In this document: piece by piece, positions 1 through 64,000 of the stretch | Numbering within the stretch: position 1 is the stretch's first letter | Layout of the letters: each line of letters begins with the position of its first letter | Assembly (NCBI GenBank): GCA_030645575.1 | Contig: JAUSMJ010000031.1 | Span: forward strand, 1-64,000 | From: Caulobacter sp. | GTDB lineage: Bacteria > Pseudomonadota > Alphaproteobacteria > Caulobacterales > Caulobacteraceae | Direction of reading: 5' to 3' | Length of the DNA: 64,000 nucleotides | Position numbers and translations under genes: made by a program | Notes under the pieces: model-generated | The model's input: only the letters and a program-made list of their open reading frames with translations | Told to the model about the DNA's origin: nothing | The model's database searches: none

Positions 1-1240
1 GCTGACCGAGCCGTGGTCGAACCGGACGGTCGTCCAGTTCGAGGTGGTGTGGCAGTTCTCGCAGGCCGCCGGGGAGGCGATGAGGGTCGCCGGGTTGCCG
101 GGGGCGGAGGTGCCGTTGTGGCAGCTGGCGCAGGTTCCGCTGACCGAGCCGTGGTCAAAGCGGACCGTGCTCCAATTGGACGTCGTGTGGCAGTTGTCGC
201 AGGCGGCTGACGTCGCGATGTGCGTCGCCGGCTTGCCCGGGGCGGTGGTCCCGTTGTGACAACTGGCGCAGGTCCCGGAAACCGAGCCGTGGTCGAACCG
301 GACGGTCGTCCAGTTCGAGGTGGTGTGGCAGTTCTCGCAGGCCGCCGAGGTGGCGATGTGCGTCGCCGGTTTGCCAGGGGCGGTGGTGCCGTTGTGACAG
401 CTGGCGCAGGTCCCCGTGACGGAGCCATGGTCGAACCGGACCGTGCTCCAGTTCGAGGTGGTGTGACAGTTCTCGCAGGCCGCCGAGGTCGCGATGTGGG
501 TCGCTGGTTTGCCGGGGGCGGTGGTCCCGTTGTGACAACTGGCGCAGGTCCCGGAAACCGAGCCGTGGTCGAACCGGACCGTCGTCCAGTTCGAGGTGGT
601 GTGGCAGTTCTCGCAGGCGGCCGATGTCGCGATGTGGGTCGCTGGCTTGCCGGGCGCGGTGGTCCCGTTGTGGCAACTGGCGCAGGTCCCGGAGACCGAG
701 CCGTGGTCGAACCGGACGGTCGTCCAGTTGGACGTTGTGTGGCAGTTGTCGCAGGCAGCCGAGGTGGAGACGTGCCCGCTCGGCTTACCCTTTGCCGTCG
801 CGCCATTGTGGCAACTGGCGCAGGTCCCGGTGACGGAACCGTGGTCGAACCGGACGGTCGTCCAGTTCGAGGTGGTGTGGCAGTTGTCGCAGGCCGCGGA
901 GGTGGCGATATGACCGCTCTGCTTGCCCGTGGCGGTGGTCCCGTTGTGGCAGGACGCGCAGCTTCCGCTGATGTCGGTATGATCGAACCGGGCGCCGCCC
1001 CAGCTCCTGCTCGTGTGGCAGGAGGCGCAGTCCGCCGTCGTCTTCAGGTGGTTGGCGGGCTTGCCGGGCGCCATCGTTCCGTTGTGGCAGCTGGCGCAGT
1101 CGCCCTCGGCGTCGCTGTGATTGAAGCGCGCTTCGCTCCAGACCACCGGCCCGTGGCAGTCGTCGCACTGGCCCCTTGTCGGGACGTGGCGGGGTGGCTT
1201 GCCGGGCGCGCGCTTGCCGTCGTGGCAGCTCGCGCATTCG
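1..1240 (-). repeat. 138-bp tandem repeat array inside the multiheme gene
   Basis: The trinucleotides encoding the FDH motif recur at 13, 151, 289, 427, 565, 703, 841, 979 and 1117, an exact 138-bp period (46 codons). Within each unit the CXXCH codons recur every 69 bp, from 49 to 1222. Units at 1-910 are nearly identical to each other; those toward the gene start have diverged. The array continues past the left edge. It is coding, in frame and without spacers, so it is not CRISPR. Confidence 0.95.
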
Positions 1241-1485
1241 CGTGGGGTCGACTTGAAGACGCCGCCGGTATGACAGCTCTCGCAGGTTACGGTCTTGTGG
1301 GCGTCGGTGAGCGGGAAGCCGGTCTTGAGGTGGTCAAACCCGGCCGGAACGGCGGACGGCTTGGACGGCGCGGCGATGCTCTGCGAGGCGACGCCGAGGA
1401 ATGCGAGGATCAGAACCGCGAAGAGCAACGCGAGACGACGGCAGGGAACTGCCGCAAAGCCTCCATGCGCGCGCTCAAGGGTCAT
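1..1485 (-). CDS. Multiheme cytochrome c with tandem two-heme repeats (partial, at least 19 hemes)
   Basis: Secreted c-type cytochrome of the doubled-CXXCH type. The frame opens at ATG 1485 behind GAGG and stays open for 495 codons to the left edge, so the C-terminus is missing. Residues about 15-38 form a signal peptide (RRLALLFAVLILAFLGVA). There are 19 visible CXXCH heme sites. The distal 18 are spaced exactly 23 residues apart, because the protein is built from a 46-residue unit with a CASCH and a CENCH or CDNCH. Each unit also has two further histidines (in RFDH and near PGKPATH), which could be the second axial ligands. It lies 123 bp downstream of the 24-heme gene on the same strand, so co-transcription is likely. 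Electron storage or conduction in the periplasm or at the cell surface is inference; the partner is unknown. Confidence 0.9.
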   Translation of the reverse strand, partial: MTLERAHGGFAAVPCRRLALLFAVLILAFLGVASQSIAAPSKPSAVPAGFDHLKTGFPLTDAHKTVTCESCHTGGVFKSTPRECASCHDGKRAPGKPPRHVPTRGQCDDCHGPVVWSEARFNHSDAEGDCASCHNGTMAPGKPANHLKTTADCASCHTSRSWGGARFDHTDISGSCASCHNGTTATGKQSGHIATSAACDNCHTTSNWTTVRFDHGSVTGTCASCHNGATAKGKPSGHVSTSAACDNCHTTSNWTTVRFDHGSVSGTCASCHNGTTAPGKPATHIATSAACENCHTTSNWTTVRFDHGSVSGTCASCHNGTTAPGKPATHIATSAACENCHTTSNWSTVRFDHGSVTGTCASCHNGTTAPGKPATHIATSAACENCHTTSNWTTVRFDHGSVSGTCASCHNGTTAPGKPATHIATSAACDNCHTTSNWSTVRFDHGSVSGTCASCHNGTSAPGNPATLIASPAACENCHTTSNWTTVRFDHGSVS

Positions 1486-1608
1486 CGAATCCTCAACCCG
1501 CGGACAGAGTCCGCGCAGATTCGCAACCTTCGTTCCCCACGCCTAACCTAGCCGCAAAGACCTTACGAAAGCTAAGGTCAAATGCTCGAGTGGCCGGGAA
1601 ATCATGGC

Positions 1609-3372
1609 TCAAAATGAGGGGTGGATGGCCCGGAAGTCACTCGTGGTGTGACACTGGCCGCATCCTGGCCCGAACGCGCCCTGGTGAATGTCCTCGGCCT
1701 GGTGGCAGTTTCCGCAGGACGCCACCGGGCGCGGCTTTCCGGGCCGGTGGCAGGAACCGCAGGCCAGATCCGTGTGACGACCGTCGAGCGGGAACGCCGT
1801 GCGGCCGTGATCAAAGGTCCAGTGCTCCCAGCCGCCCGGATTGTGACAGCCCGCGCAGTCGCCCTTGTAGGCGCCTTTGTGGGGGTCGTCCTCGCGGTGG
1901 CACCCGGCGCAGTCCGTCGGCGCGTCCTTGAAGCGCGGACTCTGGTGGCATGTCGCGCAGGCCAGACCCGCGTGTTTGCCGACCAGCGGGAAGGCGCTCA
2001 GGCCGTGATCGAACCGCACCGGGCTCTTCCAGGTCACGGGGGCGTGGCAGCTGGCGCAGTCGGAGCCCAGCTGGCCGACGTGCGAATCGTCGGGGCGATG
2101 GCAGTCGATGCAGGCGGTCCCGAGCCGGACTTCCCGGGGCGGCTGCTTGTGGCAGGTCGCGCAGGCGATCCCGCCATGGGCGCCGGTTAGCGGAAAGCGG
2201 GTCTGGCGATCATGGTCGAACGTCGCCGTCTTCCAGCTGGTCGTCTGGTGGCACTGCTCACAGGTCGTCCCGTTGCCGCCCTTGTGGACGTCATCTCCGG
2301 CGTGACAGCTGACGCAGGTTGTCGCCCGGGCAGGTTCGCGGGCGGGGGCGGGGCCATGACAAGCCCCGCACGTCAGGGCCCTGTGTCCGCCCGACAGCGC
2401 GAAGCCCGTCCGGCCGTGATCGAACCGCGTCACCTTCCAGCCGCTGGCGTTGTGACAGTCGGCGCAGGCCGGGCCGAGGCGACCGGCGTGGAGGTCCTTG
2501 TCGCGGTGACAGCCAATGCAGGCGGGCTGTGTTCCCCGGTAGCGACCCTGGGCGTGACAGCTGTCGCAGGCGAGCCTGGCGTGGGCGCCGCCGAGCGGAA
2601 AACCCGTGCGGCCATGGTCGAAGCGGGCCGGCTTCCAGGCCACCGTGCCATGGCAACTGGCGCAGGACGGGCCCAGGGTCCCCTTGTGGGCGTCGTCTTT
2701 CGCGTGACAGGAGGCGCAGGCGGAGGACGCGCCCTGGAAGGTCTTGTCCGCGTGGCAGGTCAGGCAGGCCGGGCGGGCATGGCCGCCGACGAGGGGGAAT
2801 CCGGTCGAGGCGTGGTTGAACCGGACCTCCTTCCAGCTCGTCTCGTTGTGGCAGCTGGCGCATCCTGGCCCCAGCTTGCCCTTGTGAGGGTCCTTGCCGG
2901 CATGACAGCTCGCGCAGGCGGCCGGAGCGGCGCGGAATTTCGCGCCCGGCTTGTGGCAACTCGCACAGGCGACTCGCAGGTGGCCGCCCTTGAGGGGGTA
3001 GTCGGTCAGGGCATGGTTGAAGGCCGCCGGATCCATCCGGACCAGTCGGCCGTTCCGACCGATGTGATCAGTGTGGCAGCTGCTGCAGACCGCTCCTGGA
3101 ATCTGCCGGTTGCGGCCATGATAGCCGGTGCGGGCGGCGATATCGGCCGCGACCGGCTTGTGGCAGCTGAGGCACAGGCCGCTCTGCGCGTCCTTTTTGA
3201 ACGACTGGTGGCAGGACTGGCAGCGCGCCTCGAACCGCGCGTGCGCCGTCGCCAGCGGGCCTGGTGAGACCAGCTTCTCGATCAGTGTCTGGGCCGACGA
3301 CGTCGTCGACAGGCCCAGGCAAAGCGCAAGCAGCAGGCCGAACAGACTGAGAAGGCGCGAGGCGGCGGGCAC
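1609..3372 (-). CDS. 24-heme secreted cytochrome c
   Basis: A 587-residue c-type cytochrome with a signal peptide (residues 1 to about 27, ending near TTSSAQ) and 24 CXXCH sites. They fall into eight units of three hemes. Units 2-8 are about 66 residues each and begin with F(D/N)H, then a GxH about ten residues on, then three CXXCH, with a (D/S)xHKG-like histidine between the second and third. Three conserved non-motif histidines per three hemes suggest bis-histidine ligation. Start is GTG 3372, 6 bp after the upstream membrane protein ends, so the two are probably co-transcribed. No catalytic domain is recognisable, so it is more likely an electron carrier or wire than an enzyme. Multiheme cytochromes of this size are unusual for aerobic Caulobacterales; substrate unknown. 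Confidence 0.93.
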   Translation of the reverse strand: MPAASRLLSLFGLLLALCLGLSTTSSAQTLIEKLVSPGPLATAHARFEARCQSCHQSFKKDAQSGLCLSCHKPVAADIAARTGYHGRNRQIPGAVCSSCHTDHIGRNGRLVRMDPAAFNHALTDYPLKGGHLRVACASCHKPGAKFRAAPAACASCHAGKDPHKGKLGPGCASCHNETSWKEVRFNHASTGFPLVGGHARPACLTCHADKTFQGASSACASCHAKDDAHKGTLGPSCASCHGTVAWKPARFDHGRTGFPLGGAHARLACDSCHAQGRYRGTQPACIGCHRDKDLHAGRLGPACADCHNASGWKVTRFDHGRTGFALSGGHRALTCGACHGPAPAREPARATTCVSCHAGDDVHKGGNGTTCEQCHQTTSWKTATFDHDRQTRFPLTGAHGGIACATCHKQPPREVRLGTACIDCHRPDDSHVGQLGSDCASCHAPVTWKSPVRFDHGLSAFPLVGKHAGLACATCHQSPRFKDAPTDCAGCHREDDPHKGAYKGDCAGCHNPGGWEHWTFDHGRTAFPLDGRHTDLACGSCHRPGKPRPVASCGNCHQAEDIHQGAFGPGCGQCHTTSDFRAIHPSF

Positions 3373-3378
3373 GGGGCG

Positions 3379-4242
3379 TCAGTAGAGGTGAACGGCGACG
3401 ATGTGAATGATCACCGTCGATACCAGGATTATGAACAGCGGCACGTGCAGGACATGCCACAACGAAAACAGCCGCTCGTAGAGGCCCAGGGAGGCCGCCC
3501 GTCGAACGGCCCGATGGTAGTCGCCGAGCTGCCTCAGCGCCTCGCCGCGACGCGCCTTCAGCGTTCTGGCGTCCCATTGACTCGCGGCTGCCTGCCGGCC
3601 CAGCGCCGCATCGATCAGCGTCATGGCGACCTTGCGGCCGCGGCGGATCTCGCCGCCGACGGACAGGGCTCGTCCAAGGGCCTGCCGCAGCGTCCGGCTC
3701 GGCGTCAGAACCCGGGATTCAAAGGTCTCGACCTCGGCCCGCCAGGCGTCCGAGGCCGCGAGGCCGCCGCCCAGCTGGTCGCGCGAGCCCGTCGCCTCTT
3801 CCCGCAGGGTGCGGGCCTCCAGGCGCTGGCCATACAGTCCGCGGTGGACCCGCCCATAGAGATAGCGGCCGACCAGCCCGCTGCCGGCGACGGTGAGCAT
3901 CGAGACGAAGGCGACCGTGGCGTTGGCGGACCGGAGGATGAAGTCCGAATGGATGACGATCAGCGCCGGGCCGAGAATGCCCAGAATCATATGCCAGCGA
4001 AACCAGCCCGACGCGGCGCCCCAGCCGCGCATGAACCGAAGCCGCTTGCGAAGCGGGTAGCCCAGCAGGGCGACCATCATCAGCGCGCCCGTAATTCCGA
4101 TGGCGTAGCCGGGGCCGCGCTCGGCCTCCAGGAACGCGTCCTCCCGGTGCAGCCAGGCCCAGCCGACGGTCGCCGACGTGCTCGCGAGAAACGCCGTGAT
4201 GGCCAGCGCGCCGCCGCCATTGCCGCCCGATCGATCCCTCAC
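3379..4242 (-). CDS. Integral membrane protein, cytochrome b-like, partner of the multiheme cytochromes
   Basis: A membrane protein with about four hydrophobic segments in the N-terminal half (the first around ALAITAFLASTSATVGWAWL), a soluble, arginine-rich helical stretch in the middle and one last segment at the C-terminus. Histidines lie in or beside membrane segments (RWHMILG, VIHSD, LWHVLHVP, IIHIVAVH), a pattern that could bind b-type heme. It is not a recognised family member to me. I chose GTG 4242 because GGGAG lies 5 nt upstream; ATG 4296 is an in-frame alternative with no visible ribosome site. It is the first gene of the minus-strand run leading into the 24-heme gene. The expected role, inferred from order and histidines, is passing electrons between the quinone pool or a cytoplasmic donor and the periplasmic hemes. 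Confidence 0.75.
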   Translation of the reverse strand: MRDRSGGNGGGALAITAFLASTSATVGWAWLHREDAFLEAERGPGYAIGITGALMMVALLGYPLRKRLRFMRGWGAASGWFRWHMILGILGPALIVIHSDFILRSANATVAFVSMLTVAGSGLVGRYLYGRVHRGLYGQRLEARTLREEATGSRDQLGGGLAASDAWRAEVETFESRVLTPSRTLRQALGRALSVGGEIRRGRKVAMTLIDAALGRQAAASQWDARTLKARRGEALRQLGDYHRAVRRAASLGLYERLFSLWHVLHVPLFIILVSTVIIHIVAVHLY

Positions 4243-4367
4243 AGCTGCTCCCGACACTTGACTCAACGGCGCCGCGTTTGCGACCAGACGACGCATAGAC
4301 TGGATAGCCTATGTTGTGACTCGTGATCGAAGCGCAATTTAGTCAAAATTCGGTAGAAATGTGGGTA

Positions 4368-4389
4368 TTGGCGCAAATTTTCGCGCCAA
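4368..4389. promoter_or_regulatory. Inverted repeat in the divergent cytochrome/ccmF intergenic region
   Basis: Perfect 7-bp arms TTGGCGC and GCGCCAA separated by 8 bp of AT-rich sequence. It lies between the divergent membrane-protein and ccmF genes, in one of the few AT-rich intergenic stretches of the window. It has operator geometry; the regulator is unknown. Confidence 0.5.
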
Positions 4390-4390
4390 A

Positions 4391-4419
4391 GATGCCCATT
4401 TTGAGTATGTGTGGGCATC
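4391..4419. promoter_or_regulatory. Second inverted repeat upstream of ccmF
   Basis: Perfect 8-bp arms GATGCCCA and TGGGCATC, 13 bp apart, starting 1 bp after the previous inverted repeat and ending 35 bp before the chosen ccmF start. It could be a second operator or a leader hairpin for the ccm genes. Function is inferred from position only. Confidence 0.45.
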
Positions 4420-4454
4420 GTGACTATTAAAGCATGCAGCCGGGAGTGGTGTTC

Positions 4455-6443
4455 ATGATTGCCGAGGTCGGTCGGTTCTGTTTGATCCTGGCTCTCATTA
4501 TCACCTCGGTGCAGGTCGTCGCGGGTCTATGGGGCGCCCGGCGCCGGAGCGCGCGGCTGATGACCGTCACCACCTCGGCGGCCCTCGCGCAGTTCATGTT
4601 CATCGCGCTCGCCTTCGCCCTGCTGGTCTGGCTCTTCGTGGTCTCGGACTTCTCGGTGATGGTCGTGGCGGCCAATTCGGCCACCATCAAGCCGATGTTC
4701 TACAAAATCACCTCGACCTGGGGTAATCACGAGGGGTCGATGCTCCTGTGGGTGCTCATCCTGGCCTTTTTCGGCGCGGCGATCGGCATGTTCGGACGCA
4801 ACATGCCCGCGCCGTTCAAGGCCCGGGTGCTTGGCGTTCAGGGCCTGATCAGTCTCGGGTTTCTCGCCTTCATCATCTTCACCTCCAGCCCGTTCGCGCG
4901 CCTGTTCCCGGTTCCGGTCGAAGGCGCGGGCTTCAATCCCCTGCTGCAGGATCCCGGTCTCGCGGCGCACCCGCCGCTTCTGTATCTGGGCTACGTCGGC
5001 TTCTCGACGGCCTTTTCGTTCGCCATCGCGGCGCTCATCGAGGGACGGTCCGACACCGTCTGGGTCCGCTACGCCCGGCCCTGGATCATCATCGCCTGGA
5101 TCTGCCTGACCATCGGCATCACCCTGGGATCGCTGTGGGCCTATTACGAGCTCGGCTGGGGCGGCTGGTGGTTCTGGGACCCGGTCGAGAACGCCTCACT
5201 GATGCCCTGGCTGCTGGGAACTGCGCTCGTCCACTCGGCGCTGGTGGTCGAACGCCGCTTCGCCCTGGTGCGCTGGACCATCCTGTTGGGCATCCTGACC
5301 TTTTCCATGAGCCTGCTGGGCACCTTCGTGGTGCGCTCCGGCATTCTGACCAGCGTGCACGCCTTCGCCGTCGATCCGGCGCGCGGCGCCTTCATCCTTG
5401 TCCTGCTGGTGCTGGCTACCGGCGGCGGACTGGCGCTCTACGCGATCCGCTCGCCCACGCTCGGCGCGGGCCGCGTGTTCAGCCTGGTCAGTCGGGAGGG
5501 CAGTCTGGTCCTCAACAACATCCTGCTGGTGACCGTCACCGGCACGGTGTTCCTCGGCACCTTCTATCCGCTGCTCATCGATCTGCTGACCGAGGACAAG
5601 ATTTCGGTCGGCGCGCCGTTCTACGCCATGACCTTCGTGCCAATGGCCGCGCCCCTGCTGCTGGTCATGGTGATCGGCCCGATGCTCAGTTGGCGGCGGG
5701 ATTCCGGTCAGGGGCTGCTGGGCCGTCTCGCGCCGGCGCTGTTCGTCGGCTTCACGGTGCTGGTGCTGGTCGCGGCGGGGACCCATGGCGCCAAGGTGAT
5801 CGCGGCGCTCTGGCTGGCGATGGCGGCCTGGATCGTCGTCGGGTCGCTGATGATCCTGGTCCGCCGCACCCGCGTGGGGCAGGTCTCGCTCCCGGAGTCC
5901 CTCACTCTGCTGAAGGCCCTGCCACCGGCGACCTTCGGCCTGGTGCTGGCGCATGCCGGGATCGGCATGCTGGTCGCGGGCCTGGCCGGCGGCGCGCTGT
6001 TCAAGCAGGAAGGCGTGGCCATGCTGGGCGCCGGACAGAGCGTCCCGTTCATTGGCCGCACGCTGACACTGACCGGAGTCCAGCCCGGCCGGGAGGCCAA
6101 CTACGAGTTCGTCCGGGGCCGTATTGAGATCCGCCGGGGCGCGGGCAAGCCGGGCCTGCTGTTCCCCGAACGCCGCTTCTACCCGGAACGACAGTCCGAC
6201 ACGACCGAGGCCGGGGTTCGGGTGACGCCGCTGGGCAACCTCTATGTCGCGCTGGGCGACCAGGCCGAGGACGGTCGCTGGACGGTCCGCTACTACAGTC
6301 ATCCCCTTGCCGTCTGGATCTGGCTGGGTGGCGGCGTGATGGCGCTGGGCGGCGGCGTGGCGCTGTTCGATCGCCGCAACTGGCTCACCCCGGAACGCCA
6401 GCCCGCGCGGGAGGTCCAGACCTCCGGGAGCGCGCCGGCATGA
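4455..6443 (+). CDS. ccmF: Cytochrome c heme lyase subunit CcmF
   Basis: Polytopic membrane subunit of the System I heme lyase, which attaches heme to CXXCH apocytochromes in the periplasm. The tryptophan-rich WWD signature (GWGGWWFWDPVENASLMPWL) is intact, and the many membrane segments and 662-residue length fit the family. ATG 4455 gives the usual CcmF start (MIAEVGRFCLILAL) and has GGGAG upstream; ATG 4434 is in frame but lacks a ribosome site. The stop overlaps ccmG by ATGA. ccmE, which commonly precedes ccmF in alphaproteobacteria, is absent here; the gene instead faces the multiheme cytochrome genes. This arrangement recalls dedicated lyases such as NrfEFG, but whether another ccm set exists cannot be seen. 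Confidence 0.96.
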   Translation: MIAEVGRFCLILALIITSVQVVAGLWGARRRSARLMTVTTSAALAQFMFIALAFALLVWLFVVSDFSVMVVAANSATIKPMFYKITSTWGNHEGSMLLWVLILAFFGAAIGMFGRNMPAPFKARVLGVQGLISLGFLAFIIFTSSPFARLFPVPVEGAGFNPLLQDPGLAAHPPLLYLGYVGFSTAFSFAIAALIEGRSDTVWVRYARPWIIIAWICLTIGITLGSLWAYYELGWGGWWFWDPVENASLMPWLLGTALVHSALVVERRFALVRWTILLGILTFSMSLLGTFVVRSGILTSVHAFAVDPARGAFILVLLVLATGGGLALYAIRSPTLGAGRVFSLVSREGSLVLNNILLVTVTGTVFLGTFYPLLIDLLTEDKISVGAPFYAMTFVPMAAPLLLVMVIGPMLSWRRDSGQGLLGRLAPALFVGFTVLVLVAAGTHGAKVIAALWLAMAAWIVVGSLMILVRRTRVGQVSLPESLTLLKALPPATFGLVLAHAGIGMLVAGLAGGALFKQEGVAMLGAGQSVPFIGRTLTLTGVQPGREANYEFVRGRIEIRRGAGKPGLLFPERRFYPERQSDTTEAGVRVTPLGNLYVALGDQAEDGRWTVRYYSHPLAVWIWLGGGVMALGGGVALFDRRNWLTPERQPAREVQTSGSAPA

Positions 6444-6991
6444 CCCTGCCCAAACCTGTCGTGCTGCTCGCCGCCATCGCGCCGGTCGCCGTGTTCATCG
6501 TCCTGGCCATCGCCCTGGCGTTCGGCCTGAGCAATGACCCGGCGGCCCTGCCGTCGGTGCTGGTGGGCAAGCCCGCCCCCACTTTCGCGCTGGGGCCCGT
6601 CCGCGAGAACGACACTGGCTTTTCCACCGCGGACATCACCGGCAAGGTGACGGTGATCAATATCTTTGGCTCCTGGTGCTCGGCCTGCCGGCTGGAGCAT
6701 CCCACGCTGATGGACCTCGCGGCCCGGGGCGTGAAGATTCACGGCATCGACTGGAAGGACGACCCGGCCGACGGCGCCGCGTGGCTCGCCCGGTTCGGGG
6801 ATCCCTACGCCCGCGTCGGCAACGACCAGACAGGCCGTCTGGCGCTCGACCTGGGGGTCTCCGGGGCGCCCGAGACCTTCATCATCGATAAGACCGGACG
6901 CATTCGCTACAAGCTCGTCGGCCCGATCACCCCCGAGCGCTGGCGCGACGAGATGGCGCCCCTGATCGCGAAGTTGGAGGCGGGGCAATGA
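6440..6991 (+). CDS. ccmG: Periplasmic thioredoxin CcmG/DsbE
   Basis: Membrane-tethered periplasmic thiol-disulfide oxidoreductase that keeps apocytochrome CXXCH cysteines reduced for heme attachment. An N-terminal membrane anchor (residues about 8-30) is followed by a thioredoxin fold with the active site WCSACRLEHP near residue 78 and the cis-proline loop GAPETF. The family usually has WCxPC, so the Ser-Ala dipeptide between the cysteines is a variation that may shift the redox potential. It overlaps ccmF by 4 bp and ccmH by 4 bp, so the genes are translationally coupled. Length (183 aa) is normal. Confidence 0.94.
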   Translation: MTLPKPVVLLAAIAPVAVFIVLAIALAFGLSNDPAALPSVLVGKPAPTFALGPVRENDTGFSTADITGKVTVINIFGSWCSACRLEHPTLMDLAARGVKIHGIDWKDDPADGAAWLARFGDPYARVGNDQTGRLALDLGVSGAPETFIIDKTGRIRYKLVGPITPERWRDEMAPLIAKLEAGQ

Positions 6992-7437
6992 CCAGTCCCT
7001 TGCGCCACGCCGTGGGCGCCGCCCTCGTGCTGGCGATGTTGATGACGCCGGTTGTCTCGTTGGCCGTCGAGCCGAACGAGATGCTCCAGGACCCGACGCT
7101 CGAGGCCCGGGCCGAAACCCTGAGCAAGGAACTGCGCTGCGTCGTCTGCCAGAACCAGAGCATCGACGCCTCGTCGGCGCCGCTCGCGCGGGACATGCGG
7201 CTGCTCGTCCGTGAACGGATCGCCGCCGGCGACACAGACGTTCAGGCCAAGGCTTATCTCGTTGAGCGCTACGGCAATTTCGTCCTGCTCAAGCCGCCGT
7301 TCCAGGCCGACACGCTGCTGTTGTGGTTCGGCCCGCTGTTGATCCTGGTCGTGGCGGGCGTGGCCCTGCTGATGGCCGCGCGCACCGGCGCGCCCGATGA
7401 CACCGACGACCTCGCGCCGGATATGGAAGACCTCTGA
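6988..7437 (+). CDS. ccmH: Cytochrome c maturation protein CcmH (CycL)
   Basis: Periplasmic-facing membrane-anchored thiol protein of the heme lyase complex, which forms mixed disulfides with apocytochromes. It has a signal peptide (residues 1 to about 26), the signature LRCVVCQNQSI and one C-terminal membrane helix (about residues 108-130). At 149 aa it is the short CcmH/CycL form, with the TPR portion encoded separately as ccmI. It overlaps ccmG by 4 bp and ccmI by 1 bp (TGATG). Confidence 0.95.
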   Translation: MTSPLRHAVGAALVLAMLMTPVVSLAVEPNEMLQDPTLEARAETLSKELRCVVCQNQSIDASSAPLARDMRLLVRERIAAGDTDVQAKAYLVERYGNFVLLKPPFQADTLLLWFGPLLILVVAGVALLMAARTGAPDDTDDLAPDMEDL

Positions 7438-8528
7438 TGCCTGTATGGATTGTCTATCTGCTGCTGGCGGTCCTGGCGGCCGCGGTGATCGCCGCGCCGC
7501 TGCTGCTGGCGAAACGGCCCACGGCCGACGAGCCCGCCCCGGCCGTTGCGCCGGAAGAGGCCCCGCCGCCGGCCGGCGCACCGTCCCCGTCGCTGACCGC
7601 CCGCTTTGCCGCTCACCGGACGCCGATCCTCGTCGGCGGCGGCGTGGTCGCCGTGCTGGTCGCCGCGGTCGCGCTGTTCCTGGCGACGGGAGAGCCGCCC
7701 CCGCCGCCCGCCGCCGTTCCGCCCGCGGGGGCGTCCGCCGCCGGGGCCGGCCTGCCGGACGTCGATACGATGATCGACCGGCTGGCCAAACGCCTTGAAG
7801 CCTCGCCGAACGACGCCGAGGGCTGGCGGATGCTGGGCTGGTCCTACTTCGAGACCCGGAAGTACCCGGAGGCGGTCACGGCCTATGCCAAGGCCGTGGC
7901 GCTGGCGCCGCGCGACGCGGGCTTCCAGTCCGCCTATGGCGAGGCCCAGGTCAAGGTCGCCGGCGATGTGGTCACCCCCGCCGCCGAGAAGGCCTTCCGG
8001 GCGGCGCTGGCGGCGGATTCCCGGGATGAGCGGGCCCGCATGTACCTGGCCCGGCTCCGGCAGGCCGGCGGCGACCCGACGGGCGCGATCAACGACCTGT
8101 TCGCCATCCTCGCGACGGCCGCGCCCGACTCCCGGGCAGCCCCCGCCGTCCGCGCGGAAATCCGTCGCATCGCATCGGCCAGTGGCGTGGATATCTCGGG
8201 CCGGCTTCCGCCCGAACCCGAACCCGAACCCGAGCCCGCGGCCGCGACCGTCGCCGGACCGACCGCCTCCGACGTGGCCGCCGCCCGGCAGCTTCCGGCC
8301 GAGGATCAGCAGGCGATGATCGGCGGCATGGTCGGTCGCCTCGAAGCCCGCCTGGCGGCTTCGCCAAGGGATGTCGATGGCTGGATCATGCTGATGCGCT
8401 CGCGCAAGACCCTCGGCCAGGACGACCTGGCCCGGGCCGCGCGCGAAAAGGCCCTGGGCGTCTTCAGCGACGACGCGGCCGCGAAGGCGCGCCTGACGGC
8501 CGCCGCCCGCGACCTTGGCGTGAACTGA
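7437..8528 (+). CDS. ccmI: Cytochrome c biogenesis TPR protein CcmI (CycH)
   Basis: Apocytochrome-binding chaperone of the heme lyase. Two hydrophobic segments (about residues 3-22 and 61-82) flank a proline-rich loop. A tetratricopeptide domain follows (motifs around GWRMLGWSYFETRKYPEAV and the next 100 residues) and then an EPEPEPEP linker. Its ATG overlaps the ccmH stop. In the family the TPR region captures the C-terminus of apocytochromes; here a multiheme substrate is suggested by the neighbouring genes but not shown. Confidence 0.92.
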   Translation: MPVWIVYLLLAVLAAAVIAAPLLLAKRPTADEPAPAVAPEEAPPPAGAPSPSLTARFAAHRTPILVGGGVVAVLVAAVALFLATGEPPPPPAAVPPAGASAAGAGLPDVDTMIDRLAKRLEASPNDAEGWRMLGWSYFETRKYPEAVTAYAKAVALAPRDAGFQSAYGEAQVKVAGDVVTPAAEKAFRAALAADSRDERARMYLARLRQAGGDPTGAINDLFAILATAAPDSRAAPAVRAEIRRIASASGVDISGRLPPEPEPEPEPAAATVAGPTASDVAAARQLPAEDQQAMIGGMVGRLEARLAASPRDVDGWIMLMRSRKTLGQDDLARAAREKALGVFSDDAAAKARLTAAARDLGVN

Positions 8529-8535
8529 CGGCGCC

Positions 8536-9846
8536 ATGATGATCGACGAGCGCTGGCTGTTCTATCTCGCCCCGCTGGTCTTCGTCGTCGTCATCCATCT
8601 GCTCTTGCGTCGCAGGTCGGAGCGCAAGAGCCTCGCCCTGCTGAGCGAGGCCCGCGCCAGCGGGCTCGACGAGCCGACCTCGCTGCATCCGTTGATCGAT
8701 CCGGTGCTGTGCATCGGCTGCGGGGCCTGCGTGAGGGCCTGCCCGGAGGGCGACGTGCTGGGCCTGATCCGCGGCAAATCCCATCTCGTCGCGCCGAGCG
8801 AGTGCATCGGCCACGGCGCCTGCCGCGCGGCCTGCCCCGTCGGCGCCATCACCCTGGTGTTCGGCACCGAGCGACGGGGCGTCGAGCTTCCCCATGTGGG
8901 CCCCGACTTCCAGACCAACGTCCCGGGCCTCTACATCGCCGGGGAGCTGGGCGGCATGGGGCTGATCCGCAACGCCATCGAGCAGGGACAGCAGGCGATG
9001 GGCGAAATCGCCGGGCGGCTGAAGCAGGGCCGGCGCGACAGGTCGCTGGACGCGGATGTTATCGTTGTCGGGGCCGGGCCGGCGGGCATTTCGGCCAGTC
9101 TGGCGGCGAAGGTCGCGGGATTGCGCGCCGTGACCCTCGAACAGGAAGTGCTTGGCGGCACGGTCTCGCACTATCCGCGCGGCAAGCTGGTGATGACGGC
9201 GCCCGCGGTGCTCCCGGGCTACGGGAAGATGAAGTTCCGGGAGGTCGGCAAGGAGACCCTGCTGGACTTCTGGAAGGAGGTCATCGCCAGGGTCGGGCTG
9301 AAGATCGACTACGGCGAACGGGTCGAGGCGCTTGAGCGGGCGGACCACGGCTTCACCGTGCGCACGCCCGTGCGGACCCTGCGGGCGGCGGCGGTGCTGC
9401 TGGCGATTGGCCGGCGGGGCACGCCCAGGCGGCTGGATGTGCCGGGCGAGGACCTGTCCAAGGTCGTCTACCGGCTGATCGATCCGCGCCAGTATGCCGG
9501 TCGGGATGTGCTGGTGGTCGGCGGCGGCGACAGCGCGCTGGAGGCCGCCGCGACCCTCGTCGAGGAAACGGACGCCCGGGTGACCCTGGCCTACCGGGGC
9601 GCGGGCTTCGCCCGCGCGAAGGCGAAGAACCGGTCGCGCGTGGACGCCGCCCACGCGGCCGGCCGGCTGGGCCTGAAGATGGAGACCGAGGTCCGGCGGA
9701 TCGACCCGGAGACCGTCGAGCTCGAGCGAGCCGGACAGGTCGACCGTCTGGCGAACGACACCGTGATCATCTGTGCGGGCGGCGTCCTGCCGACGGACTT
9801 CCTCCGGTCGGTGGGAGTCGAGATCGAGATCCGGCGCGGCCGGTAG
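8536..9846 (+). CDS. Membrane-anchored 4Fe-4S / FAD-dependent oxidoreductase, apparently circularly permuted
   Basis: A 436-residue redox protein starting 7 bp after ccmI. Domains in order: a membrane anchor (residues 8-24), a two-cluster ferredoxin segment (C59, C62, C65, C69, then C90, H93, C96, C100), a segment reading TNVPGLYIAGELGG (127-140), an FAD Rossmann motif GAGPAG (179-184) and an NAD(P) motif GGGDSALE (about 327). In thioredoxin-reductase-like proteins the PGLYxAGD segment closes the C-terminus; here it comes before the Rossmann fold, and the C-terminus ends just where that segment would normally begin. The second ferredoxin motif has His in place of its second Cys. No redox-active CxxC is seen between the domains. 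Likely it moves electrons between NAD(P)H and the membrane; donor and acceptor are inference. Confidence 0.85.
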   Translation: MMIDERWLFYLAPLVFVVVIHLLLRRRSERKSLALLSEARASGLDEPTSLHPLIDPVLCIGCGACVRACPEGDVLGLIRGKSHLVAPSECIGHGACRAACPVGAITLVFGTERRGVELPHVGPDFQTNVPGLYIAGELGGMGLIRNAIEQGQQAMGEIAGRLKQGRRDRSLDADVIVVGAGPAGISASLAAKVAGLRAVTLEQEVLGGTVSHYPRGKLVMTAPAVLPGYGKMKFREVGKETLLDFWKEVIARVGLKIDYGERVEALERADHGFTVRTPVRTLRAAAVLLAIGRRGTPRRLDVPGEDLSKVVYRLIDPRQYAGRDVLVVGGGDSALEAAATLVEETDARVTLAYRGAGFARAKAKNRSRVDAAHAAGRLGLKMETEVRRIDPETVELERAGQVDRLANDTVIICAGGVLPTDFLRSVGVEIEIRRGR

Positions 9847-9929
9847 GGAACCGTAACGTCAATAGTCCCGCGAAGCCGTGGGATTGGGTGGCGTGGCGTC
9901 AGACCGTCGCGAACCTGGCCGGGCGTTGG

Positions 9930-10019
<90 letters not shown>

Positions 10020-10147
10020 GTAGACGCCGGGTGTTGGGGGCGGACCCCCTGAGTGCGAAGGCGCGGAACCTAGCGATGCGTCAGGCGAAGCGCAAGCGGG
10101 CGTTTGCGAGCGGCGTCGGTGAGAGGGCGGGTCGGCCGACCTGGACG

Positions 10148-10618
10148 TCAGGCCCGGCCGCCGACCCGTTCGGCCGGAATGACCGCGATGGTGGCCAGGC
10201 CGACGGCGATCAGCTTCTCGCCCCCGACGGCGTCCCGGGCGAACACCTGCGCCTCGACTGGGATCAGCATCCGGCCGGCCTTGATGACGGTCGCCCGGCA
10301 GACGAGCCGCTCGCCGACGCCGGGCGCCAGGACATTGAGCTTGTATTCAGCGGTCAGCACCGCCTCGCCCGGCCGGATGACGGTGCCGGCCGCAGCGGTC
10401 GTGGCGTTATCGACCAGGAACCCGATCGCGCCGCCATGGAAGAAGCCGTGCTGCTGGGCGACCTCGGGGCGGAAGGGCAGGATCATTTCCAGCGTCCCCC
10501 GGCCGATCGCGCCGACCTCGGCGCCGAGATGGCGGAACAGTCCCTGGGCGTTGAGGGCCGCGCGAATGCGGTCGGCGATGGCCGGGTCGAGCGCGTCTTT
10601 CTCAGGCGTATCACTCAT
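10148..10618 (-). CDS. PaaI-type hotdog-fold acyl-CoA thioesterase
   Basis: A 156-residue hotdog-fold thioesterase predicted to hydrolyse an acyl-CoA in the cytoplasm. The motif QQHGFFHGGAIGFLVDNATT matches the family's active-site helix region, and the following VLTAEYKLNVLAP strand is typical. Start is ATG 10618, giving a 4-bp overlap with the upstream enoyl-CoA hydratase gene, so the two are co-translated. The longer upstream open frame is a shadow of the hydratase gene. Substrate is not predictable; fatty-acyl or phenylacetyl-type CoA are options. Confidence 0.88.
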   Translation of the reverse strand: MSDTPEKDALDPAIADRIRAALNAQGLFRHLGAEVGAIGRGTLEMILPFRPEVAQQHGFFHGGAIGFLVDNATTAAAGTVIRPGEAVLTAEYKLNVLAPGVGERLVCRATVIKAGRMLIPVEAQVFARDAVGGEKLIAVGLATIAVIPAERVGGRA

Positions 10619-11382
10619 TGAAAGGCCCCTCCTCGGCCCTGGCCGCTGGCGAACCGCGCGGCGCCGGCGACCGTCTCGCCGGAATCGAGGGTTTCGAATC
10701 CGAGCTCGACCTCGCGGGTCGTGGCCGCGTCCCAGTCGAGGCTCCACTGGTCGAGGGCCGACCGGCGGTCGTTGCGCAGGCAGCCCTGTGGGAAGGCGGC
10801 GATCCGCCGGGCCAGGGCGGTGGCCGCGTCGAGCGCCTGGCCGTCGGGAACGACGCGATTGGCCAGACCCATGGCCAACGCCTCGTCCGCCGCGACCGGC
10901 CGTCCGGTGAGGATCAGGTCCATGGCCCGCGACTGGCCGATCAACCGCGGCAGGCGCACCGTGCCCAGGTCGATCAGCGGCACGCCGAAGCGGCGGCAGA
11001 AGACGCCGAAGGTCGCGCCGGCCGCGGCGACCCGCAGGTCGCACCACAGGGCCAGCTCCAGCCCGCCGGCCACGGCGAAGCCCTCGACCGCGGCGATCAC
11101 GGGCTTGGACAGCCGCAGGCGGGTGGGACCCATGGGCCCGAAGTCGCCGGCCCGTTCGACCCGATTGCCGCCCCCGCCGGCGATGGCCTTCAGGTCGGCG
11201 CCGGCGCAGAAATTGCCGCCCGCGCCGGTCAGCACCGCCACGGCGGCCGTGTCGTCGGCGTCGAAGGCCTTGAAGGCGTCGTAGAGGGCGCGGGCGGTCG
11301 GACCATCGACGGCGTTGCGGCGGTCGGGGCGATCAATGGCGACGACGGTGATCGCGCCGTCGCGGGTCACGGAGACGCTCAT
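10615..11382 (-). CDS. Enoyl-CoA hydratase/isomerase family protein
   Basis: A 255-residue crotonase-fold enzyme. Oxyanion-hole motifs are visible at NFCAGADLKAI (about residues 57-67) and EGFAVAGGLELALWCD (about 98-113). The usual catalytic glutamates of enoyl-CoA hydratase are not clearly both present, so hydratase versus isomerase or another crotonase reaction is open. It overlaps the thioesterase gene by 4 bp, which points to a small acyl-CoA pathway. Confidence 0.9.
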   Translation of the reverse strand: MSVSVTRDGAITVVAIDRPDRRNAVDGPTARALYDAFKAFDADDTAAVAVLTGAGGNFCAGADLKAIAGGGGNRVERAGDFGPMGPTRLRLSKPVIAAVEGFAVAGGLELALWCDLRVAAAGATFGVFCRRFGVPLIDLGTVRLPRLIGQSRAMDLILTGRPVAADEALAMGLANRVVPDGQALDAATALARRIAAFPQGCLRNDRRSALDQWSLDWDAATTREVELGFETLDSGETVAGAARFASGQGRGGAFQ

Positions 11383-11461
11383 GGCGACGTCCTCCTTGCG
11401 GGGAAGACGCCAAGGATGCGCGGGCGCCGCGCGCGGAAGGCAAGCCCTTTTTCGGGAGCGC

Positions 11462-12709
11462 CTAGGCCGCGACGGGGTCGTCGTCCTCGTGCGGGCCCAG
11501 CTGGCCCTCCCACTTCGCCACCACCGCCGCGGCCACCGAGTTGCCGACCACGTTGGTCGCCGAGCGGCCCATGTCGAGGATCTGATCGACCGCCAGGATC
11601 AGCGCGATGCCGGCCTCCGGCAGGTCGAAATAGGCCAGGGTGGCGGCGATCACCACCAACGAGGCGCGCGGCACCCCGGCCATGCCCTTGGACGTGACCA
11701 TCAGCAGCAGCAGCATGGTGATCTGCTGGCCGACCGTCATCTCGATGCCGTAGATCTGGGCGATAAACAGGGTGGCGAAGGTGCAGTACATCATCGACCC
11801 GTCCAGATTGAACGAGTAGCCGAGGGGCAGCACGAACGAGGCCACCCGGCGGCTGACGCCGAACCGCTGCAGCTGTTCCAGCGTGCGCGGATAGGCGGCC
11901 TCGGAACTGGCGGTGGCGAAGGCCAGCAGGATCGGCTGGCGCACCATGCCCAGCAGCCGGAAGATGCGCGGGCCGACGAGCAGCAGGCCGGCGAAGGCCA
12001 GCATCATCCACAACACGCCGAGCGACAGATAGAAGCCACCGATGAACTTGGCGTAGATGGCCAGGATGTCGATGCCGTACTTGGCCACGGTGCTGGCGAG
12101 GGCCGCGAAGATGGCCAGGGGCGCCAGCCGCATGACGTAGCCGGTCACCTTGAGCATGATGGCCGCCAGTTGTTCGACCAGCCCCAGCACCGCCGGCGCC
12201 TTGTCGTCCACGGCGGCCACGGCGACCCCCACGAAGATCGAGAAGACCACGATCTGCAGGATCTCGTTCTTGGCCATGGCGTCGAAGATCGAGCTGGGGA
12301 AGACGTGGGTGACGAACTCCTGCAGCGTCAGCTTGGAGGCGTCCACGGCCGCGGCCGAGGCCTCCGGGACCGGCAGGGTCAGGCCCACGCCCGGCTGCAG
12401 CAGATGAACCATGCCCAGGCCCAGCAAAAGGGAGAAGATCGAGGCGGTGATGAACCACAGCATGGTCTTGGCCCCGACCCGGCCGACGCTGGCCGCGTCG
12501 CCCATGTGCGCGATGCCGGCGACCAGGGTTGTGAAGACCAGCGGGGCGATGATCATCTTGATCAGCCGCAGGAACACATCGGTGACCACCTTGAACCAGG
12601 TCACCGCCTCGGCCGTCTGGTCCGGGCTCAGGTACTGGTTGCAGGCCCAGCCGACGGCGACCCCGGCGATCATGGCCAGAACGATAAGGGTGGTGAACAG
12701 GCGATTCAT
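11462..12709 (-). CDS. Dicarboxylate/amino acid:cation symporter (DAACS family)
   Basis: An inner-membrane secondary transporter of the glutamate/C4-dicarboxylate type (GltP/DctA). Family motifs are present: an ATASSEAAYPRTL serine-rich reentrant hairpin, YSFNLDGSMMY, VTSKGMAGVPRASLVV and DQILDMGRSATNVVGN in the C-terminal substrate-binding half. The start is taken at ATG 12709 (MNRLFTTLIVL), preceded by GGGGA; an in-frame upstream ATG would add a charged, non-conserved tail. Family members couple Na+ or H+ to uptake of glutamate, aspartate or succinate; the exact substrate is not visible. Confidence 0.93.
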   Translation of the reverse strand: MNRLFTTLIVLAMIAGVAVGWACNQYLSPDQTAEAVTWFKVVTDVFLRLIKMIIAPLVFTTLVAGIAHMGDAASVGRVGAKTMLWFITASIFSLLLGLGMVHLLQPGVGLTLPVPEASAAAVDASKLTLQEFVTHVFPSSIFDAMAKNEILQIVVFSIFVGVAVAAVDDKAPAVLGLVEQLAAIMLKVTGYVMRLAPLAIFAALASTVAKYGIDILAIYAKFIGGFYLSLGVLWMMLAFAGLLLVGPRIFRLLGMVRQPILLAFATASSEAAYPRTLEQLQRFGVSRRVASFVLPLGYSFNLDGSMMYCTFATLFIAQIYGIEMTVGQQITMLLLLMVTSKGMAGVPRASLVVIAATLAYFDLPEAGIALILAVDQILDMGRSATNVVGNSVAAAVVAKWEGQLGPHEDDDPVAA

Positions 12710-12814
12710 GCGGCGTCCCCGGAAATCCGAACGCCCTTTTTCACCGGGATCGTCGCCCGCGTCCATGCGCTTGCGCCGGAGTTTGTGTCGGACCCTCGCG
12801 CCCGGAGGCGCTGA

Positions 12815-13717
12815 CTAGCCCCACGGACCTGACCGCGCCGTTCGCGGAACGGCGGTCCCGACGGCGGGTCGTCCGGCCAGCTTGAGCAGCGCCTCGACCC
12901 GGTTGCCCGTGTTCGGATGGGTCGAGAACAGGTTGTCGGCGCCGCGCCCGGTCAGCGGATTGATGATGAACATCTGGCCGGTGGCCGGGTTGCGCTCGGC
13001 CGTCTCGTTGACGGTGCGGTGGGCGAAGGTCTCCATCTTGCGCAGGGCGCTGGCCAGGGCCTCGGGATCGCCGCTGATTTCCGCGCCGTGCCGGTCGGCC
13101 TCGTACTCGCGGCCACGGCTGATGGCCATCTGAACCAGCGCCGCCGCGATCGGGGCGAGAATGGCCACCAGGATGGCGCCGAAGCCGCCGCCGGGCCGGT
13201 CCCGGTCGCCACCGAAGAAGAACGCGATGTTGGCCAGGCCCGAGATGGCCCCGGCGATGGTCGCGGTGACCGTCATGGTCAGGGTGTCGCGGTTCTTCAC
13301 ATGGGCCAGCTCGTGGGCCATGACGCCGCGGATCTCGCGCCGGTCGAGCATCCGCAGCAGGCCCGTGGTCGCGGCGACGGCCGCGTGCGCCGGGTCGCGG
13401 CCGGTGGCGAAGGCGTTGGGCTGGTCGGTCTCGATGACATGGACCTTCGGCCGCGGCAGGCCCGCGCCGTCGGCCAGGGCGTGAACGTCGGCGACGTAGT
13501 TGCGGATCAGCGGATCGGGGTGGGTCTCATTAACCGCCACCGCGCGATACATCGACAGCACGATGCGGTCGGCGTTCCAGTAACTGAACAGGTTCATGCC
13601 CACCGACAGGACCAGGGCGATCAGCATGCCACCGGTTCCGCCGATCAGGTAGCCGGCGACGACGAAGATTGCCGTCAGGGCGGCGAGCAGGACGAAGGTG
13701 CGAAGCGTGTTGTTCAT
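12815..13717 (-). CDS. htpX: Membrane zinc metalloprotease HtpX
   Basis: An M48 protease that degrades misfolded inner-membrane proteins. Two N-terminal membrane segments (about residues 7-45) are followed by the zinc site [10 protein letters not shown] (about 135), two further hydrophobic stretches and the third ligand region EYEADRHGA (about 205). Length (300 aa) is typical. It faces the divergent AMP nucleosidase gene. Confidence 0.95.
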
Positions 13718-13830
13718 GCCGGAAGATGTGGCCCCGGATTCTCGCCCCGCAAGCCCCGTCAGGACTGAACCCCTTCATCCGCGGGAAGCGGCCGTCTCGC
13801 CAATCGGCGAACATCCCGCTATAAGCGGTC

Positions 13831-15282
13831 ATGACACATGAGAAAGAAGCAGCCGCCATCGTCGAGCGGCTTATCGAAGAATACGAACGGTCCGTCTCCG
13901 CCCTGAGGGGCGCCCTGAAGACCTTCCTGACAACCGGAACCCGCCCCGACCCCGCCCTGCGGGCCGATGGCGCGTTCGTCTATCCCGAGCTGCGGCTGCA
14001 CTGGAGCGCGGAGAACGGCTATCCTCGGATCAGCCGCGCCTACGCCCGCATCGGCACGCCGGGCCACTACGCGGCGACGGTCACCCGGCCGCAGATGTTC
14101 CGCGAATACCTGGTCGAACAGCTGGCCCTGATGATCCAGGATTTCGGCGTGACGCTCGACGTCGGCCGCTCGACCCAGGAGATCCCGTTCCCTTACGTGC
14201 TGGACGGCGGCGACCTGGCCCTGGCCGACGTCAGCGCCAGCGAGATCGCCCGCTGGTTTCCGACCACCGAGCTGGCCCACATCGGCGACGAGGTGGCCGA
14301 CGGCTCCTGGGACATGATCGAGGGCGAGACCCGGCCCCTGGCCCTGTTCGACGGCCTGAGGACGGACTTCTCCCTGGCCAGGCTCAAGCACTACACGGGC
14401 GCGCCGGCCGAGGACGTGCAGCAGTACATCCTGTTCACCAACTACCACCGCTATGTCGATGAGTTCGTGCGCTGGGGCTGTGAGCAGCTGAAGACGCCGG
14501 GCACGCGGTTCACCGCCCTGTCCGCGCCGGGCAACATCGTGGTGACCGCCGACACGCCGAACGGCGAGATGGCCATCGCCAATGGTCCCTGGCGACGCCA
14601 CCAGATGCCGGCCTATCACCTGATGGCGCCCGGCGGGCAGGGGGTGACCCTGGTCAACATCGGCGTCGGCCCGTCCAACGCCAAGACCATCACCGACCAC
14701 CTGGCCGTGCTGCGGCCCCAGGCCTGGATCATGATCGGTCATTGCGGCGGCCTGCGCGGCAGCCAGACCATCGGCGACTACGTCCTGGCCCACGCCTATC
14801 TGCGCGACGATCATGTGCTGGACCAGATCCTGCCGCCGGATATCCCCATCCCCTCGATCGCCGAGATGCAGCGGGCACTTTACGACGCGGCCAAACTGGT
14901 CAGCGGCGAGAGCGGCGAGAGCCTCAAGCGCCGTCTGCGCACCGGCACGGTCGTGACCACCGACGACAGGAACTGGGAGCTGCGCTACACCTCCAGCGCC
15001 CTGCGCTTCAACCAGAGCCGGGCCGTGGCCATCGACATGGAAAGCGCGACCATCGCCGCCCAGGGTTACCGCTTCCGGGTGCCCTACGGCACCTTGCTGT
15101 GCGTCTCGGACAAGCCCCTGCACGGGGAGATCAAGCTGCCCGGCCAGGCCAATGCCTTCTATGAGCGGGCCATCGGCCAGCACCTGCAGATCGGCATCGC
15201 GACGGTGGACCTGCTGCGGGCCGAGGGGGCGAATCTGCACTCTCGAAAGTTGCGCGCCTTCGATGAACCGCCGTTTAGATAG
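13831..15282 (+). CDS. amn: AMP nucleosidase
   Basis: A 483-residue enzyme that cleaves AMP to adenine and ribose 5-phosphate. The N-terminal regulatory domain covers about the first 170 residues. The C-terminal nucleoside-phosphorylase fold shows MIGHCGGLRGSQTIGDYVLA and the AIDMESATIAAQGYRFRVPY segment that places the catalytic acid region. The full-length start at ATG 13831 gives the expected family length. It is divergent from htpX. Confidence 0.95.
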   Translation: MTHEKEAAAIVERLIEEYERSVSALRGALKTFLTTGTRPDPALRADGAFVYPELRLHWSAENGYPRISRAYARIGTPGHYAATVTRPQMFREYLVEQLALMIQDFGVTLDVGRSTQEIPFPYVLDGGDLALADVSASEIARWFPTTELAHIGDEVADGSWDMIEGETRPLALFDGLRTDFSLARLKHYTGAPAEDVQQYILFTNYHRYVDEFVRWGCEQLKTPGTRFTALSAPGNIVVTADTPNGEMAIANGPWRRHQMPAYHLMAPGGQGVTLVNIGVGPSNAKTITDHLAVLRPQAWIMIGHCGGLRGSQTIGDYVLAHAYLRDDHVLDQILPPDIPIPSIAEMQRALYDAAKLVSGESGESLKRRLRTGTVVTTDDRNWELRYTSSALRFNQSRAVAIDMESATIAAQGYRFRVPYGTLLCVSDKPLHGEIKLPGQANAFYERAIGQHLQIGIATVDLLRAEGANLHSRKLRAFDEPPFR

Positions 15283-15290
15283 AGCTTTCC

Positions 15291-15548
15291 ATGGGCGGCC
15301 TGTCGGCGTATGTTGATCCTATGTCTGGCCTGCGAAAGTCCCCTGACGACGAAACTCCACTCACGGCGCAACAGCCCGGCGTGGAGGAGGTGGGCGCTGT
15401 GTTCGAACCCCCGGTTCGCGACCGCTGGACGATCGCCCGGGAGCGATGGGACGAGCACCAGAGAACAGGCGCCGCTACGATGTCGGTCGATGAGTTCATT
15501 GCTGAGCTGACCGAGGAGATCGAAAAGCGGCAGGCCGCCAAGGCTTGA
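15291..15548 (+). CDS. Probable antitoxin of a RelE/ParE-type module
   Basis: An 85-residue acidic protein that directly precedes and overlaps (TTGA) a ParE/RelE-like toxin gene, the usual antitoxin-first order. The C-terminal stretch MSVDEFIAELTEEIEKRQ is helical and could wrap the toxin. No DNA-binding fold is obvious, so assignment rests on context. ATG 15321 (MSGLRKSPDD) is an alternative start. The pair sits between amn and argB and its base composition is slightly less GC-rich than its neighbours. Confidence 0.65.
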   Translation: MGGLSAYVDPMSGLRKSPDDETPLTAQQPGVEEVGAVFEPPVRDRWTIARERWDEHQRTGAATMSVDEFIAELTEEIEKRQAAKA

Positions 15549-15829
15549 AGCGGCGGGTCGAAATCTCGATCTTGGCGCGACGTGATATCGCGCGCCTATC
15601 CGACTTTCTCAGCCCGAAGAATCCCAGAGCGTGGAAGGCCGCCGTCGCGGCAATCAGCAACAGGCTAAGGTCGCTCAACCAGATGTCCGAGCGTGGTCAT
15701 TTCTCGCCGGATGGCGACCTGCGCGAAATGTTCGTGCGCTTCGGCCGCGCCGGCTACGTCATCCAGTACCGGACCACGCCTGGGGAAGTGTTCATCCTGC
15801 GCATCTTCCACAGCCTCGAAGAGCGGTGA
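15545..15829 (+). CDS. RelE/ParE superfamily toxin
   Basis: A 94-residue basic protein with the ParE/RelE layout: [15 protein letters not shown] helix, then [10 protein letters not shown] and [21 protein letters not shown] strands, the usual C-terminal core. Start is TTG 15545, overlapping the antitoxin stop. ParE-type toxins poison DNA gyrase and RelE types cleave mRNA; the sequence alone does not separate these. Confidence 0.82.
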
Positions 15830-15884
15830 CACACCGGCCCCCATCCGCTATCGCACGGCGGCGAATTTCCGGGAGCTCAGCGCC

Positions 15885-16799
15885 TTGACCGACAAGACCG
15901 AGGAAGCCGGCTGGGCGACCGCCAAGACCCTCGCCGAAGCCCTGCCCTACATCCAGATCTACGACCGCGAGACGGTGGTGATCAAATACGGCGGCCATGC
16001 CATGGGCCAGGACGACGTGGCCCGGCTGTTCGCGGCCGACGCCGTGCTGCTCAAGCTGATGGGCGTGCACCCGGTGGTGGTCCACGGCGGCGGGCCGCAG
16101 ATCTCGGCCATGCTCGACCGGGCCGGCGTCAAGTCGACCTTCGTCGATGGCCTGCGGGTGACCGACGAGGCGACCATGGAGGTGGCCGAGATGGTCCTCT
16201 CCGGCGCGATCAACAAGGAAATCGCCAACTGGATCACCCTGGCCGGCCGCGAGGCGGACGTGCGGGGCGTGGGTCTGTCGGGCAAGGACGCGCGGCTGAT
16301 CACCGTGACCAAGGCCAAGCGGACGAAGAAGGACCCGGACAGCAACATCGAACAGGTCGTCGATCTGGGCTTCGTCGGCGAGCCGCAGAAGATCGATCCG
16401 GCCCTGATCAAGGTGCTGATCGACTCGGAGAAGGACTACATCCCGGTCATCGCCCCGATCGGCGTCTCGGAGTCCGGCCAGACCTTCAACGTCAACGCCG
16501 ACACCGTGGCGGGCGCCCTGGCCGGGGCGCTGAAGGCCAAGCGCATGCTGCTGCTGACCGACGTCGCCGGGGTCAAGGACGCCAACGGCGACCTGATCCG
16601 CCAGATGACCGTGGCCGAGGCGTTCGAGCTGATCCGTACGGGCGTGGCCACCGGCGGCATGATCCCCAAGCTGGAGACGGCCATCGCCGCCGTCGATGCG
16701 GGGGTCGAGGCGGTGGTCATCCTCGATGGCCGTCGGCCGCACGCCATGCTGGTCGAGCTGTTCACCGAGCATGGCGCAGGAACCCTGGTGAAGGCGTGA
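15885..16799 (+). CDS. argB: Acetylglutamate kinase
   Basis: Second enzyme of arginine biosynthesis, phosphorylating N-acetylglutamate. Amino-acid-kinase motifs are clear: [10 protein letters not shown] near residue 30, [10 protein letters not shown], the [11 protein letters not shown] loop, and [23 protein letters not shown], then TGGMIPKL. The start is TTG 15885 with GGGAG nine bases upstream, giving 304 aa; upstream in-frame ATGs lie inside the toxin gene. The stop overlaps the next gene by 4 bp. Confidence 0.95.
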
Positions 16800-17461
16800 C
16801 CGACCTTACCCATATCGACACCTGGCTATTCGATCTCGACAACACCCTCTACCCGGTCGAGAGCGAGGTCATGACCCTGGTCGCCGGGCGGATGACCGAC
16901 TTCATGGAGAAGATCACCGGTCTGCCGCGCGATCAGGCCCGGGCGATCCAGAAGCGTTACTACGAGGAGCACGGCACGACCCTGGCCGGCCTGATGGCCA
17001 ACAACCACGGTGTCGATCCCGAGGACTTCCTCACCACCGTCCACGATATCTCGCTGGACGCCCTGTCGCCCGACCCCGCGCTGCTGGCGGGCCTTCAACG
17101 CCTGCCCGGGCGGCGGCTGGTGTTCACCAACGGCTCGGCCGCCCACGCCGTGCGCGTGCTGGAGCGGATGGAGATCGCCCACGCCTTCGAGGATATCTTC
17201 CACATCGCCGCCGCCGACTACATTCCCAAGCCGGCCCGCTCGACGTTCGAGAAGATGATGACCCTCCACGCGGTCGGCGCGGAGGGCGCGGCCTTCTTCG
17301 AGGACAGCGAGAAGAATCTCGCGCCGGCCGCCGAGCTGGGCATGACCACGGTGCTGGTCGGCCCGCATGCCGCCGCCTCGACGGCCGCCTTCATCAACCA
17401 CCGCACCAACGACCTCGCCGCCTTCCTCAATGGCGCGCGGGTGAGGGGATCCGACGCATGA
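16796..17461 (+). CDS. HAD-family pyrimidine 5'-nucleotidase
   Basis: A 221-residue HAD hydrolase with motif I DLDNTLYP (about residues 13-20), motif II VFTNGSA, motif III lysine in [13 protein letters not shown] and motif [11 protein letters not shown]. This is the SDT1/TIGR01993-like pyrimidine 5'-nucleotidase pattern. Start is GTG 16796, overlapping argB by 4 bp; the stop overlaps dapD by 4 bp, so the three are one operon. Confidence 0.88.
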
Positions 17462-18306
17462 CCGCCGTGACGCTCGCCGACCTGGAAACCGAGATCGAAG
17501 CCGCCTGGGAGGCCCGCGACGGCGTCTCGCCGGACACCCAGGGCCCCGTCCGCACGGCCATCGAGGAGACCCTGTCGCTGCTCGATTCCGGCCAGGTGCG
17601 CGTGGCCGAGAAGGTCGATGGCGCCTGGGTGGTCCGGCAATGGGCCAAGAAGGCGGTGCTGCTGTCCTTCCGTCTGAACCCCAACGTCGTGATGCGCGCC
17701 GGAACGCTGGGTGGCGCGGTCGGGCCCTGGTGGGACAAGGTGGCCAACAAGTTCGACGGCTGGGAAGCGCCGCAGTTCGAGGCCGCCGGCTTCCGCGCGG
17801 TTCCCGGCGCCATCGTCCGCCGCGGCGCCTATGTGGCGAAGAACGTCATCCTGATGCCCTCGTTCGTGAACATCGGCGGCTATGTCGATGAGGGGACCAT
17901 GGTCGATACCTGGGTCACGGTCGGCTCCTGCGCCCAGATCGGCAAGCGGGTCCACCTGTCGGGCGGCGTCGGCATCGGCGGCGTGCTTGAGCCCCTGCAG
18001 GCCAACCCGACGATCATCGAGGACGACTGCTTCATCGGCGCCCGCTCGGAAGTGGTCGAGGGCGTCATCGTCGGCCAGGGCAGCGTGCTGTCGATGGGCG
18101 TGTTCCTGACCGCCACGACCAAGATCGTCGATCGCAAGACCGGCGAGGTCCATCGCGGCTACGTCCCGCCCTACAGCGTCGTGGTGCCCGGCAGCCTGCC
18201 TGACCCGCATGGCTTCGGCCCTAGCCTCGCCTGCGCGGTGATCGTCAAGACGGTCGATGCCCAGACCCGGTCCAAGACCTCGATCAACGACCTGTTGCGC
18301 GACTAG
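17458..18306 (+). CDS. dapD: Tetrahydrodipicolinate N-succinyltransferase
   Basis: Lysine/diaminopimelate pathway enzyme that transfers succinyl from succinyl-CoA to tetrahydrodipicolinate. The left-handed beta-helix hexapeptide region shows [20 protein letters not shown] and [20 protein letters not shown], hallmark DapD sequence. Length 282 aa is typical. It is coupled by ATGA overlap to the nucleotidase and stands about 2 kb upstream of dapE, two steps of the same pathway. Confidence 0.97.
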
Positions 18307-18353
18307 ACAGGGCCCCTCCGCTCGCCTTACGGTCGAGCCCGGGGGAGCGCACC

Positions 18354-18818
18354 ATGCAGCGGATCGCCAGCCTGTTCTCGTTCCGGGGCCGCGCGTCCCG
18401 TATCGCCTACTGGCGTGTTCAACTCGCCGGCTCCGCCGTGATCGCCGTTCTTTGGGTGACAACGATCTTTCTCGCGATGGGCGCGGGCGACATCGCCGCG
18501 CTTCCCCTGCTGCTGCTCCTGCCCGTTCTGGTCACCGCGCTGGCGGTCACCGTGCGGCGGCTGCATGACCGCGACAAGAGCGCCTGGTGGTTGCTGGCCT
18601 TCTGGGCCGCTCCGGCGACCTGTTTCGCCACGGCCAGCTGGCTGACCGAGCAGACTGGGGACGGTGGAACGCCGGCCCTGGCGGCCGCGCTGGCGGGTCT
18701 GGCCTTCGAGCTCTGGGCCCTGGTGGAGATCGGTCTTTTCTCGGGCACGAAGGGCCCCAACCGGTTTGGCCCGGCGCCGGCCCGGCGGAGGTCACGGCGG
18801 CTCCGCTCAGCGATCTGA
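18354..18818 (+). CDS. DUF805 family membrane protein
   Basis: A 154-residue inner-membrane protein. DUF805 signatures are present: LFSFRGRASRIAYW at the N-terminus, VRRLHDRDKSAWWLL in the middle and LFSGTKGPNRFGP at the end, with about four hydrophobic segments. ATG 18354 is preceded by GGGGGAGC. Function of the family is unknown; it often lies near biosynthetic genes without a conserved partner. Confidence 0.88.
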   Translation: MQRIASLFSFRGRASRIAYWRVQLAGSAVIAVLWVTTIFLAMGAGDIAALPLLLLLPVLVTALAVTVRRLHDRDKSAWWLLAFWAAPATCFATASWLTEQTGDGGTPALAAALAGLAFELWALVEIGLFSGTKGPNRFGPAPARRRSRRLRSAI

Positions 18819-18900
18819 CTCATCCCCAGTATTCATCCACCGCCCTCCACAGAAAAGCACCCTCCATACGCGTTCAAGCGTTGAACACTTATGAGACTTG

Positions 18901-19533
18901 ATGTCTCTGCCGTACTCCAAGCGGCAGGAAAGTGGTGGGTCAACTCTCATGCGGTCTATGATTAACGCGAGATTCGCTCGATCCATCGATTACACATATC
19001 CATGCGGCGAACACACCAGTTACACCAAAAGTAATCTTAACAGATTTGTCGGCGTTGCCGCGAATGAAGCAGCGACACCAGTCGAGACCCGGCCCGCGCC
19101 GCCGGCGCCGACCGACCGCTGGGTGACCGACTTTCTGGGGCAGGACGTCTCCCGCTTCTTCTACAGATGGGGCGGCTCGTTCTCGGCGGTGCTGGTGCGG
19201 ATGAGGGGACGCTACGACGGCGATCTCGACCAGTTCCTGATCCATCTGGTGTTCATGCTGACCGATCTGGCCTCGGCCAACGCCGTCGCCGAGGCCCGGG
19301 CCAAGGGCGCGGGCACCGTGATCCAGCGGCGGCGGGGGCTGAACGTGCTGAGCCTGGCCGACATCACCCGGATTCCCCGCGAAAGCGTGCGGCGCAAGCT
19401 GGCCACCCTGGTTGATCGCAGCCTGGTCGTGCGGGAGCCCGACGGCCTCTACTATCCGGGCCCCGCCAGCGACATCGACGGCTTCTTCTACGCGCTCAGC
19501 CCCCTGTTCTGGGATGGCGTCCGGCCCGGTTAG
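18901..19533 (+). CDS. Winged-helix DNA-binding protein, unrecognised subfamily
   Basis: About 210 residues. The C-terminal third reads LSLADITRIPRESVRRKLATL followed by a VREPDGLYYPGP wing, a MarR/GntR-like winged helix, so a transcription regulator is likely. The middle part (FMLTDLASANAVAEARAKG) is helical. The start is uncertain: ATG 18901, 18949 and 18958 are in frame, and the first about 60 codons are less GC-rich than the rest, so part may be leader rather than coding. It ends in a convergent stop overlap with the next gene. Confidence 0.65.
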   Translation: MSLPYSKRQESGGSTLMRSMINARFARSIDYTYPCGEHTSYTKSNLNRFVGVAANEAATPVETRPAPPAPTDRWVTDFLGQDVSRFFYRWGGSFSAVLVRMRGRYDGDLDQFLIHLVFMLTDLASANAVAEARAKGAGTVIQRRRGLNVLSLADITRIPRESVRRKLATLVDRSLVVREPDGLYYPGPASDIDGFFYALSPLFWDGVRPG

Positions 19534-20147
19534 GGCCGCTCCGCCAGATCCATCCACCGCCAGAGGTCGCGCAGCCCCTGCGCCCGGCTGGCCGCGTCGG
19601 CCGACCGCACGGGCGGCAGGCCGACCAGCCGACGGGCGTCGTTCACACCGACGATCTGGCCAGGCGACACCGCCAGGCCCCGTCGCCGCGCGAACTTCAT
19701 GAACCGCGCCCGCCCACAGTCGAGGCTGGTGACGTCGTCCCGCACGCCGGAGGGCAGGAAGGAGCCGTGCAGGGTGCGGCCAAAGGCGATGATCCAGGCG
19801 CCCCGGCAGGGTTCCATCGCCTCCTCCAGCTGGTCCCACCAGATGGCCGGCACAGGCGGCGGGTCGCCGTCGTCCACGCCCTGATCCGGTCCGGCGACCG
19901 GGCTGCGGCCGCGGACGAAGACATTGGCGGCGACGTCGCCCTGGTCATCGACCAGACCGAACTGGAACAGATGGGCGAAGCCGTCGGCGGAAACGGAGCG
20001 CACATGCAGGTAATATCGCTCGGGATGAGCCGCCTCCGGTCGCGCGTCCGAAAGGGCGCTGAACGGATTGCGGACACGCCGGCCCAGGGTGCGGCCGAAC
20101 AGGCCGAAGATCCCCGGGGGCGGCAGGTGAGGATTGAAATGCAGCAT
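19530..20147 (-). CDS. Hypothetical protein, possibly a degenerate DnaQ-like fold
   Basis: A 205-residue protein I do not recognise. The central FQFGLVDDQGD strand pair, the AFGRTLHGSFLP segment and a C-terminal DAASRAQGLRDLW helix are faintly like a DEDD exonuclease fold, but the catalytic acids are not convincingly present, so no activity is claimed. Its stop codon overlaps that of the winged-helix gene (19530-19533), so the two converge without any terminator between them. It is divergent from dapE. Confidence 0.6.
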   Translation of the reverse strand: MLHFNPHLPPPGIFGLFGRTLGRRVRNPFSALSDARPEAAHPERYYLHVRSVSADGFAHLFQFGLVDDQGDVAANVFVRGRSPVAGPDQGVDDGDPPPVPAIWWDQLEEAMEPCRGAWIIAFGRTLHGSFLPSGVRDDVTSLDCGRARFMKFARRRGLAVSPGQIVGVNDARRLVGLPPVRSADAASRAQGLRDLWRWMDLAERP

Positions 20148-20313
20148 GGCGTCCTCCTGAAGCTGACCCGCCGATCTGGCCGGGTCGGGGCCCGCTGTGA
20201 ATGAAGCGGCGGCCCGGATTGGGTAGCCCGAAACGGGCGCCTCCGGGGTGGCGGCGGGCCACGCCGTTTCTGGGGCTTTGCGCGATCGCCCGCCCCGCCC
20301 TAAACGGGAGGCG

Positions 20314-21465
20314 ATGACCCAGATCGACGCCCTCGCCCTCGCCCGCGACCTGATCCGCTGCCCGTCGGTGACGCCCGCCGACCTCGGCGCGATGGATATC
20401 GTCCACCAGGCTCTCGAGGGCCTGGGTTTCGCCTGTCGGCGGATGAAGTTCGGCGAGATCGAGAATCTCTACGCGCGCCGGGGGACCGCCAGGCCCAACC
20501 TCTGTTTCGCCGGCCACACCGACGTGGTGCCGGTGGGGGATGCGGGGGCCTGGACCAGCCCGCCGTTCGAGGCCGCCCTGGCCGACGGTGTTCTGGTCGG
20601 CCGGGGGGCCGTCGATATGAAGGGCGGCATCGCCGCCTTCGTCGCCGCCGTCGCCGCCATATTGGCGCGCGGCGAGCCGAAGGGCTCGCTCAGCTTCCTG
20701 ATCACCGGCGACGAGGAGGGCATGGCCTTCGACGGCACCCGCAAGGTGGTCGAGGTTCTGGCCGCCGAGGGCGAGGCGATCGACCATTGCATCGTCGGCG
20801 AACCGTCCAGTTCGGCCCGGCTGGGCGACATGATCAAGATCGGCCGCAGGGGCAGCATCAACAGCTGGATCACAGTCGAGGGGACCCAGGGGCACGTCGC
20901 CTACCCCCACCGCGCGGCCAATCCGGTCCCGGTGATGATCGACCTGTTGTCACGGCTGCAGGCCAGGGTGCTCGACGGCGGCTACGAGGCTTTCCAACCC
21001 TCGAACCTTGAAATCACCAGCGTCGATGTTGGCAACACGGCGTCGAACGTCATTCCGGCCGAGGCGAAGGCCCGGCTGAACATCCGCTTCAATCCGGCCC
21101 ACACAGGCGCCGAACTGGAGGCCTGGATCGCCGACACCGCCCGGGCCGCCGGCGAAGGGTTTTCCGGCAAGGTCACCGTCACCTCGGTGATCAGCGGCGA
21201 GGCCTTTCTGACTCGACCCGGCCCCTTCACCGACGTGGTCGCGGCGGCGATCCGGGAAACCACGGGCGAGACCACGGACCTGTCGACCACGGGCGGCACC
21301 TCCGACGCCCGGTTCATCCGCGAACTCTGCCCCGTGCTTGAGTTCGGCCTGGTCGGCGCGACCATGCACGCGGTCGATGAACGGGTCCCGGTGAGCCAGA
21401 TCCGCGACCTGCAGGCGACCTACGAGCGGATTATCGAGCGCTACTTCGAGGCGTTCTCGGCATAG
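20314..21465 (+). CDS. dapE: Succinyl-diaminopimelate desuccinylase
   Basis: A two-zinc M20 peptidase-family enzyme of lysine/diaminopimelate synthesis that removes succinate from N-succinyl-LL-DAP. Metal-site motifs are [13 protein letters not shown] (about residues 66-78), [17 protein letters not shown] and the C-terminal histidine in [14 protein letters not shown] 20314 has GGGAGG upstream and gives 383 aa, the normal length. Its 3' end overlaps convergent truA by 25 bp. Confidence 0.96.
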
Positions 21466-22196
21466 CCGGCGCCGGTCAGGTACAGGCCGTCCGGCGGGGC
21501 CACCTGGCCGCAGGCCGTGCGATCGCGCGCCTCCAACGCCGCCGCCAGATCATCCTTCGTCCAGCGTCCGAGGCCAACCTCGACCAGCGAACCGGCCATC
21601 GACCGGACCTGGCGGTGCAGGAACGAGCGCGCCGCGAAGGTCAGCAGCACCGCCTCGCCCTCGCGCCGGACGGTGGCGACATCCAGCGTCTTGACCGGCG
21701 ACTTCGCCTGGCACTGCATGTCGCGAAAGGTGGTGAAGTCGTGATGGCCGACCAGCGCCTGGGCGGCGTCATGCATGGCCCCGGCGTCCAGCGGCTTGCG
21801 CACGTGCCAGACCCGGCCCCGGTCGAGGGCCGGCGGGGCCTTGCGATTGAGGATGCGGTAAAGGTAGCGCCGCTCGGTGGCCGAGAAGCGGGCGTGCCAG
21901 TCACCGCCGACGATCGCGGCGTCCAGCACCACGACAGCCTCCTTCACCAGATGGGCGTTGAGCGCATCGCGCACCACGTCCGTCGGCCAGTCCTTCGTCA
22001 GATCGACATGGATCACCTGGCCGGTGGCGTGGACGCCGGTGTCGGTGCGGCCGGCCGCGTGGATCCGCAGGGTCTCGCCCGTGAAGCCCAGCACGGCCGC
22101 CTCGATGGCCGCCTGCACGCTGGGCAGCCCGGCCTGCGCCTGGAAGCCGCGGTAGGGCCGGCCGTCATACTCGATCGTCAGGCGATAGCGGGGCAT
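21441..22196 (-). CDS. truA: tRNA pseudouridine synthase A
   Basis: A 251-residue enzyme that converts U38-40 in the tRNA anticodon stem-loop to pseudouridine. The catalytic aspartate lies in [15 protein letters not shown] (about residues 47-61); the [18 protein letters not shown] and [13 protein letters not shown] regions are conserved. Start ATG overlaps the fmt stop by one base, so fmt-truA form an operon downstream of neither def nor dapE. Confidence 0.96.
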
Positions 22197-23122
22197 CAGG
22201 CCAGCGCCGTCCCGGCGGCGACCGGGAAGCCCCGCAGGAAGTCAGCGGCGTCCTGGGCGGCCTTGCCCTCGCGCTGGGCCCGCAGCAGCCGCACCGCGCC
22301 CGAGCCACAGGCGACGAGCAGCCTGTCGTCCAGTGTCGCGCCGGCCGGACCCGAGCCGTCCTCGACGCGGCTCAGCAGCGCCTTGACCCGCACGGGTCCC
22401 TTGTCCGCCGGCGCCTCGAACCAGGCGCCGGGAAATGGCGACAGGCCGCGGATGTGGCAATCGACCTCGTGCGCGGGGCGCGACCAGTCGATGCGCGCTT
22501 CCGCGGGCCGGATCTTCTTCGCATAGGTCACGCCCTCGGCGGCCTGCGGCATCTCGACCGCGGTTGCGGCGGCGATGGCCGCCAGCGCCGGCGGCAGCAG
22601 CCGCGCGCCGGCCTCGGCCAGCCGGTCATGCAGGGTCCCGGCCGTGTCGAGCGGGCCGATGCGCACGGTCTCGGTCGCCAGCACCGCCCCCTCGTCGAGG
22701 CCCTCGCTCATGCGCATGACCTGCACGCCGGTGACGGAGTCTCCGGCCATGATCGCCCGCTGGATCGGCGCGGCGCCCCGCCAGCGCGGCAGCAGGGAGG
22801 CGTGGACGTTGAAACAGCCCAGCCTCGGAGCATCGAGGACGGCCTTGACCAGGATCTGGCCGAAGGCGACCACCACGGCGGCGTCCAGGTCCAGCGCCTG
22901 GAAGGCGGCCACTTCCTCGGGCGTCTTCATCGACGCCGGCGTGCGCACCATCAGGCCATGGGCCTGGGCGAAGGCATGCACGGGCGAGGGCTGCAGAATC
23001 TGGCCGCGGCCTCGCGGCGCCGGCGGCTGGGAATAGACGCAGACCACCTCGTGGCCCGCCGCGAGGAGGGCGGCGAGACTCTGGACGGCGAAGTCGGGGG
23101 TTCCAAGGAAGGCCAGGCGCAT
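22196..23122 (-). CDS. fmt: Methionyl-tRNA formyltransferase
   Basis: Formylates initiator Met-tRNA. The N-terminal formyltransferase domain starts [16 protein letters not shown], has the [20 protein letters not shown] active-site segment and EMDEG-like loop [13 protein letters not shown]; the C-terminal OB-type domain follows. Length 308 aa is typical. The def gene needed to remove the formyl group lies about 460 bp upstream on the same strand, separated by a small opposite-strand lipoprotein gene. Confidence 0.96.
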
Positions 23123-23224
23123 CGGCGGGGTTTAGCGGGACCGAAGGCCGGGCGGAAGGCGCCGGGAACCGGCCGCTTCACGGATCGTTGATCGATGGAA
23201 TGAAACCGGGAAGGGAAATCTCCC

Positions 23225-23539
23225 ATGCGCACGCACGTCATCGTCGCGATCGCCGCCATCGGGCTGGCCCTGGGCGCCTGCTCCAAACAGGATCGTCAGG
23301 ACGTCGGCGAGGGCGCGGCCGCCGTGGGCGGCGAGGTCAAGGAAGCGGCCGGCGAAATCGCCGCCGATCCCGACGTGAAGGAAGCCGGGGCGGCCATCGG
23401 CAACGCCGGGGCCGAAGCCGTCGATGCGGTCAAGGACACGGCCGGCGATGTCCAGGAAGGCGTCGCCGACGCCTCGGCCGACGCCAGACGCGAAGCCGAG
23501 GAGCAGCGGGCCGCGGCGGGCGATACCACGAGGCGGTAG
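23225..23539 (+). CDS. Small lipoprotein, alanine/acid-rich
   Basis: A 104-residue exported protein with a lipobox LGAC at about residues 16-19, so the mature part is lipid-anchored at Cys19. The rest is low-complexity, rich in Ala, Glu, Asp and Val with repeated VxEAA and VKDTAGDV-like heptads, suggesting an extended helix. GGGAAGGGAAA precedes the ATG. It sits between and opposite to fmt and def. No function is known to me. Confidence 0.7.
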   Translation: MRTHVIVAIAAIGLALGACSKQDRQDVGEGAAAVGGEVKEAAGEIAADPDVKEAGAAIGNAGAEAVDAVKDTAGDVQEGVADASADARREAEEQRAAAGDTTRR

Positions 23540-23582
23540 ATTTTTGCGTTGATGCTCCCTTGATGGGGGAGGATCAGAGTTT

Positions 23583-24131
23583 TCACGCCGCCCGGGCGGC
23601 CTTCTTGACGCTCTTGATCGCCCGTTCGCGCTTCAGCCGCGAGAGGTGGTCGATGAACAAGACGCCCTTGAGGTGGTCCATCTCGTGCTGGATGCAGACG
23701 GCGAACAGGCCGTCCGCCTCCTGCTCGACCGTGTCGCCGGCGTAGTTCAGGTAGCGGATCTTCACCTGGGCCGGCCGTTCGACGTCGTCGAACACCTCCG
23801 GCACCGACAGGCAGCCCTCCTCGTACGAAGCCATCTCGTCGGACGCCCAGAGGATCTCCGGATTGATGATATAGCGAGGGTTGCGCTGGCCGGTCTCGTC
23901 GCCCTCTTCGGCGCCGGCGCGGTCGCCCAGGTCCATGACGATGATCTGCCGCGGGTCGCCGACCTGCACGGCGGCCAGGCCGATGCCGGGCGCGGCGTAC
24001 ATGGTCTCCAGCATGTCATCCATCAGCGCGCGCAGCGCGTCGGTCACGCCGCCCTCGACCGGGGCGGAGACCTGTTTGAGCACCGCCAGATCGGCGGCGT
24101 TATCGACGGTGAGGATGCGGCGGATGGACAT
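23583..24131 (-). CDS. def: Peptide deformylase
   Basis: Iron-dependent enzyme that removes the formyl group from nascent proteins. All three motifs are intact: [20 protein letters not shown] and [11 protein letters not shown]. Start is ATG 24131 ([10 protein letters not shown]), giving 182 aa; the longer open frame upstream is a shadow of rmuC. The gap to rmuC is 5 bp, suggesting co-transcription. An insertion [16 protein letters not shown] before the NPEI region is longer than in E. coli Def. Confidence 0.96.
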
Positions 24132-24136
24132 TTCGG

Positions 24137-25408
24137 TCAGGAGGTAGGGGCGCCGTCCGGAGCCGTCAAGGCGGGGGCCTCGGACACGGCCAGCTTGTTC
24201 AGCGATCGGACGGCGGTCTCCACCGGCTCGATCTGCGGGATATCCTTGCCCTCGTGATCGACCTTGAGGTCCTCGAAGCGACGGGCCTGGGTCAGCACCT
24301 GGCCCTCCAGCGAGCCGACGAACTGGTTGTAGCGGCTGACGGCCGCCTCCAGCGCCTTGCCGACGCTCGCGGCATGGCCGCCCATCACCGACAGGCGCTT
24401 GTAGAGCTCGCGGCCGAGGGCGGCGATCTTGTCGGCGTTGGCGGCCTGCTCCTCGACCCGCCAGCCATAGGCGACGGCCTTGCACAGCGCGAACAGCGTG
24501 GTCGGGGTGACCAGCAGCACGCGCTTGTCCATCGCTTCGGTCATCAGGTCCGGCATCCGGTCCAGCGCCGCGGCGAGGAAGCCGTCGCCGGGCACGAACA
24601 TGGCCACGAAGTCGGGCGAGCGTTCGTCGCCGAACTGGTCCCAATAGGCCTTGGACGACAGCCCCTGCATGTGGCCGCGCACGCTCTGGGCGTGACGGGT
24701 CAGGGCCGCGTCGCGGGCCGTCTCGTCGGTCGTCTCCTGGGCGTCCATGAAGGCGTTTAGCGAGCATTTGGCGTCGATGGCGAACACCGCGCCGGCCGGC
24801 ATCCGCACCTTCACGTCGGGCCGGCGGCGGCCCTCCTCGGTATCCAGACTGAATTGCTCGACGAAGTCGTACTGGGCCGACAGGCCGGCGGCGTCGAGCA
24901 CGTTGCGCAGGGTTTGCTCGCCCCAGCGGCCCTGCACGCCGGCCCCGCGGCGCAGGGCGGCCGACAGCTTGCGGGCCTCGGCCTGGGTGGCGGTGGAGGC
25001 CTCCATCAGGGCGGTGATCTGGGCCTTCAGCCCGCCGGTCTCCTCGGCGCGCGCCTTCTCGACCGCCGTCACCTGGGCCTCGAACTTGGCCAGGCTCTCA
25101 GCCACGGGCTTCAGCTGAGCCGCCAGCCGTTCCTGGTGCAGCAGCTCGCGATTGCGAAACGTCTCGTCGGTGCGCTTGAGCAGGGCCTCGGCCGTGGCGG
25201 TGGCGGTTTGTTCGGCCTGGGCCCGCAGATAGTCGCCCAGGGTCGCGCGGGCGTCCTCCTGCAGACGGGCCCGCTCGACGGCCCCGGCCAGCTCGGTCGC
25301 CAGCTTCACCGACTGCCCGCGCTCACGCAGCCACAGGGCCAGCACGCCGAGAAAGGCGACGGCGAAGACGGCGGCTGTTGCCAGCGCCATGACAGCAGGA
25401 TCGTTCAT
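24137..25408 (-). CDS. rmuC: DNA recombination protein RmuC
   Basis: A 423-residue RmuC-family protein: an N-terminal membrane segment (about residues 5-26), a coiled-coil region to about residue 150, and the conserved nuclease-like domain with [29 protein letters not shown] and [12 protein letters not shown]. The family limits rearrangement at inverted repeats in E. coli. It is directly upstream of def. Confidence 0.92.
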
Positions 25409-25472
25409 GCTCCGTTCCTTAGGCGGAATCGGCGTGCTAGCAAAGCGTCTCCGCGCCGCAAGGGAGCCGCCG

Positions 25473-26078
25473 ATGACCCGCTATGTTCTCTATGGTCATC
25501 CGGACTCCGGGCATTCCTACAAGGTCAGGTTGGCCCTGACCCTGCTGGGGATCGATCACGAGTATCGCCCGGTGGACCTGTCCGTTCCGCGGGAGGCGCG
25601 GCGGGCCGACTGGCGAGCCGCCAGCCGTTTCGGCGAGGTTCCGGTGCTGGAGGTCGATGGCCGGCCGATCGTCCAGTCGGACGCCATCCTGCTGCACCTG
25701 GCCCGCGCGACTGGCCGCCTGGGCTGGGAGAGCGATCCCGACCGGCTGACCGAGTGGCTGTTCTGGGAGGCCAACCGCATCGGCCTGTCCCTGCCGAACC
25801 TGCGCCTGCATCTGAAGTGGGGGCCGCGCGCGGAAGTGCTGGAGGCCTGGCTGCGAGGTCGGCTGGAGGCCGATCTCGACCGCCTGGACGAGGAGCTGGC
25901 GGACCGGCCGTTCCTGATGGGCGAGACGGTCAGCGCGGCCGACGTGGCCTGCTGCGGCTATCTGTTCTACGCCGACCAGATCGCCCTGGACCTGGCCCGC
26001 TGGCCGGGCGTCGGCGCCTGGCTGGACCGCATCCGCGCCCTGCCGGGCTGGAAGCATCCCTACGACCTGATGGCCTAG
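25473..26078 (+). CDS. Glutathione S-transferase family protein
   Basis: A 201-residue cytosolic transferase. The N-terminal thioredoxin-like domain reads [19 protein letters not shown] with the cis-proline in FGEVPVLEV and [10 protein letters not shown] for glutathione binding; the all-helical C-terminal domain includes [15 protein letters not shown]. Start ATG 25473 has AGGGAG. It converges on recR with a 4-bp overlap. Confidence 0.9.
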
Positions 26079-26677
26079 GCCGGCCGCCGCGCTCTCAGCG
26101 CCTGGGCGATGGTGCCGTCGTCGAGCCAGTCGAGGTCGCCGCCCACCGGCACGCCGCGGGCCAGCATGGTCACCGGCACGTTTGAAGGCTGCAACCGTTC
26201 GGCCAGGTAGTGGGCCGTGGTCTGGCCATCGACCGTGGCGGGCAGGGCGAGGATCACCTCGCGCACCGCGCCCTCGCGCACCCGGTTCAACAGCTCGGCG
26301 ACGCGCAGCTTGTCCGGCCCCATGCCGTCGAGCGCCGACAGCAGTCCGCCCAGCACATGGTAGCGGCCGCGGAACGCGCTGGCCCGCTCGAGCGCCCAGA
26401 CCGAGCCGACCTCCTCGACCACGCACAGCAATCCGCCGTCGCGCGTGCGGTCGGCGCAGATGGCGCAGGGGTCGGAGGTGTCCAGAGAGCCGCAGGTCGA
26501 ACAGGTGCGCACCTTGGCCCGGGCGTCGACCATGGCGTCGGTCAGGGGATCGAGCAGCTGTTCCCGGCGCTTCAGCAACGCCAGCGCGGCCCGACGCGCC
26601 GACCGGGGCCCCAGCCCCGGCAGCTTGCCCAGCAGCGCGATCAGTCGCTCGATCTCGGGTCCGGCGGTGGCGGCCAT
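26075..26677 (-). CDS. recR: Recombination mediator RecR
   Basis: Works with RecF/RecO in loading RecA at gaps. It has the helix-hairpin-helix [14 protein letters not shown], the zinc finger [16 protein letters not shown] (about residues 58-73) and a Toprim domain with [12 protein letters not shown]. Length 200 aa is normal. In many bacteria the order is dnaX-ybaB-recR; here an SDR gene bounded by repeat elements lies between dnaX and recR and no ybaB is present. Confidence 0.97.
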
Positions 26678-26719
26678 GGGGTTGTCTTAGCAGGCTGTGG
26701 CAGCGGGGAAAGGGTGCGT

Positions 26720-26833
26720 GGTTCAAGACGCGACCCTGACGGATCGCTCCTCACCATGACGAACCCATTTGAAGCCCAACCCTCTACGTCATCCTGAGGA
26801 GCGAGGCCCCAGCCGAGCGTCTCGAAGGACGCA
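26720..26833. repeat. Intergenic inverted-repeat element, family A (copy 1)
   Basis: Two facing imperfect copies of a unit related to GCGTCCTTCGAGACGCTCGC...CTCCTCAGGATGACG, about 35 bp apart. Its right end (GAAGGACGCA) stops 3 bp before the SDR stop codon. The left half is degenerate (GACGCGACCCTGACGGATCG). Confidence 0.8.
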
Positions 26834-26836
26834 ACG

Positions 26837-27634
26837 CTACCCGTTCGACGCGTTGAACATCCCCGACTGGGCCATCTGGTCCCGGACCATTTCCGGGTGC
26901 TGGGTGACCACCAGGTCGTAGGCCTCCAGCTCGGTCGGCACGTACCAGTGGATCTTGTCGGTGTGGTAGGCGGCCCAGACGGCCTCGGCCACCTCGCGCG
27001 GCGGCGTCAGGCGCCACATGCCCTCGGTCGGGGCGTTGGCCTTGGCCTCGTCAGGCAAGATCGGCGTGTCGATCATCCCCGGCAGGGTGTCGGCGACGCG
27101 CACCCCGGCGGCCTTCAGCTCGACCGACAGCGCCTCGGTGAAGCCCTTCACCGCATGCTTGGTCGCCGAATAGACGGCGATGTTGGCGATGCCGAAGATG
27201 GCCGAACTGGACGAGGTCGAGAAGCACAGCGAACCCGGCGTCGCCTTCAGATAGGGGATGGCCAAGTTGATGCCGCTGAGCACGGCCACCAGGTTGATGT
27301 TGATCACCGCCATGACGTCCTCCCAGGCCATGTCCGCGAACGGACCGCCCCGGCCGATGCCGGCGTTGTTGAACATCACGTCCAGCCTGCCGCCGGTGGC
27401 CTCGGTGAACTCGGCCAGGGCGGCGCGGTAGGCGTCGCGGTTGGTCACGTCGAGCTCGCGGACCATGCAGTTGTCCCAGCCCAGCTCCTGTTCGAGCGCG
27501 CGCAGGCCGTCCTTGTTCACATCGACGCCGCCGACGTACCAGCCCTTCCCCGCGAACAGCCGGGCCGTCTCCAGCCCCATGCCCGAGGCCGCGCCCGTGA
27601 TGAAGATCGCCTTGCGGCCGTTTGCCTTGGACAT
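26837..27634 (-). CDS. Short-chain dehydrogenase/reductase
   Basis: A 265-residue classical SDR. Cofactor motif TGAASGMG (about residues 13-20), VDVNKDG for the adenosine ribose acid, NNAG (about 91-94) and catalytic YSATK with the upstream serine in FSTSSSSAIFG. NAD(P)-linked alcohol/ketone chemistry is expected; substrate unknown. It occupies the position where ybaB normally lies between dnaX and recR and is bracketed on both sides by copies of the family A repeat, which suggests insertion. Confidence 0.93.
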   Translation of the reverse strand: MSKANGRKAIFITGAASGMGLETARLFAGKGWYVGGVDVNKDGLRALEQELGWDNCMVRELDVTNRDAYRAALAEFTEATGGRLDVMFNNAGIGRGGPFADMAWEDVMAVININLVAVLSGINLAIPYLKATPGSLCFSTSSSSAIFGIANIAVYSATKHAVKGFTEALSVELKAAGVRVADTLPGMIDTPILPDEAKANAPTEGMWRLTPPREVAEAVWAAYHTDKIHWYVPTELEAYDLVVTQHPEMVRDQMAQSGMFNASNG

Positions 27635-27678
27635 AGTTCAACTCCCTGATGGTCGGCGCATCTGGCGGCGCTGATCCA

Positions 27679-27801
27679 TGGTGCGTCCTTCGAGACGCTC
27701 GCTTGAGGCTCGCTCCTCAGGATGACGAAGAGGGGGAAATCCAACACTGCCCGTCATGCTGAGGAGCGGACCCTCGGGTCCGCGTCTCGAAGCACGCGGG
27801 A
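27679..27801. repeat. Intergenic inverted-repeat element, family A (copy 2)
   Basis: Left half TGCGTCCTTCGAGACGCTCG...CTCCTCAGGATGACG and right half CGTCATGCTGAGGAGCGG...CGCGTCTCGAAGCACGC face each other. The right end stops about 5 bp before the dnaX stop codon at 27806. Together with copy 1 it flanks the SDR gene. Confidence 0.85.
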
Positions 27802-27805
27802 AGGA

Positions 27806-29644
27806 TCAGTCCTCCTCGACATCCTCGTCGGGATTGACGCTAGCCGCCTCCCCCTGCGGAACCGCAAGCTGGCGCACGCCGAGCAGTTCGGCGCCGGGGA
27901 AGGCGGCCATCACCGACATGACGAAGGGATCGGCGAGAATCTGGTCGCGGGCCTCGCGTTCCTCGCGCTTCTGGCGCTCCCAGGCGCTCTCGGCCCCGCC
28001 GCCGCCGGCCGTGGCCACCAGCCAGGTCTGGCCGGTCCATTCCTTGAGGCGCGACGACAGCCGCCGGGTCAGGTCGGCCGGCGCGCGCGGCGCCGGCTCG
28101 AACTCGATGGCGCCGGGCCGGAAGCTGATCGGCCGGACGTATTGCTGCACATCCATCAGCAGGGTGATGTCGCGTTTGGACTGGATCAGCTTGAGCACGT
28201 CGTCGAACGAGGCCAGGGCGGTCGTGGCCTGGGGCGCGGTTTGGGCGACCGGCGCGGCGACCTGGACCTGGGCCGCGAAGGCGCCGCGGGCCGAGGCCGT
28301 GGCTCCACCCCCGCCGGACGGCGTCACGCCACCGCCACCCGTCACCGGTTCGCCGTCGCGCAGGGCCTTCAGCGCCTCCTCCGGCCCCGGCAGGTCGGCG
28401 GCGTAGCACAGGCGGATCAGCGCCATCTCGACCGTGGCCGAGGGGTCGGGCGCGCGGCGCACCTCCTCGTAGGCCTTGAGCAACATCTGCCACAGCCGCG
28501 ACAGGGTCCCGGCCGAGGCCGTGGCCCCGATGGCCGTCAGGCGCGCGGCCTGGTCCTTGGGCAGGTGCAGGGCGTCAGGCCCCAGCGCCTTGGCGACGGA
28601 AGCGCCGTGGCTGTGCTCCAGCAGGTCGAGCATCACCTGGGCCGGATCGACGCCAAACCCCCACAGGTCGCGGAACTGCTTGAGGGCCGCGGCCACGTCG
28701 CCGCTCATGATCTGTTCGAACAGGGCGATGGTCAGGGCGCGGTCGGCCAGGCCCAGCATGTCGCGGACCACGGCGGCGGTGACCATCTGGCCTCGCTCGG
28801 CCTGGACGATGGCCTGGTCGAGCAGCGACAGGCCGTCGCGCACCGAGCCCTCGGCCGCCCGGGAAATCAGCGCCAGCCCCTCGGCGTCCACGCGGGCGTC
28901 CTCGGCCTCGGCGATCCGGCCCAGATGCCCCACCAGCACCTCCGGCTCGACGCGGCGCAGGTCGAAGCGCTGGCAGCGGGAAAGGATGGTCACCGGCACC
29001 TTGCGGATCTCGGTGGTGGCGAAGATGAACTTGGCGTGCGGCGGCGGCTCTTCCAGCGTCTTCAGCAGCGCGTTGAACGCCGCCGTCGACAGCATGTGAA
29101 CTTCGTCGATGACGTAGACCTTGTAGCGCGCCTCGGTCGGGGCGTAGCGCACCCCGTCCAGCAACTCGCGCATCTCATCGACCTTGGTGCGGCTGGCGGC
29201 GTCGAGCTCCAGCACGTCCATGTGCCGGCCCTCGACGATGGCGCGGCAGTGGCGGCCATCGACGGTCAGATCGACCGACGGCTGGTGGACGGTGTCGCTC
29301 TCGAAGTTCAGCGCGCGCGCCAGCAGGCGGGCGGTGGTCGTCTTGCCGACCCCGCGCACGCCAGTGAGCATGAAGGCGTGGGCGATGCGGCCGCTGGCGA
29401 AGGCGTTGGTCAGGGTCCTGACCATGGCCTCCTGGCCGATCAGGTCCTCGAAGGTGCGCGGCCGGTACTTGCGGGCCAGCACGGTGTAGGCCGCGCCCTG
29501 GTCCTCGACCGGCGCGGGGAGTGGCTTTGGCGCGGGCGCGGCTTCAGGCTCCGGCGCGCCGAAGATATCCGCGGTGTCGGGATCGCGCTCGGGGACATCG
29601 TCCTCCCAGGGCGGCGGTTCAAGAGGGGTGTTGGAATCGGGCAT
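27806..29644 (-). CDS. dnaX: DNA polymerase III subunits gamma and tau
   Basis: Clamp-loader ATPase. Walker A GVRGVGKTTTAR, Walker B VYVIDEVHMLS and sensor LSRCQRFDLRR are clear; the long proline/alanine-rich C-terminal part is the tau region contacting polymerase and helicase. The usual four-cysteine zinc module is replaced by GRHCRAIVEGRHMDVLELD, a variant I recall from alphaproteobacteria. ATG 29644 (MPDSN) is chosen; the upstream ATG 29671 lies inside a repeat element. The SRP RNA gene lies just upstream. Confidence 0.95.
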   Translation of the reverse strand: MPDSNTPLEPPPWEDDVPERDPDTADIFGAPEPEAAPAPKPLPAPVEDQGAAYTVLARKYRPRTFEDLIGQEAMVRTLTNAFASGRIAHAFMLTGVRGVGKTTTARLLARALNFESDTVHQPSVDLTVDGRHCRAIVEGRHMDVLELDAASRTKVDEMRELLDGVRYAPTEARYKVYVIDEVHMLSTAAFNALLKTLEEPPPHAKFIFATTEIRKVPVTILSRCQRFDLRRVEPEVLVGHLGRIAEAEDARVDAEGLALISRAAEGSVRDGLSLLDQAIVQAERGQMVTAAVVRDMLGLADRALTIALFEQIMSGDVAAALKQFRDLWGFGVDPAQVMLDLLEHSHGASVAKALGPDALHLPKDQAARLTAIGATASAGTLSRLWQMLLKAYEEVRRAPDPSATVEMALIRLCYAADLPGPEEALKALRDGEPVTGGGGVTPSGGGGATASARGAFAAQVQVAAPVAQTAPQATTALASFDDVLKLIQSKRDITLLMDVQQYVRPISFRPGAIEFEPAPRAPADLTRRLSSRLKEWTGQTWLVATAGGGGAESAWERQKREEREARDQILADPFVMSVMAAFPGAELLGVRQLAVPQGEAASVNPDEDVEED

Positions 29645-29668
29645 CGACCTGATGTTCTCACACCCGTT

Positions 29669-29756
29669 CATCCCCGCGAAGGCGGGGACCCAGGAGTTTT
29701 ATCGTAGAGCGCCGCGCGTCCCAGAAAAAGCCTGGGTCCCCGCCTTCGCGGGGATG
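29669..29756. repeat. Inverted-repeat element, family D
   Basis: Inverted arms CATCCCCGCGAAGGCGGGGA-CCCAGG and its complement CCTGGG-TCCCCGCCTTCGCGGG flank about 36 bp. Each arm is itself a hairpin (CCCCGC GAA GGCGGGG). It lies between dnaX and the SRP RNA gene, so transcripts of the two may be separated by it. Confidence 0.85.
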
Positions 29757-29794
29757 AGCGGAAAAAACTGAAGGGGCAAGACAAGGGGAAGGGT

Positions 29795-29888
29795 GGAGAC
29801 CGGACAACGACCCGGAGCAAATCTCGTTGTGGCTGCTGCCTTCCGGCCCTGACCAGGTTGGCGAGGCGTCCGCCCATCGCCGATCTCC
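29795..29888 (-). ncRNA. ffs: Signal recognition particle 4.5S RNA
   Basis: On the minus strand the 94-nt molecule begins GGAGATCGG and ends CCGGTCTCC, which pair as the closing stem. Its apical part holds the universal Ffh-binding core CAGGTCAGGGCCGGAAGGCAGCAGCC-type sequence (here CTGGTCAGGGCCGGAAGGCA then GCAGCCA). It lies upstream of dnaX on the same strand. The exact ends are inferred from the pairing. Confidence 0.95.
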
Positions 29889-29946
29889 AAGGCCTATATC
29901 GTGGATCGGAGGGGCAAGCGCAACACCTCTCCCCAAGCCCACCGCC

Positions 29947-30071
29947 GTCATGACCCGGCTCGTCCGGGCCACCCATGCACATTGAGGCGCGCCGATGGGG
30001 CGCTGACCGTCCAACGCCATATTCCCAACCACCGTGTTCATGGGTGGCCCGAACAAGTCGGGCCATGACGG
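29947..30071. repeat. Intergenic inverted-repeat element, family B (copy 1)
   Basis: Inverted units GTCATGACCCGGCTCGTCCG-GGCCACCCATG and CATGGGTGGCCCGAA-CAAGTCGGGCCATGACGG with about 55 bp between. It lies between the SRP RNA gene and nudC, which diverge. Confidence 0.85.
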
Positions 30072-30136
30072 ATTAGAGATATGAGGAGTGGCTGCGAACA
30101 CTTGCCTCGCAACGCCGTTGGTGGAAACAAGCGCCC

Positions 30137-31066
30137 ATGCCCCTGTCCGCGATCTCCAACGTCTTCTCCGGCAACCCGCTGAACCGCGTCAGCGAGCGAC
30201 GGGGCGATCAGGCCTGGCTCGACGGTCTGCTGACCGACGCCGGGTCGCTGGCCCTGCCGCTGTGGAACGGCCAGCCCCTGACCGAGACGGGCAAGGACGG
30301 CGGGACCCAGCTGGCCTATGTGCCGGCCCACATGGGGCTGGAGCTGGCCGGCGGCTGGGAGCGGCTGCTGTTTCTCGGCCTGTGGAAGGAGACGGCGGTG
30401 TTCGCCGTGGACATGGAGGGCGGGCTCGATCCCTGCGACGGGCCGCTGGCGGGCCTGGGCGCGTTCAAGGACTTGCGGGCCGTGGCCATGGCCCTGCCGG
30501 CGGCCGAGGCGGCCATCACGGCCACCGCCAAGGGCATGTTCGAATGGCGACGCAAGCACCGCCACTGCGCGGCCTGCGGCGAGCAGAGCGAGGTCGCCGA
30601 AGGCGGCTGGAAGCGGGTCTGCGCGTCGTGCAACGCCGAGCATTTCCCGCGCACCGACCCGGTGGTGATCATGCTGGCGACGTTCGAGGGGCGCTGCCTG
30701 CTCGGCCGTCAGGCGATGTGGCCCAAGGGCATGCATTCGGCCCTGGCCGGCTTCCTTGAGCCCGGCGAGACCGTCGAGGAGGCCTGCGCCCGCGAGCTGA
30801 TGGAGGAGGCTGGGCTGACGGCGACGCGCGTCCACTACCACTCGACCCAGCCCTGGCCCTATCCCAACTCGCTGATGATCGGCCTGATCGCCGAGGTCGA
30901 CAGCGCCGACGCCCGGCCCGACCAGACCGAGCTGGAGGCCGTCCGCTGGTTCACCCGCGAGGAGGCCCGCCAGCTGATCGCCGGCGGCTACGACGGCTGC
31001 TTCGCCCCCCCGCCGCTGGCCATCGCCCACCAGTTGGTCAAGAGCTGGGCGGAGGGGGAAGCCTAG
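30137..31066 (+). CDS. nudC: NADH pyrophosphatase NudC
   Basis: Nudix hydrolase that cleaves NAD(H), and in E. coli also removes NAD caps from RNA. The zinc ribbon has CAAC (about residue 148) and CASC about 18 residues later. The Nudix box is GFLEPGETVEEACARELMEEAG (about 203-224), followed by the NudC-type SQPWPYPNSLMIG motif. Length 309 aa is typical. It ends 2 bp before a family C hairpin. Confidence 0.96.
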   Translation: MPLSAISNVFSGNPLNRVSERRGDQAWLDGLLTDAGSLALPLWNGQPLTETGKDGGTQLAYVPAHMGLELAGGWERLLFLGLWKETAVFAVDMEGGLDPCDGPLAGLGAFKDLRAVAMALPAAEAAITATAKGMFEWRRKHRHCAACGEQSEVAEGGWKRVCASCNAEHFPRTDPVVIMLATFEGRCLLGRQAMWPKGMHSALAGFLEPGETVEEACARELMEEAGLTATRVHYHSTQPWPYPNSLMIGLIAEVDSADARPDQTELEAVRWFTREEARQLIAGGYDGCFAPPPLAIAHQLVKSWAEGEA

Positions 31067-31067
31067 G

Positions 31068-31102
31068 CGCGGGGACATGCACTGAAGTGCATGTTCCCGC
31101 GC
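31068..31102. repeat. Palindromic repeat, family C (copy 1), possible bidirectional terminator
   Basis: GCGCGGGGACATGCACT, then GA, then AGTGCATGTTCCCGCGC: a long near-perfect hairpin in the 37-bp gap between the convergent nudC and MAPEG stop codons. It has no T-run, so terminator function is uncertain. The same core recurs in two facing copies at 48173-48242. Confidence 0.8.
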
Positions 31103-31103
31103 G

Positions 31104-31544
31104 CTATCCCTGCGTGGCGCCCACAACCACGCAGCCCGCCCACACCATCAGCACCACGGTCGACAGGGCGAACACCAGGAACCGCGCCAGCACCAGATTG
31201 ACCGTGAGCTGCACCAGGCTGTGCGCGACCCGCAGGCCGACATAGGTCCAGGCCATGGCCGCGGTGAACGGGCTCTGCAGGCTCAGCAGATAGGTCACGA
31301 ACGCCAGCGCGTAGAAGATCGTCGGCTGTTCCATCAGGTGGTTGTAGTTGTCCGCGGCCTGGCGGACATCATCCGGCAACCCGCTCAGCGCGCCCGGAAA
31401 GCGGGCGTCCTGCGGGTTGACCTTGGCCTTGCTCATGGCCGGGATGCGCTTGGCGTACATCCAGACCCAGATCAGCAAGGACCAGACGATCAGCGCCAGC
31501 ACCGGCGCCAGAACGGACTCGAAGATGGGCTTGCCTTGAATCAT
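31104..31544 (-). CDS. MAPEG family membrane protein
   Basis: A 146-residue, four-helix integral membrane protein. The MAPEG signature region NYNHLMEQPTIFYALAF and the preceding NPQDARFPG loop are visible. Start ATG 31544 has GGGAGG; the longer frame upstream runs into repeat DNA. Eukaryotic relatives use glutathione (microsomal GST, prostaglandin synthase); bacterial members such as this are mostly uncharacterised. Confidence 0.87.
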   Translation of the reverse strand: MIQGKPIFESVLAPVLALIVWSLLIWVWMYAKRIPAMSKAKVNPQDARFPGALSGLPDDVRQAADNYNHLMEQPTIFYALAFVTYLLSLQSPFTAAMAWTYVGLRVAHSLVQLTVNLVLARFLVFALSTVVLMVWAGCVVVGATQG

Positions 31545-31631
31545 GGTTGCCTCCCCAGGCTGCTTATGAGGAGAAGCTAGACCGGGAATGCACCCAAGCG
31601 AAGAGCAACGTTGGGGCGCTTTCCTAACACC

Positions 31632-31758
31632 GTCATGGCCCGACTTGTTCGGGCCACCCAAGCGCACGTCGGTAGCCAGATGACGCGCGATGGCATCGCC
31701 GAGCCAATTTCTGAAGCACCGAGTTCATGGGTAGCCCGAACAAGTCGGGCCATGACGG
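31632..31758. repeat. Intergenic inverted-repeat element, family B (copy 2)
   Basis: Facing units GTCATGGCCCGACTTGTTCG-GGCCACCC and GGGTAGCCCGAA-CAAGTCGGGCCATGACGG separated by about 60 bp, ending 13 bp before the pheA stop codon. Confidence 0.85.
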
Positions 31759-31770
31759 ACTATGGAAACG

Positions 31771-32613
31771 TTAGACCCGATCGCGGAACGCGTCCGCCGG
31801 GAACACTCCGAGGATCTCGACCTTCTCCGAGAAATAGCCGAGCTCCTCGAGGGCCAGGGCCAGGCCGCGGTCCTCCGGCCGGCCATCGACCTCGGCGTAG
31901 AAGAAGGTCGCCGTGAAGGCGCCGCCCTCCATGTAGCTTTCCAGCTTGGTCATGTTGACGCCGTTGGTCGCGAACCCGCCCAGCGCCTTGTAGAGGGCGG
32001 CCGGAATGTTTCGGACCCGGAACACGAAGCTGGTCACGCAGGCGAGGTCCGCCGCCGGCTCGACCGCCTCGCGCGACATCACCAGGAAGCGGGTGGTGTT
32101 GTTGTGCTCGTCCTCGATGTCCTCGAGCAGGATGTCGAGGCCGTAGATCTCCGCCGCGAGCCGCGGCGAGATCGCCGCGCGGGTGGAGTCTGGATGTTCC
32201 GACAGTTCCTTGGCGGCGCCGGCGGTGTCTCCCGTGGAGACGAACTTCAGCCCGTATTGGCGTAGCACCTTGCGGCACTGGGCCAAAGCGAACGGCATTG
32301 AGGCGGCGGTCTTGAGGTCTTCCAGCTTCACGCCGGGATTGACCATCAGCTGGAAGCGGATCGACTTGAAGCGCTCGCCGATGATCTTCAGTCCGGAGGA
32401 CGGCAGCAGGTGGTGCACGTCGGCCACCCGGCCTGCGATCGAGTTCTCGACCGGAATCATGCCCAACGCTGCTTCGCCGGATTTCACGGCCTCGAAGGCT
32501 TCCTCGAAGGTCGGGCAGGCGAGCGGCTGGTGGTCCGGGAAATAGGTCCGGCAGGCTTCGTCGCTGTTGGCGCCGGGTTCGCCCTGGAAGGCGATCTTGG
32601 GGAGTACGCTCAT
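31771..32613 (-). CDS. pheA: Prephenate dehydratase
   Basis: Monofunctional enzyme of phenylalanine synthesis converting prephenate to phenylpyruvate. The catalytic domain shows GEPGANSDEA, MIPVENSIAGRV and the HNNTTRFLVM threonine motif; an ACT regulatory domain follows with NMTKLESYMEGGAF, where the commoner ESRP is ESYM. Phenylalanine feedback through the ACT domain is the family rule. Overlaps kdsB by 4 bp. Confidence 0.96.
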   Translation of the reverse strand: MSVLPKIAFQGEPGANSDEACRTYFPDHQPLACPTFEEAFEAVKSGEAALGMIPVENSIAGRVADVHHLLPSSGLKIIGERFKSIRFQLMVNPGVKLEDLKTAASMPFALAQCRKVLRQYGLKFVSTGDTAGAAKELSEHPDSTRAAISPRLAAEIYGLDILLEDIEDEHNNTTRFLVMSREAVEPAADLACVTSFVFRVRNIPAALYKALGGFATNGVNMTKLESYMEGGAFTATFFYAEVDGRPEDRGLALALEELGYFSEKVEILGVFPADAFRDRV

Positions 32614-33347
32614 GGATTGGCCTTGGCGAATGCCCGCGCCTCCTTGAGGTCGGCGGGATTGTCTACGGAAATGGGCGCGGCGTCCGCGACGGCGGCCCAG
32701 TACGAAAGGCCCATTTCCAGGCCCCGCAGCTGCTCCAGCTTCTCGCGCCGTTCGAGGGGCGAGGGCGGAGCGGCGGTAAATCGCTCCAGCGCCGCGCGGC
32801 GATAGCCGTAGATGCCGACGTGCCGCCAGACCGGGCCGTCGCCGTAAAGTGTTGAGCGGGTGAAGTAGAGGGCCCGGCCGCTCGCGCCGTCGGCCGCCAT
32901 CGCCAGCACGGCCTTGACCACATCGGGGTTGGCGCGGTCGTCCGGCGAGGCTTCGGCCGCCACCACGGTGGCCACGTCGCAGCCGGCCTCACGGGCCAGC
33001 AGGCCGGCGCAGGCGGCGATCACGCCCGCTTCGACGAACGGCATGTCGCCCTGCAGGTTGATCACCACGTCATGGGCGCCGGCCGGATCGACGGCCGCCA
33101 GCGCAGCGAGAATTCGGTCCGAGCCGGACGGCAGGTCGGGGTCGGTCAGCACGGCCCGGCCGCCGGCCGCCTCGACGGCCTCGACGATCTCACGGTCGCC
33201 GGCCGCGACGACCACCGGACCGACGCCGGCCTTCTCCGCCTGGCGCAGCACCCGCACGATCATCGGCAGGCCGCCGATGTCGGCCAGCGGTTTGTCGGGC
33301 AGGCGGGTGGCCGCCATGCGCGCGGGAATCAGGATGATCGGGTTCAT
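32610..33347 (-). CDS. kdsB: 3-deoxy-manno-octulosonate cytidylyltransferase
   Basis: Activates Kdo as CMP-Kdo for lipopolysaccharide inner core. N-terminal IILIPARMAATRLPDKPLAD, the VVINLQGDMPFVE metal site and HVGIYGYRRAALERF substrate loop are conserved; length 245 aa is typical. It precedes and overlaps pheA by 4 bp, a pairing without an obvious metabolic link. Confidence 0.96.
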   Translation of the reverse strand: MNPIILIPARMAATRLPDKPLADIGGLPMIVRVLRQAEKAGVGPVVVAAGDREIVEAVEAAGGRAVLTDPDLPSGSDRILAALAAVDPAGAHDVVINLQGDMPFVEAGVIAACAGLLAREAGCDVATVVAAEASPDDRANPDVVKAVLAMAADGASGRALYFTRSTLYGDGPVWRHVGIYGYRRAALERFTAAPPSPLERREKLEQLRGLEMGLSYWAAVADAAPISVDNPADLKEARAFAKANP

Positions 33348-33516
33348 GGTTCTGCGACGTGGATCAATTCGGGCCAGCCGAACCCTGCGCCCGGCTTGCG
33401 CGAGGGGCGGTAGCGTGTAAGAGAGCCCGGCGCAACAAGGGGCGCGTCGGGGGATTCTCCCGGCGCCGTTTCAGGCCCGGCGCGCCGGGCCGTCTAGAGG
33501 ACTGAGACAGGCGGAC

Positions 33517-34161
33517 ATGAGCGATCTGACGTTCAACAAGATCGCCGGCGGATTGCTGGCGACCGGACTCGTCATTTTCGGCCTGCGCGAGCTGACCACC
33601 ATCGTCTTCGAGCAGGAACCGCCCGAAAAGGCCGGCTATGCCGTGGCCGTGGCCGAGGAAGCCTCCGCGGGGCCCGCCGCCGAGGTCGCGCCCGATTGGG
33701 GCACGGTCATTCCGGTGACCAACGCCGAGGTCGGCAAGGCCGTCGCGGCCAAGTGCGCGTCCTGTCACACCTTCGACGCCGGCGGCGCCAACGGCACCGG
33801 CCCGGCCCTGTTCGGCGTGCTGGGCCGCAAGCCGGGATCGCAACCGGGCTTCGCCTATTCGGCCGGAATGACCGAGTACGCCGCCAGCCACCCGGTGTGG
33901 ACCTGGGACGAACTCGACCAGTTCACCAAGGCGCCGCAAAAGCACATCGCCGGCACCAAGATGACCTTCGTCGGCCTGAAGAAGCAGGAAGACCGCATCG
34001 CCATGCTGGCCTACCTGCACACGCTCGGCTCGTCCCTGCCGCTGCCGGCCCCGAAGCCGGCCGCCGCGCCGGCCGAGGCTCCGGCGTCGGACGCCGCCGC
34101 CGCGACCGCCGGGGATGCCCCGGCCGCGCCCGCCGCGCCGGCGACTCCCCCGGCGAAGTAG
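33517..34161 (+). CDS. cycM: Membrane-anchored monoheme cytochrome c (CycM type)
   Basis: A 214-residue class I cytochrome c. An uncleaved N-terminal anchor (about residues 8-26) is followed by one heme site CASCH (residues about 80-84) in AAKCASCHTFDAGGANGTGPALFG, and a distal methionine region GTKMTFVGLKKQEDRIAMLAYL. A Pro/Ala-rich tail ends the protein. CycM proteins carry electrons from the bc1 complex to the aa3 oxidase in alphaproteobacteria. It would be a client of the Ccm system encoded at 4455-8528. Confidence 0.93.
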   Translation: MSDLTFNKIAGGLLATGLVIFGLRELTTIVFEQEPPEKAGYAVAVAEEASAGPAAEVAPDWGTVIPVTNAEVGKAVAAKCASCHTFDAGGANGTGPALFGVLGRKPGSQPGFAYSAGMTEYAASHPVWTWDELDQFTKAPQKHIAGTKMTFVGLKKQEDRIAMLAYLHTLGSSLPLPAPKPAAAPAEAPASDAAAATAGDAPAAPAAPATPPAK

Positions 34162-34185
34162 CCGTCACCGGCGACTGACAATCAA

Positions 34186-34219
34186 AAGGCCGCGACGGTT
34201 CGCCCGCCGCGGCCTTTTT
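34186..34219. terminator. Rho-independent terminator after cycM
   Basis: Perfect 9-bp stem AAGGCCGCG / CGCGGCCTT with a 13-nt loop, followed by TTTTT on the plus strand. It lies 25 bp after the cycM stop and before the convergent peptidase gene. Confidence 0.9.
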
Positions 34220-34242
34220 CATGTCCGGCGCCGAAAGCGCGG

Positions 34243-35631
34243 CTAGCGGAATCGCGTCCTGAGCATCGCGAACAGAGCCCGCACGGCCTGGGCCTCGGCC
34301 CCGACCGGATAACCGGGCCGGCCCTTGGGGTTCCAGGCGAAGATGTCCAGGTGCACCCAGGGTCCCGCCGGGGCAAAGCGCTTGAGAAACAGGCCCGCGG
34401 TCACCGAGCCCGCCTGGGCCCAGCCGTCTGGATCGTTCTTCAGGTCCGCGACGTCCCCGTCCAGCGCCTCCTCGTAGCCCGGCCACAGCGGCAGACGCCA
34501 CAGCGGGTCGCCGACCGCGCGTGACGCCGTCGCGATCTCGCCGGCCAGGGCCTCGTCGTCGGTGAAGAAGGGGATCACCTGCGGCCCCAGGGCGATACGG
34601 GCTGCGCCGGTCAGGGTGGCCAAGTCGATGGTCAGGGCGGGCTCCAGCTCGCCGGCCCGGGTCAGGGCGTCGGCCAGGATCAGCCGGCCCTCGGCGTCGG
34701 TGTTGCCGACTTCGACGGTCAGGCCCTTGCGCGTGTCCAGCACATCGCCCGGCCGCATGGCGTCGCCGCCGATGGCGTTCTCGACCGCCGGAACCAGCAC
34801 GGCGAGCCGCACGGGCAGGTCGGCGGCCATGATCATCCGCGCCAAGGCCAGCACATGGGCGGCGCCGCCCATGTCCTTCTTCATCAGCCGCATGCCGGCC
34901 GAGGGCTTGATGTCCAGGCCGCCCGTGTCGAACACCACGCCCTTGCCGACCAGCGCGACGAGCGGCGCGCCGGGCCGGCCCCAGCCCAGCTCGACGATGC
35001 GCGGCGCGCGGGCCGGATCCGCCGCCCGGCCCACGGCGTGGATCGAGGGATAGTTCTGCTCCAGCAGGTCGTTGCCGGCGACCACAGAGACGGTCGCGCC
35101 GTGCCGTCCGGCGATCTCGCGGGCGATGGTCTCGATCTGCAGCGGGCCCATGTCGTTGGCCGGGGTGTTGACCATGTCGCGGGCCAGGGCGCAGGCGTGG
35201 GCGATCTCGCGGGCCTCGGCGACATCGGCGCCGTCGGGCGCGACCAGCCGGGCCCGGCCGTCGCGCTTCTTGCGGTAGCGGTCGAAGCGGTAGCCGCCCA
35301 GCGCGAAGGCGACGGCCACCTGGGTCGGATCGAGGCCGGCCGGCAGCCCCTCCAGCCGGTAGTCGCCCACCGTCAGCCGGGATGCCAGGCCCCGGAACAG
35401 CATGGCCTCGACCTTCGCCGGGTCGCCCAGCCCGAACAGCACCCGCGCGGTCTTGCCGTCAGGGCCCGGGACGGCCAACAGCTGGCCGGCCTTGCCCTTG
35501 AACTCGGCGGTCGCCGCCAGTCCCCGTTCGAACGGGGACAGTCCGTCGAGGTCGCCCTCGGCGACGAGGAAGACGGGGATGGTCTCGCCCCCGCTGGAGG
35601 CTTGCGGGGCGGTGAGCAGGACTTCGGTCAT
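34243..35631 (-). CDS. M17 leucyl aminopeptidase family protein
   Basis: Two-metal cytosolic aminopeptidase. The C-terminal catalytic domain has VGKGVVFDTGGLDIKPSAGM, KKDMGGAAHVLA and the M17 signature NTDAEGRLILADAL. Start ATG 35631 (MTEVLLTAPQ) gives 462 aa; the longer frame upstream overlaps the divergent TPR gene. The N-terminal domain is shorter and less conserved than in PepA, as in the PepB-like branch. Confidence 0.93.
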   Translation of the reverse strand: MTEVLLTAPQASSGGETIPVFLVAEGDLDGLSPFERGLAATAEFKGKAGQLLAVPGPDGKTARVLFGLGDPAKVEAMLFRGLASRLTVGDYRLEGLPAGLDPTQVAVAFALGGYRFDRYRKKRDGRARLVAPDGADVAEAREIAHACALARDMVNTPANDMGPLQIETIAREIAGRHGATVSVVAGNDLLEQNYPSIHAVGRAADPARAPRIVELGWGRPGAPLVALVGKGVVFDTGGLDIKPSAGMRLMKKDMGGAAHVLALARMIMAADLPVRLAVLVPAVENAIGGDAMRPGDVLDTRKGLTVEVGNTDAEGRLILADALTRAGELEPALTIDLATLTGAARIALGPQVIPFFTDDEALAGEIATASRAVGDPLWRLPLWPGYEEALDGDVADLKNDPDGWAQAGSVTAGLFLKRFAPAGPWVHLDIFAWNPKGRPGYPVGAEAQAVRALFAMLRTRFR

Positions 35632-35711
35632 GGGCGCCGACTTATGCTTAACGATTCCTTGAGCCGCACCGGCGAGGCTGCGGGCCAGACTTCGCCAAAG
35701 GCTCGCCTCCC

Positions 35712-36527
35712 ATGTGTCGCATGCTGGCCCTCGCCGCAACCATTCTGACCCTTCTGGCCGCCCCGGCCTTCGCCGCTCCGGCCACGACGCCGACCGCCGC
35801 GCCCGCTCCGGCGGGCCCGGCCCCGCGGGTCAAGGCCACGCCCGCCCAACGGGCCGAGGCCGCCCGCGTCGATCCGCTGGCGCGCGCCGCCTTCTGGGCC
35901 CGTGAGCTGGAGATCGACGCGCGTGACACCCAGGCCGGCCTGGGTCTGGCCATGGCCCTGCGCCAGCTGGGCCGCTATCCCGAGGCCGCCGACGCGGCCG
36001 GACAGGTGCTGGTGATCGAGCCCGAAAACATCGACGCGCTGCTGGAAGCCGCCCGCGCCCAGATCGGCCGGGGTCAGGGCTTCTACGCCATCGAGCCGGC
36101 CCGCCACGCCCAGGCGCTGGCGCCGCGCGACTGGCGCCCGGTGGCGCTGCTGGCGGTGGCCTACGAACAGGCCGACCGCGACGACGAGGCGCTGGCCGCC
36201 CACCGCCAGGCCCTGGCGCTGGCGCCCAGCGAACCGGCCGTGCTGGCCAACCTGGCCATGTACTACGCCGGGCATGGCGACTTCGCGCAGGCTGAGCAAC
36301 TGCTGCGCCGAGCCGTGACCCTGCCGCGCGCCGACGCCCGAGTGCGCCAGAACCTGGCGCTGGTCGTCGGGCTGCAGGGCCGTCTGCCGGAGGCCGAACA
36401 GCTGGTCCGCCAGGATCTGCCCCCCGACCAGGCGGCCAACAACATCGCATGGCTCAAGGCCGCCACCGCCAGGGCCCCCACGGGCGAGGGCCGGTCGTGG
36501 AGCGCGGTCACCGGCGGCGGATCGTAA
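35712..36527 (+). CDS. Exported tetratricopeptide-repeat protein
   Basis: A 271-residue protein with a signal peptide (residues 1 to about 21, AFAAPA cleavage region), an Ala/Pro linker, then about four TPR units between residues 70 and 230 (e.g. ALRQLGRYPEAADAAGQVL, VAYEQADRDDEALAAHRQAL). Layout resembles TadD-type pilus assembly lipoproteins but there is no lipobox and no tad gene nearby, so only a periplasmic protein-binding role is suggested. Confidence 0.82.
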   Translation: MCRMLALAATILTLLAAPAFAAPATTPTAAPAPAGPAPRVKATPAQRAEAARVDPLARAAFWARELEIDARDTQAGLGLAMALRQLGRYPEAADAAGQVLVIEPENIDALLEAARAQIGRGQGFYAIEPARHAQALAPRDWRPVALLAVAYEQADRDDEALAAHRQALALAPSEPAVLANLAMYYAGHGDFAQAEQLLRRAVTLPRADARVRQNLALVVGLQGRLPEAEQLVRQDLPPDQAANNIAWLKAATARAPTGEGRSWSAVTGGGS

Positions 36528-36537
36528 ACCCCAGTCC

Positions 36538-36662
36538 GTCATGGCCCGGCTTGTCCGGGCCACCCATGCGTGATGGTGATGGCGGGCTGACTCCGTAACC
36601 TTCGGCGCGAACTCTTCGTGGGCTGTGTTCCTGGGTGGCCCGGACAAGCCGGGCCATGACGG
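36538..36662. repeat. Intergenic inverted-repeat element, family B (copy 3)
   Basis: Facing units GTCATGGCCCGGCTTGTCCG-GGCCACCC and GGGTGGCCCGGA-CAAGCCGGGCCATGACGG, 125 bp in all, starting 11 bp after the TPR gene stop. The remaining 148 bp to purA shows no gene. Confidence 0.88.
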
Positions 36663-36810
36663 TTTGTGTGGGGGGTGGACGCGAGCCATCCCGCTCGCTA
36701 TACGCCGCCGCGGTCGCTCCGAGCGGCCCACAACCGATCCCAAGTCCACGCGCCGAGGAGCCTGTCGAAGGGCGCGCTGGATCGTCCCGGCAGGCGGGAG
36801 GATCGTATCC

Positions 36811-38097
<1,287 letters not shown>

Positions 38098-38982
38098 ATG
38101 AGGGCCGGGGCGTCAAGCCGTTCTTTACCGGTTCACCCCATTCTGGGGCCGTCAGAGAGGGGCCCGAAGCACACCTTGTTCACCGCCGACGACAAGCTGC
38201 AGCAACGCCTGGCCCCGCACCTGCAACGCGTGCTGGTCGTTGATCCGCAGCCGGCCGCGGTGAAGCTGCTGGGTGACCTGCTGCGCTCGATCACGCCGGC
38301 CCAGATCCTGACCGCGACGAACGACCAGAAGGCCCTTCAGCTGGCCAAGATGATCGATCCGCAGATCATCTTCGTCGAATGCAACGGTCCGGGCATGGAC
38401 GGCGCGCGCCTGGCGCGGGCCATCCGCCGAAGTGAATTCAACTGCCGCAAGGCCCCGATCCTGATGGTCACCGGCGAAGCGACGGCCCAGGCGATCCTCG
38501 GGGCCCGGGACGCCGGCGTGCACGAGTTCCTGCGCAAGCCGTTCACCATCAAGGACCTGCTGCGCCGGCTCGAGGCCGTGGCGCTCAAGCCGCGCGACTG
38601 GGTCGAGGCCGTGCAGTACGTTGGCCCCGACCGGCGGCGGTTCAACTCGGGCGACTACGCCGGCCCGCGCAAGCGCAAGTCGGACACGCGCAAGACGCCC
38701 GACCAGGCCCGGGTGCTGCAGGCGCTGAAGATCGTGCGGGCCGCGGCCGGGGCGCTGGACAGCGACTGGATGCAGGCCCGCCGGGCCCTGTTGGCCCAGA
38801 CCAGCGACCTGCAGAAGGCGGCGGTGGCGGTCGGCGACATGAAGCTGATGGAAGCCGCCATAGCCCTCGGCCGGCAGCTGCCCGGCGAAGGCGCGATCAA
38901 CCGCGCCGCTCTGGACGGCGCGATCCGCGACCTGCTGACCTTCATGCCCAGGGACGAAGCCGGGACCGCGAAAGCGGCATAG
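38098..38982 (+). CDS. Response-regulator-like protein with degenerate receiver domain
   Basis: A 294-residue protein. Residues about 43-160 form a CheY-like receiver, but the phospho-acceptor position is Glu (FVECNGPGMDG instead of LLDxxMPGMDG) and the acidic pair is reduced to VVDP; Thr in MVTGEA and Lys in LRKPF are retained. Such Glu substitutions can mimic phosphorylation or abolish it. The C-terminal half is basic then helical and I do not recognise it. ATG 38098 abuts the purA stop; TTG 38176 near LFTADDK is another possible start. Confidence 0.8.
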   Translation: MRAGASSRSLPVHPILGPSERGPKHTLFTADDKLQQRLAPHLQRVLVVDPQPAAVKLLGDLLRSITPAQILTATNDQKALQLAKMIDPQIIFVECNGPGMDGARLARAIRRSEFNCRKAPILMVTGEATAQAILGARDAGVHEFLRKPFTIKDLLRRLEAVALKPRDWVEAVQYVGPDRRRFNSGDYAGPRKRKSDTRKTPDQARVLQALKIVRAAAGALDSDWMQARRALLAQTSDLQKAAVAVGDMKLMEAAIALGRQLPGEGAINRAALDGAIRDLLTFMPRDEAGTAKAA

Positions 38983-39033
38983 GCAACTCCAAAGCGCCAC
39001 GCCCAGCTCGTCCGGGCCATGACGAGCGGGGGA

Positions 39034-39921
39034 TCAGGCCTCGACGAGGTTCCGCTCAAGGGCGGCCGCGCGCATGGTCTTCTGCAGCTTCTCGAACGCC
39101 CGAACCTCGATCTGACGCACGCGCTCGCGGCTGACGCCGTACTCGGAAGCCAGCTCCTCAAGCGTGGTCGGGTCGTCCTTCAGCCGGCGCTGGGTGAGGA
39201 TGTGCCGCTCGCGGTCCGACAGCTCGGCCATGGCCTCCTGCAGCAGGCCCATGCGCAGGCTGCTTTCCTCGGCCTCGGCGACCTGGGTCTCCTGGCTGAC
39301 GGCGTTGTCGTCGGCCAGCCAGTCCTGCCATTCGCTCTCGCCATCGGCGCGCATCGGCGCGTTCAGCGAGGCGTCGCCACCGGACAGACGGCGGTTCATC
39401 GAGATGACCTCCTCGTCCAGCACGCCCAGCCGTGTCGCGATTGTCTTCACATGCTCGGGATGCAGATCACCTTCCTCGAAGGCGCTGATCTCGGCCTTGG
39501 CTTTGCGCAGGTTGAAGAACAGCTTCTTCTGCGCCGCCGTGGTGCCCATTTTCACCAGCGACCAGCTACGCAGGATGTATTCCTGGATCGAGGCGCGGAT
39601 CCACCACATGGCGTAGGTTGCCAGGCGGAAGCCCTTTTCCGGTTCGAACTTCTTGACCGCCTGCATCAGGCCGACGTTGCCCTCGGAGATCACCTCCCCG
39701 ATCGGCAGGCCGTAGCCGCGGTAGCCCATGGCGATCTTGGCGACCAGGCGCAGGTGGCTGGTGACCAGCCGGTGGGCGGCCTCGGAATCCTCATGCTCCT
39801 TCCAGGCCTTGGCGAGCATGAACTCCTCGTCCTTGGCCAGCATCGGGAACTTGCGGATCTCGGTGAGGTAACGCGACAGCCCGCCTTCCGGCGACATGAC
39901 GGCGAGAGACGTGGCGGCCAT
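39034..39921 (-). CDS. rpoH: Heat-shock sigma factor RpoH
   Basis: A 295-residue sigma-32. Region 2 reads GLPIGEVISEGNVGLMQAVKKF and GFRLATYAMWWIRASIQEYI; the RpoH box QKKLFFNLRK (about residues 131-140) separates it from other sigma-70 members; region 4 has TLEELASEYGVSRERVRQIE. Directs transcription of chaperones and proteases, such as htpX-type functions. The 398-bp upstream gap may hold its own promoter(s); none could be called with confidence. Confidence 0.96.
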   Translation of the reverse strand: MAATSLAVMSPEGGLSRYLTEIRKFPMLAKDEEFMLAKAWKEHEDSEAAHRLVTSHLRLVAKIAMGYRGYGLPIGEVISEGNVGLMQAVKKFEPEKGFRLATYAMWWIRASIQEYILRSWSLVKMGTTAAQKKLFFNLRKAKAEISAFEEGDLHPEHVKTIATRLGVLDEEVISMNRRLSGGDASLNAPMRADGESEWQDWLADDNAVSQETQVAEAEESSLRMGLLQEAMAELSDRERHILTQRRLKDDPTTLEELASEYGVSRERVRQIEVRAFEKLQKTMRAAALERNLVEA

Positions 39922-40186
39922 TGGTTACATCCCCTGTTCTGCGTGCGGACGCGGCGTAAACGCCTTCGCCCGCCCCCTTGAGTTCCGAGATAGGAAGCCT
40001 GTCCGGCCGTTTGAAGGCCAGTGAGGAATTTGTAATCCCTGACTGTGGCGCTCGGGTATCGAGATTGTGTCAGTGGGTTGTCAGAAAAAATCCACGCATG
40101 CGGGAGTCGGCGAGTCCCGCGATGTCTCGTCTTGTCCCGACAGGATACGTCCCGGGAGTCCCGCGAATTCGGTGCAGTTCCGATGA
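39922..40186. other. Gene-free stretch upstream of rpoH
   Basis: No convincing coding frame or RNA gene. It contains the rpoH leader side and a GGGAGTCC/GTCCCG-rich part around 40100-40165 with short CGGGAGTC repeats (40104 region and 40153 region). The adjoining 40187-40331 is a repeat element. Confidence 0.5.
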
Positions 40187-40331
40187 CCCTCTCCCGCAGG
40201 GAGAGGGAGGGCCCCGGCGCGGAGCGACGGGAGGGTGAGGGGTTACGGCGAGGGCCGGCTGAGGCCGTAAACCCTCAACCTCCCACTCACCTTCGGCTCG
40301 CGGGCCCCTCCTTCTCCCTTCAGGGAGAAGG
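40187..40331. repeat. Inverted-repeat element, family E, reaching into the rluD-like stop codon
   Basis: Left arm CCCTCTCCCGCAGGGAGAGGG and right arm CCTTCTCCCTTCAGGGAGAA are hairpins in their own right. Between them GGAGGGTGAGGGGTTACG and CCCTCAACCTCCCACTCACC are also roughly complementary. The right arm supplies the last residues (PSP) and stop codon of the minus-strand pseudouridine synthase gene. Confidence 0.8.
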
Positions 40332-41342
40332 AATTCGGCTCAGCGCCTCCTCCAGCGCCCGCATTTCCTCCGGCAATGGCGTCTCGAACCGCAGCGTCTC
40401 GCCGGTGATCGGGTGGACGAAGCCCAGCACCGCCGCGTGCAGGGCCTGGCGCGTCAGGCCGGCCGCCGCCATGGCCTCGCGGACCGCCGGCGCGGGCGGG
40501 CCCGAGCCGTAGGTGGGGTCGCCCAGGCAGGGCGCGCCCTTGCTGGCCAGGTGCACGCGGATCTGGTGCGTGCGGCCTGTCTCCAGCCGGCAGGACACCC
40601 GCGCGGCCAGCGGCCTGGCCTGCGGTCCGAAGGCGCGCTCCACCCGATAGTGGGTGATCGCCTCGCGCCCGCCGGTCTTGAGGATGGCCATCTTCTTGCG
40701 GTCGTGCTGGCTGCGGCCCAGCCGGGTGATGATCGCGCCCTTCGACGGGCTCGGCGCGCCGCGCGTCAGGGCGACGTACAGCCGGTCGATGTCGTGGCGG
40801 GCGAACAGGGCCGACAGGCCCTGGTGCGCCGCGTCGGTCTTGGCCGCGACCATCACCCCGCTGGTGTCCTTGTCGAGCCGGTGGACGATGCCTGGCCTGG
40901 CCACCCCGCCGATGCCCGACAGGCTGGCCCCGCAGTGATGCAGCAGGGCGTTGACCAGGGTGCCGCCGGGCGTGCCGGGGCCCGGGTGGGCGGCCATGCC
41001 GGCCGGCTTGTCGATGACGATCAGATGCGCGTCCTCGAACAGCACCGTCAGCGGGATCGCCTCGGCCACGACCTGCGTCGATTCCGGCGGCGGGATCAGC
41101 AGGCGGTAGAGGCCGGCGACGGCCTTGCCCGAGGCGTCGGTCACCGCCGCGCCGTCCCGCGTGACCAGGCCGGCCGCCATCAGCGCCTGCACCCGCCCGC
41201 GCGACAGTTCCGGCAGACGGTCGGCCAGGGTCTTGTCCAGCCGCGACCCGGCCTCGTCCGGGGCGATCTCGATCACCCGCTCGCCGGGCTGGTCCGGCGC
41301 GAGCGCCTCGTCGTCGTCGGGAAGGTCCGGCGTGTCGGTCAC
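40320..41342 (-). CDS. RluA/RluD family 23S rRNA pseudouridine synthase
   Basis: A 340-residue RNA modification enzyme. An S4 domain (about residues 20-85, SRLDKTLADRLPELSRGRVQALM) precedes the catalytic domain with GIVHRLDKDTSGVMV, where the Asp is the nucleophile, and ETGRTHQIRVH. RluD-like targets are U1911/1915/1917 of 23S rRNA. Start is GTG 41342, giving a 4-bp overlap with the ferritin-like gene. The last three codons and stop lie in a repeat arm. Confidence 0.9.
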   Translation of the reverse strand: MTDTPDLPDDDEALAPDQPGERVIEIAPDEAGSRLDKTLADRLPELSRGRVQALMAAGLVTRDGAAVTDASGKAVAGLYRLLIPPPESTQVVAEAIPLTVLFEDAHLIVIDKPAGMAAHPGPGTPGGTLVNALLHHCGASLSGIGGVARPGIVHRLDKDTSGVMVAAKTDAAHQGLSALFARHDIDRLYVALTRGAPSPSKGAIITRLGRSQHDRKKMAILKTGGREAITHYRVERAFGPQARPLAARVSCRLETGRTHQIRVHLASKGAPCLGDPTYGSGPPAPAVREAMAAAGLTRQALHAAVLGFVHPITGETLRFETPLPEEMRALEEALSRIPSP

Positions 41343-41650
41343 GCCTTGCCGGTCGCCTGTTCCTCGTGGCCGGTGATCGAGCCCTCCTTGAACAGGTATT
41401 CGCGCAGGTTCGCATCGACCTGCGGATCGCTGCGGCGCAGCCACTCCAGCGCCATGGCCGCGTGCTCGAGCTCCTCGGCCGCGTTGTGCAGCAGGATCGC
41501 GCGCAGGCTCTCGTCCTCGCAGTCGTCGGCCCGCTGGCGATACCAGTCGACCGCCTCCAGCTCCTCGATCAGCGAGGTGATGGCGTAGTGCTGCAGCAGG
41601 GTCCTGGGCTTCAGCTTCTCGCGGGGAACGTGAAGGCCTTCACTCGACAT
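41339..41650 (-). CDS. Encapsulated-ferritin-like (EncFtn-type) protein
   Basis: A 103-residue helical protein strongly resembling the Rhodospirillum rubrum encapsulated ferritin: SLIEELEAVDWYRQRADDCEDE, then LLHNAAEELEHAAMALEWLRRSD and LREYLFKEGSIT. EncFtn members form ring decamers with a ferroxidase site made by Glu and His from two subunits; the equivalents here are in EELEAVDWY (29-37) and EELEH (59-63). ATG 41650 has GGAG. No encapsulin shell gene is adjacent, and the C-terminal tail (GHEEQATGKA) does not resemble the targeting peptide. It overlaps the pseudouridine synthase gene by 4 bp. Confidence 0.85.
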   Translation of the reverse strand: MSSEGLHVPREKLKPRTLLQHYAITSLIEELEAVDWYRQRADDCEDESLRAILLHNAAEELEHAAMALEWLRRSDPQVDANLREYLFKEGSITGHEEQATGKA

Positions 41651-41737
41651 CGCGGGGCTCCATGGGTTGGGTGCGGGGAAACTCCTATCGCGGACCGGCC
41701 AGCCGCGCATCATCGGAGCGCGAATTCCCGCCATTCC

Positions 41738-41859
41738 GTCATGGCCCAACTTGTTCGCCCCCCAGGAACAGGCTTGGTCAAACCAGAACGCGGAGCCTTC
41801 GGGCAACGCGTTGAACGCTCATCGCGCATGGCTGGCCCGAACAAGCCGGGCCATGACGG
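41738..41859. repeat. Intergenic inverted-repeat element, family B (copy 4, partly degenerate)
   Basis: Left unit GTCATGGCCCAACTTGTTCG is followed by a degraded CCCCCCAGG; the right unit GGCTGGCCCGAA-CAAGCCGGGCCATGACGG is well kept. It lies in the 341-bp gap between the ferritin-like and phoD genes; no gene is seen in the rest of that gap. Confidence 0.8.
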
Positions 41860-41991
41860 TGGAGGGCTTTCTCCAGAGAGCCCCGCCCTTTCCGCCCCGG
41901 CCGGGGCTTCTTTTTGTTCGCGTGGATGGACAAGCGTCATGCGCCCGTTGTGAACTCCCGGGACAATGAAAAGAAACGGGGGGAGACGGCC

Positions 41992-43680
41992 ATGACGGTG
42001 AACAGACGCGGACTGCTGGCGCTGCTGGGCGCGGGGGCGGGTGCGACCGCGACGCCGGCGACGGCGAAGCCCGCTGGCGCGCCGCGTTTCGACCATGGCG
42101 TGGCCAGCGGCGATCCCCTGACGACCGCCCTAATCTTCTGGACTCGCGTCACGCCGCCCCCCGGCGCCACGGCGCCTCTGTCCGGTCAGCTGAAGTTTGC
42201 ACGCTCGATCGCTGATCTGGACCGGAAGGACCAGTTCTGGTGGGCCGATGTGACCGCCGACCCTGCCGAGGACTGGACAGTCAAGATCGATACCCGGGGG
42301 CTTTCGCCTGCCACCGACTATGTATTTCGGTTCGAGTTCGCGGGCGTCAAATCTCCGGTCGGTCGCGCGAAGACCCTGCCCGAGGGACCCACCAAGGACG
42401 TCGTTCTGGCCGTCGCGTCGTGCTCGCTCTATCCGAACGGCTACTTCAACGCCTACGGCGAGATCGCCAAGCTGGAGCGCGTCGATGCGGTCATCCACCT
42501 GGGCGACTACATCTACGAATATGGCGGGCCCGGCTCCTACGGGGCGGATTCGCCGACCGCCGGCCAGCGGCCGCATGATCCGCCGCACGAGATCGTCACG
42601 CTCGCCGACTACCGCCGCCGTCACGCGCAGTACAAGACCGACCCCCAGCTGCAGGCGGCGCACGCCCGGGCGCCGTGGATCACCGTCTGGGACGACCACG
42701 AGGTCGCCAACGATACCTGGCGAGACGGGGCCGAGAATCACGACCCCGACAAGGGCGAGGGCGACTGGGCCGCGCGCAAGGCGGCCGCGCTGAAGGCCTA
42801 TTACGAGTGGATGCCGATCCGCGAGCCGGCGCCCGGCCGGTCGGCCGACATGGCCAACCGGGCCTTCCAGTTCGGCGACCTGGCCTCGCTGCTGATGGTC
42901 GAGACCCGGCTGACGGCCCGCTCGCACCAGCTGACCTACGGCGCGGACCTGCCGATCGTCGATGGCAAGCCCGACGCGGCGGCCTTCAAGGCCAAATGGC
43001 TCGATCCCGAGCGGCGGCTGATTGGCCAGGACCAGCTGGCGTGGCTCGGCGGCGAGCTGGCCAGTTCGGTGGCCGCCGGCCGCACCTGGCAGATCCTCGG
43101 TAACCAGATCGTCATGGGCCGGGTCGCCAGCCCCGACTTCCGCGCCCAGCTGGGCGCGGCGAAATGGGACGAGATCGTCGCCGGCCTGCCGGAGGAATAC
43201 CGCAAGCCGGTCAGCCAGCTGTCGGCGCTGGGCGCCTTTGGCCTGCCCTATAACCTCGACGCCTGGGACGGCTATCCGGTCGATCGCGAGCGGGTGCTGG
43301 GGACCTTCAAGGCCACCGGCGCCCGGCCGCTGGTGCTGGCCGGCGACAGCCACGCCTTCTGGGCCAACGAGCTGCACGACACGGGCGGGACCCGGGTGGC
43401 CGTGGAGTTCGGCGCCACCGGCGTGACCAGCCCCGGGGCCGGCGACGTGATCAAGGGCGTGCCGCTGAACCAGGGCTTCGAGGACAGGAACGACGAGGTG
43501 GTGTTCACCGACCACGCCGCCAAGGGCTTCGTGCTGCTGACCCTGACGAAGGCGGCGGCGACGGCCGATTTCATCGCCGTATCGACGATCCTGTCGGAAA
43601 CCTATGTGGCCGCGCCGATTCGGACCTACAGCGTCACGCCCGTGGCCGGCGGCGGGGTCAGCGCGCTGAAGCCGGGGTAG
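41992..43680 (+). CDS. phoD: PhoD-type alkaline phosphatase
   Basis: A 562-residue exported phosphatase/phosphodiesterase. The N-terminus NRRGLLALLGAGAG is a Tat signal; mature motifs are FDHGVASGDPLTTALIFWTRV, a metal site HLGDYIYEYGGPG, WDDHEVANDTWRDG and LAGDSHAFWANEL. PhoD uses Ca/Fe and scavenges phosphate from organic esters. ATG 41992 has GGGGGGAG. Regulation by PhoB would be expected for the family, but no clear Pho box was found. Confidence 0.94.
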   Translation: MTVNRRGLLALLGAGAGATATPATAKPAGAPRFDHGVASGDPLTTALIFWTRVTPPPGATAPLSGQLKFARSIADLDRKDQFWWADVTADPAEDWTVKIDTRGLSPATDYVFRFEFAGVKSPVGRAKTLPEGPTKDVVLAVASCSLYPNGYFNAYGEIAKLERVDAVIHLGDYIYEYGGPGSYGADSPTAGQRPHDPPHEIVTLADYRRRHAQYKTDPQLQAAHARAPWITVWDDHEVANDTWRDGAENHDPDKGEGDWAARKAAALKAYYEWMPIREPAPGRSADMANRAFQFGDLASLLMVETRLTARSHQLTYGADLPIVDGKPDAAAFKAKWLDPERRLIGQDQLAWLGGELASSVAAGRTWQILGNQIVMGRVASPDFRAQLGAAKWDEIVAGLPEEYRKPVSQLSALGAFGLPYNLDAWDGYPVDRERVLGTFKATGARPLVLAGDSHAFWANELHDTGGTRVAVEFGATGVTSPGAGDVIKGVPLNQGFEDRNDEVVFTDHAAKGFVLLTLTKAAATADFIAVSTILSETYVAAPIRTYSVTPVAGGGVSALKPG

Positions 43681-43750
43681 GGTTCAGTCCAGTAGATCTT
43701 CATGGGCAGAAGGGGGGACGCGCACCCCGGGCTGGTGCGCGCCCCCGCGC

Positions 43751-44026
43751 CTACCAGCCCTTCATCGTCACCCGGTTGTCGAGCTGCGATCGCAGGCTGA
43801 GCAGGCCCGCCCGCGTGATGCGGTAGGGGCCGCCGTCTCGGCTGGCGATGAGGCGCCGTTTCTTGAGGGCCCTGAAGACTACGAGGTTGCAGTCGCTGAG
43901 CAGCCAGCCGTCGCGGTTGAAGCATTCGGCGGCGACAACGCCTCCGAGGTCGTCGCGCACGAGGGTGATCGCGCCGCCCTGGGCGAGCGCGTGCAGCGTG
44001 CGCTGCTGCGGTTTGGAGATGTTCAC
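43751..44026 (-). CDS. YjhX family toxin
   Basis: A 91-residue protein closely following E. coli Yjh[20 protein letters not shown], then the (V)[18 protein letters not shown] region, [19 protein letters not shown] and a C-terminal helix. YjhX has been reported as the toxin partner of a GNAT protein YjhQ. No YjhQ-like gene is beside it here, so either the antitoxin lies elsewhere or this copy has another role. It is divergent from the hybrid kinase. Confidence 0.87.
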
Positions 44027-44392
44027 TGAGAGAAGTCCAATGTCGAGACGTGAGACGTCGCGCGCTGACAGGAGTCAGAGCGGGCGGATCAGCGGGCCTT
44101 CGACGGACCTTTCCCGGTCGTCAGGCCCGCGCCTCGATGGCAAGGGGTGACATGGTCGCCTCGTGTTGGACCCGTCCTCTCTAAACGCCCCCGCGCGACA
44201 GGGCAACAGCTCGCACTGGCGTCAACACGTCTAACGCAATACAACAGACCGGCCCGGTTAATACATGATGCGTCACGAAACCGTCACATCTATATTGTCT
44301 TTATGCGAACAATATAGTCATTTCCACCGGCGCGCATTTACGATTGCTTATCCTGCGGCGTGCTGACTCCGCGCATTCCTGAGGGGGGCGGT
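44027..44392. other. Divergent, AT-richer regulatory gap between yjhX-like gene and kinase
   Basis: 366 bp with no coding frame. Positions about 44215-44345 are noticeably AT-richer than the genome average and contain a perfect inverted repeat at 44290-44317. It must carry promoters for both flanking genes. Confidence 0.6.
44290..44317. promoter_or_regulatory. Perfect inverted repeat, candidate operator
   Basis: Arms CTATATTGT and ACAATATAG (9 bp, perfect) are separated by 10 bp. It lies 75 bp upstream of the kinase start. The AT-rich arms resemble a dimeric-regulator site; the binding protein is unknown. Confidence 0.5.
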
Positions 44393-46000
<1,608 letters not shown>

Positions 46001-46058
46001 CGTCGGACCGCAGGCGCGATCGGACGGCGCCCCCCTTCAGAATTGACGGCCCGGGTGA

Positions 46059-46072
46059 TTGACTTGGATCAA
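46059..46072. promoter_or_regulatory. FNR/FixK-type box
   Basis: TTGACTTGGATCAA fits the TTGA-N6-TCAA consensus of FNR/FixK regulators exactly. It lies 75 bp upstream of a small membrane-protein gene and after the hybrid kinase, placing it correctly to activate transcription under low oxygen. Confidence 0.7.
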
Positions 46073-46147
46073 GCGGGGGCGGACGATCCCCCTACTGAGG
46101 GTGTGGTTTAACGCGCCCCGCGAGGAAACGACCCCAAGGAGGCCTGC

Positions 46148-46306
46148 ATGGCCAAGGCGAAGAGCGTCCGCGTTCCCAATTTCATTCCCGCCGAGCCCGA
46201 GCTGCTGTCGCCGGCGGTAAAGCGCATCCTGCAGGTGACCCTCGCGACCGGGAGCGTCCTGATGCTGGCGGCCTTCGTGATGGTGACCTTCGTCGCGGCC
46301 TTCTAG
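46148..46306 (+). CDS. Small single-span membrane protein behind an FNR/FixK box
   Basis: A 52-residue protein: a polar N-terminus ([20 protein letters not shown]) and one C-terminal hydrophobic helix of about 22 residues ending VMVTFVAAF. The ribosome site AAGGAGG is one of the strongest in the window. The perfect FNR-type box upstream implies oxygen control, as for small subunits of terminal oxidases, but no oxidase gene is adjacent and I cannot assign a family. Its stop codon overlaps the convergent mutL stop (46303-46306). Confidence 0.75.
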
Positions 46307-48141
46307 CGCCGCCCGAACAACCGCTCGATATCGGCCAGCTTGAGTTCGACGTAGGTCGGCCGGCCGTGATTGCACTGGCCTGAGTGGGGCGTGGCCTCCA
46401 TCTCGCGCAGCAGGGCGTTCATCTCGGCGGCGGTCAACCGGCGGCCCGCGCGGACCGAGCCGTGGCAGGCCATGGTCGAACAGACCTCTTCCAGCCGCTC
46501 CTTCAGCGCCAGGGCCTGGCCGTTCTCGGCCAGGTCGTCGGCAATGTCGCGTATGAGCCCCGCCGCGTCCGTCTCGCCCAGCAGCGCCGGAGTCTCGCGC
46601 ACCAGCACCGCGCCGGGGCCGAACGCCTCGATGACCAGCCCCAGCGCCGCCAGCTCGTCGGCCCTGGCCATGACCCGGTCGGCCTCGGCCGGGTCGAGAT
46701 CAACCACCTGCGGCAGCAGCAGCGTCTGGCGGACCACGCCGCCGGACTCCATTTCCCGCTTCATCCGCTCGTAGACCAGCCGCTCATGGGCCGCGTGCTG
46801 ATCGACGATGACCATGCCGTCGCGGGTCTGGGCCACGACATAGGTCTCGTGCACCTGGGCCCGGGCGGCGCCGAGGGGGTAGTCCACCGGATCGATGACG
46901 GCGGCGGTCTCGCCATAGCCTTCCAGAGGCGGGGCGGACCAGTCGCCCATCGGCTCGACCCGGGCGGTGGCCTCGGCCATGCCGGGCAGGCTGGGGGTCG
47001 GGGCGCGGGGCGTCCAGCCGCCCTGCTGCCACGCCGAGAAGCCGGCCGCCGACGGCCCGGGCTGATAGCCCTGCGGCCTGAAACCCGCCAGCGCCGCCGA
47101 GGCGACGGTGGTCGAGGCCCGGTGCCCGGCCCCGGCCAGCGCATGGCGAAGCGCGCCGATGATCAGGCCGCGCACCATCGACGGATCGCGGAAGCGCACC
47201 TCCGCCTTGGCCGGATGGACGTTGACATCGACGAAGGTCGGATCGAGCTCGATATACAGCGCCGCCGTCGGGTGCCGGTCGCGGGCCAGATAGTCGGCAT
47301 AGGCGCCGCGCAGGGCCCCCTGCAGCAGCCGGTCGCGCACGGGCCGGCCGTTGACGAACAGATACTGGTGCGCCGCGTTGCCCCGACTGTAGGTCGGCAG
47401 GCCCGCGAAGCCGGTCAGGCGGATGCCCTCCCGCTCCTGGTCGATGGCCAGGGCGTTGTCCTGGAACTCCCGGCCGAGCACGGCCGACAGGCGCGCGAGA
47501 CGGCCGTCCGCCCCCGGATGCTCGGCGGTCAGGCGCAGGGCCCGGCGGCCATCGAGGTCCAGCGTGAACCCGACCGCCTCATGGGCCATGGCCTGGCGCT
47601 TGAGCTCCTCGGCGATGGCCATCTGTTCGGCCCTCGCCGACTTCATGAACTTCAGCCGGGCGGGGGTGGCGTAGAACAGGTCGCGGACCTCGACCCGCGC
47701 GCCGTGGGCGCCGGCGAAGGCGGCGGGGCCGACGTCGCCGGTGGCGCCGCCCTCGACGAGGATGGCGTGGGCGTCGGACGCGCCGCGCGCGCGACTGGAA
47801 ATGCTCAGCCGCGCCACCGAGCCGATCGACGGCAGGGCCTCCCCACGAAAGCCCAGGGTGGAGATGTGCAGCAGGTCCCAGGTCCCGTCCGCGTCCGGCG
47901 AGAGCTTGGACGTGGCGTGGCGCTCGACGGCCAGAGACAGCTCCTCGGGCGCCAGGCCCGAGCCGTCGTCGCAGACGAGGATCCGCGTCAGCCCGCCGCC
48001 GTCGGCCTCGACCTCGACCCGGCTGGCCCCGGCGTCCAGCGCGTTCTCGACCAGCTCCTTGACCGCGCTCGCCGGCCGCTCGACCACCTCGCCGGCGGCG
48101 ATGCGATTGACGGTCTCCGGAGGCAGGCGACGGATGGGCAT
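46303..48141 (-). CDS. mutL: DNA mismatch repair protein MutL
   Basis: A 612-residue GHKL ATPase. N-terminal [33 protein letters not shown] and [10 protein letters not shown] are canonical; the C-terminal dimerisation part includes [21 protein letters not shown] and the [17 protein letters not shown] and GRPTYVEL ends. The sequence after QHAAHER lacks the DQHA(x)2E(x)4E endonuclease pattern in full, so nuclease activity is uncertain. ATG 48141 gives the conserved start [17 protein letters not shown]. Confidence 0.95.
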
Positions 48142-48172
48142 TGGGTGAGTGTAGGACGATTCAATAGCGCCA

Positions 48173-48242
48173 GGGACATGCACTTCAGTGCGTGTCCCTC
48201 TCGGCATACGAAAAGGGGACACGCACTGAAGTGCATGTCCCC
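48173..48242. repeat. Palindromic repeat, family C (two facing copies)
   Basis: GGGACATGCACTTCAGTGCG-TGTCCC (48173-48198) and GGGGACACGCACTGAAGTGC-ATGTCCCC (48215-48242) are each palindromes and also complement each other. The same unit occurs after nudC. It lies between mutL and the DUF3035 gene. Confidence 0.88.
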
Positions 48243-48269
48243 GTTCGTTTCGTCCAATAGCGGTAAGGA

Positions 48270-48830
48270 CTACAGCCCCGGCAGTTTCACCCAGCTCGAC
48301 TTTTCGCGGGAGATGATCACCGTCTTGCCGCCGGTCAGGGCCTTCAGACGGGCCTCCTCGGCGGCGGCGTCGACCAGCACGGGCGGGGCGGCGCCGTCGG
48401 CCGAGGCCACGGTCGGGCCGCTCGGGGCGTCCTTGCGCCAGAACATCACGCGGTCGGCGAAGGACTTGTCCTTGTGGGCGATGTCGCCGAACTCGTCATC
48501 GACGACATAGCGGATCAGCGGGTCGGCCTTGTCGGCGCCGGCGCGGGCGACCAGCAGCCGCTCGCCGTCGGTGCGCTGGGCGCCGGCGGCCTGGCCGGCC
48601 AGGGCGGTGCGGGCGGCGCTTTCCGGCTGCAGTTCCTGCGGACGGGGTTCGCCCGGCGCCGGCGGACGCAGCGCATAGTCGGGCGGCACCACCAGCGGGG
48701 CCTTGGTCACGACACGGAATTCATCCGGCGTCACCTTGGCGATGCCGAGCGCCTTGGAGGTCGACTGGCACCCCGCCAGGCCGGCGGAAGCGATCAGCGC
48801 CACGGCGCACACGACGCGGGTAGAGATCAT
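48270..48830 (-). CDS. DUF3035 lipoprotein, BamF-like
   Basis: A 186-residue outer-membrane lipoprotein precursor: lipobox LAGC (about residues 18-21) then the DUF3035 segment [20 protein letters not shown] and [14 protein letters not shown]. In Caulobacter a protein of this family was found in the beta-barrel assembly complex and called BamF; assignment here is by these motifs. It follows lspA, the signal peptidase needed to mature it, by 96 bp on the same strand. Confidence 0.85.
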
Positions 48831-48926
48831 CGAGCCTTGCTCCTCAGGGCCGTTCGGCCAACAGGCCGCCCCCGGCCGGTAACAGGCGCTCTCGATACGC
48901 CAAAAGTGAGGCGAACGGCAACTCCG

Positions 48927-49496
48927 TTACGGCTCCGCGTCCCGGCGGACACTGTCGAGCAGCAGCAGGACGACGCCGATGGAGATGGCGCTGTCGGCGA
49001 GATTGAACACCCAGGGAAAGCCGAGCGCCTTGAAGTCGATGAAATCGGCGACCATCCCGAACCGCACGCGGTCGATCAGGTTGCCGATGGCGCCGCCCAT
49101 GACCAGGCCGATGGCCGCGCCGAGCAAGGGCCGATCGACCCGCCGCGCCCAGACCGCCAGGAAGCCGGCGACGCCCAGCGAAAACGCCGCCAGGGCCCAG
49201 CGCACCCACTCCGCCTCGCCGCGGAACAGGCCGAAGCTGACCCCCTGGTTCCAGACCATCGTCAGGTGGAAGGGCCCGGCCACCTGGACGCTTTGCAGCA
49301 CCGGCAGCTGGAACACATAGAGGATCCACAGCTTGATCAGCTGGTCGGCCAGGATCACCGCCAGGCAGATGGCGTAGGCCATCGGCCCCTGCGGGCGGAC
49401 GGAGGCGGACGGCGCGGGCGCCGGGTCGAACTCCGGCGCCGCTTCAGCGAGGGAAACGGGCTCGGCGATGGGCGATTCGTCGATGTCGGAACTCAT
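48927..49496 (-). CDS. lspA: Lipoprotein signal peptidase
   Basis: Inner-membrane aspartyl protease that cleaves prolipoproteins. Four membrane segments; catalytic Asp residues in GGAIGNLIDRVRFGMVADF and FNLADSAISIG; the substrate-side VWNQGVSFGLF motif is intact. The 189 aa include a non-conserved acidic N-terminal extension of about 38 residues before MAYAICLAV. It precedes the BamF-like lipoprotein gene and follows ileS, the common ileS-lspA order. Confidence 0.95.
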   Translation of the reverse strand: MSSDIDESPIAEPVSLAEAAPEFDPAPAPSASVRPQGPMAYAICLAVILADQLIKLWILYVFQLPVLQSVQVAGPFHLTMVWNQGVSFGLFRGEAEWVRWALAAFSLGVAGFLAVWARRVDRPLLGAAIGLVMGGAIGNLIDRVRFGMVADFIDFKALGFPWVFNLADSAISIGVVLLLLDSVRRDAEP

Positions 49497-49526
49497 GCAG
49501 CCTTCCTGACAGGCACACCCACGGTC

Positions 49527-49612
49527 GTCATCGTCGGGCTTGTCCCGACGACCCATGAACACCGTCGAGCGTGAGTGCGCATGGGTGGTCGGGACAAGCC
49601 CGACCATGACGG
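49527..49612. repeat. Inverted-repeat element, family B variant
   Basis: Facing units GTCATCGTCGGGCTTGTCCC-GACGACCCATG and GCATGGGTGGTCGGGACAAG-CCCGACCATGACGG, a shorter (86 bp) variant with CGACC where other copies have GGCCC. It lies between lspA and ileS. Confidence 0.8.
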
Positions 49613-49679
49613 AAAAAATGTCACCGGCGCTGATGGCGTTGAGGCCGCCTTCATTACCCAAAACTCCCGGTCAGACCTA

Positions 49680-52667
49680 TCAGCCCGCGTGGGTCTTGTC
49701 CCACGCCTCGACGGCGTCCTCGCAGCGCAGGCACAGCTGGGTGGCGGACTTCACCTCGGGCAGGACCTTCCAGCAGCGGGCGCATTTGTGGCCATCGGCC
49801 ACGGTCGGGACCACATACGGATCGGAAACCATAGCATCGGCAGCAATGTTTGGCGGCGGACCCTTTACGAGGATTGCCTGACTTGTACGGAAGACCTCCG
49901 CAGGATCAATTTCCAGACTCATGCTCAGCGGGTGGAAGGCATCATAGAGAATGGGAGAGGCGATATAGACCGTCGGTGAAGCCTCAAGAGATGCCCCAAT
50001 TCTCTTGTCTCGCCGCTCGATTTCCAGCGCCTCGCTTACCGCCTTAGCGACATCCTGGATGGCCCGCCAACGAAGCGATTGCCAATCGTTTCGCCAGTCC
50101 GCCGGCGTCTCCGGGAACACCCGCAGGCTGTTCGAGCCGGCGTCGGGGAAGCGCGTGGTCCAGGCTTCCTCGGTGGTGAACGGGATCAGCGGCGAGAGCC
50201 AGATGGTCAGCCGCTCGAACACCGCCTCCATCACCGTGCGACAGGCGCGGCGGCGAAGGCTGTCCGGGCGGTCGCAATAGAGCGCGTCCTTGCGGATATC
50301 GAAGAAGAAGGTCGACAGGTCGCCCTGGCAGAACTCCAGCAACGGCCGGACCACCTCGCTGAAGCGATAGGTCTCGTAGGCCGCGCGCACCTCGCCATCC
50401 AGCTGCCACAGGCGATGCAGGATGTACTGCTCCAGCGGCGGAAGCTCGGCGTAATCAGTAACGCGCTCCGACTCCTCGAACCCGTTCAGGGCGCCCAGCA
50501 GATAGCGCAGGGTGTTGCGCAGCTTGCGGTAGGAGTCGGTGACCGTGGCCAGGATCGTCTTCCCGATCCGCTGGTCTTCCATGTAGTCGACGGTCGCGGC
50601 CCACAGGCGGAGGATCTCGGCGCCCGACTCCTTGATGATCACCTGGGGTTCGATGGTGTTGCCCAGCGACTTGCTCATCTTCACGCCGTTCTCGTCGAGC
50701 GTGAATCCGTGGGTCACCACGGCCTTGTAGGGCGCGCGGCCGCGCGTGCCGGAGGACTCCAGCAGCGAGGACTGGAACCAGCCGCGATGCTGGTCGCTGC
50801 CCTCGAGATAGAGGTCGGCCGGCCAGTGGCTGTCGGCCCGGCCCTCGATGGTGAAGGCGTGGGTGGCGCCCGAGTCGAACCAGACATCGAGGATGTCGTT
50901 GATCTTCTCGAACCGCTCGGGGTCGTGATCGCCGAGGAAGTCGCTGGCCGGGCGCAGGAACCAGGCGTCGGCGCCCTCCCTGGCCACCAGATCGACGATG
51001 CGCTTGTTGACGGCCTCGTCGCGCAGCGGCTCGCCGGTCTCGCGATCGACGAACATGGCCAGCGGCGTGCCCCAGGCGCGCTGGCGGCTGATCAGCCAGT
51101 CCGGGCGCGTCTCGACCATGCCGCGGATGCGGTTGCGGCCCATGTCGGGATGGAAGGCGGTGGCGTCGATCGACGCGAGGGCGATATCGCGCAGGGTGCG
51201 GCCATCCGCCAGCGGCTCGTCCATGCGGATGAACCACTGCGGCGTGTTGCGGAAGATCACCGGCGCCTTGGACCGCCAGCTCATCGGATAGCTGTGCTCC
51301 AGCCGGCCGCGGGCCAGCAGATTGCCGGCCTCGATCAGCTTTTCCATCACGGCCGGGTTGGCCGGCCCGAACTTGCCCAGCTTCTTGCCCTCGGTCTCCA
51401 GCACCTTGAGGCCGGCGAACAGCGGGACGTGGTCGTAGTAGGCGCCGTCGGGGCCGACGGTCTCGGGGATGGTCGTATCGATGCCGGCCGCTTCGAGCTG
51501 GGCCCGGCTCTTGAGCCAGATCAGGTAGTCGTCGGCGCCATGGCCGGGCGCGGTGTGCACGAAGCCGGTGCCGGCGTCGTCGGTGACATGGTCGCCGGCG
51601 AGCATGGGGATTGGACGTCCGTAGCCAACATCAAGCTCGGCAAGTGGATGAGCCAATGTGACGCCAGAAAGATCGGCCTGCCTGATGTGCTTCCATTTGG
51701 CGATCTTTGCCGCCTTGAATACGTCTTCGCGCAGTTTGTCGGCGAGGATCAGTCTGTCCCCCGGCGCCGCCCACGGTACAAAGTCGAGGCCCTCTTCCAT
51801 CGCCTCAACTTCGTAGACGCTGTACATGATCCGGGGATTGTAACTGACGGCGCGGTTGGCCGGGATCGTCCAAGGTGTCGTCGTCCAAATCACAACACTA
51901 GCGTTCCGCAGAGGACTGTGCATCGCCGGTAAGTTGCCTTCTAGGCCGACCCATTCAACGTTCGGATTCCGAGCGTCATCCACTACCGGAAACTTCACCC
52001 AGACCGTCGGGCTGTTGTGGTCGTGGTACTCGACCTCGGCGTCGGCCAGGGCGGTGCCCTCGACCGGGCTCCACATCACCGGCTTGGAGCCGCGATAGAG
52101 CTGGCCGCTCATCATGAACTTGTGGAACTCGGAAACGATGGTCGCCTCGGAGCTGAAGTCCATCGTCGCGTAGCGATGGGCATAGTCGCCGATGGCGCCC
52201 AGCCGCTTGTGCTCGGCCATCTGCACGCCGATCCAGCCGGCGGCGTACTCGCGGCAGCGGGTGCGGAATTCCTCGGTCGGAACCTCGTCCTTGCGCCGGC
52301 CCTTGCCGCGGTACTCCTCCTCGATCTTCCACTCGATCGGCAGGCCGTGGCAGTCCCAGCCCGGCACGTAATCGACGTCGAAGCCCATGGCGAAGCGGCT
52401 GCGGACGACGAAGTCCTTCAGCGACTTGTTCAGCGAATGGCCGATGTGGATCGCGCCGTTGGCGTAGGGCGGGCCGTCGTGCAGCACGAACAGCGGCGCC
52501 CCGGCCGCCTGCCGCGCCTCGCGCACGGTGTTGTAGAGGTCCTGGGCCGTCCAGGCCTCGAGGATCTTCGGCTCCAGCGTCGGCAGGCCCGCCCGCATGG
52601 GGAAGGCGGTCTCGGGAAGGAATACGGTTTCGCGGTAGTCGCGCTGGGAAGCGGCGTCGTCAGCCAT
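49680..52667 (-). CDS. ileS: Isoleucyl-tRNA synthetase
   Basis: A 995-residue class Ia synthetase charging tRNA-Ile. ATP-site motifs are PYANGAIHIGHSLNKSLKDF and KMSKSLGNTI; the CP1 editing domain includes WTTTPWTIPANRAV and the hydrolytic GTGFVHTAPGHGADDY; the C-terminal zinc site is CARCWK...CLRC. ATG 52667 (MADDAASQRD) is chosen over the upstream in-frame ATG. Two stretches, about 49840-50060 and 51610-51980, are clearly less GC-rich than the rest of the gene. Confidence 0.96.
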   Translation of the reverse strand: MADDAASQRDYRETVFLPETAFPMRAGLPTLEPKILEAWTAQDLYNTVREARQAAGAPLFVLHDGPPYANGAIHIGHSLNKSLKDFVVRSRFAMGFDVDYVPGWDCHGLPIEWKIEEEYRGKGRRKDEVPTEEFRTRCREYAAGWIGVQMAEHKRLGAIGDYAHRYATMDFSSEATIVSEFHKFMMSGQLYRGSKPVMWSPVEGTALADAEVEYHDHNSPTVWVKFPVVDDARNPNVEWVGLEGNLPAMHSPLRNASVVIWTTTPWTIPANRAVSYNPRIMYSVYEVEAMEEGLDFVPWAAPGDRLILADKLREDVFKAAKIAKWKHIRQADLSGVTLAHPLAELDVGYGRPIPMLAGDHVTDDAGTGFVHTAPGHGADDYLIWLKSRAQLEAAGIDTTIPETVGPDGAYYDHVPLFAGLKVLETEGKKLGKFGPANPAVMEKLIEAGNLLARGRLEHSYPMSWRSKAPVIFRNTPQWFIRMDEPLADGRTLRDIALASIDATAFHPDMGRNRIRGMVETRPDWLISRQRAWGTPLAMFVDRETGEPLRDEAVNKRIVDLVAREGADAWFLRPASDFLGDHDPERFEKINDILDVWFDSGATHAFTIEGRADSHWPADLYLEGSDQHRGWFQSSLLESSGTRGRAPYKAVVTHGFTLDENGVKMSKSLGNTIEPQVIIKESGAEILRLWAATVDYMEDQRIGKTILATVTDSYRKLRNTLRYLLGALNGFEESERVTDYAELPPLEQYILHRLWQLDGEVRAAYETYRFSEVVRPLLEFCQGDLSTFFFDIRKDALYCDRPDSLRRRACRTVMEAVFERLTIWLSPLIPFTTEEAWTTRFPDAGSNSLRVFPETPADWRNDWQSLRWRAIQDVAKAVSEALEIERRDKRIGASLEASPTVYIASPILYDAFHPLSMSLEIDPAEVFRTSQAILVKGPPPNIAADAMVSDPYVVPTVADGHKCARCWKVLPEVKSATQLCLRCEDAVEAWDKTHAG

Positions 52668-52820
52668 GGGACTTTCTCGGAAATCTGGAAGGAACGGGTT
52701 TCGCGACCCGGCGTGCGTCACCTTCGACCGGCGACGTCACGCCGGGCGGATAATTCGCGAAATCTTCCGAACCGAAGTCATGGCGGCGCTGTAGCAGAGG
52801 GCGGCCGGATTTGCGAGCCT

Positions 52821-52960
52821 CCCTCCCCTTTATGGGGAGGGTGGACGGGCGAAGCCCGGACGGGTGGGGAAGTCTTTCGCCACCCCGATGCATCGAGCAC
52901 GGCCTCTAACTTCCCCACCCTGACCGCTTCGCGGTCTGCCCCTCCCCATGAAGGGGAGGG
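52821..52960. repeat. Inverted-repeat element, family F
   Basis: Outer arms CCCTCCCCTTTATGGGGAGG-G and CCCCTCCCCATGAAGGGGA-GGG are inverted hairpins. Inner pairs GACGGGTGGGGAAGTC and CTTCCCCACCCTGACC also face each other, with CGGGCGAAGCCCG and CGCTTCGCG mini-hairpins. It fills most of the 299-bp gap upstream of ileS; no gene is seen there. Confidence 0.85.
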
Positions 52961-52966
52961 ATGGAG

Positions 52967-54043
52967 TCACCCCCGCTTCCGGGCCCTCGGCGTCACCGTG
53001 ACCTTCATCCGCACGCCCGCCCGGACGATGTCGAGCACCAGCGGTCGGTCGATGCTGGCGGGGCCCAGCGCGCGCAGCAGGTCGTCCAGGCCCGTGATCA
53101 GCCGGCCGTCGGCGACGACGATCAGGTCGCCCTCGCGCATGCCGGCCTTGTCCGCCGGGCCGCCGGCGTCGACCGAGGCGACCCAGACGGCGTAGGGCTG
53201 GGTGACGCCGGCCGATTTGGCGATGGCCGGCGGGATCGGGGTCTGCTGGGCCACGACGCCGATGGTGCCGCGCCGCACGTGGCCGTGCTTGGCGATCTCG
53301 GCCATGACGAATGAGGCGGTGTTCGAGGCGACCGCGAAACACAGGCCCTGAGCGCCCATGATGACGGCGGTGTTGATGCCGATCACCTCGCCGTTGGAGC
53401 TGACCAGCGGGCCGCCCGAGTTGCCCGGATTTAGGGCCGCGTCGGTCTGGATCAGGTCCTCGATCAGCCGGCCCTTCTCCGCGCGCAGCGAACGGCCGAG
53501 AGCGGAGACGACGCCCGTGGTCACCGTGGCCTCGAAGCCCAGCGGCGCGCCAATGGCGATGACCAGCTGGCCCCGGCGCAGCTTCTTGGAGTCGCCCAGC
53601 CGGGCGAACGGCGCCTTGACCGGCTGCTCGACCTTGAGCACGGCGATGTCGGTGTCGGGGTCGTCGCCGATCGGGCGGGCGGTCAGGGCGCGGCCCTCGG
53701 CGGTGATCACGGCCAGCCGCGAGAAGCCGCCGACCACATGGCTGTTGGTGACGATCAGGCCGTCGGCCGAGACGAAAAAGCCGGAGCCCTCGCCCGCGAA
53801 ACTGCCGTCGGTGGTGATCGGGGCCACGCGGACCACGGCCGGGCCGACGGTCTCGACCGCCCTGACCACCGCGTCGGAATAGGCGTCGAGCAGGTCCATC
53901 TCGCCGCGCACCAGGCGCGGCTCGACGCGGGTGTCGAGCACGAAGGAGGCGTCGGGCGGAAAGGCGAACGATTCGGGCTTTACCCGCGTCGCGGCCGGGC
54001 GGCGCGCGCGCGCGAACCGTTCGTACTTGCGTGCCTTGAGCAT
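52967..54043 (-). CDS. Trypsin-like serine protease with PDZ domain (S1C, DegP/HtrA type), no export signal
   Basis: A 358-residue HtrA-family protein. The catalytic triad is visible: His in VTNSHVVGG, Asp in DPDTDIAVLKV and Ser in NPGNSGGPLVS, followed by a PDZ domain with GPADKAGMREGDLIVVADG. The N-terminus (MLKARKYERFARARR) is strongly basic without a hydrophobic stretch, so it seems not to be secreted, unlike DegP. ATG 54043 was chosen; longer frames start within repeat DNA. Role is probably protein quality control in the cytoplasm, an inference. Confidence 0.88.
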   Translation of the reverse strand: MLKARKYERFARARRPAATRVKPESFAFPPDASFVLDTRVEPRLVRGEMDLLDAYSDAVVRAVETVGPAVVRVAPITTDGSFAGEGSGFFVSADGLIVTNSHVVGGFSRLAVITAEGRALTARPIGDDPDTDIAVLKVEQPVKAPFARLGDSKKLRRGQLVIAIGAPLGFEATVTTGVVSALGRSLRAEKGRLIEDLIQTDAALNPGNSGGPLVSSNGEVIGINTAVIMGAQGLCFAVASNTASFVMAEIAKHGHVRRGTIGVVAQQTPIPPAIAKSAGVTQPYAVWVASVDAGGPADKAGMREGDLIVVADGRLITGLDDLLRALGPASIDRPLVLDIVRAGVRMKVTVTPRARKRG

Positions 54044-54123
54044 CGGGCCCCCACCGGATTGGTTAACAGGGAACACGAGGCGGGCGACGGCGCCAAGGGG
54101 CGTTCGCCCGGTGGGGGAATATG

Positions 54124-54242
54124 TGCGTGGTTCGAGACGCTCGCTTGAAGCTCGCTCCTCACCATGACGAATAGATGTGCCGTCCAACCCTCTACGTCAT
54201 CCTGAGGAGCGAGCTTCAAGCGAGCGTCTCGAAGGACGCACG
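54124..54242. repeat. Intergenic inverted-repeat element, family A (copy 3)
   Basis: Facing halves GGTTCGAGACGCTCGCTTGA-AGCTCGCTCCTCACCATGACG and CGTCATCCTGAGGAGCGAG-CTTCAAGCGAGCGTCTCGAAGGACGCACG. The right end stops 2 bp before the ribF stop codon. Confidence 0.9.
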
Positions 54243-54244
54243 AT

Positions 54245-55177
54245 CTACGCCCCCAGAATCCCCCGCGCCGCCGCCTCGTCGCGGCGGATCTGCAGGACCA
54301 TCTCGTCGATCGACCCGAACTTCTCCTCCGGCCTCAGGAACGCGATCAGCTGGGTCTCGATGACCTGGCCGTAGAGGTCCTCGTCGAAGTCGAACAGCCA
54401 GACCTCCAGCCGGGTCTCGACCTCGCCGGTGGTGGGGTTGTTGCCAATGTTGGCCACGCCGGGCAGGACCCGGCCGTCGGGCAGCCGCGTGCGGGTGGCG
54501 TAGACGCCCAGCCTCGGCACCACATAGTCGACCATGAACACATTGGCCGTCGGAAAGCCCAGAGTGCGGCCCAGCTGCTGGCCGCGGCGCACGACGCCCT
54601 CGATGGCGAACGGCCGGCCGAGGATGGCGGCGGCCTCCTGTGGATGACCGTCGCGCAGCGCGTCGCGCACGGCGGTGGAGCTGAACTTTTCCGCCCCCTC
54701 GCCGACCGCCTCGGCGACCGAGACGGTGAAGCCGAACTCGGCGCCATAGGTCTTCATCGCCTCGGGACTGCCCGTGCGGCCCTTGCCGAACGAGATGTCG
54801 AAGCCGACCGCCACGTGGCGCACGCCCAGCCCCTCGTGCAGCACCTGCTCGACGAAGGCCCGGTCGCTGAAGTTGGCCATCTCGAAGTCGAAATTCAGCA
54901 CATACAGCAGATCGACGCCGAGCGCCTCGAGCGCCCGGGCCTGCTGGTCGGTGGTCATCAGGCGGAAGGCCGGTTCGTCGGGATGGAACAGTCGACGCGG
55001 GTGCGGGTCGAAGGTGATCACCGCCAACGGCGCGCCGACGGCCCGGGCGGCCTGAGCCGCGCCGGCGATCACCTGCTGGTGACCCAGATGCACGCCGTCG
55101 AAATTGCCGAGCGCCACGGCCGCGCCGCGATCGGCGGACGCCAGGTGTTTCCAGCCGTGGACGATACGCAGGCCCAT
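54245..55177 (-). CDS. ribF: Bifunctional riboflavin kinase / FAD synthetase
   Basis: Makes FMN from riboflavin and FAD from FMN. The N-terminal adenylyltransferase domain has ALGNFDGVHLGHQQVI and the GFDISFGKGRTG loop; the C-terminal kinase domain has GRTLGFPTANV and the VANIGNNPTTGE ligand loop. Length 310 aa is usual. Starts within one base of the MaoC gene stop. FAD supply would serve the flavoprotein at 8536. Confidence 0.95.
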   Translation of the reverse strand: MGLRIVHGWKHLASADRGAAVALGNFDGVHLGHQQVIAGAAQAARAVGAPLAVITFDPHPRRLFHPDEPAFRLMTTDQQARALEALGVDLLYVLNFDFEMANFSDRAFVEQVLHEGLGVRHVAVGFDISFGKGRTGSPEAMKTYGAEFGFTVSVAEAVGEGAEKFSSTAVRDALRDGHPQEAAAILGRPFAIEGVVRRGQQLGRTLGFPTANVFMVDYVVPRLGVYATRTRLPDGRVLPGVANIGNNPTTGEVETRLEVWLFDFDEDLYGQVIETQLIAFLRPEEKFGSIDEMVLQIRRDEAAARGILGA

Positions 55178-55599
55178 CAGGCGGTCCGGCGCGGAACCAT
55201 GATGGTCGCCTCGCCGTCGAGCACGGTCTTGCCCCCGACGGTGCAGACCGTGGCCAGCGTGGCGCGGGCCTTTTCCGGATCGAGGGCGGTGATGGTGGCC
55301 GAGACGACGACCTCGTCGCCGATCTTCACCGGCCGGCGGAAGGTCAGGGTCTGACCCAGATAGATCGCGCCGGGCCCCGGCAGCTTGCCGGCGATCAGGG
55401 CCGAGATGTAGGCCGCCGACAGCATACCGTGGGCGATGCGGGTCTTGAACGGCGTGGTCGCGGCGAAGGCCTCGTCCAGGTGCACGGGATTGAAGTCGCC
55501 GCTGACCTCGGCGAACGCCTGGATCGCCTTGTCGTCCACGGTGCGGGTCAGCTCGGCCGACTGTCCGACCGACATATCCTCGAAAAACATCCCGGCCAT
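55177..55599 (-). CDS. MaoC family (R)-specific enoyl-CoA hydratase-like protein
   Basis: A 140-residue hotdog-fold hydratase. The hydratase-2 motif is clear: SGDFNPVHLDEAFA with the catalytic Asp and His, then IAHGMLSAAYIS. Length matches the single-domain PhaJ type, which makes (R)-3-hydroxyacyl-CoA for polyhydroxyalkanoate or beta-oxidation. It shares one base with ribF (stop/start), so translation is coupled. Confidence 0.92.
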   Translation of the reverse strand: MAGMFFEDMSVGQSAELTRTVDDKAIQAFAEVSGDFNPVHLDEAFAATTPFKTRIAHGMLSAAYISALIAGKLPGPGAIYLGQTLTFRRPVKIGDEVVVSATITALDPEKARATLATVCTVGGKTVLDGEATIMVPRRTA

Positions 55600-55625
55600 C
55601 TCGCGCTTCCTCGTGTTCGTGTTGA

Positions 55626-56486
55626 TTACCAGACCAGATCGGCCATGGCGTATCTCGCCTTCACGCCCTCGGCGGCCAGCAAAGCGCCGACGGCCGGCGC
55701 CGACAGGGCGCCATCCGGCCCCATGGCCGCCTCGCCATGGATGCCCCGGGCGACGAAGAGGCAGTCAAGCCCCTGCAGCTGGGCGCCCTGCACGTCGGTG
55801 TGGATGCCGTCGCCGATGCACAGCACGCGCGCGGTATCGACGTCGCGGCCCAGCAGGCGCGCCGCCTCGGCCAGGCTCAGGTCGTAGATCGGGGCATAGG
55901 GCTTGCCGGCCATCAGCACCTGGCCGCCGAGCTCCTTGTAGACGTCGGCCAGGGCCCCGCCGCAATAGATCAGCTTGTCGCCACGCTGCACCACGCGGTC
56001 GGGGTTGGCGCAGATCATCGGCAGGCCCCGCTTCGCCGGACCGGTCAGGCGTTCGCGATAGTCCTCTGGCCCCTCGACCTCGTCATCGTCGGGGCCGGTG
56101 ACGGCGACGAAGGCCGCGGCGTCGGCGTCGCTGAAAGTCAGGCCCAGGCCCTCGTAGAGTCCGCCAGTCCGCTCCGGGCCGATGGTCCAGACGGGGCCGG
56201 GCGCGTGTCCGGCCAGCAGGGCGCGGGTCGCATCACCGGAGGTGACGAAGGCGCTCCAGGCCTCGCGCGGCACGCCGAGGCTGTCGAGCTGGGCGACGAC
56301 GTCCCAGGCCGGCCGCGGCGAATTGGAGATCAGCACCACCGGCCCACGTTCGGCCCGAAACCGGGCCAGGGCGGCGCAGGCGTCCGGGAAGCTCTCGCGG
56401 CCATTGTGGATTACGCCCCAGACGTCGCTCAGCAGCACGTCATAGTCGTTGGCGAGATCGGCGAGGCCGGCGGGTAAAGCGGTCAT
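55626..56486 (-). CDS. HAD-superfamily class IIA hydrolase (TIGR01459 type)
   Basis: A 286-residue NagD-like hydrolase. Motif I DVWGVIHNG, motif II LISNSPRPAWDV and motif IV IGDGIHTDVQGAQ are present, with a large cap domain between. The family member substrates are sugar or nucleotide phosphates, not specified by sequence. It begins the codirectional run HAD-MaoC-ribF. Confidence 0.88.
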   Translation of the reverse strand: MTALPAGLADLANDYDVLLSDVWGVIHNGRESFPDACAALARFRAERGPVVLISNSPRPAWDVVAQLDSLGVPREAWSAFVTSGDATRALLAGHAPGPVWTIGPERTGGLYEGLGLTFSDADAAAFVAVTGPDDDEVEGPEDYRERLTGPAKRGLPMICANPDRVVQRGDKLIYCGGALADVYKELGGQVLMAGKPYAPIYDLSLAEAARLLGRDVDTARVLCIGDGIHTDVQGAQLQGLDCLFVARGIHGEAAMGPDGALSAPAVGALLAAEGVKARYAMADLVW

Positions 56487-56523
56487 GGGTCCCGGCGGTA
56501 TCGGGTGGGGGCGGAGGCGTCAA

Positions 56524-56645
56524 TGTTGCGTCCTTCGAGACGCTCGCTTGAGGCTCGCTCCTCAGGATGACGAGGAGGGGTGGGCCTCAACCCTGTTCGT
56601 CATGGTGAGGAGCGGACCCTCAGGTCCGCGTCTCGAGCCACGCAC
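56524..56645. repeat. Intergenic inverted-repeat element, family A (copy 4)
   Basis: Left half TTGCGTCCTTCGAGACGCTC-GCTTGAGGCTCG and right half CGTCATGGTGAGGAGCGG-ACCCTCAGGTCCGCGTCTCGAG face each other. The right end stops 1-3 bp before the oxygenase stop codon at 56647. Confidence 0.88.
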
Positions 56646-56646
56646 C

Positions 56647-57351
56647 CTACGCCGCGTCGTGGAAGATCACCCCCAGCGTCCGCCGCCGACCGCTCCGCAC
56701 CTCCGAGACCCCGTGCCGCAACACGCGCCGGTGAACGCCTCGCGTCCCGTCGTGGGGCCGTTCCCGCACGGCGAAGATCACCGCGCGGCCCTTGGTCAGG
56801 GGAACCACCGAGGGTGCCGACTGCTGGCGCGGCCGTTGCTCGACGAGGACGAATTCGCCGCCGTCGAAATCCTCGCCCGGCTGGTCAAGCAGCAGGGCCG
56901 CCTGCAGCGGGAAGACGTGCTCGCCGTAGAGATCCTGATGCAGGCAGTTGTAGTCGCCGGGGCCATATTTCAGCAGCAGGGGCGTGGGCCGGGTCTGGCC
57001 GGCCGCGTGGCAGCGGTCGAGCATCCCGTCCAGCGTCGGCGGAAACCGCCGCGTTTCGCCGAGCCGCTGCGCCCAGCCGTTGGCGATGGCGGCCAGCGGC
57101 GGATAGAGACTCTCGCGCAGGGCCGCGACCGCAGCCGGCAGCGGATAGCTGAAGTAGCGGTATTCGCCCCGGCCGAAGCCGTGCCGGGCCATGACCACCC
57201 GGCCGCGGAATCCCGCCTCCTGGTCGTAGAGCCCGGCCAGGGCCGCGCAGTCGCCGTCGTCCAGCAGGCGGGGCGTCAGGGCCCAGCCGCGCGCGTCGAG
57301 GTCGGCGGCGATGCACGGCCAGTCGATGGCCGTGTCATTGTCATAGGTCAT
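56647..57351 (-). CDS. 2OG-Fe(II) oxygenase superfamily protein
   Basis: A 234-residue protein. The iron facial triad is suggested by HQD in NCLHQDLYGEHVFPL (about residues 129-131) and a distal His in TRGVHRRVLRHGVSEV, with Arg in RRRTLGVIFHDA for 2-oxoglutarate. The GGEFVLVEQRPR strand is typical of prolyl-hydroxylase-like folds. Substrate is not predictable. ATG 57351 (MTYDNDTAID) has GGGAGG farther upstream. Confidence 0.82.
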   Translation of the reverse strand: MTYDNDTAIDWPCIAADLDARGWALTPRLLDDGDCAALAGLYDQEAGFRGRVVMARHGFGRGEYRYFSYPLPAAVAALRESLYPPLAAIANGWAQRLGETRRFPPTLDGMLDRCHAAGQTRPTPLLLKYGPGDYNCLHQDLYGEHVFPLQAALLLDQPGEDFDGGEFVLVEQRPRQQSAPSVVPLTKGRAVIFAVRERPHDGTRGVHRRVLRHGVSEVRSGRRRTLGVIFHDAA

Positions 57352-57441
57352 GGTCTGCCTCCGTCCCGGGAGGCGACTGTGCGCCGACACGAGGGACGGC
57401 GCATTCCGATGCTTGCTATCGCGGCGAAAAACGCCGGCGAT

Positions 57442-58701
57442 CTACCAGCCCGACGCCCGGCGCAGGCTGGTGCGCATGAACTCGACCGGGGGATCGGCCT
57501 CGGCCAGGATGGCGTCGCGGATGGCGCGGGGCTCGCCGAACAGGTGGCCCTGGCCGAAAGCCATGTCGAGCTCGAGGATATCGACGATCTGCCGCTCGCT
57601 CTCGACCTTCTCGATGATCACCTCGACGCCATAGCGCCGGGTCAGGCGGGCGAAGTCGGCGGCGTGCAGGTCCGGCAGCGAGCGGATCACCAGCCGGCCC
57701 TCGCTCTCCTCCAGCTGGTCGAGCAGCATCTGGGCGCCGACCTTGATGAACTTGATGTCCGAGCGGGCCAGATCCTGGAAGTCGAGATCCAGGTCGGTGA
57801 CCTTGTCGAGGCTGAAGCGGAAGCCCAGATCGGCCAGCCGCGCCATGTGGCGGGCCTCGACCGCGCCGCGCCGCTCGAACGCCGCCTGGCCCAGTTCGAA
57901 GATCAGGGCCCCGGCCATGTCCTTGTTGGCCGACAGGAAGTCGAGGAACTGCGGGAAGAACTGCTCGTCCGACAGGCTGGCCAGCGAGATGTTGCAGAAG
58001 ATGCCGACCTTGCGGTCCTGTTTGGCCAGGCGGCGGACGATCTGCACGCAGCGGAACAGCAGCAGGTTGTCGATGGCGGCGACCAGGCCCTCGGGCTCGG
58101 CGACCGACAGATATTCGGCCGGCATCATCACCCGGCCCGTCTCGTCGCGCAGGCGCGAGAAGCTTTCGTAGAAGACCGTGCGGCGCTGCGGCAGCGACAC
58201 GACGGGCTGCAGGTAGAGATCGACGCGGTTGCCGGCCAGGGCGTCCTTGACGGTGTCGAGCAAGGCGGCCGACTGCGGCCCGCGGCCCAGGGCGTGAGGG
58301 GCCGTGGCCGCGACGCGGCTGGAGAGCTGGCTCTCCATCTTCTCGGCCATGCGCTGGACGGCGTCCTCCAGCGAGTGGACCTCGCTGGTCAGTTCCTCGG
58401 AGCGACGCAGGGCGTCGGTGGTGACGGTCTCGACCACCTCGCCGAGGCGGGCGTCGATCTTCTCGATCTGCCGGGCAAGGATCAGGTGGGCCTCGCGGAT
58501 GTTGTCCAGCTCGCCGGACACGCGAGCGGTGTTGATCGCTCCGCCGATCAGGCCGTGGAAGGCGAACGCCAGGCCCAGGCCGCCGATCAGGGCGGCGATG
58601 CCCGCACCCGCCCCGAAACCGTTGCGCCACATCAGGAACGCGACGGCAAGGGTGATACAGAAGTAGGCGCCGCTCAGCAGCGCAAGGGTGAGCCTTTGCA
58701 T
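57442..58701 (-). CDS. tipF: EAL-domain flagellar regulator TipF
   Basis: A 419-residue membrane protein with two N-terminal hydrophobic segments (about residues 4-24 and 29-55), a coiled coil (about 60-130) and a degenerate EAL domain. EAL is replaced by ESF (VFYESFSRLR) and the metal-binding DDFG by DKVT (FSLDKVTDLDL), although Asn in NISLASL and GQGHLFGEP remain. TipF of Caulobacter has this layout and acts as a c-di-GMP receptor that organises flagellum assembly at the pole. Loss of catalytic residues agrees with a binding rather than degrading role. Confidence 0.9.
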   Translation of the reverse strand: MQRLTLALLSGAYFCITLAVAFLMWRNGFGAGAGIAALIGGLGLAFAFHGLIGGAINTARVSGELDNIREAHLILARQIEKIDARLGEVVETVTTDALRRSEELTSEVHSLEDAVQRMAEKMESQLSSRVAATAPHALGRGPQSAALLDTVKDALAGNRVDLYLQPVVSLPQRRTVFYESFSRLRDETGRVMMPAEYLSVAEPEGLVAAIDNLLLFRCVQIVRRLAKQDRKVGIFCNISLASLSDEQFFPQFLDFLSANKDMAGALIFELGQAAFERRGAVEARHMARLADLGFRFSLDKVTDLDLDFQDLARSDIKFIKVGAQMLLDQLEESEGRLVIRSLPDLHAADFARLTRRYGVEVIIEKVESERQIVDILELDMAFGQGHLFGEPRAIRDAILAEADPPVEFMRTSLRRASGW

Positions 58702-58814
58702 CGTCCCGCCTGCACGAATCGTTCGGAGTATCCCGCGCCTCGCATCATGGTGTCCAAGGTATTAACGCCGCACTGCGGTCCACAGGCGATTCTGCGCCAT
58801 CGACAGCCCATGCA

Positions 58815-58833
58815 GGGAATGATAATCATTCGC
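58815..58833. promoter_or_regulatory. Fur box upstream of feoA
   Basis: AATGATAATCATT at 58818-58830 matches the central 13 bases of the Fur 19-mer consensus exactly. It lies 22-35 bp upstream of the chosen feoA start, so iron-replete Fur would block feoAB transcription. Confidence 0.85.
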
Positions 58834-58852
58834 AATGACCCTCGGCGTCACC

Positions 58853-59179
58853 ATGTCTGAACCCGCCATCCTCGACACGCTCGCCCCGCCGGCGACCGAG
58901 GCCGAGATCATCAATGTCGGCCTGCTCAGCGCCGCCCGGATCGGCGCGCGCGGCGTGATCGCCCGGGTCTCGGCCTTCGAGGGCGCCCTGCCCGCCGCCG
59001 AGCTGGAGCGCCGCCTGCTGGAGCTGGGCTTTGTCGAGGGCGCGACGGTCGAGGTGCTCGAGGAAGGCCTGTTCGGCCGAGACCCGATCGCCGTGCGGCT
59101 GGACGACATGCGCGTGGCTATCCGCCGGCGCGAGGCGGCCGCCATCCAGATCCGTTTCGACCCGAAGGGCGACGCTTGA
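58853..59179 (+). CDS. feoA: Ferrous iron transport protein A
   Basis: A 108-residue SH3-like protein that supports FeoB. The core, from about residue 40, reads ALPAAELERRLLELGFVEGATVEVL and RDPIAVRLDDMRVAIRRREA. About 35 extra residues precede it. ATG 58853 (MSEPAIL) is preferred because the upstream ATG 58835 almost touches the Fur box. Overlaps feoB by 4 bp (TTGA). Confidence 0.92.
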   Translation: MSEPAILDTLAPPATEAEIINVGLLSAARIGARGVIARVSAFEGALPAAELERRLLELGFVEGATVEVLEEGLFGRDPIAVRLDDMRVAIRRREAAAIQIRFDPKGDA

Positions 59180-61050
59180 CCGACACCGCCCTCGCCCCAA
59201 CGCGCCTGGCGCTGGTGGGCAACCCAAACAGCGGCAAGACCGCCCTGTTCAACGCCCTGACCGGCAGCCGCCAGAAGGTCGCCAACTACGCCGGCGTGAC
59301 CGTCGAGCGGAAGGAGGGCGTGCTGACCTCGCCGTCCGGCCGGGTGATTCAAGTCATCGACCTGCCGGGCACCTACTCCCTGCGCGCCCGCAGCCCTGAC
59401 GAAGCGGTGACCCGCGACGCGGTGCTGGGCCGGCTGGCCGGCGAGACGCCGCCGGACGTCATCGTCTGCGTGGCCGACGCGACCAACCTGCGGCTGGTGC
59501 TGCGACTGGCGCTGGAACTCAAACAGGTGGGCCGGCCGTTCGTGCTGGCGCTGAATATGTTCGACATCGCCCAGCGTCAGGGCCTGCGCATCGACCTGGA
59601 GGGCCTGTCGCGCGAGATCGGCGCGCCGATCGTCACCACGGTGGCCACGCGCAAGCGCGGCATCGAGGAGCTGGTCGCCCGGGCCGAGGCCCTGGCCGAC
59701 ACCATGCCCGTCGGCGAGAACGTCTGGCACGAGCCGTCGGCCGCCGAAATCCGTCACGCCCACGCCGAGGCCCAGCGCATCCTGAAGGCCCACGTTCGTC
59801 CGCCCGAGCGCCCCGACACATGGACCAGCCGCATCGACAGTGTGCTGCTGCATCCGGTCGGCGGCCTGCTGATCCTGTCGGCGGTGATGTTCATCATGTT
59901 CCAGGCGGTGTTCGCCTGGGCCACGCCCGTGGCCGACCTGATCGAGGCCGGGTTCACCTGGCTGGGCGGCGCGGTCGCGACGGTCACGCCCGAGGGCCTG
60001 CTGCGCAGCCTGCTGGTCGATGGCCTGATCGCCGGGGTCGGCAGCGTGCTGGTGTTCCTGCCGCAGATCCTGACGGTGTTCTTTTTCATCCTGCTGCTGG
60101 AAGACAGCGGCTACATGGCTCGCGCCGCCTTCCTGATGGACCGCATCATGGGCGCGGCCGGGCTGCACGGCCGGGCCTTCATTCCGCTGTTGTCGAGTCA
60201 CGCCTGCGCCATTCCCGGCGTCATGGCCGCGCGGGTCATCGACCAGAAGCACGACCGGCTGACGACCATCCTGATCGCGCCGCTGATGACCTGTTCGGCG
60301 CGGATCCCCGTCTACACCCTGATCATCGGCGCCCTGATCCCCCGGACCACGGTCTGGGGCTTCCTGAACCTGCAGGGGCTGGTGATGTTCGGCCTGTACG
60401 CCGCCGGCATCCTGTCGGGCCTGGTCGTGGCGACCGTGATCCGCACGGCGTTCTGGAGGAGCGCCTCGGAGCCCTTCATGATGGAGTTGCCGACCTATCG
60501 CTGGCCAGACCCGGAGAACGTCGCGCGCAACCTGATGCAGCGGGGGATGATCTTCATCAACCGCGCCGGACGGATCATCCTGCCGCTGATGGTGCTGGTC
60601 TGGGTGCTATCGACCTTCCCCTATCCGCCGCAAGGCGCGACGGGCCCGGCCATCGACTACAGCTTCGCCGGCATGATCGGCCACTTCATCCAGCCGCTGC
60701 TGGCGCCGATCGGCTTCAACTGGCAGATGTCGATCGCGCTGGTGCCGGGCATGGCCGCCCGCGAGGTCGCCGTGGCGGCGCTGGGCACGGTCTACGCGGT
60801 CGGCAATGTGGACGGCGCGGGCCAGGCGACCCTGGCCTCGATCCTCCACACCCAGTGGAGCCTGGCCACCGGCCTGTCATTCCTGGCCTGGTACGTGTTC
60901 GCCCCGCAGTGCGTGGCGACGCTGGGGGTGGTCAAGCGCGAGACCAACGGCTGGCTCTGGCCGGCCGTGATGTTCGGCTACATGTTCACCCTGGCCTACC
61001 TGGCCTCGCTGGCGACCTACTGGAGCGCGGTGGCGTTGGGCTGGGGGTAG
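59176..61050 (+). CDS. feoB: Ferrous iron transporter FeoB
   Basis: A 624-residue GTP-regulated Fe(II) permease. N-terminal G domain: GNPNSGKT, DLPGTYSL and the LNMFD base motif (N-x-x-D); a GDI-like helical segment; then the polytopic membrane domain with Gate motifs FIPLLSSHACAIPGVMAAR and LVPGMAAREVAVAALG. Start is TTG 59176 overlapping feoA. It is shorter than E. coli FeoB, lacking the extended C-terminal cytoplasmic region and feoC. Fur-controlled with feoA. Confidence 0.96.
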   Translation: MTDTALAPTRLALVGNPNSGKTALFNALTGSRQKVANYAGVTVERKEGVLTSPSGRVIQVIDLPGTYSLRARSPDEAVTRDAVLGRLAGETPPDVIVCVADATNLRLVLRLALELKQVGRPFVLALNMFDIAQRQGLRIDLEGLSREIGAPIVTTVATRKRGIEELVARAEALADTMPVGENVWHEPSAAEIRHAHAEAQRILKAHVRPPERPDTWTSRIDSVLLHPVGGLLILSAVMFIMFQAVFAWATPVADLIEAGFTWLGGAVATVTPEGLLRSLLVDGLIAGVGSVLVFLPQILTVFFFILLLEDSGYMARAAFLMDRIMGAAGLHGRAFIPLLSSHACAIPGVMAARVIDQKHDRLTTILIAPLMTCSARIPVYTLIIGALIPRTTVWGFLNLQGLVMFGLYAAGILSGLVVATVIRTAFWRSASEPFMMELPTYRWPDPENVARNLMQRGMIFINRAGRIILPLMVLVWVLSTFPYPPQGATGPAIDYSFAGMIGHFIQPLLAPIGFNWQMSIALVPGMAAREVAVAALGTVYAVGNVDGAGQATLASILHTQWSLATGLSFLAWYVFAPQCVATLGVVKRETNGWLWPAVMFGYMFTLAYLASLATYWSAVALGWG

Positions 61051-61074
61051 TTGGACCAACTGATTGGTCCAACT
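61049..61074. promoter_or_regulatory. Perfect 11-bp inverted repeat between feoB and phd-vapC
   Basis: AGTTGGACCAA and TTGGTCCAACT are separated by CTGA. It begins at the feoB stop codon and lies 24-50 bp before the antitoxin ATG, so it may be the autoregulatory operator of the toxin-antitoxin pair, or a feoB terminator (only TTT follows). Confidence 0.65.
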
Positions 61075-61095
61075 TTGAAGTCGTGATATCATTAA

Positions 61096-61733
<638 letters not shown>

Positions 61734-61736
61734 CCT

Positions 61737-62615
61737 CTAACGCGTCGGGACGGGCGTCTCGCCGCGGTAGTCGTAGAAGCCGCGGCCGACCTTCTTGCCC
61801 AGCCAGCCGGCCTCGACATATTTCACCAGCAGCGGGCAGGGGCGGTACTTGCTGTCCGCCAGCCCCTCGTACAGCACGTTCATGATCGACAGCACGGTGT
61901 CCAGGCCGATGAAGTCGCCCAGTTCGAGTGGGCCCATCGGGTGGTTGGCGCCCAGCTTCATCGCCGTGTCGATCGAATCGACCGTGCCGACGCCCTCGTA
62001 CAGGGTGTAGATCGCCTCGTTGATCATCGGCACCAGCACGCGGTTGACGATGAAGGCGGGGAAATCCTCGGCGTTGGTCGTGGTCTTGCCCAGCGACCGG
62101 GCGAAGCTGACCGCCGTCTCATAGGTGGCCACGTCGGTGGCGATGCCGCGGATCACCTCGACCAGCTTCATCAGCGGCACGGGGTTCATGAAATGCAGGC
62201 CGATGAACCGCTCGGGCCGGTCGGTGGTCGAGGCCAACCGGGTGATCGAGATCGATGAGGTGTTCGAGGCCAGCAGGGTGTTGGGCCCCAGGTGCGGATG
62301 CAGCGCCCGGAAGATGGCCTTCTTGGTGTCTTCGTTTTCGGTGGCGGCCTCGATGGCGATGTCGGTCGCGCCGATGGCGGCCAGATCCTCGGCCGGCTTG
62401 ATGCGCGCCAGCGTCGCCTTCATCGCCGCGTCGTCGATCAGGCCGCGGCCGACCTGCCGGGCCAGGTTGTGCTCGATCAGGCTGATCCCGGCGTCGATCT
62501 TCTCGCGGTCCAGGTCATTGAGGAACACGTCGTAGCCGGCGAGCGCGCAGACGTGCGCGATGCCCGATCCCATCTGACCGGCGCCGATAACGCCGACCGA
62601 CTTGATATCCGCCAT
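61737..62615 (-). CDS. 3-hydroxybutyryl-CoA dehydrogenase
   Basis: A 292-residue NAD-dependent 3-hydroxyacyl-CoA dehydrogenase. The Rossmann motif is VGVIGAGQMGSGIAHVCA; catalytic His and Glu are in IGLHFMNPVPLMKLVEV; the C-terminal domain has FIVNRVLVPMINEAI and GCNHPMGPL-like GANHPMGPLELGDFIGLDT. It is one of the beta-oxidation/PHB enzymes. In related genomes it is next to etfBA; here parDE on the opposite strand lies between it and etfA. Confidence 0.95.
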   Translation of the reverse strand: MADIKSVGVIGAGQMGSGIAHVCALAGYDVFLNDLDREKIDAGISLIEHNLARQVGRGLIDDAAMKATLARIKPAEDLAAIGATDIAIEAATENEDTKKAIFRALHPHLGPNTLLASNTSSISITRLASTTDRPERFIGLHFMNPVPLMKLVEVIRGIATDVATYETAVSFARSLGKTTTNAEDFPAFIVNRVLVPMINEAIYTLYEGVGTVDSIDTAMKLGANHPMGPLELGDFIGLDTVLSIMNVLYEGLADSKYRPCPLLVKYVEAGWLGKKVGRGFYDYRGETPVPTR

Positions 62616-62825
62616 GAAGTCTCGCCCTTGACGGCGGCGTGGCGATCCCGGGGAGGTCCGCGCCGCAAACTTACGTGGCGGCTTTCTAGCACGAGAGTCC
62701 TAACAGCCGCCAAGGGCCTTTGCTGCGATGCAGCGGAGGGGCGGCGTCAGCCCTGCACCCGAGAAGATGCCGGGGCGAACACTGGGCGCGCGACTGGACG
62801 CACACGCCCTGGCTCGCATTGCCGC

Positions 62826-62846
62826 AGGTAGGAAATATTGCTACCT
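62826..62846. promoter_or_regulatory. Inverted repeat upstream of parDE
   Basis: AGGTAG and CTACCT separated by 9 AT-rich bases, ending 17 bp before the antitoxin start and next to its AGGAGG ribosome site. This is the expected place for an autoregulatory operator of a ribbon-helix-helix antitoxin. Confidence 0.55.
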
Positions 62847-62863
62847 TTTCTCAGGAGGCGATG

Positions 62864-63139
62864 ATGGCCAAAATCGACAAAATCAGTGTGGCCCTGCCGA
62901 CCGAAATGGTCGATGGCGTCCGCGAAGCCGTTGAATCCGGCGAGTACGCCACCGTCAGCGAAGTCATCCGCGACGCCTTGCGGGACTGGAAAATCAAGCG
63001 CCGGCTGTCGGGGATGGAGATCGAAGAGCTTCGCCGCCTCGTCCGTGAAGGCATGGAAAGCGGCCCCGGCCGGCCGGCCGAGGCGGTGTTCGCGCGCCTC
63101 ACGGCCAAGTACGCCACCATGGCGGATCAGACGAAATGA
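62864..63139 (+). CDS. parD: ParD-like ribbon-helix-helix antitoxin
   Basis: A 91-residue CopG/ParD-type protein: KISVALPTEMVDGVREAVESG strand-helix and EYATVSEVIRDALRDWKIKRR, then a C-terminal tail for toxin binding. ATG 62864 has AGGAGG with a 7-bp spacer (ATG 62861 precedes it directly). Overlaps the toxin gene by 4 bp. Confidence 0.93.
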   Translation: MAKIDKISVALPTEMVDGVREAVESGEYATVSEVIRDALRDWKIKRRLSGMEIEELRRLVREGMESGPGRPAEAVFARLTAKYATMADQTK

Positions 63140-63429
63140 AGGTCATCTTTTCTCCACGGTCCGAAGAGGATCTGGAGGAAATCGCCGACTTCATCGCCCG
63201 CGACAGCCCTCGACGCGCGATCCGCTTCATCGCCGAAATCCGGGCGACCTGTGAGAAGCTCGCCGATGCGCCGTTCGGTCACGAGCTTCAGCCCCAACTG
63301 CAGGCCGGCATTCGCCGCGCGGTGCACGGCCGCTACCTGATCTTCTATTCGGTCAACCCGGACCTGATCCGCGTCGAGCGCATCCTGCATGGCGCCAGGG
63401 ATTTGAAGGAAGATCTGTTCGACATGTAG
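63136..63429 (+). CDS. parE: ParE-like toxin
   Basis: A 97-residue ParE/RelE-fold protein: SPRSEEDLEEIADFIARDSP helix, CEKLADAPFGHEL, then RRAVHGRYLIFYSVN and IRVERILHGARDL strands. ParE toxins inhibit DNA gyrase. It is coupled to the antitoxin by overlap and is followed by a strong hairpin terminator. Confidence 0.94.
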   Translation: MKVIFSPRSEEDLEEIADFIARDSPRRAIRFIAEIRATCEKLADAPFGHELQPQLQAGIRRAVHGRYLIFYSVNPDLIRVERILHGARDLKEDLFDM

Positions 63430-63440
63430 CGGCCAACGAA

Positions 63441-63472
63441 AAGGCCCGGAGCGCGAACTCCGGGCCTTCGTC
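63441..63472. terminator. Bidirectional hairpin terminator between parE and etfA
   Basis: Perfect 11-bp stem AAGGCCCGGAG / CTCCGGGCCTT with a 6-nt loop. On the minus strand it is followed by TTTT, which suits etfA; on the plus strand the T-content after it is modest (CGTCGTTT). Confidence 0.88.
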
Positions 63473-63495
63473 GTTTCAGACTGTGAGCCGGGCAA

Positions 63496-64000
63496 TCAGC
63501 CCAGCGCGGCCATCAGCTCTGGCACGGCGGTCTTGTAGTCCGCCACCAGGCCGTAATCGGCGACCTGGAAGATCGGCGCGTCGGCGTCCTTGTTGATCGC
63601 GACGATCACCTTGGAGTCCTTCATGCCGGCCAGGTGCTGGATGGCGCCCGAGATGCCGATGGCGATGTACAGCGCCGGGGCGACGACCTTGCCGGTCTGG
63701 CCGACCTGGTAGTCGTTCGGCGCGTAGCCCGCATCGACGGCGGCGCGCGAGGCGCCGACGGCGGCGCCCAGCTTGTCGGCCAGGGGCTCGATGACCCGCT
63801 GGAACTCCTCGGCAGACCCCATGGCGCGACCGCCGGAGACGACGATCTTTGCGGCCGTCAGTTCCGGGCGATCCGACTTAACCATCTCTTCGGAGACGAA
63901 GGTCGTGCCCGTGGCCGAGGCGGCGGCGACCTTTTCAACCGCCGCCGAACCGCCTTCGCCGGCGGCCTTGAAGGCAGTCGGACGCACGGTCAGAACCTTC
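63496..64000 (-). CDS. etfA: Electron transfer flavoprotein subunit alpha (C-terminal part)
   Basis: Partial: the frame is open to the right edge, and the reading frame continues upstream of the first in-window GTG as [10 protein letters not shown]. The C-terminal FAD domain is present: [18 protein letters not shown] and the ETF-alpha signature [19 protein letters not shown] followed by [23 protein letters not shown] takes electrons from acyl-CoA dehydrogenases and passes them to ETF-ubiquinone oxidoreductase. etfB is presumably just outside the window. Confidence 0.96.

Follow-up and report, generated by a model that had tools for sequence, protein, structure and literature searches.

At its left end, the window analysed here (a stretch of 64,000 nucleotides of Caulobacter sp. 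DNA, contig JAUSMJ010000031.1) carries genes for two very heme-rich cytochromes next to genes for heme attachment and for a membrane-anchored iron-sulfur flavoprotein (fp). This raises the question whether these genes form one system and, if so, in which direction electrons would pass through it. Within positions 1-9846, the genes for the cytochromes and an inner-membrane protein (IMP) are encoded by the reverse strand and diverge from ccmFGHI and fp on the forward strand; no unrelated gene was noticed in this interval. The gene positions of an initial annotation were all borne out by the coordinates in the window (Table 1), and Pfam and NCBIfam profiles matched cytochrome c7/c3 repeats, CcmF, CcmG (DsbE), CcmH, a CcmI-type protein, and Fer4 plus Pyr_redox domains. 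As base 1 of the window is the contig end, the first gene is truncated and nothing further to the left is visible in the assembly.

Table 1. Features of the divergent locus at the left end of the window
Feature	Position	Strand	Basis
Large multiheme c-type cytochrome, distal, putative extracellular PCC3 subunit	1..1485	-	At least 19 CxxCH; truncated by contig end
24-heme cytochrome, putative periplasm-spanning PCC3 subunit	1609..3372	-	24 CxxCH in 587 aa
PCC3 inner-membrane protein (IMP), putative di-heme b electron carrier	3379..4296	-	Five predicted TM helices, two WX3HX13H, SGLVG
Intergenic region between the divergent units, predicted promoter region	4297..4433		Coordinates
CcmF paralog (heme lyase), PCC3-linked clade	4434..6443	+	Profile matches, tree
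CcmG/DsbE thiol-disulfide protein	6440..6991	+	TIGR00385 above cut-off
CcmH	6988..7437	+	CVVC motif, Pfam
CcmI/CycH-type TPR protein	7437..8528	+	PF23914
fp: membrane anchor, two 4Fe-4S motifs and permuted TrxR/FNR-type FAD-NAD(P) domain	8536..9846	+	Pfam/NCBIfam, comparisons

The locus had initially been taken for an undescribed module, but by its sequence features the cytochrome half is a PCC3-type putative porin-cytochrome conduit, a class described by He et al. in 2017 (PMC5566968). The published PCC3 IMP has about 300 residues and five transmembrane segments, with SGXXG on TM4 and WX3HX13H on TM3 and TM5 (PMC5566968), and the IMP of the window, with 305 residues, has both WX3HX13H motifs and SGXXG. 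As in PCC3, a multiheme cytochrome adjoins the IMP, and the distal cytochrome is repeat-rich and of low complexity. Published Gallionellaceae PCC3 clusters have 21, 24 or 27 hemes in the cytochrome that adjoins the IMP, and published distal cytochromes are low-complexity proteins with 10-35 hemes. The heme numbers proposed before, 24 and at least 19, were confirmed: 19 CxxCH motifs in the 495 visible residues of the left-most cytochrome, and the 24 of its neighbour, are far above the 0.24 and 0.35 expected by chance from the composition of the two proteins. Thr, Ser, Ala and Gly make up 47% of the left-most cytochrome, which has one heme per 26 residues, and its gene breaks off at the contig end, within a tandem repeat of 138 bp (positions 3-951). 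Complete homologs have 23 (genome G093) and 27 hemes (G455); a search of the host's own genome for the missing remainder matched only the same contig. Among 58 uncut homologs of the 24-heme cytochrome next to an IMP, 21 hemes were found in 27 loci, 18 in 23 and 24 in 6, with single loci at 23 and 33. A search for a porin or terminal reductase beyond the left edge had been proposed. In the relatives G455 and G093, the protein next to the distal cytochrome on that side is indeed barrel-like, with one weak Pfam barrel match below its cut-off. The host's own genome gave no porin match; the contig ends inside the distal cytochrome, and this break would account for the porin not being visible.

The IMP had been called histidine-rich, which is an overstatement for a protein with 9 histidines in 305 residues. 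No Pfam or NCBIfam profile matches it at E 0.05; helices are present in its AlphaFold2 model. Since a Foldseek comparison of this model with the PDB gave no confident match (best E 0.54), the reading that the IMP would carry two b hemes is taken from its motifs. The four membrane histidines are kept across the family. It should be noted that their invariance in row set A2 is partly built in, because sets A2 and A4 admitted only rows with both WX3HX13H motifs (leaving out the IMP open reading frames of L025, in two pieces, L035 and L076); the fair figure is that SGXXG and both motifs occur together in 62 of the 67 IMP open reading frames from the 80 loci. In the remaining five, the frames are incomplete (L025 twice, L035, L076) or SGXXG is replaced by SGLIA (L049).

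The view that the two halves of the locus belong together held up well. The divergent order is the same in another genus of the family, in another family of the order and in one more family elsewhere in the class, and wherever 10 kb were available on both sides of fp, IMP and multiheme genes were present (17 of 17 among 80 fp-selected loci). At least one PCC3 part was found at 69 of these 80 loci, and each of the 11 others has a flank of less than 3 kb. Of these, L084, L093 and L094 show no PCC3 part, also by the IMP profile, although their other flank spans 10 kb. The same is true for L028, L061 and L070, which have 2.0-2.4 kb of upstream and 7-10 kb of downstream sequence. Among 398 genomes of Pseudomonadota, the IMP (E≤1e-40) and fp (E≤1e-80) were each found in six, and these six genomes, which include the host, are identical; among 385 genomes sampled from the class, four have a strong IMP match, and these are likewise the four with fp. 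The same parts, including fp and ccmFGHI, are present in Bradyrhizobium sp. STM 3843 (L056), a named PCC3 carrier (PMC5566968), and an fp locus occurs in a Gallionella MAG (L086). A plasmid of Emticicia (Bacteroidota) encodes on one strand CcsA, IMP, fp, a 23-heme and a 40-heme cytochrome and a barrel-like protein; among 72,556 plasmid records, two match fp at E≤1e-30. Altogether, these distributions show that fp recurs with PCC3 and suggest that it is part of the system. Among genomes with weak IMP matches, four of six have an adjoining TrxR-like protein that is 28-33% identical to fp, and Pfam identified FAD and 4Fe-4S domains in the two analysed.

In G515 and G806, fp and the IMP lie on different contigs. 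Unlinked co-retention, which would have been strong evidence, was considered and dropped, since contig ends can explain the split: the IMP contigs of both genomes, and the fp contig of G515, end inside the distal cytochrome, and the fp contig of G806 starts some 1 kb ahead of the porin. At 53 of the 80 loci, the protein immediately after fp has Sel1/ankyrin repeats and an apparent signal peptide. It is absent from this position in the window and in L018, L019 and L020, and the host genome has only a weak match to a repeat stretch on contig C72. We did not count it as a third partner.

The second 4Fe-4S motif of fp reads CIGHGACx3CP, and its flavodomain is of the thioredoxin-reductase type, circularly permuted and devoid of CxxC. 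Residues 118-161 correspond to a segment located behind the NAD(P) part; the parts score 112 and 44 bits in swapped order, and a further comparison agrees. In another search the second domain was very weak, in line with the permutation. When the permuted segment was searched by itself with Phmmer, three weak PDB matches were obtained (E 0.59-1.3), each in the equivalent late part of the target. The flavin part is nearest to YpdA/Bdr, with ferredoxin-NADP reductases also among the matches, and falls below the equivalog cut-offs of TIGR01292 (73.2 of 343 bits) and TIGR04018 (150.5 of 339.9 bits). Foldseek matched 7a7b at E 1.1e-20, and also 3ab1 and 3lzw, with low TM-scores (0.44 at best by query length). 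None of the 80 flavin parts has a CxxC. Basic residues follow the anchor in 70 of 79 fp sequences (L087 omitted), which places the fp domains in the cytoplasm. Sets A3 and A5 were compiled without L032 (whose fp match contains one stop) and L064 (a contig of G301), and A3 also without L018.

On balance, we think it likely that the PCC3 conduit, a dedicated CcmFGHI set and fp as the cytoplasmic electron terminal form one system, and the electron flow is probably outward. NAD(P)H would reduce the FAD of fp, and electrons would proceed through the two Fe-S clusters to a heme b at the cytoplasmic side of the IMP (H102/H284) by a presumed handover. A second heme b at the periplasmic side (H116/H298; presence and pairing of both hemes are predicted) would pass them to the 24-heme wire, and from there to the big cytochrome held by an outer-membrane barrel and an extracellular acceptor. 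CcmFGHI would load the very many hemes. More tentatively, PCC3 may be a quinone-independent, NAD(P)H-driven trans-envelope conduit, in which fp and the IMP would be the two subunits of a transmembrane NAD(P)H dehydrogenase that discharges cytosolic reductant outside through more than 43 hemes. It would be comparable to NADPH oxidases, but made from a permuted TrxR-type flavodomain that includes its own Fe-S clusters, and different lineages would have added heme-loading machinery of their own: CcmFGHI in Alphaproteobacteria and a CcsA-type enzyme on the Bacteroidota plasmid.

The published PCC3 model delivers electrons to quinone (PMC5566968). Accordingly, the conduit could serve for uptake from Fe(II), Mn(II), electrodes or other cells, through the wire and the IMP to quinone, with fp as a side branch, in reverse-flow reduction of NAD(P)+, or in regulation. 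PCC3 does occur in iron oxidisers (PMC5566968), and one IMP copy was up in iron-oxidising cells of Sideroxydans CL21 (PMC12442390), whereas in Sideroxydans ES-1 the two PCC3 clusters were down on Fe(II) (PMC8788666). Moreover, that the genomes with fp are also those with the IMP is hard to reconcile with a side branch, and transfer from periplasmic cytochromes to NAD(P)+ would have to run against both the redox gradient and the membrane potential. We consider uptake rather unlikely.

The Ccm genes invite another reading, namely that fp is a maturation factor that supplies electrons to Ccm, for apocytochrome thiols or the heme iron of CcmF, and not to the conduit. In the window and in relatives, fp is indeed the last gene of the ccmFGHI unit, and in G806 it adjoins the sole CcmF of the genome. 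However, around the 80 fp loci, many with cut flanks, the IMP is found at 66 and ccmF at 17; on the Emticicia plasmid, fp lies between the IMP and the first multiheme gene, where the lyase is of the CcsA type; fp occurs in only 6 of the 398 sampled genomes; and its flavin part lacks CxxC. This role appears distinctly improbable. The linked CcmF, which scores 612 bits against TIGR03145 (cut-off 927) and passes the broader NF007691 (419 versus 394), looks like a second, dedicated copy: it is the second one in all five alphaproteobacterial carriers examined, the host having its other CcmF on contig C15, and it forms a separate clade of 18 rows in the tree (100/99). G703 has two CcmF, both outside its PCC3 cluster. 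NrfEFG is likewise an additional CcmF/CcmH-type set that serves particular cytochromes. The proposed analogy between the two is functional only, as NrfEFG acts on the CXXCK-containing NrfA and none of the eight proteins here has a CXXCK motif.

That the hemes serve merely as a periplasmic electron store or lead to another envelope enzyme, with no extracellular path, is scarcely credible despite their high number and the lack of a porin in the host's own assembly, given the barrel-like protein after the distal cytochrome in G455 and G093 and matches to its relatives at 34 of the 80 fp loci. Thus, from the initial interpretation we retain the linked halves, the second lyase and a barrel-like protein on the left, but not the words 'undescribed' and 'histidine-rich'.

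PCC3 is thought to carry electrons across the entire cell envelope, is present in many environmental bacteria and has so far been listed as a possible iron oxidase. A recurring flavin/Fe-S partner would offer it a concrete electron donor or acceptor, which moves the question from quinone-linked uptake toward NAD(P)H-linked discharge, and together with its own heme-attaching enzymes suggests how the wire connects to metabolism. In addition, fp is a better marker of PCC3 than the repetitive cytochromes, and the dedicated-looking CcmF clade may be regarded as a natural experiment on the limits to maturing very large multiheme proteins.

Published PCC3 descriptions name four genes. The window shares with them the very large distal cytochrome, the 18-24-heme type of proximal cytochrome and the IMP, side by side, and the porin in relatives; fp is an addition to them, as is, among Alphaproteobacteria, the separate CcmFGHI set. 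In its main text, PMC5566968 mentions no CcmF, ferredoxin, flavoprotein, thioredoxin, pyridine, biogenesis or maturation. We did not find fp as a PCC3 partner in the main texts of PMC5566968, PMC10734462, PMC8788666 and PMC12442390, nor a PCC3-linked second CcmF or a permuted fp flavodomain in the PCC3 texts searched. Where PMC10734462 mentions ferredoxin and Ccm, it deals with Rnf, with general tables and with CcmH clusters that show enrichment among iron oxidisers, and not with neighbours of PCC3. PCC3 with ankyrin was found in no paper, and PCC3 with multiheme and NADPH in He et al. only; PCC3 with CcmF gave, among the 20 of 30 matches listed, PMC9634551 only, in unrelated passages, and a further search showed no PCC3 among the 10 of 135 matches listed, so that these two count little as evidence of absence. 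According to the main text of PMC5566968, PCC4 has an IMP with the same motifs. Its cytochromes differ in having 4, 5 and 10 hemes, and the PCC4-like clusters seen here have a TrxR-like FAD and 4Fe-4S redox protein beside the IMP that, unlike fp, is about 800 residues long, unpermuted and equipped with cyclic-nucleotide-binding domains.

YpdA/Bdr and TrxR-type ferredoxin-NADP+ reductases have the FAD/NAD(P) fold in common with fp, which differs in being permuted, lacking CxxC and being fused to two Fe-S motifs and a membrane anchor. MtrCAB, MtoAB and PioAB embody the same idea as PCC3, with an inner-membrane donor, a periplasmic wire, a barrel and a surface cytochrome; in contrast to these, no decaheme MtrA-type protein is found among the two cytochromes here, which score 78.1 and 20.6 bits against TIGR03508 (DmsE/MtrA-type; cut-off 192.2). 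NOX and ferric reductases have a cytosolic flavin/NAD(P) module. He et al. likened the IMP to the transmembrane domain of NOX and ferric reductases (FRD), which has two HX13H pairs on two helices as well (PMC5566968). The present IMP has neither a Pfam FRD match nor a confident Foldseek match, and, as a further difference, the flavin module of this locus is a protein of its own, of the TrxR type and equipped with Fe-S clusters.

The cytochrome half of the module at the left end of the window is a copy of PCC3, a putative porin-cytochrome conduit (PMC5566968), and the module that the initial annotation had taken as a candidate undescribed one is therefore, as such, already known. PCC3 has been defined by a porin, an extracellular and a periplasmic multiheme cytochrome, and a conserved protein of the inner membrane (IMP), about 300 residues long, with five transmembrane helices, an SGXXG motif on helix 4 and WX3HX13H motifs on helices 3 and 5 (PMC5566968). 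The assignment follows from the agreement of IMP motifs, heme numbers and a published carrier. The membrane protein of the window carries the motifs WFRWH-13-H, SGLVG and WHVLH-13-H. Both WX3HX13H motifs and SGXXG were present in 62 of the 67 IMP open reading frames found around relatives of the Fe-S flavoprotein (fp); of the remainder, four are truncated reading frames and one has SGLIA. The periplasmic PCC3 subunits of Gallionellaceae have 21, 24 or 27 hemes (PMC10734462), and the 58 uncut homologs of the IMP-proximal cytochrome have 21 (27 sequences), 18 (23), 24 (6), 23 (1) or 33 (1). Bradyrhizobium sp. STM 3843 was named as a PCC3 carrier by He et al. (PMC5566968), and its locus (L056) holds the IMP, an 18-heme gene, fp and ccmFGHI and, at its edge, a 14-heme gene. 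At two loci from Ctena clam symbiont genomes (L095, L097) the distal cytochrome has 67 hemes, and a Pseudorhodobacter MAG (L065) has an open reading frame of 2005 residues with 85 CxxCH.

Genes of the PCC3 cassette and other features of the window
Feature	Position	Strand	Remarks
Distal cytochrome	1-1485	-	19 CxxCH in 495 residues, cut by contig end; cytochrome c7/c3 repeats
Proximal cytochrome	1609-3372	-	24 CxxCH; cytochrome c7/c3 repeats
Membrane protein (IMP)	3379-4296	-	305 aa; no family match in the same searches
ccmF, ccmG, ccmH, ccmI, then fp	4434-9846	+	Divergent from cytochromes and IMP; CcmF_C, DsbE/CcmG, CcmH, CcmI-type TPR
fp	8536-9846	+	436 aa; Fer4 and Pyr_redox
tRNA-Ser(cga)	9930-10019	-	About 84 bp downstream of fp
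Amino-acid-kinase, HAD and THDPS genes	15693-18303		About 6-7 kb past fp
FeoB-type ferrous iron transporter	59176-61047		About 50 kb from the cassette

By composition, fewer than 0.4 CxxCH would be expected in either cytochrome, against the 19 and 24 counted. Base 1 of the window is a contig end (C28, in a draft genome of 3.2 Mb), and a 138-bp tandem repeat of the distal cytochrome is the site of the break. The initial annotation had pointed to the left edge as the place to look for a porin or terminal reductase and to gene order as a check of the neighbourhood; the gene order recurs elsewhere, and two relatives have a barrel-like protein at that place. Among relatives located through fp similarity, the divergent order (distal cytochrome, proximal cytochrome and membrane protein, opposed to ccmFGHI and fp) recurs in genomes of the same family (G455), order (G093) and class (G337), and in G301 the cassette is divided between two short contigs. 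In G455 and G093, the contigs of which extend further, a gene for a protein of 751 and 864 residues, respectively, lies directly past the distal cytochrome. From its sequence this protein reads as an outer-membrane barrel preceded by a periplasmic N-terminal part, and its last residue is F. Pfam gave SPOR above the cut-off for G093 and, weakly and below the cut-off, TPR for both and OMP_b-brl_3 for G455. This gene occupies the porin position, which the contig end hides in the window; a search of the window's own assembly for relatives of the G455 protein found none.

Several observations concern the surroundings. In G455 fp is followed, after about 28 bp, by a different tRNA gene (Arg acg; 26 loci scanned), which suggests insertion beside tRNA genes; against this, L018, with an fp 90% identical, has no tRNA on its 19 kb. 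Since the same amino-acid-kinase, HAD and THDPS genes are also found about 6-7 kb past fp in G455 (L014 871-3732), the chromosomal setting of the cassette is similar in two genera, despite the absence of fp from 292 of the 299 family genomes sampled. In G093, a gene that reads as BamA-like is convergent with fp (L008 8112-10664).

Gene neighbourhoods identify fp as a recurring partner of PCC3. When GTDB species genomes were scanned with an alignment of fp sequences, at least 593 stretches matched, at least 572 of them fp relatives, and the best 80 loci were kept. Among these 80, the IMP was found at 66, a multiheme protein (at least five hemes) at 62 and a barrel match, a search of low sensitivity, at 34; at least one of the three was present at 69. 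IMP and multiheme protein occurred together at all 17 loci with 10 kb on both sides, and the IMP occurred at 38 of the 42 loci whose upstream flank measures 5.8 kb or more, one of the remaining four (L066) having a barrel match. In 58 of the 66 cases the nearest IMP lies upstream of fp on the opposite strand. At each of the 11 loci without any PCC3 part, one flank or both are shorter than 3 kb. No PCC3 part was found at L084, L093 and L094 despite 10 kb on the other side, nor at L028, L061 and L070, where the upstream flank spans 2.0-2.4 kb and the downstream flank 7-10 kb, and an IMP profile was also negative at these six loci. A Sel1/ankyrin-repeat protein with an apparent signal peptide directly follows fp at 53 of the 80 loci (e.g. 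L038 4899-6866) and is perhaps a periplasmic scaffold for the large cytochromes.

Co-occurrence gave the same picture. Among 398 genomes of Pseudomonadota, six have the IMP (E≤1e-40) and the same six, including the window's own, have fp (E≤1e-80). A sample of 385 genomes from the class contained four with a strong IMP (E≤1e-90), and these were the four with fp; six further genomes matched the IMP weakly (E around 1e-22). The IMP cut-off for the sample examined second was set once the gap in the one examined first had been seen. If genomes were independent, an assumption that they violate, the sets would coincide by chance for the five genomes besides the window's with a probability of about 1e-11. 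In these genomes fp and IMP share a single contig, except in G301, G515 and G806, where the two contigs break in or beside the cluster. Across the window's family the distribution of fp is sporadic, with 7 carriers among 299 genomes.

A dedicated lyase seems to be an alphaproteobacterial feature, and fp a general one. Besides the linked CcmF, the genome of the window encodes another on contig C15, and G455, G093, G337 and G301 likewise have two copies each, so that a second CcmF is present in all five carriers of the class examined; G515, G804 and G806, outside the class, have one each, and G703 has two, both outside its PCC3 cluster. In a tree of 31 CcmF sequences, the PCC3-linked copies of the class fall into a single 18-member clade (100/99), separate from the housekeeping copies (89/84), which are represented by five sequences only; three gammaproteobacterial CcmF near fp group with ordinary gammaproteobacterial ones. 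The clade includes L029, a MAG labelled Deltaproteobacteria, the CcmF of which is near-identical to that of L039, a MAG labelled Marinicaulis. The isolate names suggest one project, and the near-identity suggests misbinning or very recent transfer. All six family genomes with sequence upstream of fp have ccm genes in it, which reach ccmF in five (L157 is, judged by length and identities, the contig of L018). CcmH/NrfF and CcmH/NrfG clusters have been reported in iron-oxidising Gallionellaceae and as absent in Nitrotoga (PMC10734462, Table 2).

An AlphaFold2 model of fp (79 alignment rows, mean pLDDT 89) matched YpdA/Bdr, thioredoxin reductases and TrxR-type ferredoxin-NADP reductases in its flavin part (Foldseek, best E 1.1e-20), with TM-scores of at most 0.44 by query length. 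Alignment with a flavoprotein of about 800 residues from G160, a weak-IMP genome, indicates a circular permutation of fp, with the last flavin-binding segment placed after the Fe-S domain and before the GxGxxG motif: fp 175-430 matches residues 7-262 (112 bits) and fp 118-161 matches residues 270-313 (44 bits, E 8e-9). The permuted alignment was also obtained with the G193 and G354 proteins. Since the flavin part contains no CxxC in any of the 80 sequences, a thiol-reductase role is unlikely, and fp's own Fe-S clusters would be the natural electron acceptor. In the second Fe-S motif, His replaces the second Cys, and C90, H93, C96 and C100 are invariant in 82 rows, although one of the two seed patterns of the scan already contained this His. 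Of 14 sequences from BLAST, HMM or tblastn, 13 have the His as well, the 14th (L159) being cut at the motif and three of the 13 being contigs also among the 80. In the first motif, the second Cys is Ser or Ala in several sequences. The domains of fp should face the cytoplasm, because basic residues come after a hydrophobic N-terminal helix; the charge rule holds in 70 of 79 sequences and a simple hydropathy cut in 52 of 79.

On this anatomy, electrons would pass from NAD(P)H to the FAD and Fe-S clusters of fp, then to IMP b hemes predicted from motif and hydropathy at H102/H284 (cytoplasmic side) and H116/H298 (periplasmic side), and further through the 24-heme wire to the barrel and distal cytochrome. 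Both the potential difference and the membrane potential would favour flow from cytosol to periplasm, and this speaks for a non-conserving electron sink directed outward. The published expression evidence on PCC3 is mixed: both clusters of Sideroxydans ES-1 were down on Fe(II) (PMC8788666), and one IMP copy of strain CL21 was up during iron oxidation (PMC12442390).

PCC3 was not found linked to fp, to the CcmF clade or to a CcsA-type lyase in the search listings seen, in passages of PMC5566968, PMC10734462, PMC8788666, PMC12442390, PMC12016527 and PMC13386937, or by term search of the main texts of the first four; for He et al. this concerns the main text, and the figures and supplementary tables (PMC5566968) may show neighbours. 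In another phylum, plasmid pEMTOL02 of Emticicia oligotrophica (Bacteroidota) carries a PCC3-like operon on one strand (L149 7926-19724, NC_018749.1), encoding a CcsA-type lyase, a 281-residue IMP, fp, 23-heme and 40-heme cytochromes, and a 538-residue protein that reads like a barrel. The 281-residue protein, unannotated, is an IMP by both motifs and profile (E 8.8e-43, seven proteins searched), and the fp shows 45% identity. On this plasmid the conduit operon itself includes fp, and the lyase belongs to the other maturation system.

In four of the six weak-IMP genomes (G193, G160, G354, G222), a protein of about 800 residues, 28-33% identical to fp, adjoins the IMP, as does a 10-heme cytochrome; no such flavoprotein was seen on the short stretches examined in G187 and G323. 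Pfam assigned TrxR-like FAD, two cyclic-nucleotide-binding and 4Fe-4S domains to two of these proteins. At the PCC4-like loci L140 and L141 (and, by similarity, L143 and L144) the cyclic-nucleotide-binding domains sit between the FAD and Fe-S domains, possibly providing a cNMP-gated electron entry. Porins left aside, the four clusters resemble PCC4 (PMC5566968), the full set of 4-, 5- and 10-heme cytochromes having been seen in G160 only. Thus, with fp beside the PCC3 IMP and the larger protein beside the PCC4-like one, two IMP families each neighbour flavin/Fe-S modules.
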